A stretch of 64,000 bases of DNA from Narthecium ossifragum. Taxonomy: Eukaryota > Streptophyta > Magnoliopsida > Dioscoreales > Nartheciaceae. How positions within the stretch are numbered: position 1 is the first letter of the stretch; every line of letters starts with the position of its first letter. The DNA lies in NCBI GenBank assembly GCA_963920575.1, contig OY986970.1, forward strand, positions 15,583,588-15,647,587. Direction: 5' to 3'. The notes below the pieces were generated by a model. That model was not told the origin of the DNA, did not search any database, and worked only from the letters and a program-made list of their open reading frames with translations. Shown in pieces: positions 1 to 64,000 of the stretch. Made by a program: the position numbers and the translations under genes.

Positions 1-972
1 TGCACTCATCAGGATCCATGGCGGAAGGAGTTCATCGACTTTCATCTATGGATCGACCCCTAAAGATGAGTAGCTAAAACCCTAGCCATGGGATTGTTAT
101 GATGTAACTAGGGTTTCTACTAGGGATTTCTTAGATCTAGGGCTTGTATACATTATTGATTGGCTTATATGGATTGATTCCTATTCCTTTTATACCTTGG
201 TGTCGATTTCTTGCTGGATGTATGGATTGTTCTCGCTTGCACTTGATTCCGGAGCTTGTGGATGCTAGGGCTTGAATTGGATTCATCTAATTTGGAGTAC
301 CATGCTAGTCCCATGGTATCTCGGATGAAATCTTCTTCGTGATTAGGGATTGTATAGTGCTAGAACCACTATAGTAGTGTAAGTCCCACTACGTTCTATC
401 TCTAATCCTTCATACATCCTACCTTTGTAGATTTGGCCATCAAGATGCTAACCCATCTTGATCTTATACCTAAATCCATATCCGTACTATTACTTCCGAT
501 GAATTCATCCTGATAAGAGGGTTCATTAGCAGTGAATGTAACTAATCATTCGGTCACTGATTCTTTAGGTAATGGTTATTGCCAACAAGAAATCCTAACC
601 AGAACTTATTGAGTGACAAGGAGAACTAGCCATTCACTTATCATCTATTAGGCAAGCCATTCATCCTGCTTAACGTGCCCTGATCTTAGGAAGTCATGGT
701 AGAACCTTAATTATTGATTAAGAATCCTGTGGTTTCTTCTCTCGTATTCATAAACCCTTTAGTATAAATTTACTTTAATATCAAACCGTAATCTTTTCCC
801 AGCTCATTGGTAGGAGACTTGCTAAGCGTTCAATCTCAATCACCTTAGTCCCTGTGGATTCGACTTAGACTCTCCGCTATCTACTAGTTCCTTAGTAGTT
901 AAAGTAGTGCACCAGAAATTATAGTAATTTTGGTTAGACTTGTTAAGCCACGACACTTTACAAGCGTGATCA
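1..972 (+). repeat. Athila-1 5' LTR, 3' portion
   Basis: Positions 12-972 align almost end to end with 22798-23755, the end of the 3' LTR, and both finish in ...atca. The first ten bases of the window do not match the corresponding part of the 3' LTR. That could be a small rearrangement, but ten bases are too few to decide. The upstream U3 with the GATCGATC array and TATA box is not in the window. Confidence 0.85.
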
Positions 973-978
973 AAATTT

Positions 979-996
979 TGACGCCGTTGCCAGGGA
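979..996 (+). other. Athila-1 primer binding site, tRNA-Asp type
   Basis: The sequence TGACGCCGTTGCCAGGGA lies six bases after the 5' LTR end. It differs at two positions from the intact site of Athila-2 at 52866, which matches the complement of the plant tRNA-Asp 3' end used by Athila-type elements. The two changes fit decay. Confidence 0.8.
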
Positions 997-1239
997 CTGT
1001 ACGGTGTTTTGAGTTGTTTACTTTGTGTAGTTTCTTGCTTAATTAGTTGTTTTCCGTGTTTCATTATATAAAAGATCAAAAATAGTTCCAATACTAATAT
1101 TTTCATATATTGTTGTGATCATTAGGGGAAGAGCGTCAGAGCGTCCGTCCGAGCGGTGAAGGAGCGATCGCCAACAAACACATCATCGAGAATGCACTGT
1201 TTGTATTTCTAAACCTTGGTTGATCTTTATGATGTGTGA

Positions 1240-2672
1240 ATGAGTGATGATAAGGACCCAGATCTTTCTCTTACATTGAAAGAATTTTTTGCATCTTGTG
1301 GTGCATCGCATAAACCTTCAATTTCTTCTCCTACTCATTCAGTCATGGATAACCCTGATGACCATCCCGAACCCAATGTCAATCCAAACCAACCTGAGGA
1401 TCAAGGTCGTAGGGCCATGAAAGATTTTTATGTTCCAACTTCATCACTTCCAATTCCTGCATTCAACCTCCGGTGATTGGAGCAGCCCACTATGAAATTA
1501 AACCACAATTTTTACAATCTTTACCAACCTTTCATGGACTATCTCATGAAGATCCATACAATCATATCGAGGAGTTCATTTTGATTAGTTCTACAGTGAG
1601 AGTCAATAATTAACCCGAAGATGTTTGGTGACTCAAATTATTTCCTTTTACTCTTAAAGGTAAAGCTAAACATTCGCTCACTTTTCTGGAACCTCGATCT
1701 ATCACCACTTGGCCTCAATTACAAGCCCAATTTCTTGAAAAATTCTTTCCGATTACTAAAACTAGTGATCTTCGTCATGAGATTTCTTCATTTAGACAAG
1801 CCGACGATGAAGCATTCCATGAGGCTTGGGACCGTTATAGAGAGCTCCTTAGGAAATGTCCCCATCATCAGTTTCCTCAATGGGCCATAGTAGAACATTT
1901 TTATAAAGGTCTTAAAGAAAAACATCAGTTGACTATAAACGCTGCATGTGATGGATTTTTCATTACCAATCCTCTTGACGATTCTTGGAGGCTCTTTGAG
2001 AGACTTGTTGAAAACTCTCAACATCAAGCCACGTCCTCTAGGAATAATCGTGGACCTTCAACCCAATCTAATCCTAGAGGAATCCTTGAACTAAATGAGT
2101 CAATCCGTCTTGCTCAACAAGTTGATGCATTAGGTAGGAAACTTGATTAAGTTCTTACCCAAACGACAAATCAGGTTGATTCTTCTATTCCTCCTATACT
2201 TCCATCTTCAGGGGAACTCTGTTTCTTGTGTTCTGCTCCTAGTCATGCTGTTACTGACTGCCACTTAGCATGCCATTATCCGGAGTTAGTACAATAACAT
2301 ATAAATGCGGTTTATGGTCAATCCAAACCAGCTTACGATCCTTATTCCAATACCTACAATTCTGGTTTGACAGACAATCCAAATTTTTCTTGGAGAACAC
2401 CTAGCCAACAACCAACTTCTTTTAATTCAAGGCCATCCATGGGTGCTCAAACTCCAAGTTATCCTTCAAAGTCTCAAACGTCATATCCTACAAATTCTCA
2501 AGGCCAAACTCCGCCGTTCCGACCTTCATATCGACTGTTCCAAGCTCAATCATCTCAACCTTGGGGGCATAAACTATATGTACCTCCCCAGAGTCAATGA
2601 CATCAAAATCAATCATCTTTTCCTCCACAACAACCAAATCAAAGTCCAAACAACGATGAGTTAACCCAATTA
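1240..2672 (+). pseudogene. gag: Athila-1 gag, decayed
   Basis: This encodes the capsid/nucleocapsid polyprotein that packages element RNA. It begins at ATG 1240 with an acidic N-terminus like that of Athila-2 gag. A frame change near 1455-1464 moves it into the frame used by pol. The capsid core (1500-2060) and a CCHC knuckle near 2220-2260 are recognisable; the knuckle's usual Gly is Ser. In-frame stops are at 1611, 1629, 2148, 2295 and 2598. Several fit C-to-T decay of CGA or CAA codons, judged against Athila-2. A Pro/Gln/Tyr-rich linker follows the knuckle. No functional product is expected. Confidence 0.85.
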
Positions 2673-5600
2673 GTGCATTCTCATTCTCAAACTCTAGCGA
2701 AGATAGAGGCTCAATTGGGTCAGTTGGCTAATGTTTTGTCTAGGAGAGAAGATGGGAAACTACCTAGTCAACCCATTCCCAATCCCAAAGGTCAACATCA
2801 TGTAGACTCATCTCATGAACAGGTACAAGCTGTGACACTCCTTCGAAGTGGTAAAACTTTTGTCAATATTGAAAAACCGGAAGAACCCACATGTAATCAC
2901 GATTTACATGCATCACAATCTCATACATCATTAGACAATGATTCACATGCATCAAAAGAACCTAATTCATCATCTGACACTCCACGTTCGACTCTTCATG
3001 ATTCTATTGATAACTTACATGCATCACCGAACATGACATCATCTCATAAGAAAGAATCAAATCCCACGACTTATGTTCCTAAGGTTCCTTTTCCTGAAGC
3101 TTTAGTAGATCCGACTTCAACTTCATACAGAAATTCAAAATTAGATGAAATGATGGATGTGTTTAAGAAAGTTCACATTAAACTTCCTCTTCTCGATGCT
3201 ATTAAACAAATTCCATCCTATGTTAAATTCCTTAAGGATCTTTGCACTCATGAAAGACAATCTCGATCTCATGTTTCTAAGAAGATTTTCTTGACTGAGC
3301 AAGTTAGCTCAATCCTTCGCTGTGATCTTCCCTCTAAGCTTAAAGATCCTGGAACCCCCACAATCTCATACATTATAGGAAATCACACGATTGATGGAGC
3401 TTTATTAGATTTGGGTGCAAGTGTTAACCTCATGCCCTATTCCTTATATTCTAAGTTTGGCATAGGAGAACTGAAACCAACAGCTATGACTCTGCAATTA
3501 GCCGATCGATCAATTAAGACCCTAAGAGGAATCCTTGAAGATGTTTTGGTTATGATTGATCAGTGTGTATTCCCGGTTGATTTTGTAGTTCTAGACATGG
3601 AACCTGGAGTTCAAGCTAAGAAATCTGTCCCTATAATTCTTGGCCAACCGTTCTTAGCTACGGCCAATGCTTGTATTAATTGTAGAGATGGTTTCATGAC
3701 AGTTACGTTTGGTAACATGGAATTGCGTTTAAATATATTTCATACCTCAAAGATTCATGCGTATGATCATGATTGTTTTATGATTAATGCATTAGTCAAT
3801 GAGGATGAAGTGAATAGTTGTGTTGATGATACAATGCCTGCATTATTGTTGAATGTTGATACTTCGTGTGGGAGTTTTGAGAATAGTTGTGATATGTCTA
3901 TTGTGATTGAGGATGATGTTTTTACACAACATTTGTCAGATTTGCATGAAGATTTTTTGAATAAAGATGTAGTTTTTCCGGTTGTGAATGACGAGAATAG
4001 TGATTTGAATGAGTTTTCATCGGTTTTCAAGCCTGAAAATGAAGAGGTTTTAAAGCATTTTAACGACCTTAATTTGGTTACTGAGGTTTGTGGCATGTCA
4101 TGGAAAGAGCCTCTCATTGCGCCCTTGCCTCCTACTTTCTCAATTCCAGCTATACCGTCTTTGGTTGCACCGTCATCTTTGGAGTTAAAAACGTTGCCTT
4201 CCAATTTGAAATATGACTTCCTTCGACCTGAGTGTACTCTTCCAGTAATTATCTCTTCTGCATTAACCACTAATCACGAGTGTCAATTACTTGAGGTTCT
4301 TGAATTGCATAAAAGAGCTATAGGATGGTCCATTGGTGATTTTAAAGGCATAGATCCTTCGATTTGCATTCATCACATACTCCTAGACGATGAAACCAAA
4401 TGTGTAAGGGAGATGCAACGTCACCTCAACCCTTTTATGAAAGATGCTGTAATGAAAGAAGTAATTACACTCTTAGATGTAGGGATAATATACCCTATTT
4501 CGGATTCTAAATGGATTAGCCCAACTCAAGTCGTTCCTAAGAAATCTAGAATCACAGTGGTTAAAAATCATAAAGGGGAGGATATCCCAACTAGACAGAC
4601 CACAGGGTGGAGAATTTGCATCGATTATAGGCGTCTTAACGCTTTGACTCGTAAAGCTCATTTTCCATTGCCCTTCATTGACAAGATTTTATAAAGACTA
4701 GCGGGCCAATCCTATTATTGTTTCCTTGATGATTATTCTGGGTATAATCAGGTGGCCATAGATCCTAATGACCAGGAGAAGACAACCTTTACATGTCCTT
4801 ATGGAACGTTTGCATATCGTCACATGCCTTTTGGCCTTTGCAATGCTCCAACTACATTTCAACGTTGCATGCTTGCTATCTTTGGGGACAAGATTGAACA
4901 GTTCTTAGAGATATTTATGGATGACTTCTCTGTTTTTGGCCAATCCTTTGAATCATGCATTGAAAACCTATCCAAAGTTCTTGCTAGATGCGAGAAAACT
5001 AATCTCGTGTTGAGCTGGGAAAAAAGCCATTTTATGGTTACAGAAGGTATCGTTCTTGGCCATGTGATTTCAAGTAGAAGAATTGAGGTCGATAAAGCTA
5101 AGTTATAACTCATTTCTAAACTTCCTCCTTCTTCAGTGTGTCAAATTCGGTCATTCCTGGGCCATGCTAGGTTCTACCGATGATTTATTAAAGATTTTAG
5201 TAAGATCTCTCGACCGCTATGTGCTTTACTGGTGAAAGATGTTCCATTGGTGTTTGACAATTCTTGTCGTAACGCTTTTAATATCCTTCGTGATTCACTC
5301 TCTTCAGCACCTATTGTCCATTCTCCGGATTATGACCATCCCTTTGAAATCATGTGTGATGCATCTAATCACGCTGTGGGTGCCATTCTCGGACAAACTA
5401 TTGATAAACTTCCTCGAATCATTTACTATGCTAGTAAAACGTTAAATGAAGCTCAAGTAAACTACACAACTAGTGAGAAAGAATTGCTTGTTGTGATTTT
5501 TGCCTTAGAAAAGTTTCATTCTTATCTTCTTGAATCAAAAGTCATAATCTTTACTGATCATTCAGCCCTTAGATATCTCGTTACTAAGAAAGAGCTTAAA

Positions 5601-7076
5601 CCTCGATTAATTCGTTCGATTTTGTTACTTCAAGAATTCGATCTAGAGTTACGGGATAAAAAGGGAGCCTTAAACGTAGTTGCAGATCACCTTTCTCGAC
5701 TTTCTTTAGATTTTATCAATGATTCATCCCTGATTGATGATACCTTCCCTAATGAATATCTCTTAGCTGTTGATCAAGCACCGAGACCGTTGTTTGCACA
5801 TATCATAAATTATCTTGTTTCCGGATTCACTCCTGCTCACTGGAATAAACAAGATCGAGACAGATTCCTTTCAAAAGTCAAATCCTATGTTTGGAATGAT
5901 CCTATCCTTTTTAAGCATTGTCCGAATCAAATTATGAGATGTTGTGTGCCCGAATCTGAAATTATCTTCATTTTGACATCATGCCATTCTCATGCATGTG
6001 GGGGACATTTTTCCGGCCATAGAACCGCAGCCAAAATCTTTCAGTCTGGGTTTTATTGGCCCTCGATTTTTCACGATGCTCACAGTTTCTCCAAAGCTTG
6101 CATTCGTTGTCAACAGTTGGGTAGTATTTCTCATCGAAATGAAATGCTTCAGAATCCAATTATTGAATGTGAAGTATTTGATGTTTGGGGTAGTGATTTC
6201 ATAGGCCCGTTTCCTCCTTCGAATGGCTACATTTACATCTTATTAGCCGTTGATTATGTTTCGAAATGGATTGAAGGTATAGCGACTAAGATCAATGATC
6301 ACCGAGTCGTAGTCAAATTCGTTCATGCAAATATTTTCTCTCGATTTGGTCATCCTAGAGCTATAATAAGTGATGGTGGATCACATTTCATGAATAGGTA
6401 TTTCCGTCATACTCTAGATAAATATAACATCTCCCATAAGGTTGTCACTCCCTATCATCCTCAAACTAGTGGGCAAGTAGAGGTGTCTAATAGGGAAATC
6501 AAACGCATCCTTGAGAAAGTAGTGCGTTCAGATAGAAAAGATTGGTCCATGCGCTTGAATGAAGCATTATGGGCATATAGAACGACATTCAAAACACCCA
6601 TAGGGATGTCGCCATATCGATTGGTTTATGATAATCATTGCTGCTTACCAGTGAATCTCATGGATAAAGTATGGTTAACTATTAAAGCGGTTAATTGGTT
6701 ACCTACGGGCCGAAGTGCTCGTTTTCTTCAACTCAATGAGTTGGAGGAAATACGTAATGAAGCCTATGATAATGCTCTTATTTATAAGGCTCGAACTAAA
6801 GCTTACCATGACAAGTTCATTACTCAGAGAACCTTCAATGTGGGTGATAAGGTTTGGTTATTTAATGCTAGACTTCGGCTCTTCCCAGGAAAACTTAAAT
6901 CTAGATGTACTGGTCCATTCGAAGTTACTCAAGTCTGTCCTCATGGGGCTGTTGAAATCCGCCATCCCATCTCTGATTCTACTTTCAAAGTGAATGGCCA
7001 AAGGTTGAAACTCTACGTAGAAAATTCTCTTACCTTAGAAGCCACACAATTGTTGCATGAACCAAATCAGGAATAA
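2673..7076 (+). pseudogene. pol: Athila-1 pol: protease, RT, RNase H, integrase, with stops
   Basis: One reading frame carries, in order: the gag C-terminus; an aspartic protease with D-L-G-A-S near 3408 and downstream ADRS, VDFVVLDME and ILG(Q/R)PFLAT motifs; reverse transcriptase with FMDD near 4915; RNase H (about 5350-5700); an integrase zinc finger (about 5985-6120, H-H-C-C); the integrase D,D,E core (about 6180-6500); and a C-terminal tail. Stops are TAA 4692, TAA 5106 and TGA 5181. The frame stays constant across the stops, so point mutations rather than indels killed it. The active-site motifs themselves remain. This is the only Athila-like pol in the window. Athila-2 and Athila-3 lack it and would have needed such an enzyme in trans. 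Confidence 0.93.
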
Positions 7077-7103
7077 TTGCATTTTCCTTGGGTCGAGCTA
7101 GAG

Positions 7104-7137
7104 ACGTTAAACCAAGCGCTTGATGGGAGGCAACCCA
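7104..7137 (+). other. Conserved post-pol motif with hairpin, Athila-1 copy
   Basis: Just after the pol stop is an AAGCGCTT palindrome followed by TGGGAGGCAACCCA, a short stem-loop (TGGG/CCCA). The same arrangement follows the last gag-pol codons in Athila-2 (56450-56481) and, with a modified left part, in Athila-3 (27680-27710). Similar sequence is, from memory, common after pol in Athila/Tat relatives. Its function is not known to me. Confidence 0.7.
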
Positions 7138-7385
7138 TTCTTGTTGTGTCTTTAATTAGTTTCTTTCTTGCAAGTTTTCTTTACATGCTTGCTTAAGTTC
7201 TACTTATTTGCATATTTGATTTTGGTTGTCTTTGATGTTGTCATCGCTGCCAGTGGATGGTCGTGTTAATTGTTAGTTTGGGGTGTCCATGCTTGAATTC
7301 TTGTGCCCTGGAGAGGTCCGTATTTTTACGATATTATTAGAGGCTTAATTCCCAGGTTTGTAATGCGTTTTTTTTTTTCACTTTT

Positions 7386-7834
7386 AGTTGAGAAAGATCG
7401 ATCCTCCAGCAAGGGTAGGATCGATCCTTCTTCGCTTCACGCATAATTTTCATTAAGATAGTAGGATCGATCCCTTCATATGAGTAGGATCGATCCTAGG
7501 TGGGTATTTAATCGTGGCAGAACATAGTGTTTTCTTCAAGCCATCGCAAGATCGATCATTCTATCCCTCCGTCTAAACTTTACAACCTAAGGGAGTCGGA
7601 TCGATCATTTTATAGGAGTATGATCGATCCTACTTAGCTATTTAATTTTGACAGAACGTGGTGTTTTGGATGAGTACCCTCGGGATCGATCCTTCTATCC
7701 ATCCTTCACATTGAGACTAGTTGAATAAGTAAGATCGATCCTGTTAAATGAGTTAGATCGATCTTTCCTTTTTATTCACTGAATCATCCGATCGCACCTT
7801 ATGCATCCACATGGCGAAGGATCGATCCGGTCAG
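7386..7834 (+). promoter_or_regulatory. Athila-1 internal GATCGATC array I
   Basis: GATCGATC-type palindromes occur at 7396/7419, 7465/7488, 7599/7622 and 7733/7756 as pairs exactly 23 bp apart. Single copies are at 7550, 7684 and about 7817. The array lies between pol and the ORF starting at 8513. The rest of 7138-7385 is AT-rich spacer with nothing recognisable. A promoter role for the downstream ORF is inferred from position only. Confidence 0.6.
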
Positions 7835-8512
7835 TCTAAGCCGATTGATCCTTCTTGGAAAAAAAAAAAATTCCGTCGTCATCTTCAAGTTGGATTCAAA
7901 CTCCAATGTGCACACCTATCTGTTCTCCGGATTTTCCATCCTTATCATCCTGGATTCCTACTCCAACTAGGTCTCCTAAAGATTGGGTGTATATCTAGTT
8001 CTTTTGCACCGTGGCTTCCGTCCTCCATCCTATTCTCTTGCCTCCGACTCTTGCTCTCCGTCGCCATCCTCGATTCCGGCATGCTCCTCTGGTCTAAACC
8101 GTCCCACATAATCTTCCTCTCTACTTCTGGTAAGAATCCAAAGCATCTTCTCCTTATCTCTACCGCTATCTTTCAATCTTTCGTTGTTTCTAAGCGGCGG
8201 ACACATGGTTTTCGCCATGGATTCCGACCACTAACGCCGGCAACCACGGCCGGTGTCCACCGTATTCCCTTCTGTGTTGTCGTTCTCTTCTCTTCCTTGT
8301 TTTTCTTGTTTTTCTTTTCGTGTTTCTTCTTTCCATCACTGTGGTTTCTTGGATCTCTTCCCCATCCTATGTTTCCAGCTATCTTAGTCTTTCCTTCACT
8401 CCGTGAAGGATCGATCTTCCACTTCAAGACCGATCGATCCTTCCCTATCCAGCCTTTCTTCTTAATTTTTCTCTCACCAAAGACCGTTCTAGTCTGCAGG
8501 CGTACGCCTACG

Positions 8513-9136
8513 ATGTCTCAATCCAGCCAGTCTTCGTCTTCGGCCAGCGGCTGCCCACCTGGTTCGCCGGAGCACGACTTCGAGCCGGGGTCTCCGATTT
8601 CTCAGGCATCGGGATTTTCATCAGACAATGACTTTGTGACCACCGCCGACTCGAATCGACCACTGTCCACGGCGGTAGTCTTTTGTTTCCCTCCTCGGGA
8701 ATTTCCCGACCCTGTTTACCCTGCTGGATCTGTAATTGAATACCCTGTCGGTGTTGAATTTCTTGGACCAATGCCAACTCATGGTGTGTTTGCCCGCCTC
8801 GTGTATTCCATCCAGCATGATCCTGACCTCAATGATCCGTGGGTCGCTTTCAGACTGCCACACGGGTATTCGATTGTTGTGCCACCACGGTCCCTGATCA
8901 ACCCCGAGCTTCTGTCGCCATATGGATCGCCACCAGGGTCACCATACGCATCCGATGACCCTGACCGTCCACTGTCCCCACGGTCGAGCGAGATCGATTC
9001 TGATGACGAGGAGATTGACATCAATGAGCTCATGGACCTTTTGGAGGACGATGATGAAGACGACGATGAGGACGGCGATGATTACATTAGGACAATCTTG
9101 TTTGCTTTTCGGATTTATGTTTTGTGTCCATTTTAG
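8513..9136 (+). CDS. Unrecognised acidic ORF between pol and the Athila 3' ORF
   Basis: An open frame extends from 7811, but the first Met with protein-like composition is ATG 8513, giving about 207 residues. The N-terminus is Ser-rich. The middle is Pro/Tyr/Val-rich with SPxGSPPGSPYAS-like repeats. The C-terminus is strongly acidic (DSDDEEIDINELMDLLEDDD). Upstream codons include a long Phe/Leu run from CT-rich DNA and are probably untranslated. Athila-2 has no counterpart at this position, so the segment (about 7.4-9.2 kb) is an insertion in Athila-1 or a loss in Athila-2. It is open although gag and pol are dead. No family recognised; GATCGATC pairs flank it on both sides. Confidence 0.4.
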   Translation: MSQSSQSSSSASGCPPGSPEHDFEPGSPISQASGFSSDNDFVTTADSNRPLSTAVVFCFPPREFPDPVYPAGSVIEYPVGVEFLGPMPTHGVFARLVYSIQHDPDLNDPWVAFRLPHGYSIVVPPRSLINPELLSPYGSPPGSPYASDDPDRPLSPRSSEIDSDDEEIDINELMDLLEDDDEDDDEDGDDYIRTILFAFRIYVLCPF

Positions 9137-9782
9137 TTTGTGTTCGTTGCTTGCTAGATTTTCCTCCCTTGCAATTTTCAATTTTTGCTTTGTAGTATTG
9201 CTATTTTTCATTTAGTTCGTTAATAAAACTGAGTTTAGGAATGCTTGATTGTGTGATTTGATTGATGTGGTGCACTTTACTTGTCTTGGAGGCTCAACAT
9301 AGATGTATGTCGGCATAGGGTCGAATTTCCAAGTTTTCCGCCTACTAGAGCATGATTCGCGGGAGAAGGATCGATCCTTCCTATCATGACCAATCGATCT
9401 TACTCTTTCTTACCACGTTTTAAGTTGCTGCGTTGAGATGTTGCCACGTGGACTAAGATCGATCCTAGTCGCGTTAATTTGGGGGTTAAAGCCAGGTGTA
9501 GGATCGATCCTAGGGCATTCTTACCCTACGATTGATCCTTCTCTCCTCCTTTCTCGTTTCGCTCGGACGCCCCCGCTTGTCATTCCCACCGCCGACCGGT
9601 GCTCAGCCTCACCTCCGGCAAGACCTCACCACCGTCCCCCACCTCACTCCATTACCTTCCTCCATCCCTTTTTCTCCCCTCACGACCTCGCCGTTTCCTC
9701 ATCACCCAGCCCAGCCTTCCGCCCGCGGGTTTGTCTTCTCCGACGAGTGTCGCCGGCCCCGATCATCGTCTCCATCACTACA
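9137..9782 (+). other. Non-coding leader with GATCGATC array II and CT-rich tract
   Basis: After an AT-rich spacer, palindromes occur at 9369/9392 (23 bp apart), 9457, 9502 and 9530. A CT-rich stretch (9536-9760) leads into the next ORF. Athila-2 has the same order at 56770-57610: array, CCACGTG-containing spacer, more palindromes, CT-rich leader, ORF. Athila-2 has an ATATAAA box between array and ORF; here only ggttaaagcc remains at the matching place. Confidence 0.55.
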
Positions 9783-10475
9783 ATGCTGCGAGCGAAGAAC
9801 GTCATTCGTAAGGGCCTCAAAGGGAAAGTCGCCGCCGCTTCTTCTTCCACCCCTCCGCCAGACATCTACCGTTGCCCGCTTCCTCGACGAGTGCATCTCC
9901 GGCAGTCTCAACATCTTCTCCTGGATCCACTCCTTCTCCACCTTCGTCACGGCCCGTCCGTGCCTCGAGAGCTCCCCCTTCTTCTTCGATGGCTGCTAGC
10001 CCTCCTTCCGGCAAGCAAAAGGCTTCCGCTGTTGCTTCCTCCTCCAAACCTCCCCAGCGGAAGAGGCAGCGCAAGAAGGCCCAGCCATCTACTACTCTGA
10101 CCACCGACCACGGCCTCCTACCGCACTGGCAGCGAGAGCTCAATCTCGAGTACACCTTCCACGTCGACTACTTCCGGACGATCGAGTATGCCCAGGATTC
10201 CATCGCGGCTCTACAGCACCGCGGTCTACTACCATTGTGTACTCCTTGCGCCGCAGTGTACCCCCGGCTGGTCTGCATGTTCTATCAAAACATGCAACCT
10301 ATTCCTTACGGGGATGAGCGTGATACGGACACATCCCGGCGTTACGCGTCCCAAGGCTTCACCTCTAAGATCGATGGTGTCGAGGTGGCGTTGACACCCC
10401 GGGCTATCTGCGAGGCGCTGTCGATTCCTAAACGCTGCCCTGGCCTTCATAAAACCAAGCCCGAGGAGATGTACG
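9783..10475 (+). pseudogene. Athila-1 env-position ORF, 5' part, interrupted by Copia-A
   Basis: This corresponds to the Athila-2 ORF at 57615-59011. It starts at ATG 9783 with a Lys/Arg-rich N-terminus, then a Ser/Pro-rich region sharing RPVRASRAP with Athila-2. A frame change near 9865 separates the start from the rest (frame of 9872). The core contains YTFHVDYFRTIEYAQDS, PRLVCMFYQNM and a following IP motif. Reading is cut after the tac codon by Copia-A and resumes at 19899. The family resembles the plant retrotransposon 'ATHILA ORF1 / putative plant transposon protein' domains; I assign it by pattern only. Function unknown; it occupies the position of env in retroviruses. Confidence 0.75.
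10471..10475. repeat. Copia-A target site duplication, left copy
   Basis: gtacg directly precedes the 5' LTR and is repeated exactly at 19894-19898 after the 3' LTR. Confidence 0.95.
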
Positions 10476-11521
10476 TGTTGATCCTAACCTTGTTTTGATG
10501 ATGCCAATATGCATTAAATGATAAAATATATGTTTAATATTTATTACCCCTTTAATTGAAAATCTTAAATTGAATATTTAAGTCACTTTTGTACTGACGG
10601 ACGATGAATAGAACGACCGTGGGAATTTGACGGTCGATCCATGGATCGACCGTGTAGTTGCACGTTGGATGCACCATCTTGGCTATTTGCATTGTTGGCT
10701 CACGGTCAATCGGTGCATCAACCGTGGGAAGCCATTTTCTTAACAGAGCCTGATGAACGATGCGACGGTCGATGCGGCGGTCGACCGTGGAGCATTTATG
10801 AAGAAAAGTGAAGAAGCGACGGGAAACCATTTTCTTAACAGAGGCTGACAGATGATGTGACGGTCGATATCACGGTCGACCGTGAGGCGTGACGGACGAT
10901 GCATGGATCGACCGTTGATCAAAAAGGTTGAGTTTTTATACATGACGGATGATGCATGGATCGATCGCCAGCAACGCGCAAAGTAAAAAAACTAGCCGTT
11001 GGAGAGTTGCAGAGAGCCGTTAGAGCTCCTTGTTGAGTTGGTTGAAGCCCAGATATAAGTAGTTCCTTGATGTAAACTTGCCACAACTTTTATCATTATT
11101 AATGAGATCATCTGAGCAAGTCTTAGCAAAGTTTTCTACTTATTCTCTTTTGAGCTACAACCTTTGTAAACCTTCTTCAAGTGTGAAGAGGTACTTTAAG
11201 AGTTATTCAACGGCAAGTGGCTGTGAGTGTAAGGTCACCAAGCACCAGGAAGCTTGGAGGAAAAGCTTGGAAACGATTTGCAAGTAGTGGAACCTCAAGG
11301 GGAGCCTTGAGAGAAATGGACGTAGACCAAGAGTTGGGTCGAACCGCTATAAAATCGATGCCATCTCTCTCACCTTCATTCATATTATTCTTGCATGATA
11401 TTTTGCTTTAGTCTTCATTTCATCTACAAGCATTTAAGGTGTTAGCTCTCTCCTACCTGATTTTTCCATTAATCTAGTTCTTTAAAAAGAGTCCAATTCA
11501 GCCCCCCCTCTTGGACCTTCA
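10476..11521 (+). repeat. Copia-A 5' LTR
   Basis: A 1046-bp LTR begins tgttgatcc and ends ggaccttca. It pairs with 18849-19893. A palindrome array (10597-10970) holds several GGTCGA-N8-TCGACC 20-mers. The likely TATA box is atataag at 11053-11059, about 85 bp after the array. A C-rich run precedes the end. Confidence 0.93.
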
Positions 11522-11523
11522 AT

Positions 11524-11540
11524 TGGTATCAGAGCTAGGT
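11524..11540 (+). other. Copia-A primer binding site, initiator tRNA-Met
   Basis: TGGTATCAGAGCTAGGT begins two bases after the 5' LTR and matches the classic complement of the initiator tRNA-Met 3' end used by plant copia elements. Confidence 0.92.
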
Positions 11541-11586
11541 CTCTATTTTTAGTAGTGTAACAACCCTTAAAGAATCCTATCTAGAG

Positions 11587-13335
11587 ATGGAAAACTTGGA
11601 GGGACAAGGCACCAATCGGCCACCCTACTTCAATGGTTCAAACTATAATTACTGGAAAACAAAAATGGAGATTTTTGTTCAGTCAATGGACTATGAGGCC
11701 TGGTTAGTAATAGAGGATGGATCTTATATCCCTATAAAAATTGTTGAAGGGAAAGAAGTCCCAAAGACAAAGAGTGACTACACCCCAATTGATCTCAAGA
11801 ACCTTTAAACAAATGGCAAGGCCAAAAGCTTTCTATTTTGTGCCCTTAGCCCTAGTGAATTCAATAGGGTCTCTACATGAAAATCAGCAAAAGTGATATG
11901 GGACAAACTTGAGGTTACTTACGAGGGAACAAGCCGTGTTAAAGAGTCAAAAATAAATATGCTTGTACATAAGTATAAACTCTTTTGCGTGAAGAACGAT
12001 GAAACTATTAGTGAGATGTTTACACGTTTTACTAACATACTGAATGTGCTTGAATCTCTTGGAAGAATTTATGCTAACGATGAAGTTGTGAGAAAGATAC
12101 TTAGGTGTCTACCGAAATCATAGGATCCTAAAGTGACAGTGATCGAAGAAGCCAAGGATCTATCCAAGCTGTCACCAGATGAGCTCATGGGTTCCCTCAT
12201 GACCTATGAGATGAACTTGAAGAGAAGCAACGAAGAGGGAGATAAAAGAAGAAGACGATTGCCTTCAAGTCATCTAGCAAAGACTCATCCGATTCAAGTG
12301 AAGGAGATGACGATGAGGAGTTGGCGATGATATCAAGAAGAATACAAAAGATCTTCAAGCGCCAAGGAGGAAAGAAATTCTTCAAGAAAAAATTCTTCAA
12401 AGGTGAAAAGTGCAATCCTACCTCTTCTAACTCAAATGAAATCATATGTTATGAGTGTAGAAAACCCGGACACTACAAGTCCGATTGCCCTCAACTCAAG
12501 AAGCCAATAAAGAAGGAGTTCAAGAAAAAAAAGACAATGATGGCTACTTGGGGAGAAAGTGATGTGGAGACCTCATCCGATGAAGAAGAACAAGAGGTAG
12601 CCAACATATGCTTAATGGCACATGGAGATGAGGAAGAAGAAGAAAATGAGGTTGAGGATGAGCTTGCATTTGAAGAACTTTTTGATGCTTATCATGCTTT
12701 AGCTAATGATTTCAAATTCCTTAAAAATAAATACTATGCTACTTGTAAGGACTTGAAAAAAGTAGAAGAAGAAAAAGTAGATGCCATGCATAGGATTAAA
12801 ACTTTAGAAAAAGAAAACAAATGTATACTAGACAACAAGTCTTGTGACACAAATGACACACTTGAGGATGAACTCAAGGACACTCAATATGAGCTCACCA
12901 TATTGAAGAACACAAACTATGATATGCAAAGGGAACTTACCTTCTTGAGGAAAATCTAAGAGAGATCTCACTCTTGAGGTTAATGACTTAAAAATCACTA
13001 TAGCTAAATTCGTGAAGAGTAGAGACAAGTTAGATGAGATCCTTGATAGCCAAAGGAACTCCTTAAACAAGGAAAGAATTGGCTAAAACCCTAGGAAGGT
13101 GAACAACCAAACGAAGACTAACTTTGTTAAAGCTTCTTCTCATCCTCCTAAGGTAGCACAAGCACCTATACGTCATTATTATTGCAAAGTAGGTCACATT
13201 ACACCTAGTTGCTATCTAATGAGGCATGTTAATGCTAAGAAAATTTGGGCACCTAGACATTCATCTTCTTCTCTTATGCATAGTACTAATGCAAATGGAC
13301 TCAAAAAGATTTGGGTAGCAAAAATCAAGATTTGA
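11587..13335 (+). pseudogene. gag: Copia-A gag, decayed
   Basis: ATG 11587 opens a gag with the MENLEGQ...RPPYF start shared with Copia-B. The copia gag core runs to about 12220. Stops are at 11806 (TAA), 11878 (TGA) and 12121 (TAG, probably a former Trp codon). A frame change lies near 12250. The next frame (12321-12959) carries the CCHC knuckle CYECRKPGHYKSDC and an acidic/coiled-coil segment, then another shift. A C-terminal piece at 13099-13335 holds a second knuckle that has lost two of its cysteines compared with Copia-B (R and Y in their places). The product would have been the nucleocapsid polyprotein. Confidence 0.88.
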
Positions 13336-13368
13336 TCTCCTATTTGTAGGAATGCATGAGATCCAAAA

Positions 13369-16300
13369 TCAAGACCAACACAAAGGCTAAAAGATGGTAC
13401 CTTGATAGTGGATGCTCAAGACACATGACGGGAGAAAGGAGCATGTTCTGAACCTTCCAATCCAAAGATGGAGGAATGGTGACCTATGGAGACAGTGCAA
13501 AAGGAAAAATAATTGGCATTGGCAATATTGGTAAAACCTCTTCCACTATTATTGAAAAGTTCTTTTTGTAGAAGGTTTGAAACATAATTTGCTTAGCATT
13601 AGTCAATTATGTGATAGAGGTAACAAAGTTATTTTTGAAAATTCAAAATGCTATGTTAAGAATGCTATTAATGATAAAATGATACTAGTTGGTCATCGTG
13701 ATGGTAATGTGTATACATTTTATCTTAATGATCTTGTTTGCCATGATGATCTATGTCTTAGTGCTTTAAATGATAATTCTTGGTTATGGCATAGGAGACT
13801 TGGACATGCTCACATGGATTTAATTTTCAAACTCTCTCGAAAAGACCTTGTTCTTGGACTTCCCAAGATCAAATTCGAGAAAGATAATATTTGTGATGCA
13901 TGTCAAAGAGGAAAATAAGTAAAATCCTCTTTCAAGTCTAAAGATATAGTTTCCACCACAAAAGCAGTATAACTCATTCATATGGACCTTTTTGAGCCTA
14001 CTAAACCAACTAGCTTAGGTGGTAGCTCATATGGGTTTGTTCTAGTAGATGACTACACTAGATACACTTGGGTGATTTTCCTTGCACACAAAGATGAAGT
14101 CTTTGAGGAATTCACTAACTTCTGTAGAAGAGTCCAAAATGAAAAAGGTATTCTCATTACATGCATAAGAAGTGACCATGGAGGATAATTCAAGAATTCC
14201 CATCTAGAAAAGTTTTGCAATGACAACGGGTTTTTGCATAACATCTTTTCACCTAGAACCCCTCAACAAAATGTTGTTGTTAAAAGGAAAAATAGAACCC
14301 TACAAGACATGGCTAGAACTCTATTATGTGAGAATAATCTTCCAAAGTATTTTTGGGCCAAAGCAATTAATACTTCTTGCCATGTGATTAATAAAGTAAC
14401 TTTGAGACCCATTTTGAAGAAAACCCCTTATGAGCTTTGGAAAGGAAGAATTCCAACTATTGGGTACTTTAGAGCTTTTAGTTGCAAATGTTTTATCTTG
14501 AACAATGGCAAGGATAATCTTGGAAAATTTGATGCTAGATCCGATGAAGGAGTTTTTCTTGGATACTCAGGGAGAAGCAAAAGTTATAGAATCTTCAATA
14601 AAAGGACCTTGGTGGTTGAAGAATCAATGCATGCTACATTTGATGAAATGATTTTAATTCCTAGTAGAATTGATAATTGTAAAGACGAGGAAATCCAAAA
14701 TGACAATTCAAAAAATTTATTGGATGACACCCAAAATGATGTTGAAGAATTGAATGATAGATTTGAGGAATCCCTTGTGATTATACCTAGTGATCAACAT
14801 CATGATTTGCCTAAAGATTGGAAATATGCATCCTCACACCCAAATGAATTGATTATTGCTGAACCATCAAAAGGAATACAAACCAGATCTTCATTGAACA
14901 CTTGTGCAAATTTTGCCTTCCTATCTCAGATTGAGCCCAAAACGATTGAGGAAGCACTAGAGGATGATCATTGGATCTTAGCAATACAAGAAGAGTTGAA
15001 TTAATTTGAAAGAAATGAAGTTTGGAATTTGGTACCTAGACATTATGATCATCCCGTCATTGGCACTAAATGGGTGTTTAGAAACAAAATGGATGAATCG
15101 GGGATAATTACAAGGAATAAAGCTAGACTAGTTGCAAAAGGTTTCAATCAACAAGAAGGAATTGATTTTGATGAGACTTTTGCACCGGTAGCTAGAATTG
15201 AGGCAATAAGACTACTTCTAGCTTTTGCATCTTACAAAGATTTCAAATTATATCAAATAAATGATAAGAGTGCCTTCTTGAATGTTTTACTAAAGGAAGA
15301 ATTCTATGTTGAACAACCCCCCAGTTTTGAAGACTACAAGTTGAGAGATCATGTATTCAAACTCACTAAAGTCTTGTATGGATTAAAACAAGCTCCTAGA
15401 GCTTGGTATGAAAGGCTTAGCAAATTCTTGATGGATAATGATTTTTGTAAAGGAAAAATTGATACTATATTATTTACCAAATCAAAAGGCAAAGATTTGC
15501 TCTTGGTTCAAATTTATATTGATGATATTATTTTTGGTTTTACAAATGATAAACTTTGTGAAGAATTTGCCACATGTATGCAAATTGAGTTTGAGATGAG
15601 TTTGATGGGTGAACTCAATTATTTTCTTGGATTACAAATCATGCAAACTCGTGGAGGGATCTTTGTAAATCAAGCCAAATACACAAGAGACCTACTCAAG
15701 AAATATGATTTTGTTGAATCCAAAATATATAGAACCCCCATGTGTACAACACTCCAATTAGACAAGGATGAAGATGGGAAACCCGTTGAACAAACACTTT
15801 ATAGAGGGATGATTGGTTCTCTACTTTATTTGACTGCTAGTAGACCGGACATCATGTTTAGTGTTTGCCTTTGTGCTAGATATCAATCTTGTCCTAAGGA
15901 ATCTCATTTCGTTGCGGTCAAGAGGATCTTTAGATATCTAATAGGAACCGAAAATTATAGTTTGTGGTATCCTAGAAGATCATCTTTTGATCTAATTGGC
16001 TACTCCGATGCGGATTTTGCCGGATGTAGGCTTGATAGAAATAGTACAAGTAGTACATGTCACTTTCTTGGTCATGCACTTGTTTCTTGGTTCTCCAAGA
16101 AGCAAAATTCAGTTGCTTTATCCACCGCCGAAGCGGAATACATTGCGGCGGGTAGTTGTGCACAATTACTTTGGATGAAAATGCAATTGAAAGATTACAA
16201 CATACATGTAGGCAAAATGCCCATTAGATGTGACAACACAAGTGCCATAAGCCTATCAAAGAATCACATCCTACATTCTAGAACAAAGCATCAAATTGTG

Positions 16301-16384
16301 GATATTCGAACCAAACCCTTGAGTGAAGATAGATTTTTATATCTGCTGAGGGAGCTTGGGATGTCCAATGGATGTCCAAAATAA
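13369..16384 (+). pseudogene. pol: Copia-A pol: protease, integrase, RT, RNase H, decayed
   Basis: The domain order is copia-type. Protease has WYLDSGCSRHMTG near 13397, with frame disturbances between about 13440 and 13560. The integrase zinc finger (WHRRLGH...CDAC) is near 13788-13905 and the core at 13980-14330. RT carries FAPVARIEAIR and YIDDIIFG near 15520. RNase H ends at 16384. Stops are TAA 13916, 13970, 14186 and 15002. Catalytic damage: the integrase Glu in the usual VVERKNR motif is Lys, the first RT Asp (normally in QMDVKSAFL) is Asn, and RNase H lacks about 25 residues after HSRTKHQ. The enzyme is dead several times over. Confidence 0.92.
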
Positions 16385-17083
16385 AGGAGCTAAAAAGAAA
16401 AGGTATGGTCAGCTCTTTATCTATTTTTCATACCATATCCAACTTGAATGCTAAATTTTGGTAAATTAAGTTAATATCATGATTGATGAGTGTTTTTAAG
16501 CTCATAATATTTAGTTACACGTGTATGCAAAGTTTTGTGATGTTTTGATTTAAAAATGATTTTAAATTGAATTTCAAAACTAACTTTCTGGAACTGACGG
16601 TCGATCCAGACTTCCTGATGATCGATCGTGCGTACATTCACACTGGACGGTCGATCGTGCGTACATTCGCACTGGACAGTCGACTGCCAACTCTTTGGAT
16701 CGACCGTGGGCTTTCATTTTTAGACCTATTGTGTGCCACGGTCGACCGCCAACTTCTTCGGATCGACCATGCGACTTAAATACTACACATATTGCTCGCG
16801 ATGGTCGACCGCCAATATCATTGGATCGACCGTGCGATTGCTTTTTTACACAAAATGTTCGCGACGGTCGACCGCCAACTTCTCACAGTCGACCGCCACG
16901 GATCGTGTGACAATAAGTGAGGGTTTTTTAGTCATTTTATCTCTAATCTCCCCTTCTAACTTCCGATGAAGCCTCCATTTTTTCTCCTGGTTCGACTATG
17001 CCCTAGCCTCTTCAACAACCGCAGCCCACTGCTCTTCCTCTCTCAAAACTACGATCAACTCTTCCCCTCTCAAAACCCTAACC
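16385..17083 (+). promoter_or_regulatory. Copia-A spacer with palindrome array before the extra ORF
   Basis: An AT-rich spacer (16385-16590) precedes an array at 16596-16910. At least three pairs have the form GGTCGA-N17-TCGACC, that is, TCGA cores 21 bp apart, and all begin GGTCGACCGCCAA. A CT-rich leader of about 170 bp follows, then ATG 17084. Copia-A' has the same array at 33210-33440. The array upstream of an intact ORF suggests an internal promoter. No clear TATA box is visible here; Copia-A' has a ttataac at the matching place. Confidence 0.55.
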
Positions 17084-18322
17084 ATGTCGTGCACCATGCC
17101 TTGCACCAAGAATGTCGGCCCTCCTCCACCTGAGGAACCAAGTCAAGCTGGGAAAAGGAAGACCGCAGTAGCACAACAAAAGACCGGGACGAAGAAAACC
17201 AGAGGTTCGCATGGTGGTTCTTCATCGAATCCTCCACCTACTCCTTCCTACGACGAGTACTTCTTCCTAGATAAGGATAGGTATAACTCATGGCCTAAAT
17301 TTAAGGATAAGTTTGTAGTCTCAGGTAGAGCTATTCAATTGCCTATAGGAAAGGAATATGTAGTTGAACGATTTTTCACTGAGATGGGTTGGAAGAAATT
17401 CTTAGAGATGCCTCAGTACACTTATGCCGAAATGGTTAGATATTTCTATTGCAATATGACTGAGGATATTGATTATGAAGGATGTGTGGCCCGTAGTAGC
17501 TATATCTATGGAAACGAATTCAAGATTACCGTAGAATGGTTGAATGAGTTACTAGATGCACCAAATCAAGGAGAGTGCATATACTTTACTTCCTATGAGG
17601 ACCTCAACCAAATTGATAAGGATAAACAAGGGAGAAAGGCAATCCTTAAGGATGTCCTAGTTGAGAAAAATACTATAGAATTAAATAGCCTACACCAACA
17701 TTTTAGAGAGCTTGCCCATTTTCTAGGAACAAATCTTTTTCCTATGCTTGGCCACTATGATCACTTGAAGCCCATCCATGCCTATGTTCTTTCTTGCATG
17801 GTTAGGAGGAAGCCTCTAAACCTAGGTTATCTCCTTATCAAGGAGATGCTTAACCTTAATGCTAGGCAATCACTACCTTTTGGGGGGCTTCTAACAAGAA
17901 TTTTCCAAGCCCTTATCCTCAACCTAGCTGTTGATGAACGAAAACCCCTTTCTCAACCCTTCAACAAATCTACCTATAAAAGGATGAAGGCCGCCAAACG
18001 ACCTTTAGGCCTCGGTTTTCCTAATATCAGTGGTGATGAAGAAGACGAGCATCAAGAAGAGCATGATGAGGAAAATTTAGGGGGAGAAGAAGATGCGCCC
18101 AGACATCAAGGAAAATCTTCCCATAGCCGAGCTCGTCGCAACACGGCACAAAGACTTGATGATCTTGATGCTAGACTGGAAAGAATGGAAGTGAATCAAG
18201 GTGACATAAAGACTATCCAAGCACAAATCACGGCGGATCAAGCAAAGATGTCAAAGCAACTTGAAGACATTTTTTCCTACATCAAAACTGAATTCCCACC
18301 TTCCACACCTGCAGTTGATTGA
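17084..18322 (+). CDS. Copia-A extra (env-position) ORF, intact
   Basis: This 412-residue ORF lies between pol and the 3' LTR. The N-terminus (1-60) is basic and Ser/Pro-rich with KKTRG-type clusters that could be a nuclear signal. Residues about 70-310 form a conserved core with RYFYCNMTEDIDYEG, GNEFKITVEWLNELLDAPNQGE, HAYVLSC and LPFGGLLTRIFQ. Residues 315-350 are acidic; residues 360-405 look coiled-coil (LDDLDARLERMEVNQ). No signal peptide or membrane segment is seen, so it is not an obvious envelope protein. It resembles the 'putative plant transposon protein' domain (Pfam PF20167, from memory). It is fully open although the element's gag-pol has many stops. Copia-A' carries a broken relative. 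Function unknown. Confidence 0.8.
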   Translation: MSCTMPCTKNVGPPPPEEPSQAGKRKTAVAQQKTGTKKTRGSHGGSSSNPPPTPSYDEYFFLDKDRYNSWPKFKDKFVVSGRAIQLPIGKEYVVERFFTEMGWKKFLEMPQYTYAEMVRYFYCNMTEDIDYEGCVARSSYIYGNEFKITVEWLNELLDAPNQGECIYFTSYEDLNQIDKDKQGRKAILKDVLVEKNTIELNSLHQHFRELAHFLGTNLFPMLGHYDHLKPIHAYVLSCMVRRKPLNLGYLLIKEMLNLNARQSLPFGGLLTRIFQALILNLAVDERKPLSQPFNKSTYKRMKAAKRPLGLGFPNISGDEEDEHQEEHDEENLGGEEDAPRHQGKSSHSRARRNTAQRLDDLDARLERMEVNQGDIKTIQAQITADQAKMSKQLEDIFSYIKTEFPPSTPAVD

Positions 18323-18832
18323 TCCTAAATCCCCATCTTTCTTACGTGTTTTTTATGATGCCAAAGGGAGAGAAAAAGTGTGATGAATGAATGTTGAAAA
18401 ATAGCCCTACATTTCATATCTTTACTCTTGTATTTTGGAAAACCTTATTTTGAAATGAAAGTCTTGTAAATCCAAAGTTTTCTGAATGATTTTGAATGGA
18501 AGTATTGTATGCAAATGTTGGAATCTTTAGAATGAAAGGCAAATGTGTTTGGATATTGTTATGATGTACTAGTACAATGTTTTAATCTCAATGTTCAATA
18601 TGAAATCACTTCATGAGAGCTTAAATGTTATTATTGAAAAGAAGTAAACATATTAAAATCCAAATTATTCTGTGAGCATATCTTAAATGGAACTTCTCAT
18701 ATCATTTTAGAGATATATGACTTATGTGCATCTTCATAATTCACTTTAGAACACTTTTCTTGAAAGAAATGGATGCATTGATTAAGGGGGAGTCAAAATA
18801 TTTTATCATCACATTTAAAAGGATTGTCATCA
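18323..18832 (+). other. Copia-A 3' untranslated region
   Basis: AT-rich sequence with no ORF. The complement of the same sequence occurs at 31290-31790 in Copia-A'. Nothing else is recognisable. Confidence 0.6.
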
Positions 18833-18848
18833 TCAAAAAGCGGGAGAT
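18833..18848 (+). other. Copia-A polypurine tract
   Basis: caaaaagcgggagat lies directly before the 3' LTR, the expected position for the plus-strand primer. Copia-A' and Copia-B have G/A-rich tracts at the same place. Confidence 0.75.
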
Positions 18849-19893
18849 TGTTGATCCTAACCTTGTTTTGATGATGTCAATATACATTAAATGATAAAAT
18901 ATATGTTTAATATTTAAACCCCTTTAATTGGAAATCTTAAATTCAATATTTAAGTCACTTTTGTACTGAGATCGACCGTGGGAATGTGACGGTTGATCCA
19001 TGGATTGACCGTGTGGTTGCACGTTGGATGCACCATACTTGGCTATATGCATTGTTGGCTCACGGTTGATCGGTGCATCGACTGTGGGAAGCCATTGTCA
19101 TGACAGAGATTGACGAACGATGCGACGGTCAATGCGACGGTCGACCATGGAGCATTCATGAAGAAAAGTGAAGACGCGACGGTCGATCGGAGCATCGACC
19201 CTGGGAAGCCATTTTCTTAACAGAGGCTGACGGTCGATGTCACGGTCGACCGTGAGGCGTGACGGACGATGCATGGATCGACCGTCGATCAAAAAGGTTG
19301 AGTTTTTATTCATGACGGGCGATGCATGAATCGACCGCTAGCAACGTGTAGAGTAAAAAAACTAGCCGTTGGAGAGTTGCAGAGAGCCGTTGGAGCTCCT
19401 TGTTGAGCTGGTTGAGGCCCAGATATAAGTAGTTCCTTAATGTAAACTTGTCACAACTTTTATCATTATTATTGAGATCATCTGAGCAAGTCTTAGCAAA
19501 GTTTTCTACTTATTCTCTTTTGAGCTACAACCTTTGTAAACCTTCTTCAAGTGTGAAGAGGTACTTTGAGAGTTATTCAATAGCAAGTAGCTGTGAGTGT
19601 AAGGTCACCAAGCACCATGAAGCTTGGAGGAAAAGCTTGTAAACGATTTGCAAGTAGTGGAACCTCAAGGGGAGCCTTGAGAGAAGTGGACGTAGACCAA
19701 GAGTTGGGTCGAACCACTATAAAATCGGTGCCATCTCTCTAACCTTCCTTCATATTATTCTTCCATGATATTTTGTTTTAGTCTTCATTTCATCTACAAG
19801 CATTTAAGGTGTTAGCTCTCTCCTACCTGATATTTTCATTAATCTAGTTTTTCGAAAAGAGTCCAATTCACCCCCCCCCCTCTTGGACCTTCA
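18849..19893 (+). repeat. Copia-A 3' LTR
   Basis: This 1045-bp copy pairs with 10476-11521. Most differences are substitutions and small length changes inside the palindrome array (18963-19340). The TATA-like atataag is at 19423-19429. A run of about twelve C residues precedes the end. Confidence 0.93.
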
Positions 19894-19898
19894 GTACG
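19894..19898. repeat. Copia-A target site duplication, right copy
   Basis: gtacg matches 10471-10475 exactly, so the Athila-1 ORF reads on from 19899. Confidence 0.95.
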
Positions 19899-20371
19899 TA
19901 CTTGACTCGATTCCCCATCTCTTTCTTCACCCAGGTCGCCAGGATGCAGGTATTTTTACTCGCGCCGAGCTGCAGGCGCACATGTGGCTGATAGACGATG
20001 TCCTACGCTGGAACGTCTTTCAGGGCGGTCATGATCAGTATCGGGTCTGTGATTGGCTCAACACATTGTGGTTGCTGGCCAAGGATTCGGCAATCAGCAT
20101 ACCCCAACAGATCCTGGAGGAGATAACCCACTTCTATCGGCGGGCAGTGCTGGATTGGAGACTGAGTTACGACGACGCCGCCCTTCCACACCCTCGGCTT
20201 ATCTTCACCTTTCTCCTAAGGCAGGATCGGGTTCCAAAGGGGGAGCCGTTCGTGTCACCTGAGGCACTGAAGATGGCACGATTCGGTTCCGTCACTTGGG
20301 GCAAGGTTCTAGGCCACATGCGGAGAGCCGGCATCTATATCCGTCAGCCGCGCCTCAGTCGATCGCAGTAG
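19899..20371 (+). pseudogene. Athila-1 env-position ORF, 3' part
   Basis: This continues the ORF cut at 10475. It contains FLHPGRQ, AELQAHMWLIDDV, DWLNTLWLLAK, HFYRRAV and ARFGSVTWGKVLGHMRRAG, each matching the Athila-2 ORF. A TAG at 20369 ends it. The same frame continues to about 20495 with recognisable similarity (YGPVEHP, GEMYREF), then stops. The coiled-coil tail seen in Athila-2 is largely missing. Confidence 0.82.
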
Positions 20372-22228
20372 GTGCCGGAGTATGGACCGGTAGAGCACCC
20401 TTCACATGGAGAGATGTACCGTGAGTTTCAAGCGGAGTTGACTGCCATTGTTCCTTACATCCCATTGTCCTTTCCGGAGCGGCGACCCCATCCATGATAT
20501 TAGTACCTTAGATGCTTGCTTGGATTACTTGTTTACCTTCTAGGTTCTTGCATCTATGGCCGTGTGGTGGCATGTTTTAATGTGGTTTTTGTTGGTTGTT
20601 TGGCTCACTTTTGTATATGCTTGACATTCTTAATATATTGACATGATTTTGGATATGGGGGTGTACCCCGGGAGCGTGGGGGTCTGAATATGGCAATCTG
20701 TACTTGTGTGGGTGGATGAATGTGATTCTTTATTGTGTGCTGCAGGTGGAAGCTTAGGATAGTTTACTTTTTATGTCCTTGTGTGATGAATGTTTATATA
20801 GCCCTTGTGCTTATTGAATAAATAGAGGAAATGTTGTCCAATTTTTCTCCATTGTTATGTTTAGTCGTTACTTTCCACAAATGCAATCATGGGGTATTCC
20901 TTCTCTGCTTCTACAGGGCATATATGCTATCAACTGCCTAGCAGGGTGACATCACGGCATCAATTGGCTTTCACGACTTACCTTGATCCGCATATCTGTT
21001 TTTATTTTTATCACCAGGGATTTTTTTTCGTACGCTGCCTGCCTCTCCAGGTTATCTCTACCCTATATTCTTTGATTTATTTTTATGACTTAGTTTAATT
21101 GGGGACAATTACATTTAAGTTGGCGGGTAGAATTCTAGGAATTCATGTTCATTTATTTATTTTATGATATTTTTACATCCCTTATAACGTGTCAGACGAA
21201 TGAAGTTATAATGATTATTGATAACGATGCATAACTTAGAACATTATTTGATGATTTATTCAGAAGTTTATATGTCATGTAAAATTTGGTCAATTTAGTT
21301 ATGCATGGCTTGATTTCTGTACTTTAATACTTTTACCATGGTTTAGGGATAACTTGACAAATCCTATTGCACTTGAGCACTTTCACATGTGGATAAGTTG
21401 AAGTTAAATTCTGAGCCTGAGACTAGAGTAGATTTACAATTCTAGGAAATGTCACAGACGATACATAAACACGTACAATTTTCTGTCTGAAAAAAAATAT
21501 CTGTGTATGAAAAGTGTAGGGGTTCAACTTAGTAACCGGACAGGATGCCTAACCAACGTGTTGTTCGCGTAAAACGGTTGAATTGCCTAACAATGAGAAA
21601 AAGGACTTCATACTTAGTAACCGGGCAATGTGCCTAACCAACGTGTTGTTCGCGTAAAACGGTTGAAGAGCCTTGTAAAAAAAAGGAAAAAAAGGACAAA
21701 AAAGAAGAAAAGAAAAGAACAGAGATTGTTATGTGATAAGTGGAAAATATGTGCTTGCTTAGAATTGTGATCTTAACTAGTGGAACGCTTAGGTATAATA
21801 GATACTCTGACACATGTGGAACCAAATCCACACACTGGAGAGTCAAAGTTAATTTTGAATCATGAGTAAATATGTTGAAGTACTGGAAGTGTGCTATGAC
21901 CTGTTCTTATTTACTTTACTTTTATATGACTATGGATTGAAGAATAGATTCATGGATATTGTTTCTACTTAGTGCATTTGAATCAATGAACATGATAATG
22001 GATTTCGGATGATATGAAAAAGGGGATGTATAGATGTTTGTGGGTATCATCACTTAGAACCCTTAGGAGACTATAACTCCTCCACTGGGGCCACCCAGGG
22101 GTTTAAAGGCTTATTGCACATGCTAAATGCAATCATGAGACCTACGAAAGTGGCTAGTTAGATTTACTGCTTTAGTTTTAATTTTGTTTGCTTTGCTCGA
22201 GGACTAGCAAAGACCAAGTTTGAGGGTG
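20372..22228 (+). other. Athila-1 3' untranslated region
   Basis: No ORF of note. A segment beginning near 21529 is repeated at about 21607, each copy with AACCG...CGGTT arms and a GGCA-type mini-hairpin. A purine tract (21676-21720) and the sequence agagattgttatg follow. Part of this UTR (21050-22090) aligns with Athila-3 29090-30090. A short tract (about 22211-22228) before the 3' LTR serves as a weak polypurine tract. Confidence 0.65.
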
Positions 22229-23755
22229 TGATAAGACTTGAAAACTGCACAAAACACCATTGTAATTTTGCTTTGTTGGTCTCCGAGCAATGCTTGACTT
22301 ACTACTTTTATCCTATTTCAAGTATAACATACTCTATTATGAGTTAGATCAACTTTGAGCTAAAAGAAGCATATTCGGGCAATTCGGGCATGAAGGATCG
22401 ATCTTCCTCTATTGAAGGGATCGATCCTATTCGACCAGCAACGGGACAAAGAACAAGCATAAAGGGATCAATCTTTCTTCAAAGGAAGGAGTGATCCTCC
22501 AAGCGACGTATCAAGACAACAATAGAAAGATCGATCCTACTCGACTAGTAGGATCAATCCTTCACGGGGCGTCACCAGCAATTGAAGATAGTAGGATTGA
22601 TCTTACTCCGGGGAAGGATCGATCCTTTGCGGCCAGAAAGGAAAATCAACGACTCAGATCTAACCCGTGAGAGGATGTTTTCCTAGGTTATAAATAGTCA
22701 GTTTTTAGGGATTTTTTGGGGTTTTATTCTTGGACCTCTTTGGGGGAGAGTTTTCCTGTCCTTTTTGTGAACTTTTCTTGGAAGATTCTTTGGAGGGGAT
22801 CCATGGCGGAAGGAGTTCATCGACTTTCATCTATGGATCGACCCCTAAAGATGAGTAGCTAAAACCCTAGCCATGGGATTCTTATGATGTAACTAGGGTT
22901 TCTACTAGGGATTTTTTAGATCTAGGGCTTGTATAGATTATTGATTGACTTATACGGATTGATTCCTATTCCTTTTATACCTTGGTGTCGATTTCTTGCT
23001 GGATGTATGGATTGTTCTCGCTTGCACTTGATTTCGGAGCTTGTGGATGATAGGGCTTGGATTTGATTCATCTAATTAGGAGTACCATACTAGTCCCATG
23101 GTATCTCGGATGAAATCTTCTTCATAATTAGGGATTGTATAGTGCTAGAACCACTATAGTAGTGCTAGTCCCACTACGTTCTATCTCTAATCCTTGATAC
23201 ATCCTACCTTTCTAGATTTGGCCATCAAGATGCTAACCCATCTTGATCTTACACCTATCCATATCCGTACTATTACTTGCGATGAATTCATCCTGATAAG
23301 AGGGTTCATTAGCAGTGAACGTAACTAATCATTCGATCACTGATTCTTTAGGTAATGGTTATTTCCAACAAGAAATCCTAACCAGAATTTATTGAGTGAT
23401 AAGGAGAACTAGCCATTCACTTATCAACTATTAGGCAAGCCATTCATCGTGCTTAATGTGCCATGATCTTAGGAAGACATGGCAGAACCTTAGTTATTGA
23501 TTAAGAATCATGTGGTCTCTTCTCTCGTATTCATAAACCCTTTAGTATAAATTTAGTTTAATATCAAACCGTAATCTTTTCCCAACTCATTGGTAGGAGA
23601 CTTGCTAAGCGTTCAATCTCAATCACCTTAGTCCCTGTGGATTCGACTCAGACTCTCCGCTATCTACTAGTTTCTTAGTAGTTAAAGTAGAGCACCGGAA
23701 ATTATAGTAATTTTGGTTAGACTTGTTAAACCATGACACTTTTCAAGCGTTATCA
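22229..23755 (+). repeat. Athila-1 3' LTR, complete
   Basis: This 1527-bp LTR runs from tgataagac to gttatca. Its U3 contains GATCGATC-type palindromes paired at 22396/22419, 22466/22489 (second degenerate), 22529/22552 and 22595/22617. The TATA box tataaata is at 22689-22696, about 65 bp after the array. The right flank aggac continues a Tekay-type LTR, so Athila-1 inserted about four bases into that LTR. Confidence 0.9.
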
Positions 23756-25600
23756 AGGACTCCTACCTCCAACACGGTCTGACCGCATTAGGTCGAGGGT
23801 CTGGTTTTGTGGTTTGGCTCGGTTGGCCTCGCTTTGTAATGGGTTGACCGCATCACTATTTTAGACGCCAAAGGCAATTTGGTAAATTGCGCCTTCACGG
23901 TCGATTTCACACCCGCGTAGTGCACACACAGCATTGGATTGATATATATGATTGATTAGATTCTTATAGGCACTCTCGATCGGGAAAGATCGAAGCTCGA
24001 TCGGGAAAGATCGAAGCTCGATCGGGAAAGATCGAAGCTCGATCGGGAAAGATCGAAGCTCGATCGGGAAAGATCGAAGCGGACGGTCGAGATTAAATCT
24101 CAGCTTTAGCATCCCCCCTCTCTTTCTTTTTCTTTTCTTTTCCTTTTCTTTCCCTTGCTTTCCCCGCACCCAATCCCCTTTCTCTTCTTCCCCGCTCATG
24201 ACCGCTCCGGCTTCTCCTCTCCTCCGGAGCTTCTTCACCACCACCGCCGGCCATGCCCCTCCCTAGTTCCCTCCTCTTTCTCTCCTTTCCCTCAATCCCT
24301 TCCCCCTCTTCTCACCTCCCCATCGCGCGTGGGAAGAGGTGTCAGACGTTTTCCAGTGGCTCTGCGGCAAGCTGGAGACGGCGACGGCGATGGAGGATGG
24401 TGGTTTAGCAAGGATTGAAGGTCGGATTAGCGTTTAAGGTAGGGTTTCTACCTTAACCTTGGGTTAAGCTTAAGTTAGGGTTAGGTTGGTTAATCCTTAG
24501 TTTTCTTTACACGAATTATTTCCTTGATGCATGCTTAGTAGTTGATTGAAGCCTCATGTGATTTGATAGTGGTTTTATCAGGATTTTAGCAAGTTTTTCC
24601 CAGATTTTGTCGGTGTTCGGTTCTTTGATGAACAACTAAGCCCAACTCGATTTCTGAGCTGTGTGAGCATGCTCTCGAGTAGCTTTCAAGATGAAAGTTA
24701 AAGATCATCGAATCTTCTTCCAATTTCCGCTGGTTTCATAATTTTTGGATTTATATGTGATTTATAATGAAGTTTCTCCTAAATTGCTGCGAAACAGAAA
24801 TTATGGAATTAGTTATTTAATTAAGTGAAAATTAGATATTAATTAGATCCAATTCTTAAACATGACGTTCCTAGCATGTAATTGAGTACGTGATTAAGTT
24901 TGATTTCTAATTTGACATCGTTTGGGCGTCGAATTGATAAGATTTCACCGTTTCTAATTTAGGGTTATTGTAGTAACCGAATTTGATGATTTTATTGGAT
25001 CTTTCATTGATTAAACATGCTTAATTAGCTTTTGCATGATGACATTAGTGTTCCTAGTGACATCTAGGATTGGTATCTCTAATTTAGTAAGTTTTAGATA
25101 TTCTAATCAACGCTTTCGGCTTAACTAGCTAGTACTAATCCTCCTATACTTAGCAATTAAAGTGTGAGCATATCTAATATCTTAATGTGAGTTGGAGTAT
25201 GCTTAATTAGTAGAATTTAGATGTTTAGATCGAAACTTTTCGGCATTTCTGCTTTGTTACTAATTCAATTGCTTAGTTAGTTGTTAATTGAGAAGCATGT
25301 TATTTTTGTGTATGTATTATATATGCATATTTAAGCCCTATGTGAGGCTTGTGGTTGAACCAAGGGAGTCATGCCCCTTCGGATGTTTAGATAGGTGAAT
25401 GAGCCGAAAGTGTGCCCTAGATTATGTGAATTGTATTTACTATTTTTTTTGTAATTGTGTGGCCGGGGGTGTGGCCAATTGTAGGAATTTCGGTTGACGA
25501 TCATTAATGTCGTTGTAATGCCGAAATTTAGATTGAATGTTTAGTATCTTATTAATAGAGTTGAAGGAACAGAGTTCCCTTAACGTACTTTCAGTCCTAC
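23756..25600 (+). repeat. Tekay-type LTR fragment, 5' portion
   Basis: The sequence from aggac, through a conserved tract near caatttggtaaattg and tttcacacccgcg, follows the start of the Tekay-1 3' LTR (49582 on) and of the solo LTR (45849 down). The first about four bases (TGTG) lie left of Athila-1, outside the window. A perfect 21-bp repeat array sits at 23975-24079. The TATA box of Tekay-1 is decayed here. The right limit is approximate; it merges into the Athila-3 LTR remnant. Confidence 0.65.
23975..24079 (+). repeat. Five perfect 21-bp tandem repeats
   Basis: Five identical copies of ctcgatcgggaaagatcgaag fill exactly 105 bp. Each unit holds the inverted repeat CGATC-gggaaa-GATCG. Tekay-1 has a single copy at the matching LTR position (about 49813-49833). 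Confidence 0.97.
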
Positions 25601-26169
25601 ATGATTTCTGTGATTGATTGTAGAGATTTATGAGATGGTTTTCATGAAGTTATTGGTTTGCCTTGGAGATAAGCTAAGCTACGCGAAAATAGGTTGTGCC
25701 AAGGTCATTAGGAGTAGTATAATTTAAGGTAATCGTAGGACCAAAGATAATCTATGCCAAGCAAAGATAGGTTATGTCGTTGGGAACATTAGCTTTCTTT
25801 TAGGGATTCATGTGAGCTTGTAGCCATATGATCCATAATGTTAAGAGAAGGGAACAATATGATAACTAGAGAAGACTAATAATGAAACTAGGACGGATTG
25901 AGTGATTCCTAAGTAACTACTCCATTGATTCAAATTGATCAACCTTTTATTTCTTTTCTTTATTAGTTTAGATAACTCTATTCTATCTTTGATTATTTTC
26001 CTTAGTTTTAGGGTTTTGAGAATTGATTTTGATTTCCAACGTTTTCCCTGTGGATCAACTCCCGACTTCACCGCTATCCTACCTAGTAGTTTAGTGATTG
26101 AATATGGATTATAAATTTAATATTTGATTGAGTTTGCAACGTTTTAACAACGACGTTTGCGAGCGATCA
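25600..26169 (+). repeat. Athila-3 LTR, 3' end fragment
   Basis: The tail from about 26040 contains ccctgtggatcaactcccg and ctacctagtagttta and ends gagcgatca at 26169, paralleling the ends of the other Athila LTRs. The left border with the Tekay-type LTR is not sharp. Confidence 0.55.
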
Positions 26170-26328
26170 AGTAAGTTTGTTCTAAACTCCGAGTTATTTT
26201 ATCTAGCTGTTTAAGACACTTCTGCAAGTCGCACAAAAGCAAGTATCAGGGTCAGTCGTCTCTTGGACTAGCCCACTGTTTGTATTTCTTATCTTTGGTG
26301 TGATCCTTATTTATGTGATCTTACATGC

Positions 26329-27670
26329 ATGGCTAATTTTTATATGCCACCGGGTGCCATGTCCAATGATGATTTGTGTTTTGGTTATGGACCCGCTTAC
26401 AATAATGACACATATGGTTTCTCAAATCTGACATATAAATCACATTCATATCCTTATAATCCAAATTTTAGAGATCATACATACCCTAGTTGGCAATTTC
26501 AAGATTACCAACCTCCTAACATTCAACTAGGGAACATAGAACCACCAGCCCAAGATTTTGCACCTAATTTTGCACCGTCATATCCTTTTCAAGCACAACC
26601 TCCGCAACAATACTGGTATGAGCCGCCTGTTCACCCTGCATCACAAGCACAACAAGAGCCAACTTTGGATGATATTCTTAGGGTAATGGAAGAAATTAAT
26701 AATTCCTTAGTAGAATTTCGTAAATCCTTGGCTGAGAATAGACTTTCTAGGGAACGTGAAAAAATTGAGAACCCCTTCACCAATCAGTCACAAATACAAC
26801 AACAACCATTTATAATTGATCAAGTTAAAAACTCACAATTGATAGACAAGCTAGAAGTTCCGTCCAGACAACTAGATAACATAAGTCACTCTTTTGATGA
26901 TATAGTGGATGGATATGATTCTATGCCTCTTCTTTATGATGACAATAATCTTGATGCTTATCTTTCTAATGATGTTGATGCATGCTATAATGCTTGTGAT
27001 ACTTTGCCAGTTCATGATGCTATTGATAATGTTTTACCAGCTGCTGAAAATATTGTTTTACCAACTTTGGATAATACAGTTGATGATGTTGATGATGTTG
27101 ATGAATGCTATCCGGTTGTACATTCTGAGCCTTATATGTATTTCAGTCATTCTTATGAAGCAAGTTTTTTTGATGATAGTGATGATGAGGGTTGTTATGC
27201 TAAATTGCCGGTTGTTCATGAAGAGTTGAATGATGAGAATATGTCTATTTACAATGATCATAATGAGGATGAGCATATTAGTGAGACCCCATGTCAGGAA
27301 TCTCAAGTTGAACTTCTACATGACGAGTTGAATGATGATGATGTGCATATTAGTGATAAACATAATGAGAATGAGGGTGTTAGCGATATTCTGTCTAGAG
27401 CCTCAGTTTGAGATTCTACCTTTAATATCATCCCCATTATTTAAATGTTCTAAGGAGGAGAAACCTAACACGAGTGAAGACCATGTTAATTTCTATCATC
27501 CCTTCATCAAAAATCGTATCAAATCTTCTCTTCATGAGCACACTTTGTTTGCTATGGGTATTCCTATTTTTCTTGATGAAGCATGTCTGCATACCTTCAC
27601 CATGACTCGGGTCATGTATTTCTTCACATGGAATCATCGGCCTCCTAAATTTTGTTTCAGGAGCGTCTAG
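26329..27670 (+). pseudogene. Athila-3 ORF of unknown function, frameshifted
   Basis: ATG 26329 opens a 360-residue frame ending at 27411. It is continued after a frame change near 27400 by an overlapping frame to 27670. The N-terminus is Tyr/Asn/Pro-rich, and the middle has a coiled-coil-like segment (LDDILRVMEEINNSLVEFRK). The second half is very acidic with many Asp and His. I see no gag core, CCHC knuckle or protease. It occupies the gag-pol place of a non-autonomous Athila-like element, since the post-pol hairpin motif directly follows. Function unknown. Confidence 0.5.
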
Positions 27671-27679
27671 CGAAAGACG

Positions 27680-27710
27680 TAAATTTACGCGCTTTCTGGG
27701 AGGCAACCCA
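27680..27710 (+). other. Conserved post-pol hairpin motif, Athila-3 copy
   Basis: GCGC...TGGGAGGCAACCCA directly follows the ORF, as in Athila-1 and Athila-2. Upstream, agacgtaaatttacg forms a further small palindrome. Confidence 0.7.
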
Positions 27711-30098
27711 GTTTTTATGATTTTTCCTTAGCTTTTTAGAATTTTATTTAATTTTTACAATTTTCCCCTGATTTTTAGGATTTTCCCCATGTTTTCCTGG
27801 AATTTTTCTCTCCCTTTTTCCTATTTGTCAATATTTTCCACCGGATTTTCTCTCTCTTCCCGATCGGCTCTCTAGCGAGCCGGGACATCATCGTCCCGGC
27901 TCCGCCTGGCTTCAAGCTGCTCATCCCAAGCCGTCCACGGTCACCACCTCTCCGGCCATCCCCGTCCCTCCAAACCATCACCTACATCACTGCCATCCGC
28001 TCATCTACCTCCTCATGGCCTTCTATTCCCCCAATTTCTCTTCCTCCGACGCCGGTGAGCCCCGACGCTTCCGCCGGCTGTTTCTGATCTCCTCATCCAT
28101 GGCCACCCACCGCATTATACCACCTCCAGAAGCTTCCTTAGTTTGTCACGATCCTTCCGCCACCATCAAAATCCTTCCTTGCTTCCTAGATCACTGGAAT
28201 CAAACTCTGGTGAACTATACCTCGCCGTCCCCCTCCAATCCACCCCTTTCCGACCACAATCCTTTGATCAAACCCCGCAGGAGTTTTCACAGAGCCCCTA
28301 CGTTCATTCCTCCACTATCCCCTACCTCCATTGATGTCTGGATCGCCAGAACCCACTTCCGACGATCATTAACCACGCCGGCCACCTCTAATCTCCCACC
28401 TGAGAGCTTCAATTCCACAATCAGACTACATAAATGAGTTCACCATGCCACCACGATTCTTCCTGTACCTTCCAAATCCTCCGGCGACGATGTTTTGCCG
28501 TTGATCGATCGCCAGCGAGTTTCAGCCGTCCAATTGTTGTTGAACATGACCCAGGTGCCATAATGATCTAATTTTTGATCGGACGGTATAGATCTTCAAT
28601 TAGGACCATGTTGAGCATTCTTTGATCTTCTAGACGTCCTAGAGCAACATCCGATGTTAAATTCTCTTTAATATCGCCGATTTCGTTTCTGATGTCGCCG
28701 TGGACGGCCACCGTGTGTGTGATGATGTTTTATGCGGATGATAACTAATAGTTGCTCTGTTTGGATATTTTGGTCCTTTATTTCCTTATATGTGATGTCT
28801 AGAAGATTATTTTTTATATATTATCTCCGTTACTATTTATCTGTACATGTTATTTTGTGTGGTGAATGTTTATACATATCAATTTATCATGAAAATACAA
28901 AGGAGACTATGTCGAAACTTTCTATGGTTCTAATACCTTTTTGGACTTTTATTTGTTATATTTGATATTTTTGGAAAGGTATGTATTTCTGTGACAGGTT
29001 ATGCTTGGGAGAAATAAATTTTATTGCCGATGGCGGTGCCTAAACTTAAATTGGAAGAGAGAGAAATCTATTTTTTGGGCCTTCATTATGGTTATCTCTA
29101 CCCTTTATACTTGATTTATTTTTATGACTTAGTGTAATTGGGGACAATTACATTTAAGTTGGGGGTAGCATTCATGAATTTCATACTCATATTTTTTTTT
29201 ATGGTAATCAAATATTATACATCCCTTGAATTATGTCAAAAGAATGAAATTATGATATGATTTGACAAAGATGCATGTTTTAGAAATTTATTTTATGAAT
29301 TATTCTGAGTCTTGTATGCCATATAATAAATAGTAAATTTTTGTTATGCTTGATATTATTTCTGTACTTTAACACTTTTACCATAATTTAAAGATAGCTT
29401 GACATATACTAATGCACATGTTCACTTCCACATGTTAAGGGGTTGATATTAGATTCTAAGCATGATACTAGGATAGATTTACAATTCTATATCATGACAC
29501 AGAAAATACATGAACACATGCAATTATCTGAGTATGCGGAAAAAAAAGAAAAAAAATGGATTTTCAACTTAGTAACTGGGCAGTGTGCCTAGCCAGTGTG
29601 GTATTCGTGTAAAACAGTTGAAATTCCTAAATAAAAAAAGGGCTTTATATGAAAAAAGGGTTTCATACTTAGTAACCGGGTAAGGTGCCTAACAAGGTAT
29701 GTTGTTCGCGTAAAACAGTTGAAATTCCTGCTGAAAAAAAAGAAAAGAAAAATGAAAAAAACCAGAGATTGTTATGTAATAAGTGGAAAATAAGTGCTGA
29801 ATAGGAATGTGATCTTGAATAGTTGAAGTGTTTTGATATAATTGATGCTCTGAAGCATGTGGAACCCCATTCACACACAGGAGTGTTAAAGTTATTTTTA
29901 ATCATGATTAAATATGTTGAAGTGTTGGAAATATGTTGTAACATGTTTTAATTTACTATATTTTTATGTGACTATGAGTTGAAAGGTTTATTCATGGATA
30001 TTATTTCTATTTCATGCATTAGAGTTGATGAATATTATGATGGATTTCTAATGATATATTCAACTGAATGTATAGATGTTTGTGGTTGTCATCCCTGA
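27711..30098 (+). other. Athila-3 3' region: CT-rich leader, weak ORF, UTR
   Basis: A CT-rich tract (27715-28440) holds an open frame at 28015-28437 (140 residues, Pro/Ser-rich) in the place of the Athila 3' ORF. It has no similarity I can see, so I do not call it a gene. From about 29090 the sequence aligns with the Athila-1 3' UTR, including a duplicated segment (29563-29730), a purine tract (29730-29762) and agagattgttatg. It stops at the Copia-A' insertion. Confidence 0.55.
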
Positions 30099-31266
30099 TG
30101 AAGGTCCAAGAGCGGGTTGAATTGGACTCTTTTCGAAAATCTAGTTTAATGGAAAAACCAGATAGGAGAGAAGTAACACTTTAAATGCTTGTAGATGAAA
30201 TGAAACTAAAGCAAAATGCATGCAAGAATACAATCAATAGGATTAGAGAGATGGCACCGATTTTATAGTGGTTCAACCCAACTCTTGGTCAACGTCCACT
30301 TCTCTCAAGGCTCCCCTTGAGGTTCCACTACTTGCAAATCCCTTACAAGCTTTTTCTCCAAGCTTCCTGGTGCTTGGTGACCTTACACTCACAGCCACTT
30401 GTTGTTGACTATCTCTCAAGATACATCTTCACACTTGAAGAAGGTTTACAAAGGTTGTAGCACAAAAGAGAATAAGTAGAAAGCTTCTCTAAAATTTGCT
30501 CAAATGATCTCAATAATAATCATAAAAGTTGTGGCAAGTTTACATAAAGGAACTACTTATATTTGGGCTTCAACCAGCTCAACAAGGAGCTCCAACGGCT
30601 CTCTGCAACTCTCCAACGGCTAGTTTTTTACTCTGCGCATTTCTTGCGGTCGATCCATGCATCGTCCGTCACGTATAAAAACTCAGCCTTTTTGCTCGAC
30701 GGTCGATCCACGCATCGTCCGTCACTCTCACGGTTGACCGTGACATCGACCGTCACATCGTCCGTCATCCTCTGTTAAGAGAATCGCTTCCCAGGGTCGA
30801 TGCTCGGATCGACCGTCGTGCCTTGACTTTTCTTCATAAATGCGCCACGGTCGACCGCTGCATCAACCGTAGCATCGTCCGTCAGGCTCTGTGAAGTTTT
30901 ATGCTTCCCAGGGTCGATGCACCGATCGACCGTCGCTTCTTCACTTTCTTCATTAATGTGCCACGGTCGACCGCCGCATCGACCGTCGCATCGTCCGTCA
31001 GGCTCTGTGGAGAAAAACGCTTCGCACGGTCGATGCACCGATCGACCTTGAGCCAATAACGCATATTTCCATGTATGATGCATTCAACACGGTCGATCCA
31101 TGGATCTACCGTCACATTCCCACGGTCGATCCTTGCATCGACCGTCAGTACAAAAATGACTTAAATATTGAATTTAAGATTTCCAATGAAAGGGGTAATA
31201 AATATTAAACATGTATTTTATCATTTAATGTATATTGGCATCATCAAAACAAGGTTAGGATCAACA
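30099..31266 (-). repeat. Copia-A' 3' LTR
   Basis: This 1168-bp LTR reads tgaaggtcc...ggatcaaca on the plus strand. A palindrome array at about 30640-31150 holds more GGTCGA/TCGACC pairs than the Copia-A LTR, which probably explains its extra length. A TATA-like sequence (complement of ttatattt, near 30556) lies downstream of the array on the minus strand. Confidence 0.88.
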
Positions 31267-31799
31267 ATCTCCCCTTTTTTGATGATGATAATCCTTTTAA
31301 ATGTGATGATAAAATATTTTGACTCCCCCTTAACCAATGCATCCTTTTCTTTCAAAAAATGTGTTCTAAAGTGAATTTTCAAGATGCACATAAGTCATAT
31401 ATCTTTAAAATGATATTAAAAGTTCCATTCAAGATATGTTGACATAATAGTTTGGATTTTAGCATGTTCACTTCTTTTCAATAATAATATTTAAGCTTTC
31501 ATGAAGTGATTTCATATTGAATATTGAGATTATAACATTGTATTATTACATCATAGCAATATCCAAACACATCTGCATTTCATTCAAAGGATTCCAACAT
31601 TTGCATACAATACTTCCATTCAAAATCATTCGAAAAAACTTGAATTTACAAGACTTTCTTTTCAAAACAAAGTTTTCCAAAATACAAGAGTAAAGATATG
31701 AAATGTAGAAATGTAGGGCTATTGTTCACATTCATTCATCACACTTATTCTCCCCCTTTGGCATTATCAAAAAGATGTAAGAAGGATGAGGAATTAGGA

Positions 31800-33043
31800 T
31801 CAATCAACGGAAGGAGTGGTACGTGGGAATTCAGTCTTGATGTAGGCAAAAATGTCTTCAAGTTGCTTAGACATCTTGGCTTGATCTCCGGTGATTGTTG
31901 CTTGGGAAGTCTTGATGTCTCCTAGACTTACTTCCATTCTTCCCAACCTTGCTTCAAGCTCATCAAGTCTTTGTGCCGTGTTGCGACGAGATCGGCTACT
32001 GGAAGATTCTCCTTGATGTCCTTCAAGTAAAGGCTCTCCCCCTAAATTTTTCTCTTCATGCTCTTCTTGATGCTCATCTTCTTCATCTCGACTGACATCA
32101 GGCCAACCGAGGCCTAAGGCTCATTTGGCGGCCTTCATCCTTTTGTAGGTAGACTTGTTGAAGGGTTGAGAAAAGGGTTTTCGTTCATCAACTGCTAAGT
32201 TTAGCGTGAGGGCTTGGAAAATTTTTGTTAGAAGCCCCCCAAAAGGAAGTGATTGCCTAGCATTAAGATTAAGCATCTCCTTGATAAGGAGATAACCTAG
32301 GTTAAGAGGCTTCTTCCTAACCATGCAAGAAAGAACATAGGCATGGATGGGTTTCAAGTGATCATGATGGCCAAGCTTAGGAAAAAGGTTTGTTCCTAGG
32401 AAGTGGGCAAGCTCCCTAAATTATTGGTGTAGGCTATTTAATTCTATAGGGTTTTTCTCAACTAGGAGAGCCTTAAGGATTGCCTTTCTCCCTTATTTAT
32501 CCTTATCAATTTGGTTGAGGTCCTCATAGGAAGTAAAGTAAATGCACTCTCCTTGATTTGGTGCATCTACTAACTCATTCAACCATTCTATGGTAATTTT
32601 GAATTCATTTCCATAGACATAGCTACTAAGAGCTACACAACCTTCATCATCTATATCCTCAGTCATATTGCAATAAAAATACCTAACCATTTCGGAATAA
32701 ACGTACTGAGGCATCTCTACGTATTTGTTCCAACCCATATCAGTGAAAAATTGTTCAACTACATGTTTCTTTCTTATAGGCAATTGTAGGGCTCTACCTG
32801 AGACAACAAACTTATCTTTAAATTCAGGCCAGGAGTTATACCTATCCTTATCTAGGAAGAGGTAGTTGTCGTAGGAAGGGGTAGGTGGAGGATTGGATGA
32901 AGAACCGCCTTGCAAACCTTTGGCTTTCTTTGTCCCAGGTGGTTTCTTTGCTGCTGTCGTCTTCCATTCCCAGCTTGACTTGGTTCCTCAGGTGGAGGAG
33001 GGCTGGCATTCTTGGTACGAGGAATGGTGCACCGGCTGGTTAG
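31800..33043 (-). pseudogene. Copia-A' extra (env-position) ORF, broken
   Basis: This aligns along its length with the intact Copia-A ORF (17084-18322). The start ATG is lost (agccgg in place of atgtcg), and a frame change follows the PSQAG motif near 32910-32990. In-frame stops include one after DKDK (about 32490), one near 32420 and one at 32121. The core motifs (YFYCNMTEDID, NEFKITIEWLNEL, PFGGLLTKIFQ) and the C-terminal coiled coil (to the stop at 31800) remain readable. Confidence 0.85.
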
Positions 33044-33602
33044 GGTTTTGAGAGGGGAAGAGGAGATCGATATTTGAGAGAGAGGAGGAGCACGGTCGTT
33101 TGAAGAAGTTAGGGCACGGTCGAACAAAGAGAAGAATGAAGGGTTGATCGGGAGTTATAAGGGGAGATTGGAGAGGAAATGATGAAAAAGCCCCTACTTA
33201 AGTTGTCACACGGTCCGTGGCGGTCGACCGTAAGAACTTGGCGGTCGACCGTCGCAAACATTTTGTGTAAAAAAGCCATCGCACGGTGGATCCAACGAAG
33301 TTGGCGGTTGACCGTGGCACACAATAGGTCTAATTGTCTAAAAATAAAAGACCACGGTCGATTCGAGTAAGTTGGTGGTCGACCATCCAGTGCGAATGTA
33401 CGCACGGTCGACCGTCAAGAAGTCTGGATCGACCGTCAGTTCCAGAAAGTGAGTTTTGAAATTCAATTTAAAATCATTTTTAAATCAAAACATCACAAAA
33501 CTTTGCATGCACGTGTAACTAAATATTATGAAACAAAAATCACTCATCAATCATGATATTAACTTAATTTACCAAATTTAGCATTCAAGTTGGATATGGT
33601 AT
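33044..33602 (-). promoter_or_regulatory. Copia-A' leader and palindrome array before the extra ORF
   Basis: The CT-rich leader contains ttataac on the minus strand. GGTCGA-N17-TCGACC type pairs at about 33210-33440 match the Copia-A array at 16596-16910. The spacer up to 33602 aligns with Copia-A 16435-16590. Confidence 0.55.
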
Positions 33603-34090
33603 GCTCACGATCGATCCATGCATCGTCCGTCACGTCTCACGGTCGATCGTCGTATCGTCCGTCACATCGTCCGTCAGGCTCTGTCAAGAAAAAAGCTTCC
33701 CACGGTCGATGCACCGATCGACCGTCGCACCTTACTTTTCTTCAAAAAAGCCTCACGGTCGATCCACGGATCGACCGTCGCATCCTACGGATGTTCATAA
33801 ATTCTCCACGGTCGATCCACGGATCGACCGTCGCGTCTCACGGTCGATCTACGGATCGACCGTCGCATCTCATGGATGCATCCACGCATCATCCGTCAGC
33901 TCCACGGATGCATCCATGCATCATCCGTCAGCTCCACGGATGCATCCATGCGTCATCCGTCAACTCAATAATAGCTCAAATATGAAAGTTAAAGCTTGTT
34001 ATCAACATATATTTTATCACATATATATTTTAACATTTAAGAACATATTGGCATCATCAAAACATAATCAAAACGTCATTAGGGCCAACA
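33603..34090 (-). repeat. Copia-B 3' LTR fragment
   Basis: This aligns with 37817-38272 and ends ggccaaca next to a polypurine tract. It begins abruptly at the edge of the GGTCGA/TCGACC palindrome array and contains an extra gatgcatccatgcatc repeat unit compared with the 5' LTR. Confidence 0.85.
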
Positions 34091-34449
34091 ATATCCCCCT
34101 TTTTGGTGATGACAATCTATTTATATGTGATGATAAAATATCTATTGCTCCCCCTAAATCCATGCATCCATTTCTTTGATAAAAGATGTTCTAAGATGAA
34201 TACTAAGGATGCACACCATTCGTATGATATAGAATAGTTCTATCCATGATATTATGAAAAGATAATTTATCTTTTAGTATAATTTCTTCTTTAACTAATA
34301 TCATGATTGGTAGCAATAGATCACATCACAACTTTTTCTCCCCCTATGGCATCATCAAAAAGTGGGGATGGGGCAAGAAAAAGAAGTTGATCACTAATTG
34401 AGGCTTGATATCAAATCAATGAAAATATTCATGATACTAAAAGAAGTAG

Positions 34450-34494
<45 letters not shown>

Positions 34495-35404
34495 GTTTAA
34501 ATCCATTCAAATAAGGTACTCCCCAAACATAAGATCTTTTATCTCCCCCAAATACAAATTATTTAAAACAATTTTTAAAATGAGATCCGACGAAAAATTT
34601 AAAAAGAATGTGACCCAATAAGTGGCGGTCGACCTTCAAAGGTTCACAGTCGACCGCCAGCTACGATTTGAATGAAACATTGCGTACTCACGGTCGATCC
34701 AAGTGAACTCACGGTCGACCGTCACTTCCAGAAAATGAATTTTAAAATTTGATTTAAAATGATTTTTGAATCAATAATCTCATGAAATTTTGCATACATA
34801 TGTAATTGAATATTATGAGCTGGACCAAGTCATTTTTCCTGGAATTCATGCATTTAATCAAAAATATGGCACATGAGTGTATGTGTCAAAAATATGGCAA
34901 ATGAATTTTAAGAACTCACATACCTCTTTTCTATTACATGAAACCAATTTAAGAATTGTAGCAAATGATGCATACATGTTGCAATTTCTCATAGAAGATG
35001 ATTAAACATCATTTCAAAACTGTAAGCATTATAAAACAAAATATGACTATATAATCTCTTTTAAACTCAATCAAGATTCACAATTTTTAACCAAGAGGAA
35101 TTCATTTCAACGATTCATTTCAAATAAAAAAGAAAGCTTTATAAGGATTAGGAAATGTTTTAAACTTCTAAAAAGCAAATCATAGAATAATGTTTACTAT
35201 AGCTATTTTAAATATCAAATGAAGATGGAGGAACAAGACTTTATACCATTGGAGGGATCATTTATCATTTGATGACTATTTTGCATACCTCCTTTTCTTG
35301 GAAACATTTTCTTGTCCTCACCATATGCCTTGAGCATCCACCATCAAGATATCACCATTTTCTTTTCAATTTGTCTTGACAATTGGATCTCAAGCTCCCT
35401 AATA
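34091..35404 (-). other. Copia-B 3' non-coding region and protease stub
   Basis: At the polypurine end (34091-34115) the minus strand reads gggggatat. An (AT)n run is at about 34452-34491. Palindromes GGTCGA/TCGACC occur at 34625-34735. On the minus strand near 35330-35375 a protease start (YLDGGCSRHMV) is visible with the catalytic triplet D-S-G changed to D-G-G. Pol is then missing: sequence jumps to post-pol-like aaaggaggtatg near 35295. Confidence 0.65.
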
Positions 35405-37162
35405 CAAATCATGTCTTGATTTTTTGTACCCAAATCTTTTTGGGTCCATTATCGTTAGTTCTTGACATGTACATATGAGGTGAATGCTTTGGAATCCAAA
35501 GGTTGTTAGCACTAGCATTCTTCATTAAATAACAATTAGGAGCTATATGTCCCTTTTTACAACAATAGTGACAAGTTGGTATATTTGCAAATTTAGGAGG
35601 ATGAGATGATGCTTTAACAAAGCTTGTCTTTTTAAGATTACTCATCTTCCTAGGATTATAGCCAATTCCATTTTGTTCAATGAGCTACGTTGGCTATCAA
35701 TGATCTCATTAAGTGTGATCTTACTCTTCATAAACTTAGAAAGAGTAATTCTCAAATCAGTATTTTCAAGGGTGAGATCCCTTTTTGATTCTCTCAAAAC
35801 GATGATTTCCTTTTGTAAGCTACTTGAGTTATTTTGTAAAATATTATGCTCACATTTACAATCCTCAAGTTCTTTTCTAAGAGAGGCATCATCATCACTA
35901 GATGTCTTACTCATCATGCATTTGTTTTCATTTTTCAATAAGTCAATCTTATGCATGGCATCTAGTTTTTCTTGTTCTAACTTCTTCAAGTCCTTACATG
36001 AAGCATAATATTTCTTTTAAAGGAACTTGAAATCTTTAGCTAAGGAATGATAAGCTTCAAAAAGTTCATCAAAAGCTAACTCATCATTTACCTCATGATC
36101 TTCTTCCTCGTCCCCGATGTCCATTAGACAAATATTTGCCTTTTCTTGCTCTTTTTCATCGGAGGAAGAATCCTTATCGCTTTCACTCCAAGTTGCCACC
36201 AAGCCTTTCTTTTTCTTGAAATTTTTCTTTATTGGCTTCTTGAGTCGAGGGCAATCGGGCTTGTAGTGTTCGGGTTTTCTACACTCATAACATATAATGT
36301 TATTTATATTAGATGAGGTAGAATTTGATTTTTCACCTTCGGAGGTTTTCTTCTTGAAATTCTTCTTTCCTCCTTAGTGATTGAGCATCCTTTTGATTTG
36401 TCTTGTAATTGATGCCAATTCCTCATGGCTCGAATCCGATTCTTCATCACTTGAACTTGATGAATCTTGGTATGATGACTTGAATGCAACCGATTTGTCT
36501 TTCTTCTCTCCTTTATTGTTGCTCTTATTCAAGTTCATCTCATAGGTCATGAGTGAACCCATGAGCTCATCAAGTGATAGCTTGGAGAGGTCTTTGGCTT
36601 CTTCAATCGTTGTCACCTTTGGATCCCATGCTTTAGGTAGACACCTAAGTATCTTTCTCACAATTTCATCATTAGCATAAGATTTTCCAAGAGATTGAAG
36701 CATATTTAAAATATTATTGAAACGTGTAAACATTTCACTAATGGACTCATTATCCTTCATGCTAAATAATTCATAATCATGAATAAGCATATTTATCATA
36801 GTTTCCTTAATTCGGTTGGTTCCCTCATATGTAATTTCAAGTTTCTCCCATATTTCCTTGGCTGATTTACAACTTGAAATTCTACTAAATTCATTAGGGC
36901 TCAATGCATAAATAAGAAGGCATTTGGCTTTAGCATTGATTTCCAATTTCTTTAGGTCGGATGGAGTGAACTCACTCTTATGTTTGGGTACTTCTTTTCC
37001 TTCATGCATTTTACTAGGAATAAATGGTCCATCCTCAATAGTAAGCCAAGCTTCATAGTCTAAGGATTGGATAAAAATTTCCATCATAGTCTTCCAATAA
37101 TTGTAATTTTCTCCATCAAAGTAGGGAGGCCTATTGGTAGATTGTCCTTGTAGGTTTTCCAA
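35405..37162 (-). pseudogene. gag: Copia-B gag, nearly complete
   Basis: ATG at 37162 begins MENLQGQSTNRPPYF, matching Copia-A gag. The capsid core is open to a stop at 36374. The same frame resumes with a CCHC knuckle (about 36250-36300, CYECRKPEHYKPDC, the usual Gly changed to Glu), an acidic segment, a stop near 36017 and a coiled-coil region to about 35650. A one-base frame change leads to the last piece (35409-35645) with a second, intact knuckle (CHYCCKKGHIAPNC). With only two stops and one shift it is the best preserved copia gag here. Such gag-only elements can be mobilised in trans, but this copy looks inactive. Confidence 0.9.
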
Positions 37163-37211
37163 CTATACCTAGGATCCTCTAGGGTCGTTAAACCTCGAAT
37201 ATAGAGATGAG

Positions 37212-37223
37212 GCTCTGATACCA
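37212..37223 (-). other. Copia-B primer binding site, initiator tRNA-Met
   Basis: On the minus strand TGGTATCAGAGC starts two bases after the 5' LTR end. Confidence 0.92.
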
Positions 37224-37225
37224 AT

Positions 37226-38272
37226 TGAAGGTCTAAGAGGGGGGGTGAATTGGACTCTTTTGCGAAAATACAATAGATGAAAACCAAGTTAAAATGCTAG
37301 AAGACTAGTATGCTTGTTTAGATATGAAAACTATAAATAAATCATGTAATGAAGGATGAGAGAAAGAGTTAGGACACTTGCACCAGATTTTATAGTGGTT
37401 CGGCAAACCTTGCCTACGTCCACTCTCTCAAGGCTCTCCTTGAGGTTCCACTACTTGTAATCTTCTCTTACAAGTTTTCCCACCAAGCTTCCGGGTGCTT
37501 GGCAACCTTATAAATCCTCCAACAACTGCTGGAGCTCCCCCTCAAGCTTACGGGTGCTTGAGAACCTTACAAATCACTCCAAGCTCTCTTTTGGATATTT
37601 CTCTCAAAGTCTATTTCACAACTTGAAGTAGTTTTACAAAGGTTAAAGCTCTCAAAACAAGACTAAAACTTGTTACAATGTAAACTAATATCTCCCTTAG
37701 TCTTACCCCAAGTTTGCTGCATCTTCTCATATATACTTGAGCTTTAGGGCCTCAAAAAATAGCTTCCAACGGCTATTTTTAGTTTCTGCAACGGCTCTTT
37801 AACGGCTAGTTTTTGGGCTCACGGTCCATCCATGTATCGTCTGTCACGCCTCACGGTCGAACGTCACATCATCCGTCACATCGTCCGTCAGGCTCTGTCA
37901 AGAAAAAAGCTTCCCACGGTCGATGCACAGATCGACCGTCGCACCTTACTTTTCTTCAAAAAAGCCTCACGGTCGATCCACGGATCGACCGTCGCATCCT
38001 ACGGATGTTCATAAATTCTCCACGGTCGATCCACGGATCGACCGTTGCGTCTCACGGTCGATCCACGGATCGACCGTCGCATCTCATGGATGCATCCACG
38101 CAACATCCGTCAGCTCCACGGATGCATCCATGCATCATCCGTCAACTTAATAATAGCTCAAATATGAAAGTTAAAACTTGTTATCAACATATATTTTATC
38201 ACATATATATTTTAACATTTAAGAACATATTGGCATCATCAAAACATAATCAAAACGTCATTAGGGCTAACA
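37226..38272 (-). repeat. Copia-B 5' LTR
   Basis: This 1047-bp LTR is bounded by tgaagg and ctaaca on the plus strand. The palindrome array is at 37815-38145. On the minus strand the TATA-like gtatatatgag (about 37728-37738) lies about 80 bp downstream of the array. Confidence 0.88.
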
Positions 38273-38356
38273 CCCCTCGCCATTATTTCCGCATTTAGTT
38301 AGGTTCTGGTTCGCGTCGCCTAGCCCGGTTGGGCTTTTGCGGGTCGGGGCGCGACA
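38273..38356 (+). repeat. Tekay-type LTR, 3' end only
   Basis: cctcgcc...ccggttgggc...gggtcggggcgcgaca matches the plus-strand end of the Tekay-type LTRs (complement of 43456-43540; 63915-64000). It may be the far end of the LTR that begins at 23756, split by later insertions, or a different copy. Confidence 0.75.
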
Positions 38357-39649
38357 GGATCGCTGCAGCGGTACTACCAACCGTTGCCAGCCAATCCGCA
38401 GCGGGTCCCAGCATTACGACGGTACCGCAACCGTCAACCGCGGACTCATGCAACGGAAAGCAACCCAAAAAACTTAGATGAACCTATAATATAATATTAT
38501 ATGTTCAGCACATATAATATTATTAAAACCAATCACGATCCTCTAATTGGGGCTAAGTGATCTCGTCGATCTGACATCCAAGCGACGTCGGATTCGCGAT
38601 CCAACTTAGAAACCCGCAGATAAAATGCTGCAATCAACATATCCAAAATCGGGAAGCATCAGACGGCTAGATTAACCGGAAAACACTAATCAAAATCACT
38701 ATTCTCACTAATTACCTTTAATTGCTGCAACGCAGCCCATCCATAGGACATTCATAACAAATCATAGAAAAATCATAAAATTATGAAACCGGTTGGGTCT
38801 GAGAGTAGATTCAAATATCTACAACTCTCATGTTCATCATAAGTCCAAATAATGCACGTACACGTCGGAAAACACCCCGTACACCGTTCTTCAAGAACAA
38901 AGAAACCGAAAAATCCGAGCTTAAACATGCTAAAAGCCTACTAAAAAACAATCAAATCTTATGAAACTCATATCAGTAATTAAGCTAAGCAAGAGGCATC
39001 GAACAAAACCAAGAACACCTAGATCTACCAGCTAGATCTAGAGAAAACCCCCTTACTAACTCAAGTAGGTAGAAACCTACCGGAAACACACTCCTCTACT
39101 AATTCCCTGTGATACGGCCATGAAGCAGGCTTCCAACCAAGCCAAGGATCTTCCTCTCGCTGCCACGAGTCCAAGAAGCCTTCAAGCACCCAAAAAGATG
39201 GCAGGAGGAGGGAGAATGGATGGGAAGAAGAAGACGGGAAGCAAACCGGAAAAACAGGGGAAGTCGTGGCCTATTTATTGGCTCGAGTCCGATCGATCGC
39301 TCCGGGGACTGATCGATCGGACTAGCCGGATTAAGTCGGTTCACGTCCTTATCCGGACACGTCGCCCACCGACACAGGTCCGATCGATTGCTCCCAGGAG
39401 CGATCGATCGCCAACGGGCCGCCAGCTGCCTAAAAACAGGCTTCTGCGCGCCCGAGCTTGGATCTTTCGATCTCAAGCCTGCCGAGGGTTCTAGCAAACA
39501 CGTAAATCAAACATAGGAGCTGTGTGTGCACCATGCGGGTGTGAAACAAACCAACAAGACGTAATTTACCAAATTGCCCTTGCGGTCCACAACGAGCCAC
39601 GGGCTTGACCCAAGCGGTTGACCCTGGATTGGAGTGGCAGGTCCTCACA
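38357..39649 (-). repeat. Tekay-type LTR fragment, opposite orientation
   Basis: This aligns with 44405-45849 of the solo LTR. On the minus strand it starts TGTGAGGACC at 39649. It holds GATCGATC palindromes paired 20 bp apart (39292-39320 and 39383-39412) and a caataaatagg TATA-like box. It meets the plus-oriented LTR end head-on at 38356/38357. Confidence 0.85.
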
Positions 39650-39859
39650 ATCGGGTTCTCTTCTTTGTGAAAAAAAAATTTCCGCTGCGTAACTCAGTGG
39701 CAACTACCACAATGATCACCTTGGGGCTAGCTTTCCTCTCACAATGTGAACTGAGAGAGGGATATAGCTATAAATTCTAATTTATGTAGTCTTAAAATTA
39801 GTCTTAAAATTTGGCTAAATCGCACAAATAATTCGTAGAGATTTATCTTTGATTGAGAC

Positions 39860-40456
39860 GTGATGAGCTTTGAGAGTAAGGAGTTTTCTTATGAGAGGAA
39901 CGATGGGAGACAGGCACCGACGTCACTGCCGCCATCACATAAGGGGAAAGGTGTGTCGGAGGTAGCTTCAGAGAGTGTATGGGAGCCTGGGGGAGCTAGC
40001 GGTGTGGCTCAAGCTGGGAAGGATGTAGGTGGGTATTCTGGATCTAGTAGTGTTTAGGTTTCATATGCGTTGGCAGCAATGGCATTGTTGAAACCGAAAT
40101 CACCAAGAGTGATGTCGGAGGAAGCTACTCGGCTACGCTCGCTCTATGTGGATGTTGTCTACCTTGATGATGATATAATGACCAAATGTTGTGAGAAATG
40201 GATGTATGCTTTGTTTGGGCGTTTCCTTGGAGGCAAGGTTCATCTGGAGGTCCTCAAGCATTAGCTAGCTTTTATCCAGCGGACGACAAATCCTTTTCAT
40301 GTGTTTGATGTGAGTGATGGTGTCTATGTTTTCAATTTTGTTTGTGAGGATGGTCGGCACTATGTGCTGACTAAAGGGCCATGGTTAGTGAATGGGATGG
40401 CACTGTCGCTTATCCAATGGAGGGAGGATTTTTCTTCGATACCGAAGGATTTCACG
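39860..40456 (+). pseudogene. DUF4283-type fragment (LINE ORF1-like)
   Basis: In one frame the sequence shows LFGRFLGGKVHLEVLK, DGVYVFNFVCEDGRHYVLTKGPWLVNGMALSLIQW and ED(F)SSIPKDF, the pattern of the plant DUF4283 domain found at the N-terminus of LINE ORF1 proteins. Stops are TAG at 40055 and TAG at 40262; the second may be a former Trp. It ends abruptly at 40456, before the second half of the domain. No zinc knuckle, endonuclease or RT follows. Confidence 0.65.
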
Positions 40457-41050
40457 TGATACGGTTAAAAAATGCATCCCTGCTCTTTGTCTAGTCCGCA
40501 CTCAAGGGCCACTGACTCGAGCCTGAGCCAAGGTCCTGGCCGAACAAAGCCAAGGCCCTGGCCGAACAAAGCCAAGGCCCTGGCCGAACAAAGGCAAGGG
40601 TCAGACCTGGCCTAAGTCAGGGTGGACGACCCACTCTGAGGGGCCGACCAATTAGGTCCCCTCTTGGGCCCTATGGCTCACACTATCCTAGTTCGACTTT
40701 TACTTGCTTTCCTAGTTTAGTTATTCATCTCGTAGTATGACTCTTTCTTTTATTTCTTAGTTAGATTATTACTTGTGTAGGAAGTCATTGAGTCAAAGTT
40801 TTACTCCACTTAGATCTCTTGTAACTTGCCTATATAAAGGCCCCCATACCCATGAATAAGATCATCTAAAAATAATTAAACCAAAAGTTTGGGCTTTTTA
40901 TGCTTGGTCCCATTGACGAAGGGTTTGTTCGAGGGAATTTGCTCCCAAGTCACCCCCCCCCCCCTCGCGGAGCTCCTGACAGAGTTCCAACCACGACGGT
41001 TGTCGGTGCGCTTGCCGACTATCCCTCCTCTCCTGGGTACTTTGTTGACA
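40457..41050 (+). repeat. Putative LTR or LTR fragment, unassigned
   Basis: The block starts tgatacgg and ends gttgaca. It includes ctatataaagg (about 40829-40839), an aataag signal and a long C run (about 40954-40965). It directly truncates the DUF4283 fragment. No matching target duplication was found (tcacg versus ccaat), so borders are uncertain. Confidence 0.35.
40530..40595 (+). repeat. 22-bp tandem repeat, three copies
   Basis: Three nearly identical copies of aaggccctggccgaacaaag+cc lie head to tail, with one or two substitutions. Confidence 0.9.
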
Positions 41051-43450
41051 CCAATTTTGGCTAGACCAAAAAGGTCACAATATTTAACCATATAGCGCAT
41101 GCCTTCGGTTTGTTTGAGCAAAAAAAAGCATTAAATAGACTCAAATAAGCCCTATAAATGCTTTTTCTGATTTTGATGGCATCCTGCACGAACCAGTGAA
41201 ACAGGGGCATTTGGGTAATTTCACTCGCCCAAGAGCATATCAAGAATTCGGGCCAAAATACATGCCTGGATTTCCCATTACATTCCACAATGACATTACA
41301 TAGCTTTGACGGCATCCTAAATAAGCTATATAAATGTAGGGGTATCCTGGTAATTTTAACATGTAAGGAGACGTGTTAGAAAAAACAAAAATGCATAATT
41401 AGATTCATGATCATGTCCCAATTGGCTTGACTCGGTTCTGATGGCATCCTACATGAACCAAGGATATAAATGGGCATTTCAGTAATTTCAACCCATCATG
41501 GATGATTACGAAAATACACACACCACATATCTTACATCAGCCCTTAAAAAGTTTCCTACATAAAAAAGTAAAAGGTATAGTCCAAATTGTCCATCATAAA
41601 GACATTTTGGTCATTTCCAGCTCTCGGGGGATAATTATACAAAATTTACACATGTTAACCCTTCCAGGTCCCGTTCACCATAGGGGTATATTTTCGTCCA
41701 AATATATATGGACGGGTATATTTAGCCCCGAGGGGTATTTTGATCATTTTACCGCAACTTTTAACCCCCAAGGGTATGTTGGTCGATTTACACCCCCAGG
41801 GATGTAATTGACTGGGATCTAACCATTCCGCCCTCCAAAGTATTTCAGTCCAAGACATATATAACCGATGAGAGGGTATTTTGGTAAAAAACTTGTAAAT
41901 ATTCAGAATTCAAATAAATATTCTGTACATGAGTAAATATTCAAGAATGTCTTAGAGCTGGACAAATATTCAAATAATTCAAATAGACATGGAAAAGGAA
42001 TGTTCAAATCATGATTTCAAAATTCGAACATCACTTTTGAATTTCAAAAGAAAATTCGTCAGAACATATCTATCCCATGCCATATAAATCAGTCATCTCT
42101 AATTATAGTTGGGTTGCATGTTTAGTCATCCTTATACGTCCCATACCATATAAAAATAAAATCAGCATCACCAATTATAGTTGGGCCGCATGGCAAACTA
42201 TCATTATATGAAAGGATTAGCATCCTCCAATGCAATCAGAACTCCTTTGATTAAGGATTCATGATCCCATTCCATATAAAGACATGCACTTCTCATGCCT
42301 ATAAATAGAGGAGGTGTGGGGTTAGAAGGGAGCAGCGTGAAGGCTCTTGGAAGTGCTAGGAGGCTGCGAGAGATACCCGGAGAGAGACGATGAGGTCCGG
42401 CCGAGGCGCTTACGTCGGAGATGCAAAGATCTTGGAGGCTTGAAGACGGTGAGGTCCTATTGATGTTTTAAAGCTGTGCACCATCGGACAACGCCGATCT
42501 CACTGACGTAGCCGGAACCCATCCGGAGTTCTAGTTGTTGGGTTGCCGCTGCATGAAGCTTTGGAAGGATGCTGCCGCTAGAGACGTTGGGGACGCTCCT
42601 CTCTCCCTGCTGCAAAGAGGTAAAGTTTTCTGCTGGCCGATGTGGAAAAGATAGAGACAAAGGCTTGAAAATTTCCTTGCTGCTGGATGTTGCTGAGGTT
42701 TGAAGGGTTGTCGCTGAAGCTTTGAAGTCATGCAAACAAACACATCCGACACTCGTTCTTCGCTGCCATTGAAGCTGTGAAATTGCAGATTGGAAGCAAC
42801 TGAATAGCCAAATCAAGAGATCAGAAAAAAGAAATCAAAGAAGGAAAGCACGCATATATCTCCTTCAAGTCCGGCGACACAAGCTCCATGCCCTGCCGCT
42901 CGCCGCACGTCCTCTGTTCCAGTCGACGCTTCCCCTGCTTCCCCTATTCCAACTGATGCTTCTCTCTATTCCAGCTTACGCATCTCTGGTTCTAGCCGAC
43001 TTCATCGAGTCCAGCTGCCATTCTTCCACGGCGACAGAGACCGGATCCTCTTGACGGCATTCCCCAACTCCATGGGACCCGAAGCTCCGGCGGAAAAGCT
43101 TGAAAGACATCTTGATGAATGTGGTGGTCCAAGACTTCACATCATTCTTTTTGTTATTAATATATATGGAAAATGTTTATTTTATTGGATCTAGAATCGG
43201 AGGTATTCCCTACGGGGATGTAAATGATGGATTGCCGATTTAGCAATCCAGGGGTGTGGTGCCTGCAATTTCCTCAAATGTAATTTAAACATTTTTTGCT
43301 CGGAAATAAAATAGAAATCATGTTCCCACGAGATCGACGTTTTATCCATGAACATACTCTTCCTCTTTCCTTGTGTTGGTCTAGCTTCTGCCATTTTTGT
43401 CTCTCTCCCTTCTTCTTCCTTGCTGTGTTTCCTCCGGCCAAACCGAGACC
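41051..43450. other. Unassigned repeat-like DNA with a TATA box
   Basis: Diverged repeats of roughly 130 bp (41170-41500), each with GA(T/C)GGCATCCT, are followed by several GGGGTAT-(T/A)TTT units. A strong TATA box, ctataaatag, is at about 42299-42308, with a purine-rich leader after it. No convincing ORF was found. It could be the U3 and leader of an unrecognised LTR element whose body was lost. From 43340 a CT-rich tract runs into the solo LTR site. Confidence 0.35.
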
Positions 43451-43455
43451 CTTCG
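43451..43455. repeat. Solo LTR target duplication, left copy
   Basis: cttcg is repeated exactly at 45850-45854. Confidence 0.93.
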
Positions 43456-45849
43456 TGTCGCGCCCCGACCCGCGAAAGCCCAACCGGGCCGGGCGACGCG
43501 AACCGAAACCTAACAAACCGCGGAAAAATAATGGCGAGGGTTCCCTCTAACCAATTTGTCTCCCTAACAGTTCACCAAAAGCACCACCTAATTAAAAGAT
43601 ACAATAATTTAACAACATCGAACCACAGATTTACGAACTCAAAAAGATTTAATATACATATCCTTGGAGAGGGGGGAGTTCAAATACAACATTACTCCCG
43701 TAGGAGACTATCTAACATAGGATAAAAACTGTAAAGGATCACCACCTCTCAGACTCCGCCTGGCGCCGCCGCACCGCCAACCAACTGCCCGGTAGGGGTC
43801 ACGGAAGAAGAACTTACGCCTGCACCTGCAAAACGCAGCTCGAGTAGGAGTGAGCACTAAGCTCAGTAGGGTTCTACACTACGACACACAGAAGGAAGAG
43901 GGAAACACAATAGTGTCGCCCTCAAGTAAGACCTGGGTGTATACAGGGGTCCCATAACCCTACCGCGTGTCCCTGGTGCCCAGGAGCAGCACACAGTAAG
44001 CTCAACAAACACTGCTGACTCACATGCAGGAACCCGACACTGCAGGCGGGAAATGGCACCGCTGAGGGGGCCTCTCCACCACTCAAGAGTCAACACAGTG
44101 GAACACCGGCTACACCTTAGCATCCGACTTGAGCCCGACACGACCTCTACAATCATCAAGCAACCAGTGTACCAGTCATCTAAGCCTATCATCGAATCGA
44201 CTGGACACCACAATTCAAACCGGGTCCAAACTACCCAACCCCGGTCCTAGGGCTAAGTCCGAGCTTCCAGCCTCGGGACGGCGACCAACAGATCACCCAC
44301 GCCCTAACCAATGCAACTAATGCATAATTCAACAATGCATGCTATGACATACACAAACAGGAGATAGTCATGCAACAGTATGATAGGGCATCATGTAAGT
44401 CTATCAGATCGCTGCAGCGGTACTACCGACCGCTGCCAGCCGATCTGCAGCGGATCCCGGCATTACGACGGTACCGTGACCATCAACCGCGGACTCCTGC
44501 AACGGGAAACAACCCCGAAAACCACTGAAGAACAGTAAACAATATAATATTATATTCCAAAATATAATATTATATTCAAACACCCAAAACCTCTACTTAG
44601 GGGCTAATTGATCCCGTCGATCCGATGTCCAAACGATGTTGGATTCAAGATCTAACTTAGCCATCAGTAGGTGTATATACCAGGATCAACATATCCAAAA
44701 TGCATGATCATCCAACGGTTGGATTAACAGGAAAACACTACTCAAAATCGTTAATCAAACTAACCCATTAATTGCTGCAACGCAGCCCTTCAGCAAACAA
44801 TTCATAAAAAATCGTAGAAAAATCGGAAAATTATAAAAATCAGTTGGGATAGAGAGTAGATTCAAAGTTCTACAACTCTTATGCTCATCACAAACCAAGA
44901 ACGCCGCAAGCCGGCTGTTCTTCAAGAACAGCAGAAAACCAGAAATCCGAGATTAATCATGCATAAAACCTACTCAAATCTCAACAAAATATCATGAAAC
45001 TTATATCAGTAATTCTACTAGGCATTAGGAATCTAACAACACCAAGATCAACAACATCCAACAGCTAGATCTAGAGAAAACCCAAAAACAACATCAGTAG
45101 GTATAAACCTACCTAACAGCGCTTTCCTCGGCTGATTCCCCGCGAGTTGATCACCAACATGGTTCCAAACCACTTCAGAGATCTTCCTCTCGTTGTCATG
45201 GATCCAACGAGCCTTAGAACACCCAAAATGATGGTCGGAGGAGGGAGAACGGAGGAGATGAAGCTCGCTGTCGTAAATAGGGAAGGAAGCAGAGCTTTCG
45301 GGAGAAGAAAGAAGAAGGAAGAAGAAAGGAGGAGAAGGAGGAGGAGAAGAGGAAGAAAAGGAGGGAAAAGGGGAAGGGGAAAGCCGGGGGAAGGGGGGAA
45401 AAGAGAAAGGAGGGGAGGGAAAGTCCTCCCCCTCTGACATGAGAGAGCGACGGCCAACGACGGCCGTCCTCGCGAAGCAGAAAAGCCACCGACGCGAGTC
45501 CGATCGGTCGCTCCAAGGAGCGATCGATTGCTCGCGCCCCGGATCGATCCCAACACCAAGTCGGATCGATCCGAGCGGCTCAAACCCACCGACTCGCTCA
45601 CGAGTCAGATCGATCGTTCCAAGGAGTGATCGATCGCTCAAGGGTCGTCAACTGCCCAAAGGCAAGCTTCTGCGCGCCCGAGCTGGGATCTCCCGATCCC
45701 GGATCCACCTAGCCATTCTAAACAAACACTAACACATACAAGGTCAGTGTCTGCACACGTGGGTGTGAAACAAACCAACAAGGCGCAATTTACCAAATTG
45801 CCCTTGTAGTATACAACGAGCCACAGGGGTAGAGGGGCAGGTCCTCACA
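43456..45849 (-). mobile_element. Solo Tekay-type LTR
   Basis: A 2394-bp sequence reads TGTGAGGACC...GGGGCGCGACA on the minus strand and is flanked by a 5-bp duplication. No internal region, primer site or second LTR is attached, which is the signature of LTR-LTR recombination. Palindrome pairs at 45500-45640 are mostly 20 bp apart, one 22 bp. Confidence 0.93.
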
Positions 45850-45854
45850 CTTCG
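45850..45854. repeat. Solo LTR target duplication, right copy
   Basis: cttcg matches 43451-43455. Confidence 0.93.
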
Positions 45855-48800
45855 GGTTTATTCTCCTCCTCTTCCTTCACCTCTTCTCCTCCGCCCTCTT
45901 CTTCTCCCCCGTTCTACCCTCGGCTTGGTCGCCAGCCTCGTGCCCGTGCCTGTGCGACAGCACCGCGCCAAGCCGCTCCGCAGCCTTCTCCTCCTCCCTT
46001 TGTTCAGCCACCTTTTCAGCCTTACCAGGTTCCGCCACCCCAGCAGGCTTTAGCTCTTCCACCAGCCCCAGTTGACCCTCCTGTTCTCAGAGGTACCTTT
46101 CAGCTTTTCAGCTCATTTGTAGATGTTCTGATAGATTCTGGGGCGTCTCATTCCTTTGTAGCTAGCGACTGTGTGGCATCGCTAGGGCTAGAGACTGAGC
46201 CACTTGGAGTCGCACTGCACTTAGACACACCCGTCGGCGGAGGGGCTCGTGTTGAGTTGATCTGCCATTCTTGCGAGTTGGAGGTTGGGGGCCCTTCAGG
46301 TGCTAGACATGGTCGGGTTCGACGTGATTCTCGGTATGGATTGGCTGACTTCATCGACTGTGGGCGTCGTAGGGTGACTGCTTGGACACCTGACGGCGCT
46401 CGTTTCGTTCTGTTGGGGGATCGCCAGTCGGCCGATTCCCTCTTGTGTGCTTGTCTTCCCAGGCACGAGGGCCAGTTGTCAGCTTTACTGGCGCGCCTTT
46501 CCTTGTTCGCTGCAGAGGGCAGTCGAGAGGGCAGTTTGCCTGCAGTAGTTTGTGAGTTTGCTGACGTCTTTCCAGACGAGCTAACGGGCCTTCCTCATTC
46601 CAGAGCAGTAGACTTCCAGATAGATCTTGTACCGGGTACCGGGCCGATCTCTCTGCCAGCTTTCAGGATGGCAGCAGCAGAGCAGAGGGAGCTGAGGGTC
46701 CAGCTGGACTGGTTGATCGGCAGAGGTTTCATCCGTCCAAGCACGTCGCCTTGGGCAGCTCCTGTGTTGTTCACAAAGAAGAAGGACGGTACGCTTCGTC
46801 TTTGCATTGATTACAGGAAGCTGAACAGGGTGACGGTGAAGAACAAGTATCCGATGCCGAGGATCGATGACTTGTTCGACCAGCTCCGAGGCTCTTCGGT
46901 CTTTTCGAAGATCTATCTCCGTACCGCCTATCACTAGTTGCGGATTCGGGATTGCGACATCCCAAAGACGGCTTTTCGTACGAGGTACGGGTTGTACGAG
47001 TTCACGGTGATGCCGTTCGGCTTGACGAACGCACCGGCGGCGTTCATGGATCTGATGTAGAGGGTCTTCCGACCGTACTTAGATCAGTTCGTGGTGGTTT
47101 TCGTCGACGACATCCTAGTCTACTCACGTACAGCGGAGGAGCACGGGCAGCATCTGAGGACAGTGTTGCAGTTGTTGAGGGGGCATAGGCTATATGCCAA
47201 AGCCTCCAAATGTGAGTTCTGGCTTCCTGAGGTGCAGTTTCTAGGGCACGTGGTGTCAGCGGCAGGTATTTCAGTTGATCCAGCCAAGATCGAGACAGTG
47301 CTACAGTGGCAGAGACCGGCAACAGTGTTCGAGGTCCGCAGCTTCCTCGGCTTGGCGGGTTACTACAGGAGGTTCGTGCGGGACTTCTCCAGGGTTGCAG
47401 GGCCGCTGACCAGGTTGACACAGAAGGCGGTCCCATTTGTTTGGGATGAGGCTTGTGAGCAGGCTTTCATCCAGTTGAGGACCAGACTGACGAGTGCACC
47501 GATCCTTATAGTTCCAGAGCGAGGCGTCGGCTACAGTGTCTATTGCGACGCCAGTGGGGAGGGTCTAGGCTGTGTGCTTATGCAGGAGGGCCATGTGGTG
47601 GCCTACGGTTCCAGGCAGCTGAAGACCAATGAGAGGAATTATCCAGTCCACGATCTCGAGCTTGCAGCGGTTGTCTTCGCTCTGAAGACATGGCGGCACT
47701 ACCTCTATGGTGAGCGGTTCTCGGTGTACTCTGATCATAAGAGTTTGAGGCACGTGTTTACCCAGCGTGACCTCAACCTCAGGCAGCGGCGGTGGATGGA
47801 GCTTCTAGAGGACTACGACTTCGAGTTGCATTACCACCCTGGTAAGGCAAACGTCGTAGCAGACGCTCTCAGCAGGCAGACCAGAGACAGTCGGGTGACC
47901 TTGGCAGCAGTGTCAGCTCGGCAGTGGCAGATGCTGGAGACAGTCAGTCAGTTTGGGCTTGACTTCGAGGACCGGGCGACAGGTGGTTTCCTGTATGCTG
48001 TTCGCAGCATTCCAGTTCTTTTGGCCAGAGTGATCGAGGCACAGGCTGGAGACCCAGAGCTCGTGGAGACCCGTGCTGCGGTTGGCACCGAGCACGCGGT
48101 TGAGGGCTGGACAGTGTCAGCAGACAGCGATCTACTCTTCAGAGGCAGAGTTGCTGTTCCGGTAGACCCGGCGTTGCGAGAGGAGATCCTTCACGAGGTC
48201 CACCACTCCTGCTTCGTCGTTCACCCCGGGAGCACCAAGATGTACCACGACCTTCGCCGACAGTTATGGTGGTGCGGGATGAAGAGGTCAGTAGCTGAGT
48301 TCGTTTCCAGATGCCTCACCTGTCAGAAGCTGAAGGCAGAGCACAGGCGGACCCCAGGTTTATTGCAGCCACTCCCAGTGCCAGAGTGGAAGTGGGAACA
48401 TATAGCTATGGACTTCGTCACCGGGCTACCCAGGTCACCGAGGGGGAATGATGCGATTTGGGTCATCGTCGATCGACTGACCAAATCGGCTCATTTCCTC
48501 CCCATGAGGACGACAGATCCAGTTGCCAGACTGAGTCAGAGGTACATTGACGTTGTAGTACGACTGCACGGCATCCCAGTGTCGATAGTGTCAGACAGAG
48601 ATCCCAGGTTTACCGACATGTTCTGGAGCAGTTTCCAGGACTCCTTGGGGACAGCACTGACGTTCAGCACAGCTTTCCACCCTCAAAAAGACGGACAGTC
48701 AGAGCGGACTATCCAGATCTTGGAGAACATGCTCAGAGCATGTGTGCTAGATGCTGGAGGTACTTGGGAGCAGCACGTGACTTTGGTGGAGTTTGCCTAC

Positions 48801-49586
48801 AACAACAGCTTTCAGGCCAGTTTGGGTTTTGCATCCTTTGAGGCATTGTACGGCAGACCGTGTCGCTCACCGGTGTGTTGGACTGAGGTTGGGGAGGCGT
48901 CCCTTACCAGTCCGAACATCATCAGACAGTCGTCAGAGAGGTTGGCTCAGATCAGGTAGAGGCTTCTGACAGCACAGAGCAGGCAGAAGAGCTACGCAGA
49001 CCGCAGGCGACGACCCCTGGAGTTCGCAGTTGGCGATAGAGTGCTACTGAAGGTGTCCCCGCGCAGAGGGTCGATCAGGTTTGATAGTAGGGGCAAGCTA
49101 GCTCCGAGGTTCACCGGGCCATTTGAGATCGTCAGGCGTGTCGGAGCAGTCGCCTACCTGTTAGCTCTACCTCCGCACATATCAGCAGTTCACCCTACCT
49201 TCCACGTGTCTATGCTGAGGAAGTATATTCCAGATCCTTCTCACGTGATCAGACATGACGACATTGAGGTGGACGAGGACGCCACCTACATAGAGCAGCC
49301 AGTGCAGATCATGGACAGACGGGATCAGGTGCTGAAAGGCAGATCGTTACCGTTGGTCATGGTCTGGTGGAGACACGGTAGTGCAGAGAGTCTGACTTGG
49401 GTGCGAGAGGATCGCATGCGTCGGGAGTTTTCCCGACTGTTCACCTCTTCAGGTAGTTCCTTGTTGTGGGCGTTGGCGCCCCTAGTTGTAACTTTGTTTG
49501 TGCTGGTAGGCCTAGTTATTTCTTTTTCCCCCGGCTTCGACCTTGAATTTCGAGACGAAATTCTTTTTAAGGTTGTTAGGTTGTGA
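45855..49586 (+). pseudogene. pol: Tekay-1 pol with three amber codons
   Basis: A single frame is open from about 45843 except for TAG at 46935, 47058 and 48957. A Pro/Gln-rich linker, the remnant of gag, leads into protease ([13 protein letters not shown] near 46125). RT follows (FVDDILVYS at 47100; the first stop is in the YHQLRI motif), then RNase H ([15 protein letters not shown], 47545-47880), an integrase H-H-C-C finger (48200-48330) and D,D,E core (48405-48720), a GPY/F region (RFTGPFEIVRRVG, 49105-49145) and a degenerate chromodomain-like tail (49290-49437). The last 45 residues include a hydrophobic stretch and FRDEILF before the stop overlapping the LTR. There are no frameshifts, so loss of function rests on three C-to-T changes. 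Confidence 0.93.
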
Positions 49587-50381
49587 GGGCCTGTCCCTCT
49601 GACCTGGCTCGACCGCGTGGGTCGAGAGCCAGTTTTCTGTTGGTTTGGTTTCGCGTCGGGCACGATCGGTCGATCTTGTGGTGGTTTGGACTCCAGGGGC
49701 ATTTTGGTAAATATGCCCTCTGGTGGTCGGTTTCACACCCACGTTCACTGCCTTGGATTGATGTATGTGTTTGATTAGAATATCTAGGGTGCGTCCGATC
49801 GGAAGATCGGAGCTCGATCGGGAAAGATCGAATCGGACGGCTGAGATAGATCTGAAGTTTCTATATAAGCCCTGTCCCTTTGTTCTCTTTCCTTCTCTCC
49901 TTCTCCCGTCGTTTTCTTCCCTTCTCTCTCCTTCGGCTGAGCTAGGGTTTGGAGACTTGGGCTTCGGAGCGCGGATCTTGGCGGCTTGACCGGTGGGACG
50001 CGTGGAGGAGCTACCCTACTTGCTCAAGTAGGTGTTTCTACCTCGATACTAGGATCGGGTTCTCCTAGGATAGGTTTATTGTACTTTCGCTGTAGCAATA
50101 CATGTTAGAATGCTTTGTAGCTCCTTGTACATGTGATGTTGTTCATTTTCGGTATCCCTACGTTGCGAATTCAGTATTCTAACGGTTGGTTTCCGTATTA
50201 TCGCCGTTTGGACCTAGATAGGATATTTAACCGTCAAAATCTGGATTTCTTCATTCGATTAGCTTTCCCATTGTTAAATACGCTTGCTTGCGAAATTTCA
50301 TCTTATTCAAACTCGATTTGATCCTTAAAATCCAAAGAAATGGATTTTCGGCACTGTTCTGATGAACTGTACCTAAGGCTC

Positions 50382-50715
50382 GACGGTCGATCGGTGCATC
50401 GACCGTCAAGTGTTGTTTTACGCTTTCTGGGCCTGGCGGTCGACCGTCGGATCGACCGTTGGGCTTTGTCGGGATTTTGGACTCCCACGGTCGATGGATG
50501 GATCGACCGCGGGATGTTCTCCTTTTCGCCATTTACCTGACGGTCGACCGTCGGATCGACCGTCAGGCACTGTTTGGTTTTGGGCTTCTCAGGATCGATG
50601 GGTGGATCAACCGTCGTCCCTTTGGTTTTCTTCGCGTTGGTGTCACGGTCGACCGTCGCATCGACCGTGACCTCGACCGTGGTCTCACGGTCGACCGTCG
50701 GATCGACCGTGGGCC
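50382..50715 (+). promoter_or_regulatory. GGTCGA-N8-TCGACC array in the Tekay-1 LTR
   Basis: At least seven 20-mers of this form are present (starting near 50382, 50437, 50491, 50541, 50646, 50688 and a degenerate one near 50592). The eight-base spacer is constant in length but not in sequence. The same 20-mer form fills the copia LTR arrays. Confidence 0.75.
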
Positions 50716-51279
50716 CTTGAACTGTGTTTTCTGGTTTTTCTTGAATGGCTTTCACTTGGGTTTGATAGTTAACCATGTTGGGAGGTTGGTATGAGGTTTT
50801 CATGAAATTTTCAAGGGATTTCCATTGAGATTAAGGATTGAATCGCATATTGTCTTCTTTTGGATAAATTGATGTTGTGGCTTGCTTTAAATACATGTTT
50901 GGACGTAGTTAATTGCTTAATGGTGTGCTTAGCCATTAGCTAGCTGTGAGTGCTAGCTAATGAGGTATTGTGGAACCTTAGCCTCTTGCCGGCGAGTGCC
51001 GAGGGCTATTGTATATCTGTTGAACTTATAACTGATAATGTGACATGTAGAGACATCTAGGGTAGATGTTTGCCTAGGCCCATGCATTGTGTGCATTAGA
51101 GGCATTTGACGTTAGGCGGGCGATGATTTGGGTCGCCGATCCGAGGCTCTCGGGTAGCTCGGATCTAGCCTTAGGACCGTGGATGGGTAGTCAGGAGTAG
51201 GGTGTGATTGTATGATCAAATCTCTTGTCATTGAGGATTTGCGATAGTTGACTTTATTAATGTTCGAGGTTTGGAGGTC

Positions 51280-51284
51280 GTGTT
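51280..51284. repeat. Athila-2 target duplication, left copy
   Basis: gtgtt is repeated exactly at 62437-62441. Confidence 0.95.
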
Positions 51285-52859
51285 TGATAAGACGTGAAAA
51301 GTGCATAAATCACCCTTTTAACTTGGCCTTGTTAGTCTCCGAGCAAGGCCTTACTGATGGATTTTACCCTATTACAGGTACAAGTGCCCTCAACGAGGAT
51401 TGGATCAAGTTCCGAGCTTAAACGATGTCATTCGGGCCAGTTTTTATGAAGAAGATCGATCCTGCATGGAAGAAGGATCGATCCTTTGAAGTGCATCAAG
51501 AAGGAGCCAATCAGGACACCAAGGATCGATCCTATGTCATGAGAGGATCGATCATTTTTGCACATTTTCCCAGTGACAGAACGCAAATTCTAGAGGATCG
51601 ATCTTCACACACTGGAGGATCGATCTTCATCGGGTTGCAGCCAGACTTCAAGAAGAAAAGATCGATCCTTTCCTAAAGGAGGATCGATCCTTCACGGGAC
51701 CAGCGATCACACGAAGCGAATGATCGATCCTTCACCCTATGAGGATCGATCCTTTGATGCCAGCCGAGCAAAATCAATGGCCCATATCTAATCCGAGTGA
51801 GGGAGGCTTGTTTACTATAAATAGACCCCTTAGGGGGGATTTTGGGGGTCTTCTCTTAGTTTTCTCCAGCCCTTCTAGGTTTCTTTACCCAATTGAGAGG
51901 AGGACTTCTTGGAGGAAACCCATGGAAGGAGAGCTTCATCACCCTCCATCCATGGATCCAACCAAGATGAGTAGCTAACTTCCTTTATCTTGGGATTTCC
52001 ATGTAGTTGTAGGATTCTTTTGTAGTTTTCTTAGGGTTTTGATGTGTAATCTTTAGGGATTGATCTGTTGTATGGATTTGAGCATTATTTCTCTATCTTT
52101 GTACATGGATTTCATTTGATGAATGGATGAATGCCTTTCTTTGGTATGAGTTAGAACTTGTGCATGATAGGTGTTTGTTGTTATTCCCCAATGAGTTGGA
52201 TGTGCTAAAAACACATCCAAATCTATTGGGAGGATTACTAGCCCTAGATTAGAGATTAGGGATGCTAGAACCATCCCTATCTCTCTAATCAAAGGATCCA
52301 TTCTATCTTTCTCTTGCATTGGATTCGAGGTGCTAGAACCATCTCGATCCAATGCCCGACTCCATGCAATATCTTTTTCTTGCGACGAATCGATCTTAAT
52401 CGAAGGTTCGTTAGCGACGATAGAAGCTAATCACTCTTTCGTCGACTTTGTGAATGTGAGTATTTTCGGCGGATGATCCTAAACCGATTTCCGTTGAGCG
52501 ATAAGTGAGGCTAACCACCCGCTTGTCGACTTCTTGATTTCGATCGTCCCAATTGAATTACACACCTTAATTCCTTAGGAGGCTACATTAGGACCTACAA
52601 TGAAATGGAGATCCCAAGACCTCTCTATATTAGTTACCTTTCTTTTCACTTAGTTAATTACTTTAATAGTCATTAATCCAAAACCCAAATCATTTTAGCT
52701 AGTTGTTTGGAGTTATCTATCGAGTACGTTAGTCATTTCTCATTTCCCTGCGGATCGACCCGGACTCCCGCTAGCTACGTAGTAGTTAGTAGGATTCGGT
52801 ATAAATTGTAATCTTTGACGCCCTAGTCACTTTTAACGACGAGTGGTTTGGGTTCGTCA
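51285..52859 (+). repeat. Athila-2 5' LTR
   Basis: This 1575-bp LTR runs from tgataagacg to gttcgtca. U3 carries ten GATCGATC palindromes in five pairs, every pair 22 bp apart start to start. The TATA box ctataaatag is at 51815-51824. Confidence 0.95.
51454..51753 (+). promoter_or_regulatory. GATCGATC pair array in Athila-2 U3
   Basis: Palindrome starts: 51454/51476, 51524/51546, 51596/51618, 51660/51682, 51722/51744. Each pair is exactly 22 bp apart; pairs follow each other by 62-72 bp. The array ends about 63 bp before the TATA box, nearly the same distance as in Athila-1. Confidence 0.9.
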
Positions 52860-52865
52860 AATTTT

Positions 52866-52884
52866 TGGCGCCGTTGCCGGGGAC
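52866..52884 (+). other. Athila-2 primer binding site, tRNA-Asp type
   Basis: TGGCGCCGTTGCCGGGGAC lies six bases after the 5' LTR and matches the complement of the plant tRNA-Asp 3' end. The leader from here to 53121 has no ORF. Confidence 0.9.
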
Positions 52885-53121
52885 TTGTTGATTTGAATTT
52901 CTTACTTGATAAATTCCTTCCTTTCAATTAGATTGCTTTATTTTCTTTTATTATAAAATACCAAAAATAGAACGTTGCTTATATTGTATATCTTTTTGTG
53001 GTTGTAGGTGAAGCTTCCGAGCGGCGAAGCGACTCATGTACGGGTGAGGATACAAAGTTCTTGGACCAGCACACTGTAATGTATCTCTTACCTTGTATGG
53101 TCCAAGTTCTTATATGTGTGA

Positions 53122-56100
53122 ATGAGTGTTCATGAGGATTCGGATTCCGATTTAGACATCACCTTGCAAGAATTCCTAGATTCTAGGACATCTTCAAGCA
53201 TACCCTTGCATAAGGACCTCCTTTTTCCTCAAGTCATGGATGCTCCCAACCCGGACCCCAATCCTAATGTCAATCCAATCCCGGACCGTAGGAGTATGAG
53301 GGATTATTATGTCCCTACTACTTTTGCACCTACATCGGGCATACAACAACCCATTGTTCAAGCCGCACATTACGAGTTTAAGCCTCAATTCCTTCAATTC
53401 CTTTCAAACTTTCACGGCTTAAGTAATGAGGACCCTTACTATCACCTCGAGGATTTTCTTGAAAAGAGTTCCACGGTCAAAATCCCAAACTTTACCGAGG
53501 ATGCAATGAGATTGAAATTGTTTCCATTTACCTTGAAGGGCAAAGCCAAGCATTGGTTAGGATCCCTTGAGTCTCAAACGATCACCACATGGGACCAATT
53601 ACAAAGTGCTTTTCTAGAAAAGTTCTTTCCTATCGCTAAGACTCATGAAATGAGAACCCAAATAGCAACCTTTCGTCAAGAAGATGACGAACCTTTTCAT
53701 GATGCTTGGGATAGGTTTAAAGAGCTTCTTAGGAAATGCCCACACCATCAAATCCCTAAGTGGTCTCTTGTTGATTATTTTTACAATGGCCTTAGAATAC
53801 GTCATCAACAAGATGTAGACACCGCTTGTGGTGGGGTGTTCATGACAAATCCCTATGAGGACTCATGGGTTTTATTTGGAAAGCTTGCCATTAATTCCCA
53901 AAACCATGCCTACACTTCAAGAAATGTTAGGGAGACCTCAGGTGCTAAGGGACAATCCAACCCGAGAGGATTTTTAGAGTTATCCGAAGCTACCCGTGTT
54001 TCACAACAAATCGATACTCTAAGTAGGAAAGTTGATCAAGTTCTTGCTCATTCTTTGAATCAAATTCCTACTCCTCCTTCTTCATCGAGCTACCCACTCA
54101 ATTCTCCATCATTGGGAGAACTTTGCTTCCTTTGTTCGACTCCCGGCCACGTAGTTACCGATTGCCATTTGGCCGGTGAGTATCCGGAGCTCGTGCAAGA
54201 GCATATTAATGCGGTCTTCAATCAATCCAAGCCTACTTATGACCCTTATCCAAATGCATACAATGCTAGGCCTCCGATTTCGGGCAATCAAGCCCCAAGC
54301 TATCCTCCTAGGTACCAAGCGCCATATCATTCTAATCCACCTCCACAAAATCAATCCACCTACCGGCCACCTCAAGCTCCTCATGCATATTCACCTCAAG
54401 CCCCTAATGCATATCCCTCTCAAGTGGCGAGTTATCCTCAATCCTCTCATCCTCCAAATTGGAATCAAAGGCCACCTGGGCCTTCCACATATCAAGCTCC
54501 TTATCAAGCCCATCAAGCCCCTCAAGCTCCGAAACGTGATCCGTGTATTGAGGAAAGGCTTCTCAAGGCTTTGGACTCTTTTGAGACAAGTACCCAACTT
54601 TTGCATTCTCATTCCCAATCCATTGCAAAGTTGGAAGTGCAAATAGGCCAATTGGCCAATACTATGGCAAGAAGGGAGGAGGGTAGACTTCCTAGTCAAC
54701 CCATAGCAAACCCTAAAGGCCAACATTTTATCGATTCCACTCACGAGGAAGTGCAAGCGGTCACTACCCTCCGGAGTGGAAAGATCTTTCCTAATGTTGA
54801 GATGCCTAAAGACACCACATTAGGGCAAGGACATGAACCTCATTTGTCTACTTCGATGAATGATTCTCAAGCATCACCTCCTCATGCTCCTCATGATTCT
54901 TCAAGTCAATTGCCATCTTTCAAGGAAACTGAGCCTAGTCTACTCGATCCTTTACCAACCAAAGCTTACATTCCTAAGGCTCCATACCCGCAAGCACTAG
55001 TTGATCCTCAAGCTACATCCCAACCTTGGAAGGTGGGCAAGTATGAGGAGATGCTAGAACTTTTCAAGAAAGTTCACATCAACCTTCCCTTGTTGGATGC
55101 CATCAAGCAAGTGCCTTCTTACGCCAAATTTTTGAAAGACTTGTGTACCCATAAGAGGCAATCCAAATCTCATGTCTCTAAAAAGCTCTTCCTAACTGAG
55201 CAAGTTAGCTCTATTCTTCAACTCGATCTACCTCCGAAATTGAGAGACCCCGGCACTCCTACCATCTCTTGCATCATAGGAGATCAATTGATTGAGGGGG
55301 CTCTTCTTGATTTAGGAGCTAGTGTGAATCTCATGCCCTACTCCTTGTTTTGTAAATTTGGCTTAGGAGAGCTCAAGCTGACCTCGATGACTTTGCAATT
55401 GGCCGATAGATCTCTCAAGACACCACGGGGTGTTCTTGAAGACATATTAGTCAAGGTTGATCGATGTGTTTTCCCGGTCGATTTTGTTGTCTTAGACATG
55501 GAGCCCGGACCAAGGCATAAACAGTCCATTCCCATCATTCTAGGTCGACCATTCCTTGCCACAGCCAACGCTTTAATAAATTGTAGGAATGGAGTCATGA
55601 CCGTTACATTTGGCAACATGGAGATACGGCTTAACATTTTTGATTCATCTAAGCATTATGCATGTGAAAAAGAATGTTTTATGATTGATGTATGGAATGA
55701 TCATGACGATGTTGAATGCTTGAATGATTTACTTGGTAATGATGAAGAGGTTGATGATGGTGGTTATGATATTAATTTTCCGATTTATCAAGCATTTTAC
55801 GAAGACATACCCAAGTATGAGAAGGACGCTTGTGATATCAATAGGCCAGTTTATGAGGTCTTTAGTGAGGATGTATCAATTGTTGCCAACTCCTATGATA
55901 TTAATATGCCTATCTATGAGGTGTTTTGGGAGGACATAACTAATGTTGTTGGGCCGAATTTGGTTGCCTTTCAAGAAAGTTTATCAATCTCTCATGATTG
56001 TGATGATGAAGGTCAAGATATGTTGTTGGCATTAGAGACTTTTGAAGTTTTGGATGAGGTCTTGCCCATTCTTGAATATGATTACATAGGTAATGATTGT

Positions 56101-56424
56101 GTTACTCCGTGGTGGAGACATGACCTTGATTTGTCGCCTTCTATATCTTCCTCCACAATAATATTTGCCACAACACTATCATTGCTCATCTCGAATGCCA
56201 CCCCATTTCTCGCGTTCATGCATACATTCATTTGGCCATATAAAACCGTTAATAAAGAACGGTACATCTTTTACGCTAAAATGGACACAAGGTTAAAATG
56301 GCTTGTGATGAAAGAAATGTGGTTTTATCATTGGCATTTAAATAAAGTTCTTCGAAAATGGCTTCGTTCTCGCATTTCTAGATGCGACCACCATTTAGAG
56401 GGGACATCGAAATTTTATGGGTGA
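53122..56424 (+). CDS. gag: Athila-2 gag-protease ORF with novel C-terminus
   Basis: This 1100-residue open frame begins with an acidic N-terminus. The gag core spans about residues 75-260 (KAKHWLGSLES, FLEKFFPI, FHDAWDRFKELLRKCPHH). A CCHC knuckle is near residue 334 (CFLCSTPGHVVTDC), followed by a Pro/Tyr/Gln-rich linker. The protease has D-L-G-A-S near residue 730 and ILGRPFLATANALINC. Where pol should follow there are instead three imperfect 21-22-residue repeats of (Y/C)DIN-x-P(I/V)Y-x2-F-x-ED (55760-55940), a hydrophobic stretch (STIIFATTLSLLISNATPF) and a basic tail. No stops or shifts are present. The protein could package RNA and be processed, but RT and integrase must come from another element. 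Confidence 0.92.
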   Translation: MSVHEDSDSDLDITLQEFLDSRTSSSIPLHKDLLFPQVMDAPNPDPNPNVNPIPDRRSMRDYYVPTTFAPTSGIQQPIVQAAHYEFKPQFLQFLSNFHGLSNEDPYYHLEDFLEKSSTVKIPNFTEDAMRLKLFPFTLKGKAKHWLGSLESQTITTWDQLQSAFLEKFFPIAKTHEMRTQIATFRQEDDEPFHDAWDRFKELLRKCPHHQIPKWSLVDYFYNGLRIRHQQDVDTACGGVFMTNPYEDSWVLFGKLAINSQNHAYTSRNVRETSGAKGQSNPRGFLELSEATRVSQQIDTLSRKVDQVLAHSLNQIPTPPSSSSYPLNSPSLGELCFLCSTPGHVVTDCHLAGEYPELVQEHINAVFNQSKPTYDPYPNAYNARPPISGNQAPSYPPRYQAPYHSNPPPQNQSTYRPPQAPHAYSPQAPNAYPSQVASYPQSSHPPNWNQRPPGPSTYQAPYQAHQAPQAPKRDPCIEERLLKALDSFETSTQLLHSHSQSIAKLEVQIGQLANTMARREEGRLPSQPIANPKGQHFIDSTHEEVQAVTTLRSGKIFPNVEMPKDTTLGQGHEPHLSTSMNDSQASPPHAPHDSSSQLPSFKETEPSLLDPLPTKAYIPKAPYPQALVDPQATSQPWKVGKYEEMLELFKKVHINLPLLDAIKQVPSYAKFLKDLCTHKRQSKSHVSKKLFLTEQVSSILQLDLPPKLRDPGTPTISCIIGDQLIEGALLDLGASVNLMPYSLFCKFGLGELKLTSMTLQLADRSLKTPRGVLEDILVKVDRCVFPVDFVVLDMEPGPRHKQSIPIILGRPFLATANALINCRNGVMTVTFGNMEIRLNIFDSSKHYACEKECFMIDVWNDHDDVECLNDLLGNDEEVDDGGYDINFPIYQAFYEDIPKYEKDACDINRPVYEVFSEDVSIVANSYDINMPIYEVFWEDITNVVGPNLVAFQESLSISHDCDDEGQDMLLALETFEVLDEVLPILEYDYIGNDCVTPWWRHDLDLSPSISSSTIIFATTLSLLISNATPFLAFMHTFIWPYKTVNKERYIFYAKMDTRLKWLVMKEMWFYHWHLNKVLRKWLRSRISRCDHHLEGTSKFYG

Positions 56425-57614
56425 GCTTGCATTGTGTCGAGCTAGAGACGGTAAATCAAGCGCTTGATGGGAGGCAACCCATCCCTTTTTTTCGTATTTT
56501 TCTAAATTTGTTTGTTATTTCTTCTTTGCATGATTGATTGTTTTTCCCATTATTTGCATGTTTGATTTTGGTGCGTTTTTGATTTAATCTTTGTTGGAAT
56601 AATTGTGATGTCAAGATGGTATGTTAAATTTGTGGGATGATTGATGTGTTGTCTAGTTTCGAGGTTTGTATTGTGGTATTTTAATGCCTAAGGAGCCTTG
56701 TATTCATGTTTGGGGAGTATGGGGCGTTTTCCCAGGCTTTCAGCCCAGTTTTGCAGTTTGGTACAAAAAAGATCGATCCTCCAAGCGGAGAGGATCGATC
56801 CTTTTTGTCCGATTGAGTGTACGCTGGAACCTGGGGGTGAGAAGATCGATCCTTCACTCCCTCATGATCGATCATTTTTGCGAATTATTTCGTGACAGGG
56901 GACTGGTTTTGAGAAGATCGATCCTTCCATCCCTGATGATCGATCATTTTTGCGAATTTTTTCGTGACAGAGGGATGGTTTCTGGATGATCGATCCTTGA
57001 GGATAGAAAGATCGATCCTACTCACTTGTACACGTCAGCACGACTTAAGTGAGAACCGTTATGATGCTGCCACGTGTTCAAAAGATCGATCTTCCCTCTC
57101 TCAAGAGATCGATCTTTTGCGGGGATGGTTAAAAAAATATAAAGCCGCGGGAGATCGACTTAGGGCCCCAAGCCCTAAGATCGATCCTCTCTTCCCCTTC
57201 CCCTGTTCGCCCCGTTGCCACCTCTCTTCTTCGCCGCCTCCAACCGGTGCGCCACCCACTCCTCCGCCCGGATTTCACCGCCGCCGACCTTCCCAAGGTA
57301 TCCGCGACCACCCTCCAGTTCCCTTCGCCACTCGATCGAGCTCCCGTCCCCCACATTTACCCCACCTCCTCTCACATCTCCGTGATCGGCGGGGTCCTTT
57401 CGCCTCCATCGCAAATCGCCGCCGCCCTCCACCTCCCAGTACCTCCACTACCCCTCCCCTTCACTCCACTTCCCTCAATCGACCCCGGCGCCGTCCACAT
57501 TTCGTCATCACCTTCCATCGAGCCGCCGGTGCCGCCTCATCCTTCAAGCTCGTCGTCGCCGGCCATCTTTGTGGTTCCACTTCACCCCAAGGCATATCCT
57601 TTCCATTCACCTCG
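56425..57614 (+). promoter_or_regulatory. Athila-2 internal array, TATA box and CT-rich leader
   Basis: After the post-pol hairpin motif (56450-56481) and an AT-rich spacer, palindromes are paired at 56771/56793, 56844/56866, 56916/56938 and 56988/57010 (all 22 bp) and 57084/57107 (23 bp). Then come aaatataaagcc at about 57134-57145, a further palindrome at about 57178, and a 400-bp CT-rich leader to ATG 57615. The open frame through the leader from 56964 is low-complexity and not called. The layout matches a second promoter for the 3' ORF. Confidence 0.6.
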
Positions 57615-59011
57615 ATGGTTCGCAAGCATACCGCCGCCATCAAGAAGGCCGCCGGGAAGGGCAAGGCTGCGGCATCCTCTCCTTCTTCCTCACCAGTCGG
57701 GCAAGCTTCTTCCACACCAGCCTCGCAGCCGGCATCTTCTTCATCTTCCTCTGGGCCGGCCACTGATTCACCTTCTCCTCCTACACGGCCGGTCCGTGCC
57801 TCGCGTGCCCCCGCCACTTCGTCCCCAGCTCCGGCAGCTTCCAAGAGGAAAGCCTCCACTGCCCCTTCGTCATCCAATCCTCGCCGATCCAAGAAGCTGA
57901 AGAAGCCCAGGCCTCCACTGCACCCACTGATGTTCGAGGCCTAGATCCGCAGTGGCGACGGGAGGTAAAACTCGAGTACACCTTTGACGTATCCTTCTTC
58001 CGCACGATCGAGCATGCGCAAGATTCCGTCGCCACACTGGAAGCCCGCGGTTGGCTGCCCTTCTGCACCCCCTCCACCACTGTTTACCCACGGCTGGCCT
58101 GCATGTTCTACCAGAACATGAAGGCTATTCCCTGCGGTAATGAGAGGGACGAGGCTGGTGATGCCCCGAGCCGGGCCTTGGGCTTCACTTCGATCATTGA
58201 CGGCGAGGATATCACATTCACTGCCCGGGACGTGGCTGCCCTCTTGGGTGTCCCTCGCCACTCCCCTGGTCTCCACCGAGCCACCCCTGAGGAGCTGCCT
58301 CATGAGGTGGATGCCCAGCTGCTTCTCCACCCAGATCGCACAGGAGAGGGCAAATTTGTGCGGGCAGAGCTGCCCCCTCAGATGTGGTTGATCGACGATA
58401 TCTTCCGCCGAAACATTTACCAAACCGGCCACGCCCAGTATAGGACTGGCAAGTGGTTGTGTTCACTATGGTTTTTGGCTAAGTCGTGGTCGATCGACTT
58501 GGCCCAGCAGGTCATCGAGGACATGTCCCAATTTTATTGTGGAGCGGTTCGGGACCGATCGGACAGTTTTAACGATAAACCCGTCTCGCACCCCTGCCTT
58601 ATTTCGGCTTTTCTCGCTAGCCAGGACCTAGTCCCTGAGGGCGAGCCTACTGTTTCGGATGCGGCCTTCAGGTTTGCCCGCTTCGGTAAGGCCACCTGGG
58701 CCAAGGTCCTTAGCCATATGAGGAGAGCCGACCATCCTCGTCCTCAGCCGAGACCCAGTAGGACCCAGTCGACCCCAGAGTTCGGGCCTGTTGAGCACCC
58801 GACTATGGGTGAGATCTATAGGGAGCATCGGGCATTCCAGGACGCGGTGCTGCAGAGGTTGGACGTGGTAGACGCGCGCATCGGCGCCCTACACCAGGTC
58901 ACGTCGAGTATCCTCGCCCGTCTCGATGCCATCCACCCTCCTCCTCCACCTGTCACAGATCTCGCTTCTTCCCATCCGTTTACTTGTTCAGAGCCGGCAC
59001 CTCAGGGATGA
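57615..59011 (+). pseudogene. Athila-2 env-position ORF with one frameshift
   Basis: ATG 57615 starts a basic, Ser/Pro/Ala-rich N-terminus (MVRKHTAAIKKAAGK, RPVRASRAP, RRSKKLKK, a likely nuclear signal). That frame ends at 57944. The conserved core continues in the -1 frame from about 57905: YTFDVSFFRTIEHAQDS, PRLACMFYQNM, a D/G-x-I-x-F-T segment, MWLIDDIFRRNI and ARFGKATWAKVLSHMRRA. A C-terminal coiled coil (VLQRLDVVDARIGALHQ) ends at 59011. Architecture parallels the Copia-A extra ORF. The shift may be a one-base mutation or a -1 recoding site. No signal peptide or clear membrane segment. Function unknown. Confidence 0.8.
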
Positions 59012-60845
59012 TAGACTATATCTAGGGGTATTTTCTGTATTTTCTGGATGGTTGGAGTGTATCTCTTTTTGTGTTTGGAGGGTGGGTAACTTTTTGTATT
59101 CCATTGCTCTACTTTTGTATATGGTTGGCATCGATGATTGTGGATATATATATATACATGATTTTTGGCGGTGGGGGTGTGCCCCGGGTGTGTCTGTCTG
59201 AATGTGGATGTATGTGTCTGTCTGTGGATATATGTATATGAATGTGGATGGATGCTTGTAAATGGTTGGGGTAGTTACAATTCTGTATTTCAATTTGAAT
59301 GTAAACATGTTGGATGCAATTGGCATCTTTGTACAGCCCTTGGGCGTATTGAATAAATAGAGGGAATGCTGCCCAATTTTTCTCAAAAATTTATCATATC
59401 TATTCTTTGATTTCCATAATGCTATGGGTGGTATTTTCTCTATGTTTTTACAGGGCATACGAGCTTTGGATAGCAACGCAAAATACGACATTTTGACATC
59501 ACAATAATACGGTTTTTCACGACTAACCTTGACTGTAACTCCTTTTATATCTCTTGTCAAGGTTACATTTTCGTCCATTTCGTCACAAGGTTATCTCTAC
59601 ACTTTACCCTTCTTCCGTGCTTGAGGACAAACCCGTTTAAGTTAGGGGGTATGATTGCATCATGTTTATAGATAACCTGTGATCGATCTACAGTTAGTCA
59701 CACGTTTATTTGATTGGTAAATATGCGAAAAATTTTCAACTCGTATGCTAGCATGGATGACTATTGCATAATTCATCTTGATTCTCATGCTTTGTAAAAT
59801 TTGGCAAATCATTTCATGAGTAGTGTTATTCTTCTACTTTAATTCTTCTTGTCATGCATTAAGGACATTTAAGTGATCCAATCCACTTGTGCACTTACAC
59901 TTGTATGAGGGGGCAAGTAGTGTTTAATTGGGAGACCTTGATAGATTGGGAGTCCAAGGCTATTTACACTCGATTGAGATGACTTGTAGTAGGGTTCGAA
60001 GCCAAGTTAGAGGCCGAGAGCCAGGTTAATAAAAGTGACTAGTCTTGATTCGTAGCCTTCTAGGCTCGAGTAGTTAGACCCGAGGGGTGCTTCAACACCT
60101 AATGCCCCAAAGCCATCTGGCTTGGGAGTCATTGATTTAACACTCGTTAAATGGGCCTAGTAGAAAGCTTAAGGGATCAAGGCATTGCACGGTCACACTA
60201 GTATCAAATAAAAGCTTGTTGGTCAGCTGTGATTCGTGGCCTGCTAGGTTCGGGAAATTAAGCCCGAGGGGTGTCTCAACACCCAGTGCCTTTAGGTCAT
60301 CTGACCGAGGAGCCACTGGCCTAAATCCTGTTACATGGGCCTAGTAGAAAGCCTAAGGGATCATGGCATTGCACGACCACTGGTTTTAGTCAGAAAAAGA
60401 AAAAAAAAGAAGAAAAGAAAAGAAAAAAAAAAAAGAACAAAGATTTTATAAAACTTGTCATTTGTTCGACCGGTGTAAAACGCTAAGGATGTCTAGTTTT
60501 GATTGGAACCCTACTTGAATGACTATGAGACCCCGAATACTTGAGTAGCGACTTTCACTACACGGATTGCTTAGATGAGCTTTAATCTTGTTCAAGTGCT
60601 TTGAAGTGTTTGAATGATGCTATTGATGGAATTATTCGCTTGCATTTTACTTGTGCTATGTGTTGATGGATGGAACTATGCATTTGAATCTATGTGTGCA
60701 TATGAATGGATTTTGATCGTATAAGAACCAAAGCTTTATGAGAAGTGACTAATTGTTGATCGGGGGATTGTTCTTTTTGAGTTTCTTATTTCTTCTCTTT
60801 CCCTTCTAGTTATTTTTCTTTTGCTTTGCTCGAGGACTAGCAAAG
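59012..60845 (+). other. Athila-2 3' untranslated region with structured tandem duplication
   Basis: A TG/TA-rich part (59100-59260) is followed by AT-rich sequence. Then come two about 145-bp copies offset by 184 bp (60047-60191 and 60231-60375) that keep small hairpins. A purine tract (60391-60437) and aacaaagatttta follow. There is no credible ORF. Confidence 0.75.
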
Positions 60846-60861
60846 TTCAAGTTAGGGGGTG
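60846..60861 (+). other. Athila-2 polypurine tract
   Basis: ttcaagttagggggtg ends directly at the 3' LTR. Confidence 0.7.
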
Positions 60862-62436
60862 TGATAAGACGTGAAAAGTGCATAAATCACCCTTTTAACT
60901 TGGCCTTGTTAGTCTCCGAGCAAGGCCTTACTGATGGATTTTACCCTATTACAGGTACAAGTGCCCTCAACGAGAATTGGATCAAGTTCCGAGCTTAAAC
61001 GATGTCATTCGGGCCAGTTTTTATGAAGAAGATCGATCCTGCATGGAAGAAGGATCGATCCTTTGAAGTGCATCAAGAAGGAGCCAATCAGGACACCAAG
61101 GATCGATCCTATGTCATGAGAGGATCGATCATTTTTGCACATTTTTCCAGTGACAGAACGCAAATTCTAGAGGATCGATCTTCACACACTGGAGGATCGA
61201 TCTTCATCGGGTTGCAGCCAGACTTCAAGAAGAAAAGATCGATCCTTTCCTAAAGGAGGATCGATCCTTCACGGGACCAGCGATCACACGAAGCGAATGA
61301 TCGATCCTTCACCCTATGAGGATCAATCCTTTGATGCCAGCCGAGCAAAATCAATGGCCCAGATCTAATCCGAGTGAGGGAGGCTTGTTTACTATAAATA
61401 GACCCCTTAGGGGGGATTTTGGGGGTCTTCTCTTAGTTTTCTCCAGCCCTTCTAGGTTTCTTTACCCAATTGAGAGGAGGACTTCTTGGAGGAAACCCAT
61501 GGAAGGAGAGCTTCATCACCCTCCATCCATGGATCCAACCAAGATGAGTAGCTAACTTCCTTTATCTTGGGATTTCCATGTAGTTGTAGGATTCTTTTGT
61601 AGTTTTCTTAGGGTTTTGATGTGTAATCTTTAGGGATTGATCTATTGTATGGATTTGAGCATTATTTCTCTATCTTTGTACATGGATTTCATTTGATGAA
61701 TGGATGAATGCCTTTCTTTGGTATGAGTTAGAACTTGTGCATACTAGGTGTTTGTTGTTATGCCCCAATGAGTTGGATGTGCTAGAAACACATCCAAATA
61801 TATTGGGAGGATTACTAGCCCTAGATTAGAGATTAGGGATGCTAGAACCATCCCTATCTCTCTAATCAAAGGATCCATTCTATCTTTCTCTTGCATTGGA
61901 TTCGAGGTGCTAGAACCATCTCGATCCAATGCCCGACTCCATGCAATATCTTTTTCTTGCGACGAATCGATCTTAATCGAAGGTTCGTTTGCGACGATAG
62001 AAGCTAATCACTCTTTCGTCGACTTTGTGAATGTGAGTATTTCCGGCGGATGATCCTAAACCAATGTCCGTTGAACGATAAGTGAGGCTAACCACCCGCT
62101 TGTCGACTTCTTGATTTCGATCGTCCCAATTGAATTACACACCTTAATTCCTTAGGAGGCTACATTAGGACCTACAATGAAATGGAGATCCCAAGACCTC
62201 TCTATATTAGTTACCTTTCTTTTCACTTAGTTAATTACTTTAATAGTCATTAATCCAAAACCCAAATCATTTTAGCTAGTTGTTTGGAGTTATCTATCGA
62301 GTACGTTAGTCATTTCTCATTTCCCTGTGGATCGACCCGGACTCCCGCTAGCTACGTAGTAGTTAGTAGGATTCGGTATAAATTGTAATCTTTGACGCCC
62401 TAGTCACTTTTAACGACGAGTTGTTTGGGTTCGTCA
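60862..62436 (+). repeat. Athila-2 3' LTR
   Basis: This 1575-bp copy is identical in length to the 5' LTR, with about 17 substitutions and no indels by hand count. One palindrome is changed to GATCAATC (near 61320). Confidence 0.95.
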
Positions 62437-62441
62437 GTGTT
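62437..62441. repeat. Athila-2 target duplication, right copy
   Basis: gtgtt matches 51280-51284. Confidence 0.95.
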
Positions 62442-63110
62442 GTCTTCCAAGGCCAAGTGCTAAGGATGGGTGTCGACGTCCTTGACTTGGTCCCCAGGCA
62501 GTGGTTTCCTGCTGGGTAGAGGTGATCCTACTGGTTCTTATCCTTCTCCTTCCAGCATGTTGGTTGATGTTCCCAGCGTGGTCGGTTGAGAAGAGTAGGA
62601 TTCCTTGGGGAGTCGACAGGGTTGTGGGACCCGTGGCATCCGTTAGACTTGAGCTGGGAGACAACACTGTTGGTGTTTTCCTCCTTTCAGTGTGCCGTAG
62701 AGTAGAACCCTACTGAGCTTATCGCTCACTCCTACCCGGGCTGCGTTTGCAGGTGCAGGCGGCAGTTCTTCTTCAGTGGAGCCGGCAGGATCGGCCTTTG
62801 GCGCCGCGAGTACATCCAGAGGCGCTTGAGGTTGCTGGAGGATTATCTATTGTACCTTTTTGATATATGTATATGTTGTAAACTTTTGAGGATTTTGAGA
62901 TCTTGTATTATATCTTTACCTTGGGAGTATTAGAATGGGCTTTGTAACTGTACAACTTGATGTTATATAGATTGAATATTTGTTCACCTCTGGAATACAT
63001 TTGTTTAAATTATCCGTCTTTTCCGCCTTGTACTGCGCCGATTGAAGATGAATAGTGACAGGAACCCTCATGCCTCTTCCTGGATGGGTTTTCTGGGTCG
63101 GGGTGTGACA
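62442..63110 (+). repeat. Tekay-1 3' LTR, second part
   Basis: This continues the LTR cut at 51284 and ends gggtcggggtgtgaca. The two parts total 2372 bp, close to the 2394-bp solo LTR. The gctcactcctacccgggctgcgtt segment also occurs in the solo LTR and at 63640. Confidence 0.9.
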
Positions 63111-63269
63111 GGAGATGATGACCAAAAACCCCGGAGATCGCCACCAACGGAGAGGAGACGGAAAGAGCCGACGAAGGGAGCCAACGGAGAGGAGATGATG
63201 AACAGAAACACTGGAGAGAAAGCCGACGGAGAGAGACGGTGGAGAGGAGATGAGGGGGGTGAGGAGTAA

Positions 63270-63554
63270 CCCTAGCCCGATGTTTTTGGACTCTCAGGAC
63301 TAGTAACTCGAGTGGGGGGCGAGTGGGGTGGTGAGTGAGGGACTGATTCGGTATTACTTGAATCACCTCCCACTCCACTCAGCCGACTCTGGCCTTTTTT
63401 TGGCCAGAGTCAAATGGCTAAGTAGAAGCTTTTAGTCCACCCACTCCCTCTACTTGGTGTCCCTCCACTTGGTGTCCAACCAAACAGTTTCAAGTGGAGG
63501 GAGTGCTGCTAGTCCAGCCACTCCACCCCCCACTTTTGCCAACCAAACATCCCC
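63270..63554. mobile_element. Tourist-like MITE candidate
   Basis: About 285 bp are flanked by TAA (63267-63269 and 63555-63557). The right end read inward is GGGGATGTTTGGTTGG, typical of PIF/Harbinger Tourist ends; the left end keeps only gatgttt. Inner parts share agtggggggcgag-like and ggtggactaa-like sequence in opposite orientation. A perfect 10-bp hairpin (63385-63394 with 63402-63411, T7 loop) sits inside. No transposase is present. The purine-rich stretch 63111-63266 before it holds nothing recognisable. Confidence 0.5.
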
Positions 63555-63579
63555 TAAGATAAACCCCCCCTCTTAGAGC

Positions 63580-64000
63580 TTCACTGTTGAGTTTCCTCCT
63601 TTCTGTCTGTCGTAGTGTAGAACCTTACTGTGCTTAGTGGTCACTCCTACCCGGGCTGCGTTTTGCAAGTACAGACGTTAGCTCTTCTTTAGTGGCTCCT
63701 ACCGGGCAGGTGTTTAGTGGCGCGGTAGCGTCTGGCGGTGCTTGAGGAGCGGTGATCATCTGGTTTACCTTTTGTTTTAGTTAGCCTCATACGGGAGTGT
63801 GATGTATATTAATGTAAACCCTTTTGAAGATTTAAATTTATCTTATTATATCTTTTGAGGTTTGGAATTATTGTTAAATAAGGGTGCTTATGAATTGTTT
63901 AGGGAAACTAATAAGCTAGAGGGAACCCTCGCCAAATTTATTCCGCAATTAGTTAAGTTCCGGTTTGCGTCGCCGGCCCGGTTGGGTCTTCGCGGGTCGG
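63580..64000 (+). repeat. Tekay-type LTR, 3' portion, running off the window
   Basis: From tgagtttcctcctttctg the sequence parallels 62680-63110 and the complement of 43456-43900, to ccggttgggtcttcgcgggtcgg at the window end. It is a separate LTR copy following Tekay-1 and the MITE. Confidence 0.8.

Follow-up and report, generated by a model that had tools for sequence, protein, structure and literature searches.

The described system that comes closest to the arrays reported here is that of the Sireviruses, a group of Ty1/copia retrotransposons. Thirteen Sireviruses carry palindromic repeated motifs in their LTRs upstream of the TATA box (Bousios et al. 2010, PMC2829016). The nine that bear an env gene have such motifs in the linker as well, where 77 of 79 copies lie upstream of env, and the four env-less ones have no linker motifs. 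In the available sections of that paper the motifs are termed Sirevirus-specific, the comparison being with other Ty1/copia elements only.

Among Ty3/gypsy elements, sunflower Athila encodes a PF20167 protein 3' of pol that is predicted to be nuclear (PMC11728184). What the "env-like" genes do in plant retrotransposons is still an open question (PMC7264820), and the possibility that proteins encoded by Athila and Tork shape the methylation of these elements has been raised as a question (PMC12844716). The VANC arrays of VANDAL elements are a functional analogue with a proven function; binding of VANC21 to the motif YAGTATTAY was demonstrated (Hosaka et al. 2017, PMC5735166).

Here, a window of 64,000 bp from Narthecium ossifragum (contig OY986970.1) was analysed, in which regularly spaced palindromes had been noticed in the LTR of an Athila-like element. 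Our main reading, to which we give a probability of roughly 50%, is that these arrays are promoter-proximal cis-regulatory elements bound by a dimeric protein, which may be the PF20167 protein of the element itself.

Results

Retrotransposons in the window

The window holds a nest of plant-type LTR retrotransposons, named E1 to E5, and fragments (Table 1). The LTRs of E5 are 98.859% identical over 1578 alignment columns, its termini are TG...CA and a GTGTT target duplication flanks it on both sides. A gypsy-type gag (PF03732) and a protease were detected by Pfam; reverse transcriptase, RNase H and integrase were not found in E5, either by Pfam or by tblastn queries with three pol segments from elsewhere in the window. 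The Pfam scan covered 19 of the 23 ORFs, those other than 19808-20371, 33568-34179, 45048-45647 and 58988-59590.

The 5' LTR of E5 is followed by the PBS-like TGGCGCCGTTGCC at 52866, and a PBS-like TGACGCCGTTGCC was present at 979. The assignment of E5 used an Asp-tRNA-type PBS, which we take to be a hallmark of Athila; this site, the gypsy gag and a PF20167/ATHILA-like 3' ORF point to an Athila-like element. The hallmarks of Sireviruses are the PBS TATCAGAGC, the PPT AGGGGGAG and a copia reverse transcriptase, and E5 differs from them in having TGGCGCCGTTGCC and a gypsy-type gag. E2, on the other hand, has the Sirevirus PBS at 11527, the PPT at 18785 and a copia reverse transcriptase (RVT_2). 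The other Athila-like element, E1, has diverged from E5 and encodes RNase H and integrase (Pfam). E2 was inserted at 10471/19904 inside the accessory gene of E1, so that one PF20167 element splits the PF20167 gene of another.

Table 1. Coordinates of elements, palindrome arrays and accessory genes in the window
Feature	Position	Strand	Remarks
E1 internal arrays	7396..9537	.	Seven pairs at 23 bp, two of them with a one-mismatch partner and the other five exact
E1 accessory gene, first part	9812..10471	+	PF20167 score of 24 bits, under the cut-off (45)
E2	10476..19893	+	Sirevirus-like Ty1/copia, nested in E1
E2 internal array	16600..16893	.	Pairs at 20-21 bp
E2 accessory ORF	16970..18322	+	PF20167, 72 bits
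E1 accessory gene, second part	19904-20452		Beyond nested E2
E1 U3 array	22396..22624	.	Three pairs at 23 bp, last pair at 22 bp
E3	30099..33602	-	Sirevirus-like fragment related to E2; polypurine tracts retained
E3 PF20167 gene, degraded	31803-32963		82% identical to E2, contains stops
Further Sirevirus-like copy	33603-38272	-	Copia primer site at 37220
Arrays of unclassified repeated element	39280-39420, 45495-45645		20 bp, one pair at 22 bp
E5 (Athila-2 of the initial annotation)	51285..62436	+	Athila-like Ty3/gypsy; LTR match, Pfam
E5 LTRs	5' 51285-52859, 3' 60862-62436		LTR alignment
E5 U3 array	51454..51751	.	Ten GATCGATC, five pairs at 22 bp
TATAAATA box in E5	51816..51823	+	Sequence motif only
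E5 internal array	56771..57186	.	Four pairs at 22 bp, one at 23 bp; 57179 unpaired
E5 accessory N-terminal ORF	56940..57944	+	NLS-like basic stretch; first ATG 57615
E5 accessory PF20167 ORF	57767..59011	+	Other frame; 45.1 bits against a cut-off of 45
E5 3' LTR array	61031..61328	.	Four exact pairs; last site 61321 is GATCAATC, spacing also 22 bp

Paired palindromes in E5

The ten palindromes described for the U3 region were recovered at 51454/51476, 51524/51546, 51596/51618, 51660/51682 and 51722/51744, and the spacing within all five pairs is exactly 22 bp, as had been claimed. E5 has 10 exact sites in its 5' U3 and 11 in its internal array. The same 22-bp rule had been extended to four internal pairs, which is correct for 56771-57017, although a fifth internal pair, 57084/57107, is spaced at 23 bp. 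All 10 pairs of E5 have an identical exact core. Each site forms a 12-bp palindrome with the consensus ARGATCGATCYT in E5 and E1; among 41 exact sites, the base at -2 is A in 35 and that at +9 is T in 39.

The distances between neighbouring U3 pairs do vary (40, 42, 48 and 50 bp). The sequence between the two sites of a pair had also been said to vary, and this holds for the centre of the linker, where positions 4-11 have a mean identity of 0.25 among the five U3 pairs (null 0.25), but not for its ends, where positions 1-2 and 12-14 are 0.84 identical because the site itself is a 12-bp palindrome.

In the whole window, GATCGATC occurs 63 times against 1.27 expected, a count reached in none of 100 shuffles, and 60 of the 63 fall within arrays, whose intervals were set after the sites had been seen, so that these densities are descriptive. 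When 10 sites were placed at random in 298 bp, at least five pairs at one distance of up to 40 bp arose in 2 of 20000 trials. A chance origin of the array was rejected on the shuffles and the placement trials. A CpG island over the cluster is one trait of the Sirevirus repeated motifs. In E5 the CpG observed/expected ratio is 0.94 in the U3 array and 1.14 in the internal array, compared with 0.53 in gag-pro; the GC content of the arrays is 0.46, which is below 0.5.

Position of the arrays and the accessory gene

The arrays lie before the TATA box of the U3 and before the accessory gene. The end of the U3 array is 64 bp from TATAAATA in both E5 and E1; this equal distance may reflect descent, since the stretch between array and box can be aligned between the two elements (about 70% identity over 150 columns). 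A TATAAAG is present at 57138 in the internal array of E5 and absent at the counterpart in E1. An internal array was found upstream of the PF20167 gene in E1, E2, E3 and E5, which are all the elements with a tblastn match to it. PF20167 was not found in E4, in the fragment 50380-50710 or in the copy at 33603-38272, although paired arrays occur there.

The accessory gene of E5 (56940-59011) is spread over two overlapping frames, one with an E1-like N-terminal part and the other with the PF20167 domain. The two parts of the E1 gene match E5 by tblastn with 52% identity over 136 residues and 51% over 188 residues. In E5, E1 and E2, an NLS-like basic stretch lies ahead of the PF20167 domain (in E5, in a different frame), and no 19-residue segment with a mean hydropathy above 1.5 was found in the accessory proteins. 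The two structure models had a mean pLDDT of 35 and 40, which is too poor for a DNA-binding fold to be recognised; the E2 model contains a confident C-terminal helix, with ten-residue means up to pLDDT 90, and is otherwise unusable. Homologues of the E5 and E2 accessory proteins were absent from the database searched, which may not cover plants, and a PDB sequence search with the E2 protein gave a best E of 0.29. No related loci were found in viral contigs; a pattern scan of these returned 50 stretches among the matches listed, with one pair each, from which nothing was drawn.

Spacing in the other elements

Pair spacing is element-specific: both the U3 and the internal arrays use 22 bp in E5 and 23 bp in E1, in a comparison of Athila-like elements that rests on these two copies. 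Of the E1 U3 pairs at 23 bp, one is exact, one has a one-mismatch partner and one deviates in both sites, by one mismatch in one and two in the other; in the last pair, at 22 bp, there is one mismatch. Four of the 16 exact sites in the internal arrays of E1 have no partner. When the U3 arrays are aligned, the E5 pair 51660/51682 (22 bp) corresponds to 22529/22552 in E1 (23 bp) with a one-base gap in the linker. Random spacing in other copies of the family, which the initial annotation had named as a result that would speak against its rule, was not seen in E1, the one other Athila-like family found; the value itself changed to 23 bp.

Related paired arrays were detected in 12 further regions of the window and at 34628-34719. 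The LTRs of E2 carry CGGTCGAY-type sites paired at 12 bp, E3 has pairs at 12 bp in its LTR and at 21 bp internally (33223-33433), and the minus-strand copy at 33603-38272 has two internal pairs at 21 bp (34628-34719). Altogether, the Sirevirus-like LTRs contain 24 pairs at 12 bp, six of them from the fragment 50380-50710, and the Sirevirus-like internal arrays nine pairs at 21 bp and one at 20 bp. The unclassified E4 has four pairs at 20 bp and one at 22 bp. In the arrays at 39280-39420 and 45495-45645, each site pair is flanked by GCTCC...GGAGC-like arms, followed in one copy, on the minus strand, by AATAAATAG.

Among 72 successive RTCGAY distances of up to 35 bp in the arrays, 62 are 12, 20, 21, 22 or 23 bp, which do not amount to 62 independent events because the copies are related (LTR pairs, and E2 with E3). 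Two of the 20-bp distances fall between 12-bp pairs rather than inside a pair, and the remaining ten of the 72 are 7, 26, 29, 30, 32 or 33 bp.

Discussion

Selection or copying

One alternative is that the arrays have no function and that a long unit was tandemly duplicated, its spacing being retained by descent alone. Several features favour duplication: the units are 62-72 bp long, identity outside the sites is 0.80 between internal units 2 and 3, U3 spacer 2 is similar to the second and third internal spacers (z 4.6 and 6.6), and E1 contains a 134-bp internal repeat. The initial annotation had named an origin of the pairs only from recent duplication of one long unit with matching linkers as a result that would refute it; internal units 2 and 3 are indeed a recent duplication, whereas the linker centres of the U3 pairs are unalike.

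In five aligned unit comparisons, however, the site columns are identical at 40/40, 32/32, 16/16, 16/16 and 30/32 positions, with non-site identities of 0.60, 0.54, 0.58, 0.80 and 0.69 and site-versus-flank p values of 7.5e-8, 3.4e-7, 0.0008, 0.11 and 0.003 in the same order, a contrast that is somewhat inflated because the unit alignments are anchored on the sites. Sites were thus retained where the flanks are only 0.54-0.60 identical. Five of six U3 spacer comparisons give z of 1.2 or less (the other 3.0), yet every U3 pair keeps its 22 bp, and the core shared by all pairs of E5 stands beside unequal gaps between them. Duplication alone was therefore rejected on the site-versus-flank contrast and the low similarity of the U3 spacers; it was already hard to hold, and we regard it as highly improbable.

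Since the sites are kept while the flanks diverge and the U3 linkers are no more alike at their centres than chance, sites and spacing appear selected, and the arrays look like old duplications under selection for both, with some recent duplication. Six sites at pair positions, five of them in E1 and the other in the 3' LTR of E5, carry one mismatch, and all six resemble CpG transitions; the older state of site 61321 is visible in the other LTR, and that of the other five is presumed.

DNA sites or RNA stems

If the arrays are selected, the selected object could be a stem-loop in RNA or a cruciform, with the palindromes as stems, serving RNA packaging or as a source of small RNAs. Compared with shuffled sequences, folding is better in eight of the nine single pairs tried (z of -2.9 or below; the other -1.6), the whole U3 array reaches z -6.7, and palindromes in maize Sirevirus LTRs are described as hotspots of small-RNA mapping in the available text of PMC5311732. 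Self-palindromic repeats, though, yield stems by construction, and loops need no spacing that is exact to one bp. The 24 pairs at 12 bp carry T/A 16, T/G 3, C/A 5 and C/G 0 times at their left/right positions (Fisher p = 1), covariation in the 10 internal pairs also gives p = 1, and the complementarity of linker ends is no greater within a pair than after re-pairing (p = 0.39 for U3, 0.31 for internal pairs). RNA hairpins as the selected object were rejected because these tests, which have low power, show no covariation, although stems do form; stem-loops are in our view an improbable explanation.

A possible protein binding the arrays

The initial annotation had proposed that a protein binds as a dimer to one face of the DNA. 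Self-palindromic sites suggest one dimer per site, and a spacing of about two helical turns suggests two dimers on nearly the same face. The conservation of the sites amid divergence and the recurrence of spacings near one or two turns are consistent with this, while 22 bp is not universal, the spacing in E1 being 23 bp.

From this anatomy, we infer binding, dimers, activation and a candidate binder as follows. A nuclear protein would bind each 12-bp palindrome as a dimer, and two dimers at a spacing of 22 or 23 bp, facing nearly the same side of the helix, would form one unit. Five such units upstream of the LTR TATA box would drive or unsilence transcription, and the second array could play the same role for the accessory PF20167 gene. 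If the PF20167 protein of the element is itself the binder, a feedback loop would be closed. The accessory protein is favoured as the binder because the internal arrays track its gene, but this is the weakest step of the model and, taken alone, we consider it rather doubtful. The NLS-like stretches, the lack of a strongly hydrophobic segment and the nuclear prediction for the sunflower Athila protein speak in favour of the model. Against an own binder stand the paired arrays of E4, the fragment 50380-50710 and the copy at 33603-38272, where no PF20167 was found, and the point that a single protein of a Sirevirus-like element would need to bind pairs at 12 as well as 21 bp, and against a fixed-pair model stand the unpaired sites, namely those among the exact internal sites of E1 and 57179 in E5.

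The main rival is a host transcription factor, for whose binding unrelated retrotransposon families would each have acquired paired RTCGAY sites, because E4 and the fragment 50380-50710 have arrays and no PF20167 was found in them. Host-factor sites are common in LTR promoters, for example in Tnt1 and ONSEN. The RTCGAY core is shared by the Ty3 and Ty1 families, E4 and that fragment, but the flanking bases (ARGATCGATCYT compared with CGGTCGAYC) and the spacing vary by family, and we know of no host protein that binds this palindrome. Sites of stress factors have been noted inside Sirevirus motifs, and yet the internal arrays follow the accessory gene both here and in the available account of the Sireviruses (PMC2829016). 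We regard a host factor as a somewhat unlikely binder, if a more serious candidate than either of the alternatives above.

Returning to a protein encoded by the elements, both superfamilies may share a self-regulating module in which the "env-like" PF20167 protein would be a dimeric DNA-binding activator or anti-silencer with paired target sites both in the LTR promoter and ahead of its own gene, their spacing co-evolving with the protein. The spacings that could reflect such co-evolution are 22 versus 23 bp in the two Athila-like lineages and 12 and 21 bp in the Sirevirus-like ones; we put this extension forward as a speculative one.

Comparison with described systems

The initial annotation knew of no described LTR motif with this grammar, but the layout of the arrays had already been described for Sireviruses (PMC2829016). 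As there, a self-palindrome in many copies is clustered before the LTR TATA box and before an env-like gene. E5, with 10 + 11 copies, exceeds the at least eight copies per element of the Sirevirus repeated motifs, the LTR cluster ends shortly upstream of the TATA box in E5 and E1, and the internal arrays of both precede the PF20167 gene. The motif of a Vitis Sirevirus, CGGTCGACCG, is of the type seen in E2 and E3, and that of Tnd-1, ACAATCGATTGT, has a TCGA core without CGG-CCG, like the sites of E5 and E1. The CGG-CCG core, found in every published motif but that of Tnd-1 in the text available, is present in E2 and E3 and absent from ARGATCGATCYT. E5 and E1 differ from the Sireviruses, which are Ty1/copia, in being Ty3/gypsy, and strict pairs with a fixed spacing are not mentioned in the parts of PMC2829016 available. 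Three features seem new here: that Athila-like elements of the Ty3/gypsy superfamily have this layout, that the spacing of the pairs is fixed, and that a PF20167 gene lies downstream in both groups.

Within the open-licence literature, the scope of our search as opposed to subscription papers, no paired motifs were recognised in Athila in the text available, and only PMC2829016 was recognised, mostly from listings, as describing GATCGATC or GGTCGACC as a retrotransposon LTR motif. Two other occurrences of GATCGATC were set aside, being a ligation junction in PMC5288721 and part of a primer in PMC3116503, as far as the accessible text of each goes.

Sunflower Athila resembles E5 in its PF20167 accessory ORF, and promoter arrays are not mentioned in the available text (PMC11728184). 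Retand, also a Ty3 element, has tandem arrays in the region from pol to the 3' LTR and encodes an accessory protein for which DNA binding is predicted; it differs in that its TRP28 gene is antisense and belongs to PF04195, and the accessible part of the paper mentions no paired palindromes (PMC11963269). The VANDAL/VANC system is similar in combining short repeated non-coding motifs with a non-transposase protein, with motif and protein differing among related families, as here, but it belongs to a DNA transposon and involves DUF1985 rather than PF20167 (PMC5735166). DUF1985 was not detected by Pfam in the five accessory ORF pieces, up to E 10. VANC arrays are confined to non-coding parts, as are those described here going by the share of GATCGATC inside arrays, whose intervals are post hoc. 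The words palindrom, dimer and spacing are absent from the main text of PMC5735166.

If the arrays bind the products of the env-like genes, these genes would be regulators and not envelopes, and pair spacing would be a simple signature for finding such systems. A self-regulating module, if it exists, would amount to a retrotransposon counterpart of the VANC system and would explain why the internal motifs of Sireviruses track env. If a host factor binds instead, the layout shared by unrelated retrotransposons of one genome would point to one route of expression.

Further repeats in the window

Apart from the arrays, five perfect 21-bp tandem copies of CTCGATCGGGAAAGATCGAAG, another TCGATC...GATCGA unit, were found at 23975-24080, and a lone copy, diverged in sequence, is present around 49815-49835. 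At 40526-40599 there are 3.4 copies of a tandem repeat of 22 bp, AGCCAAGGCCCTGGCCGAACAA, with a sequence unrelated to that of the arrays.
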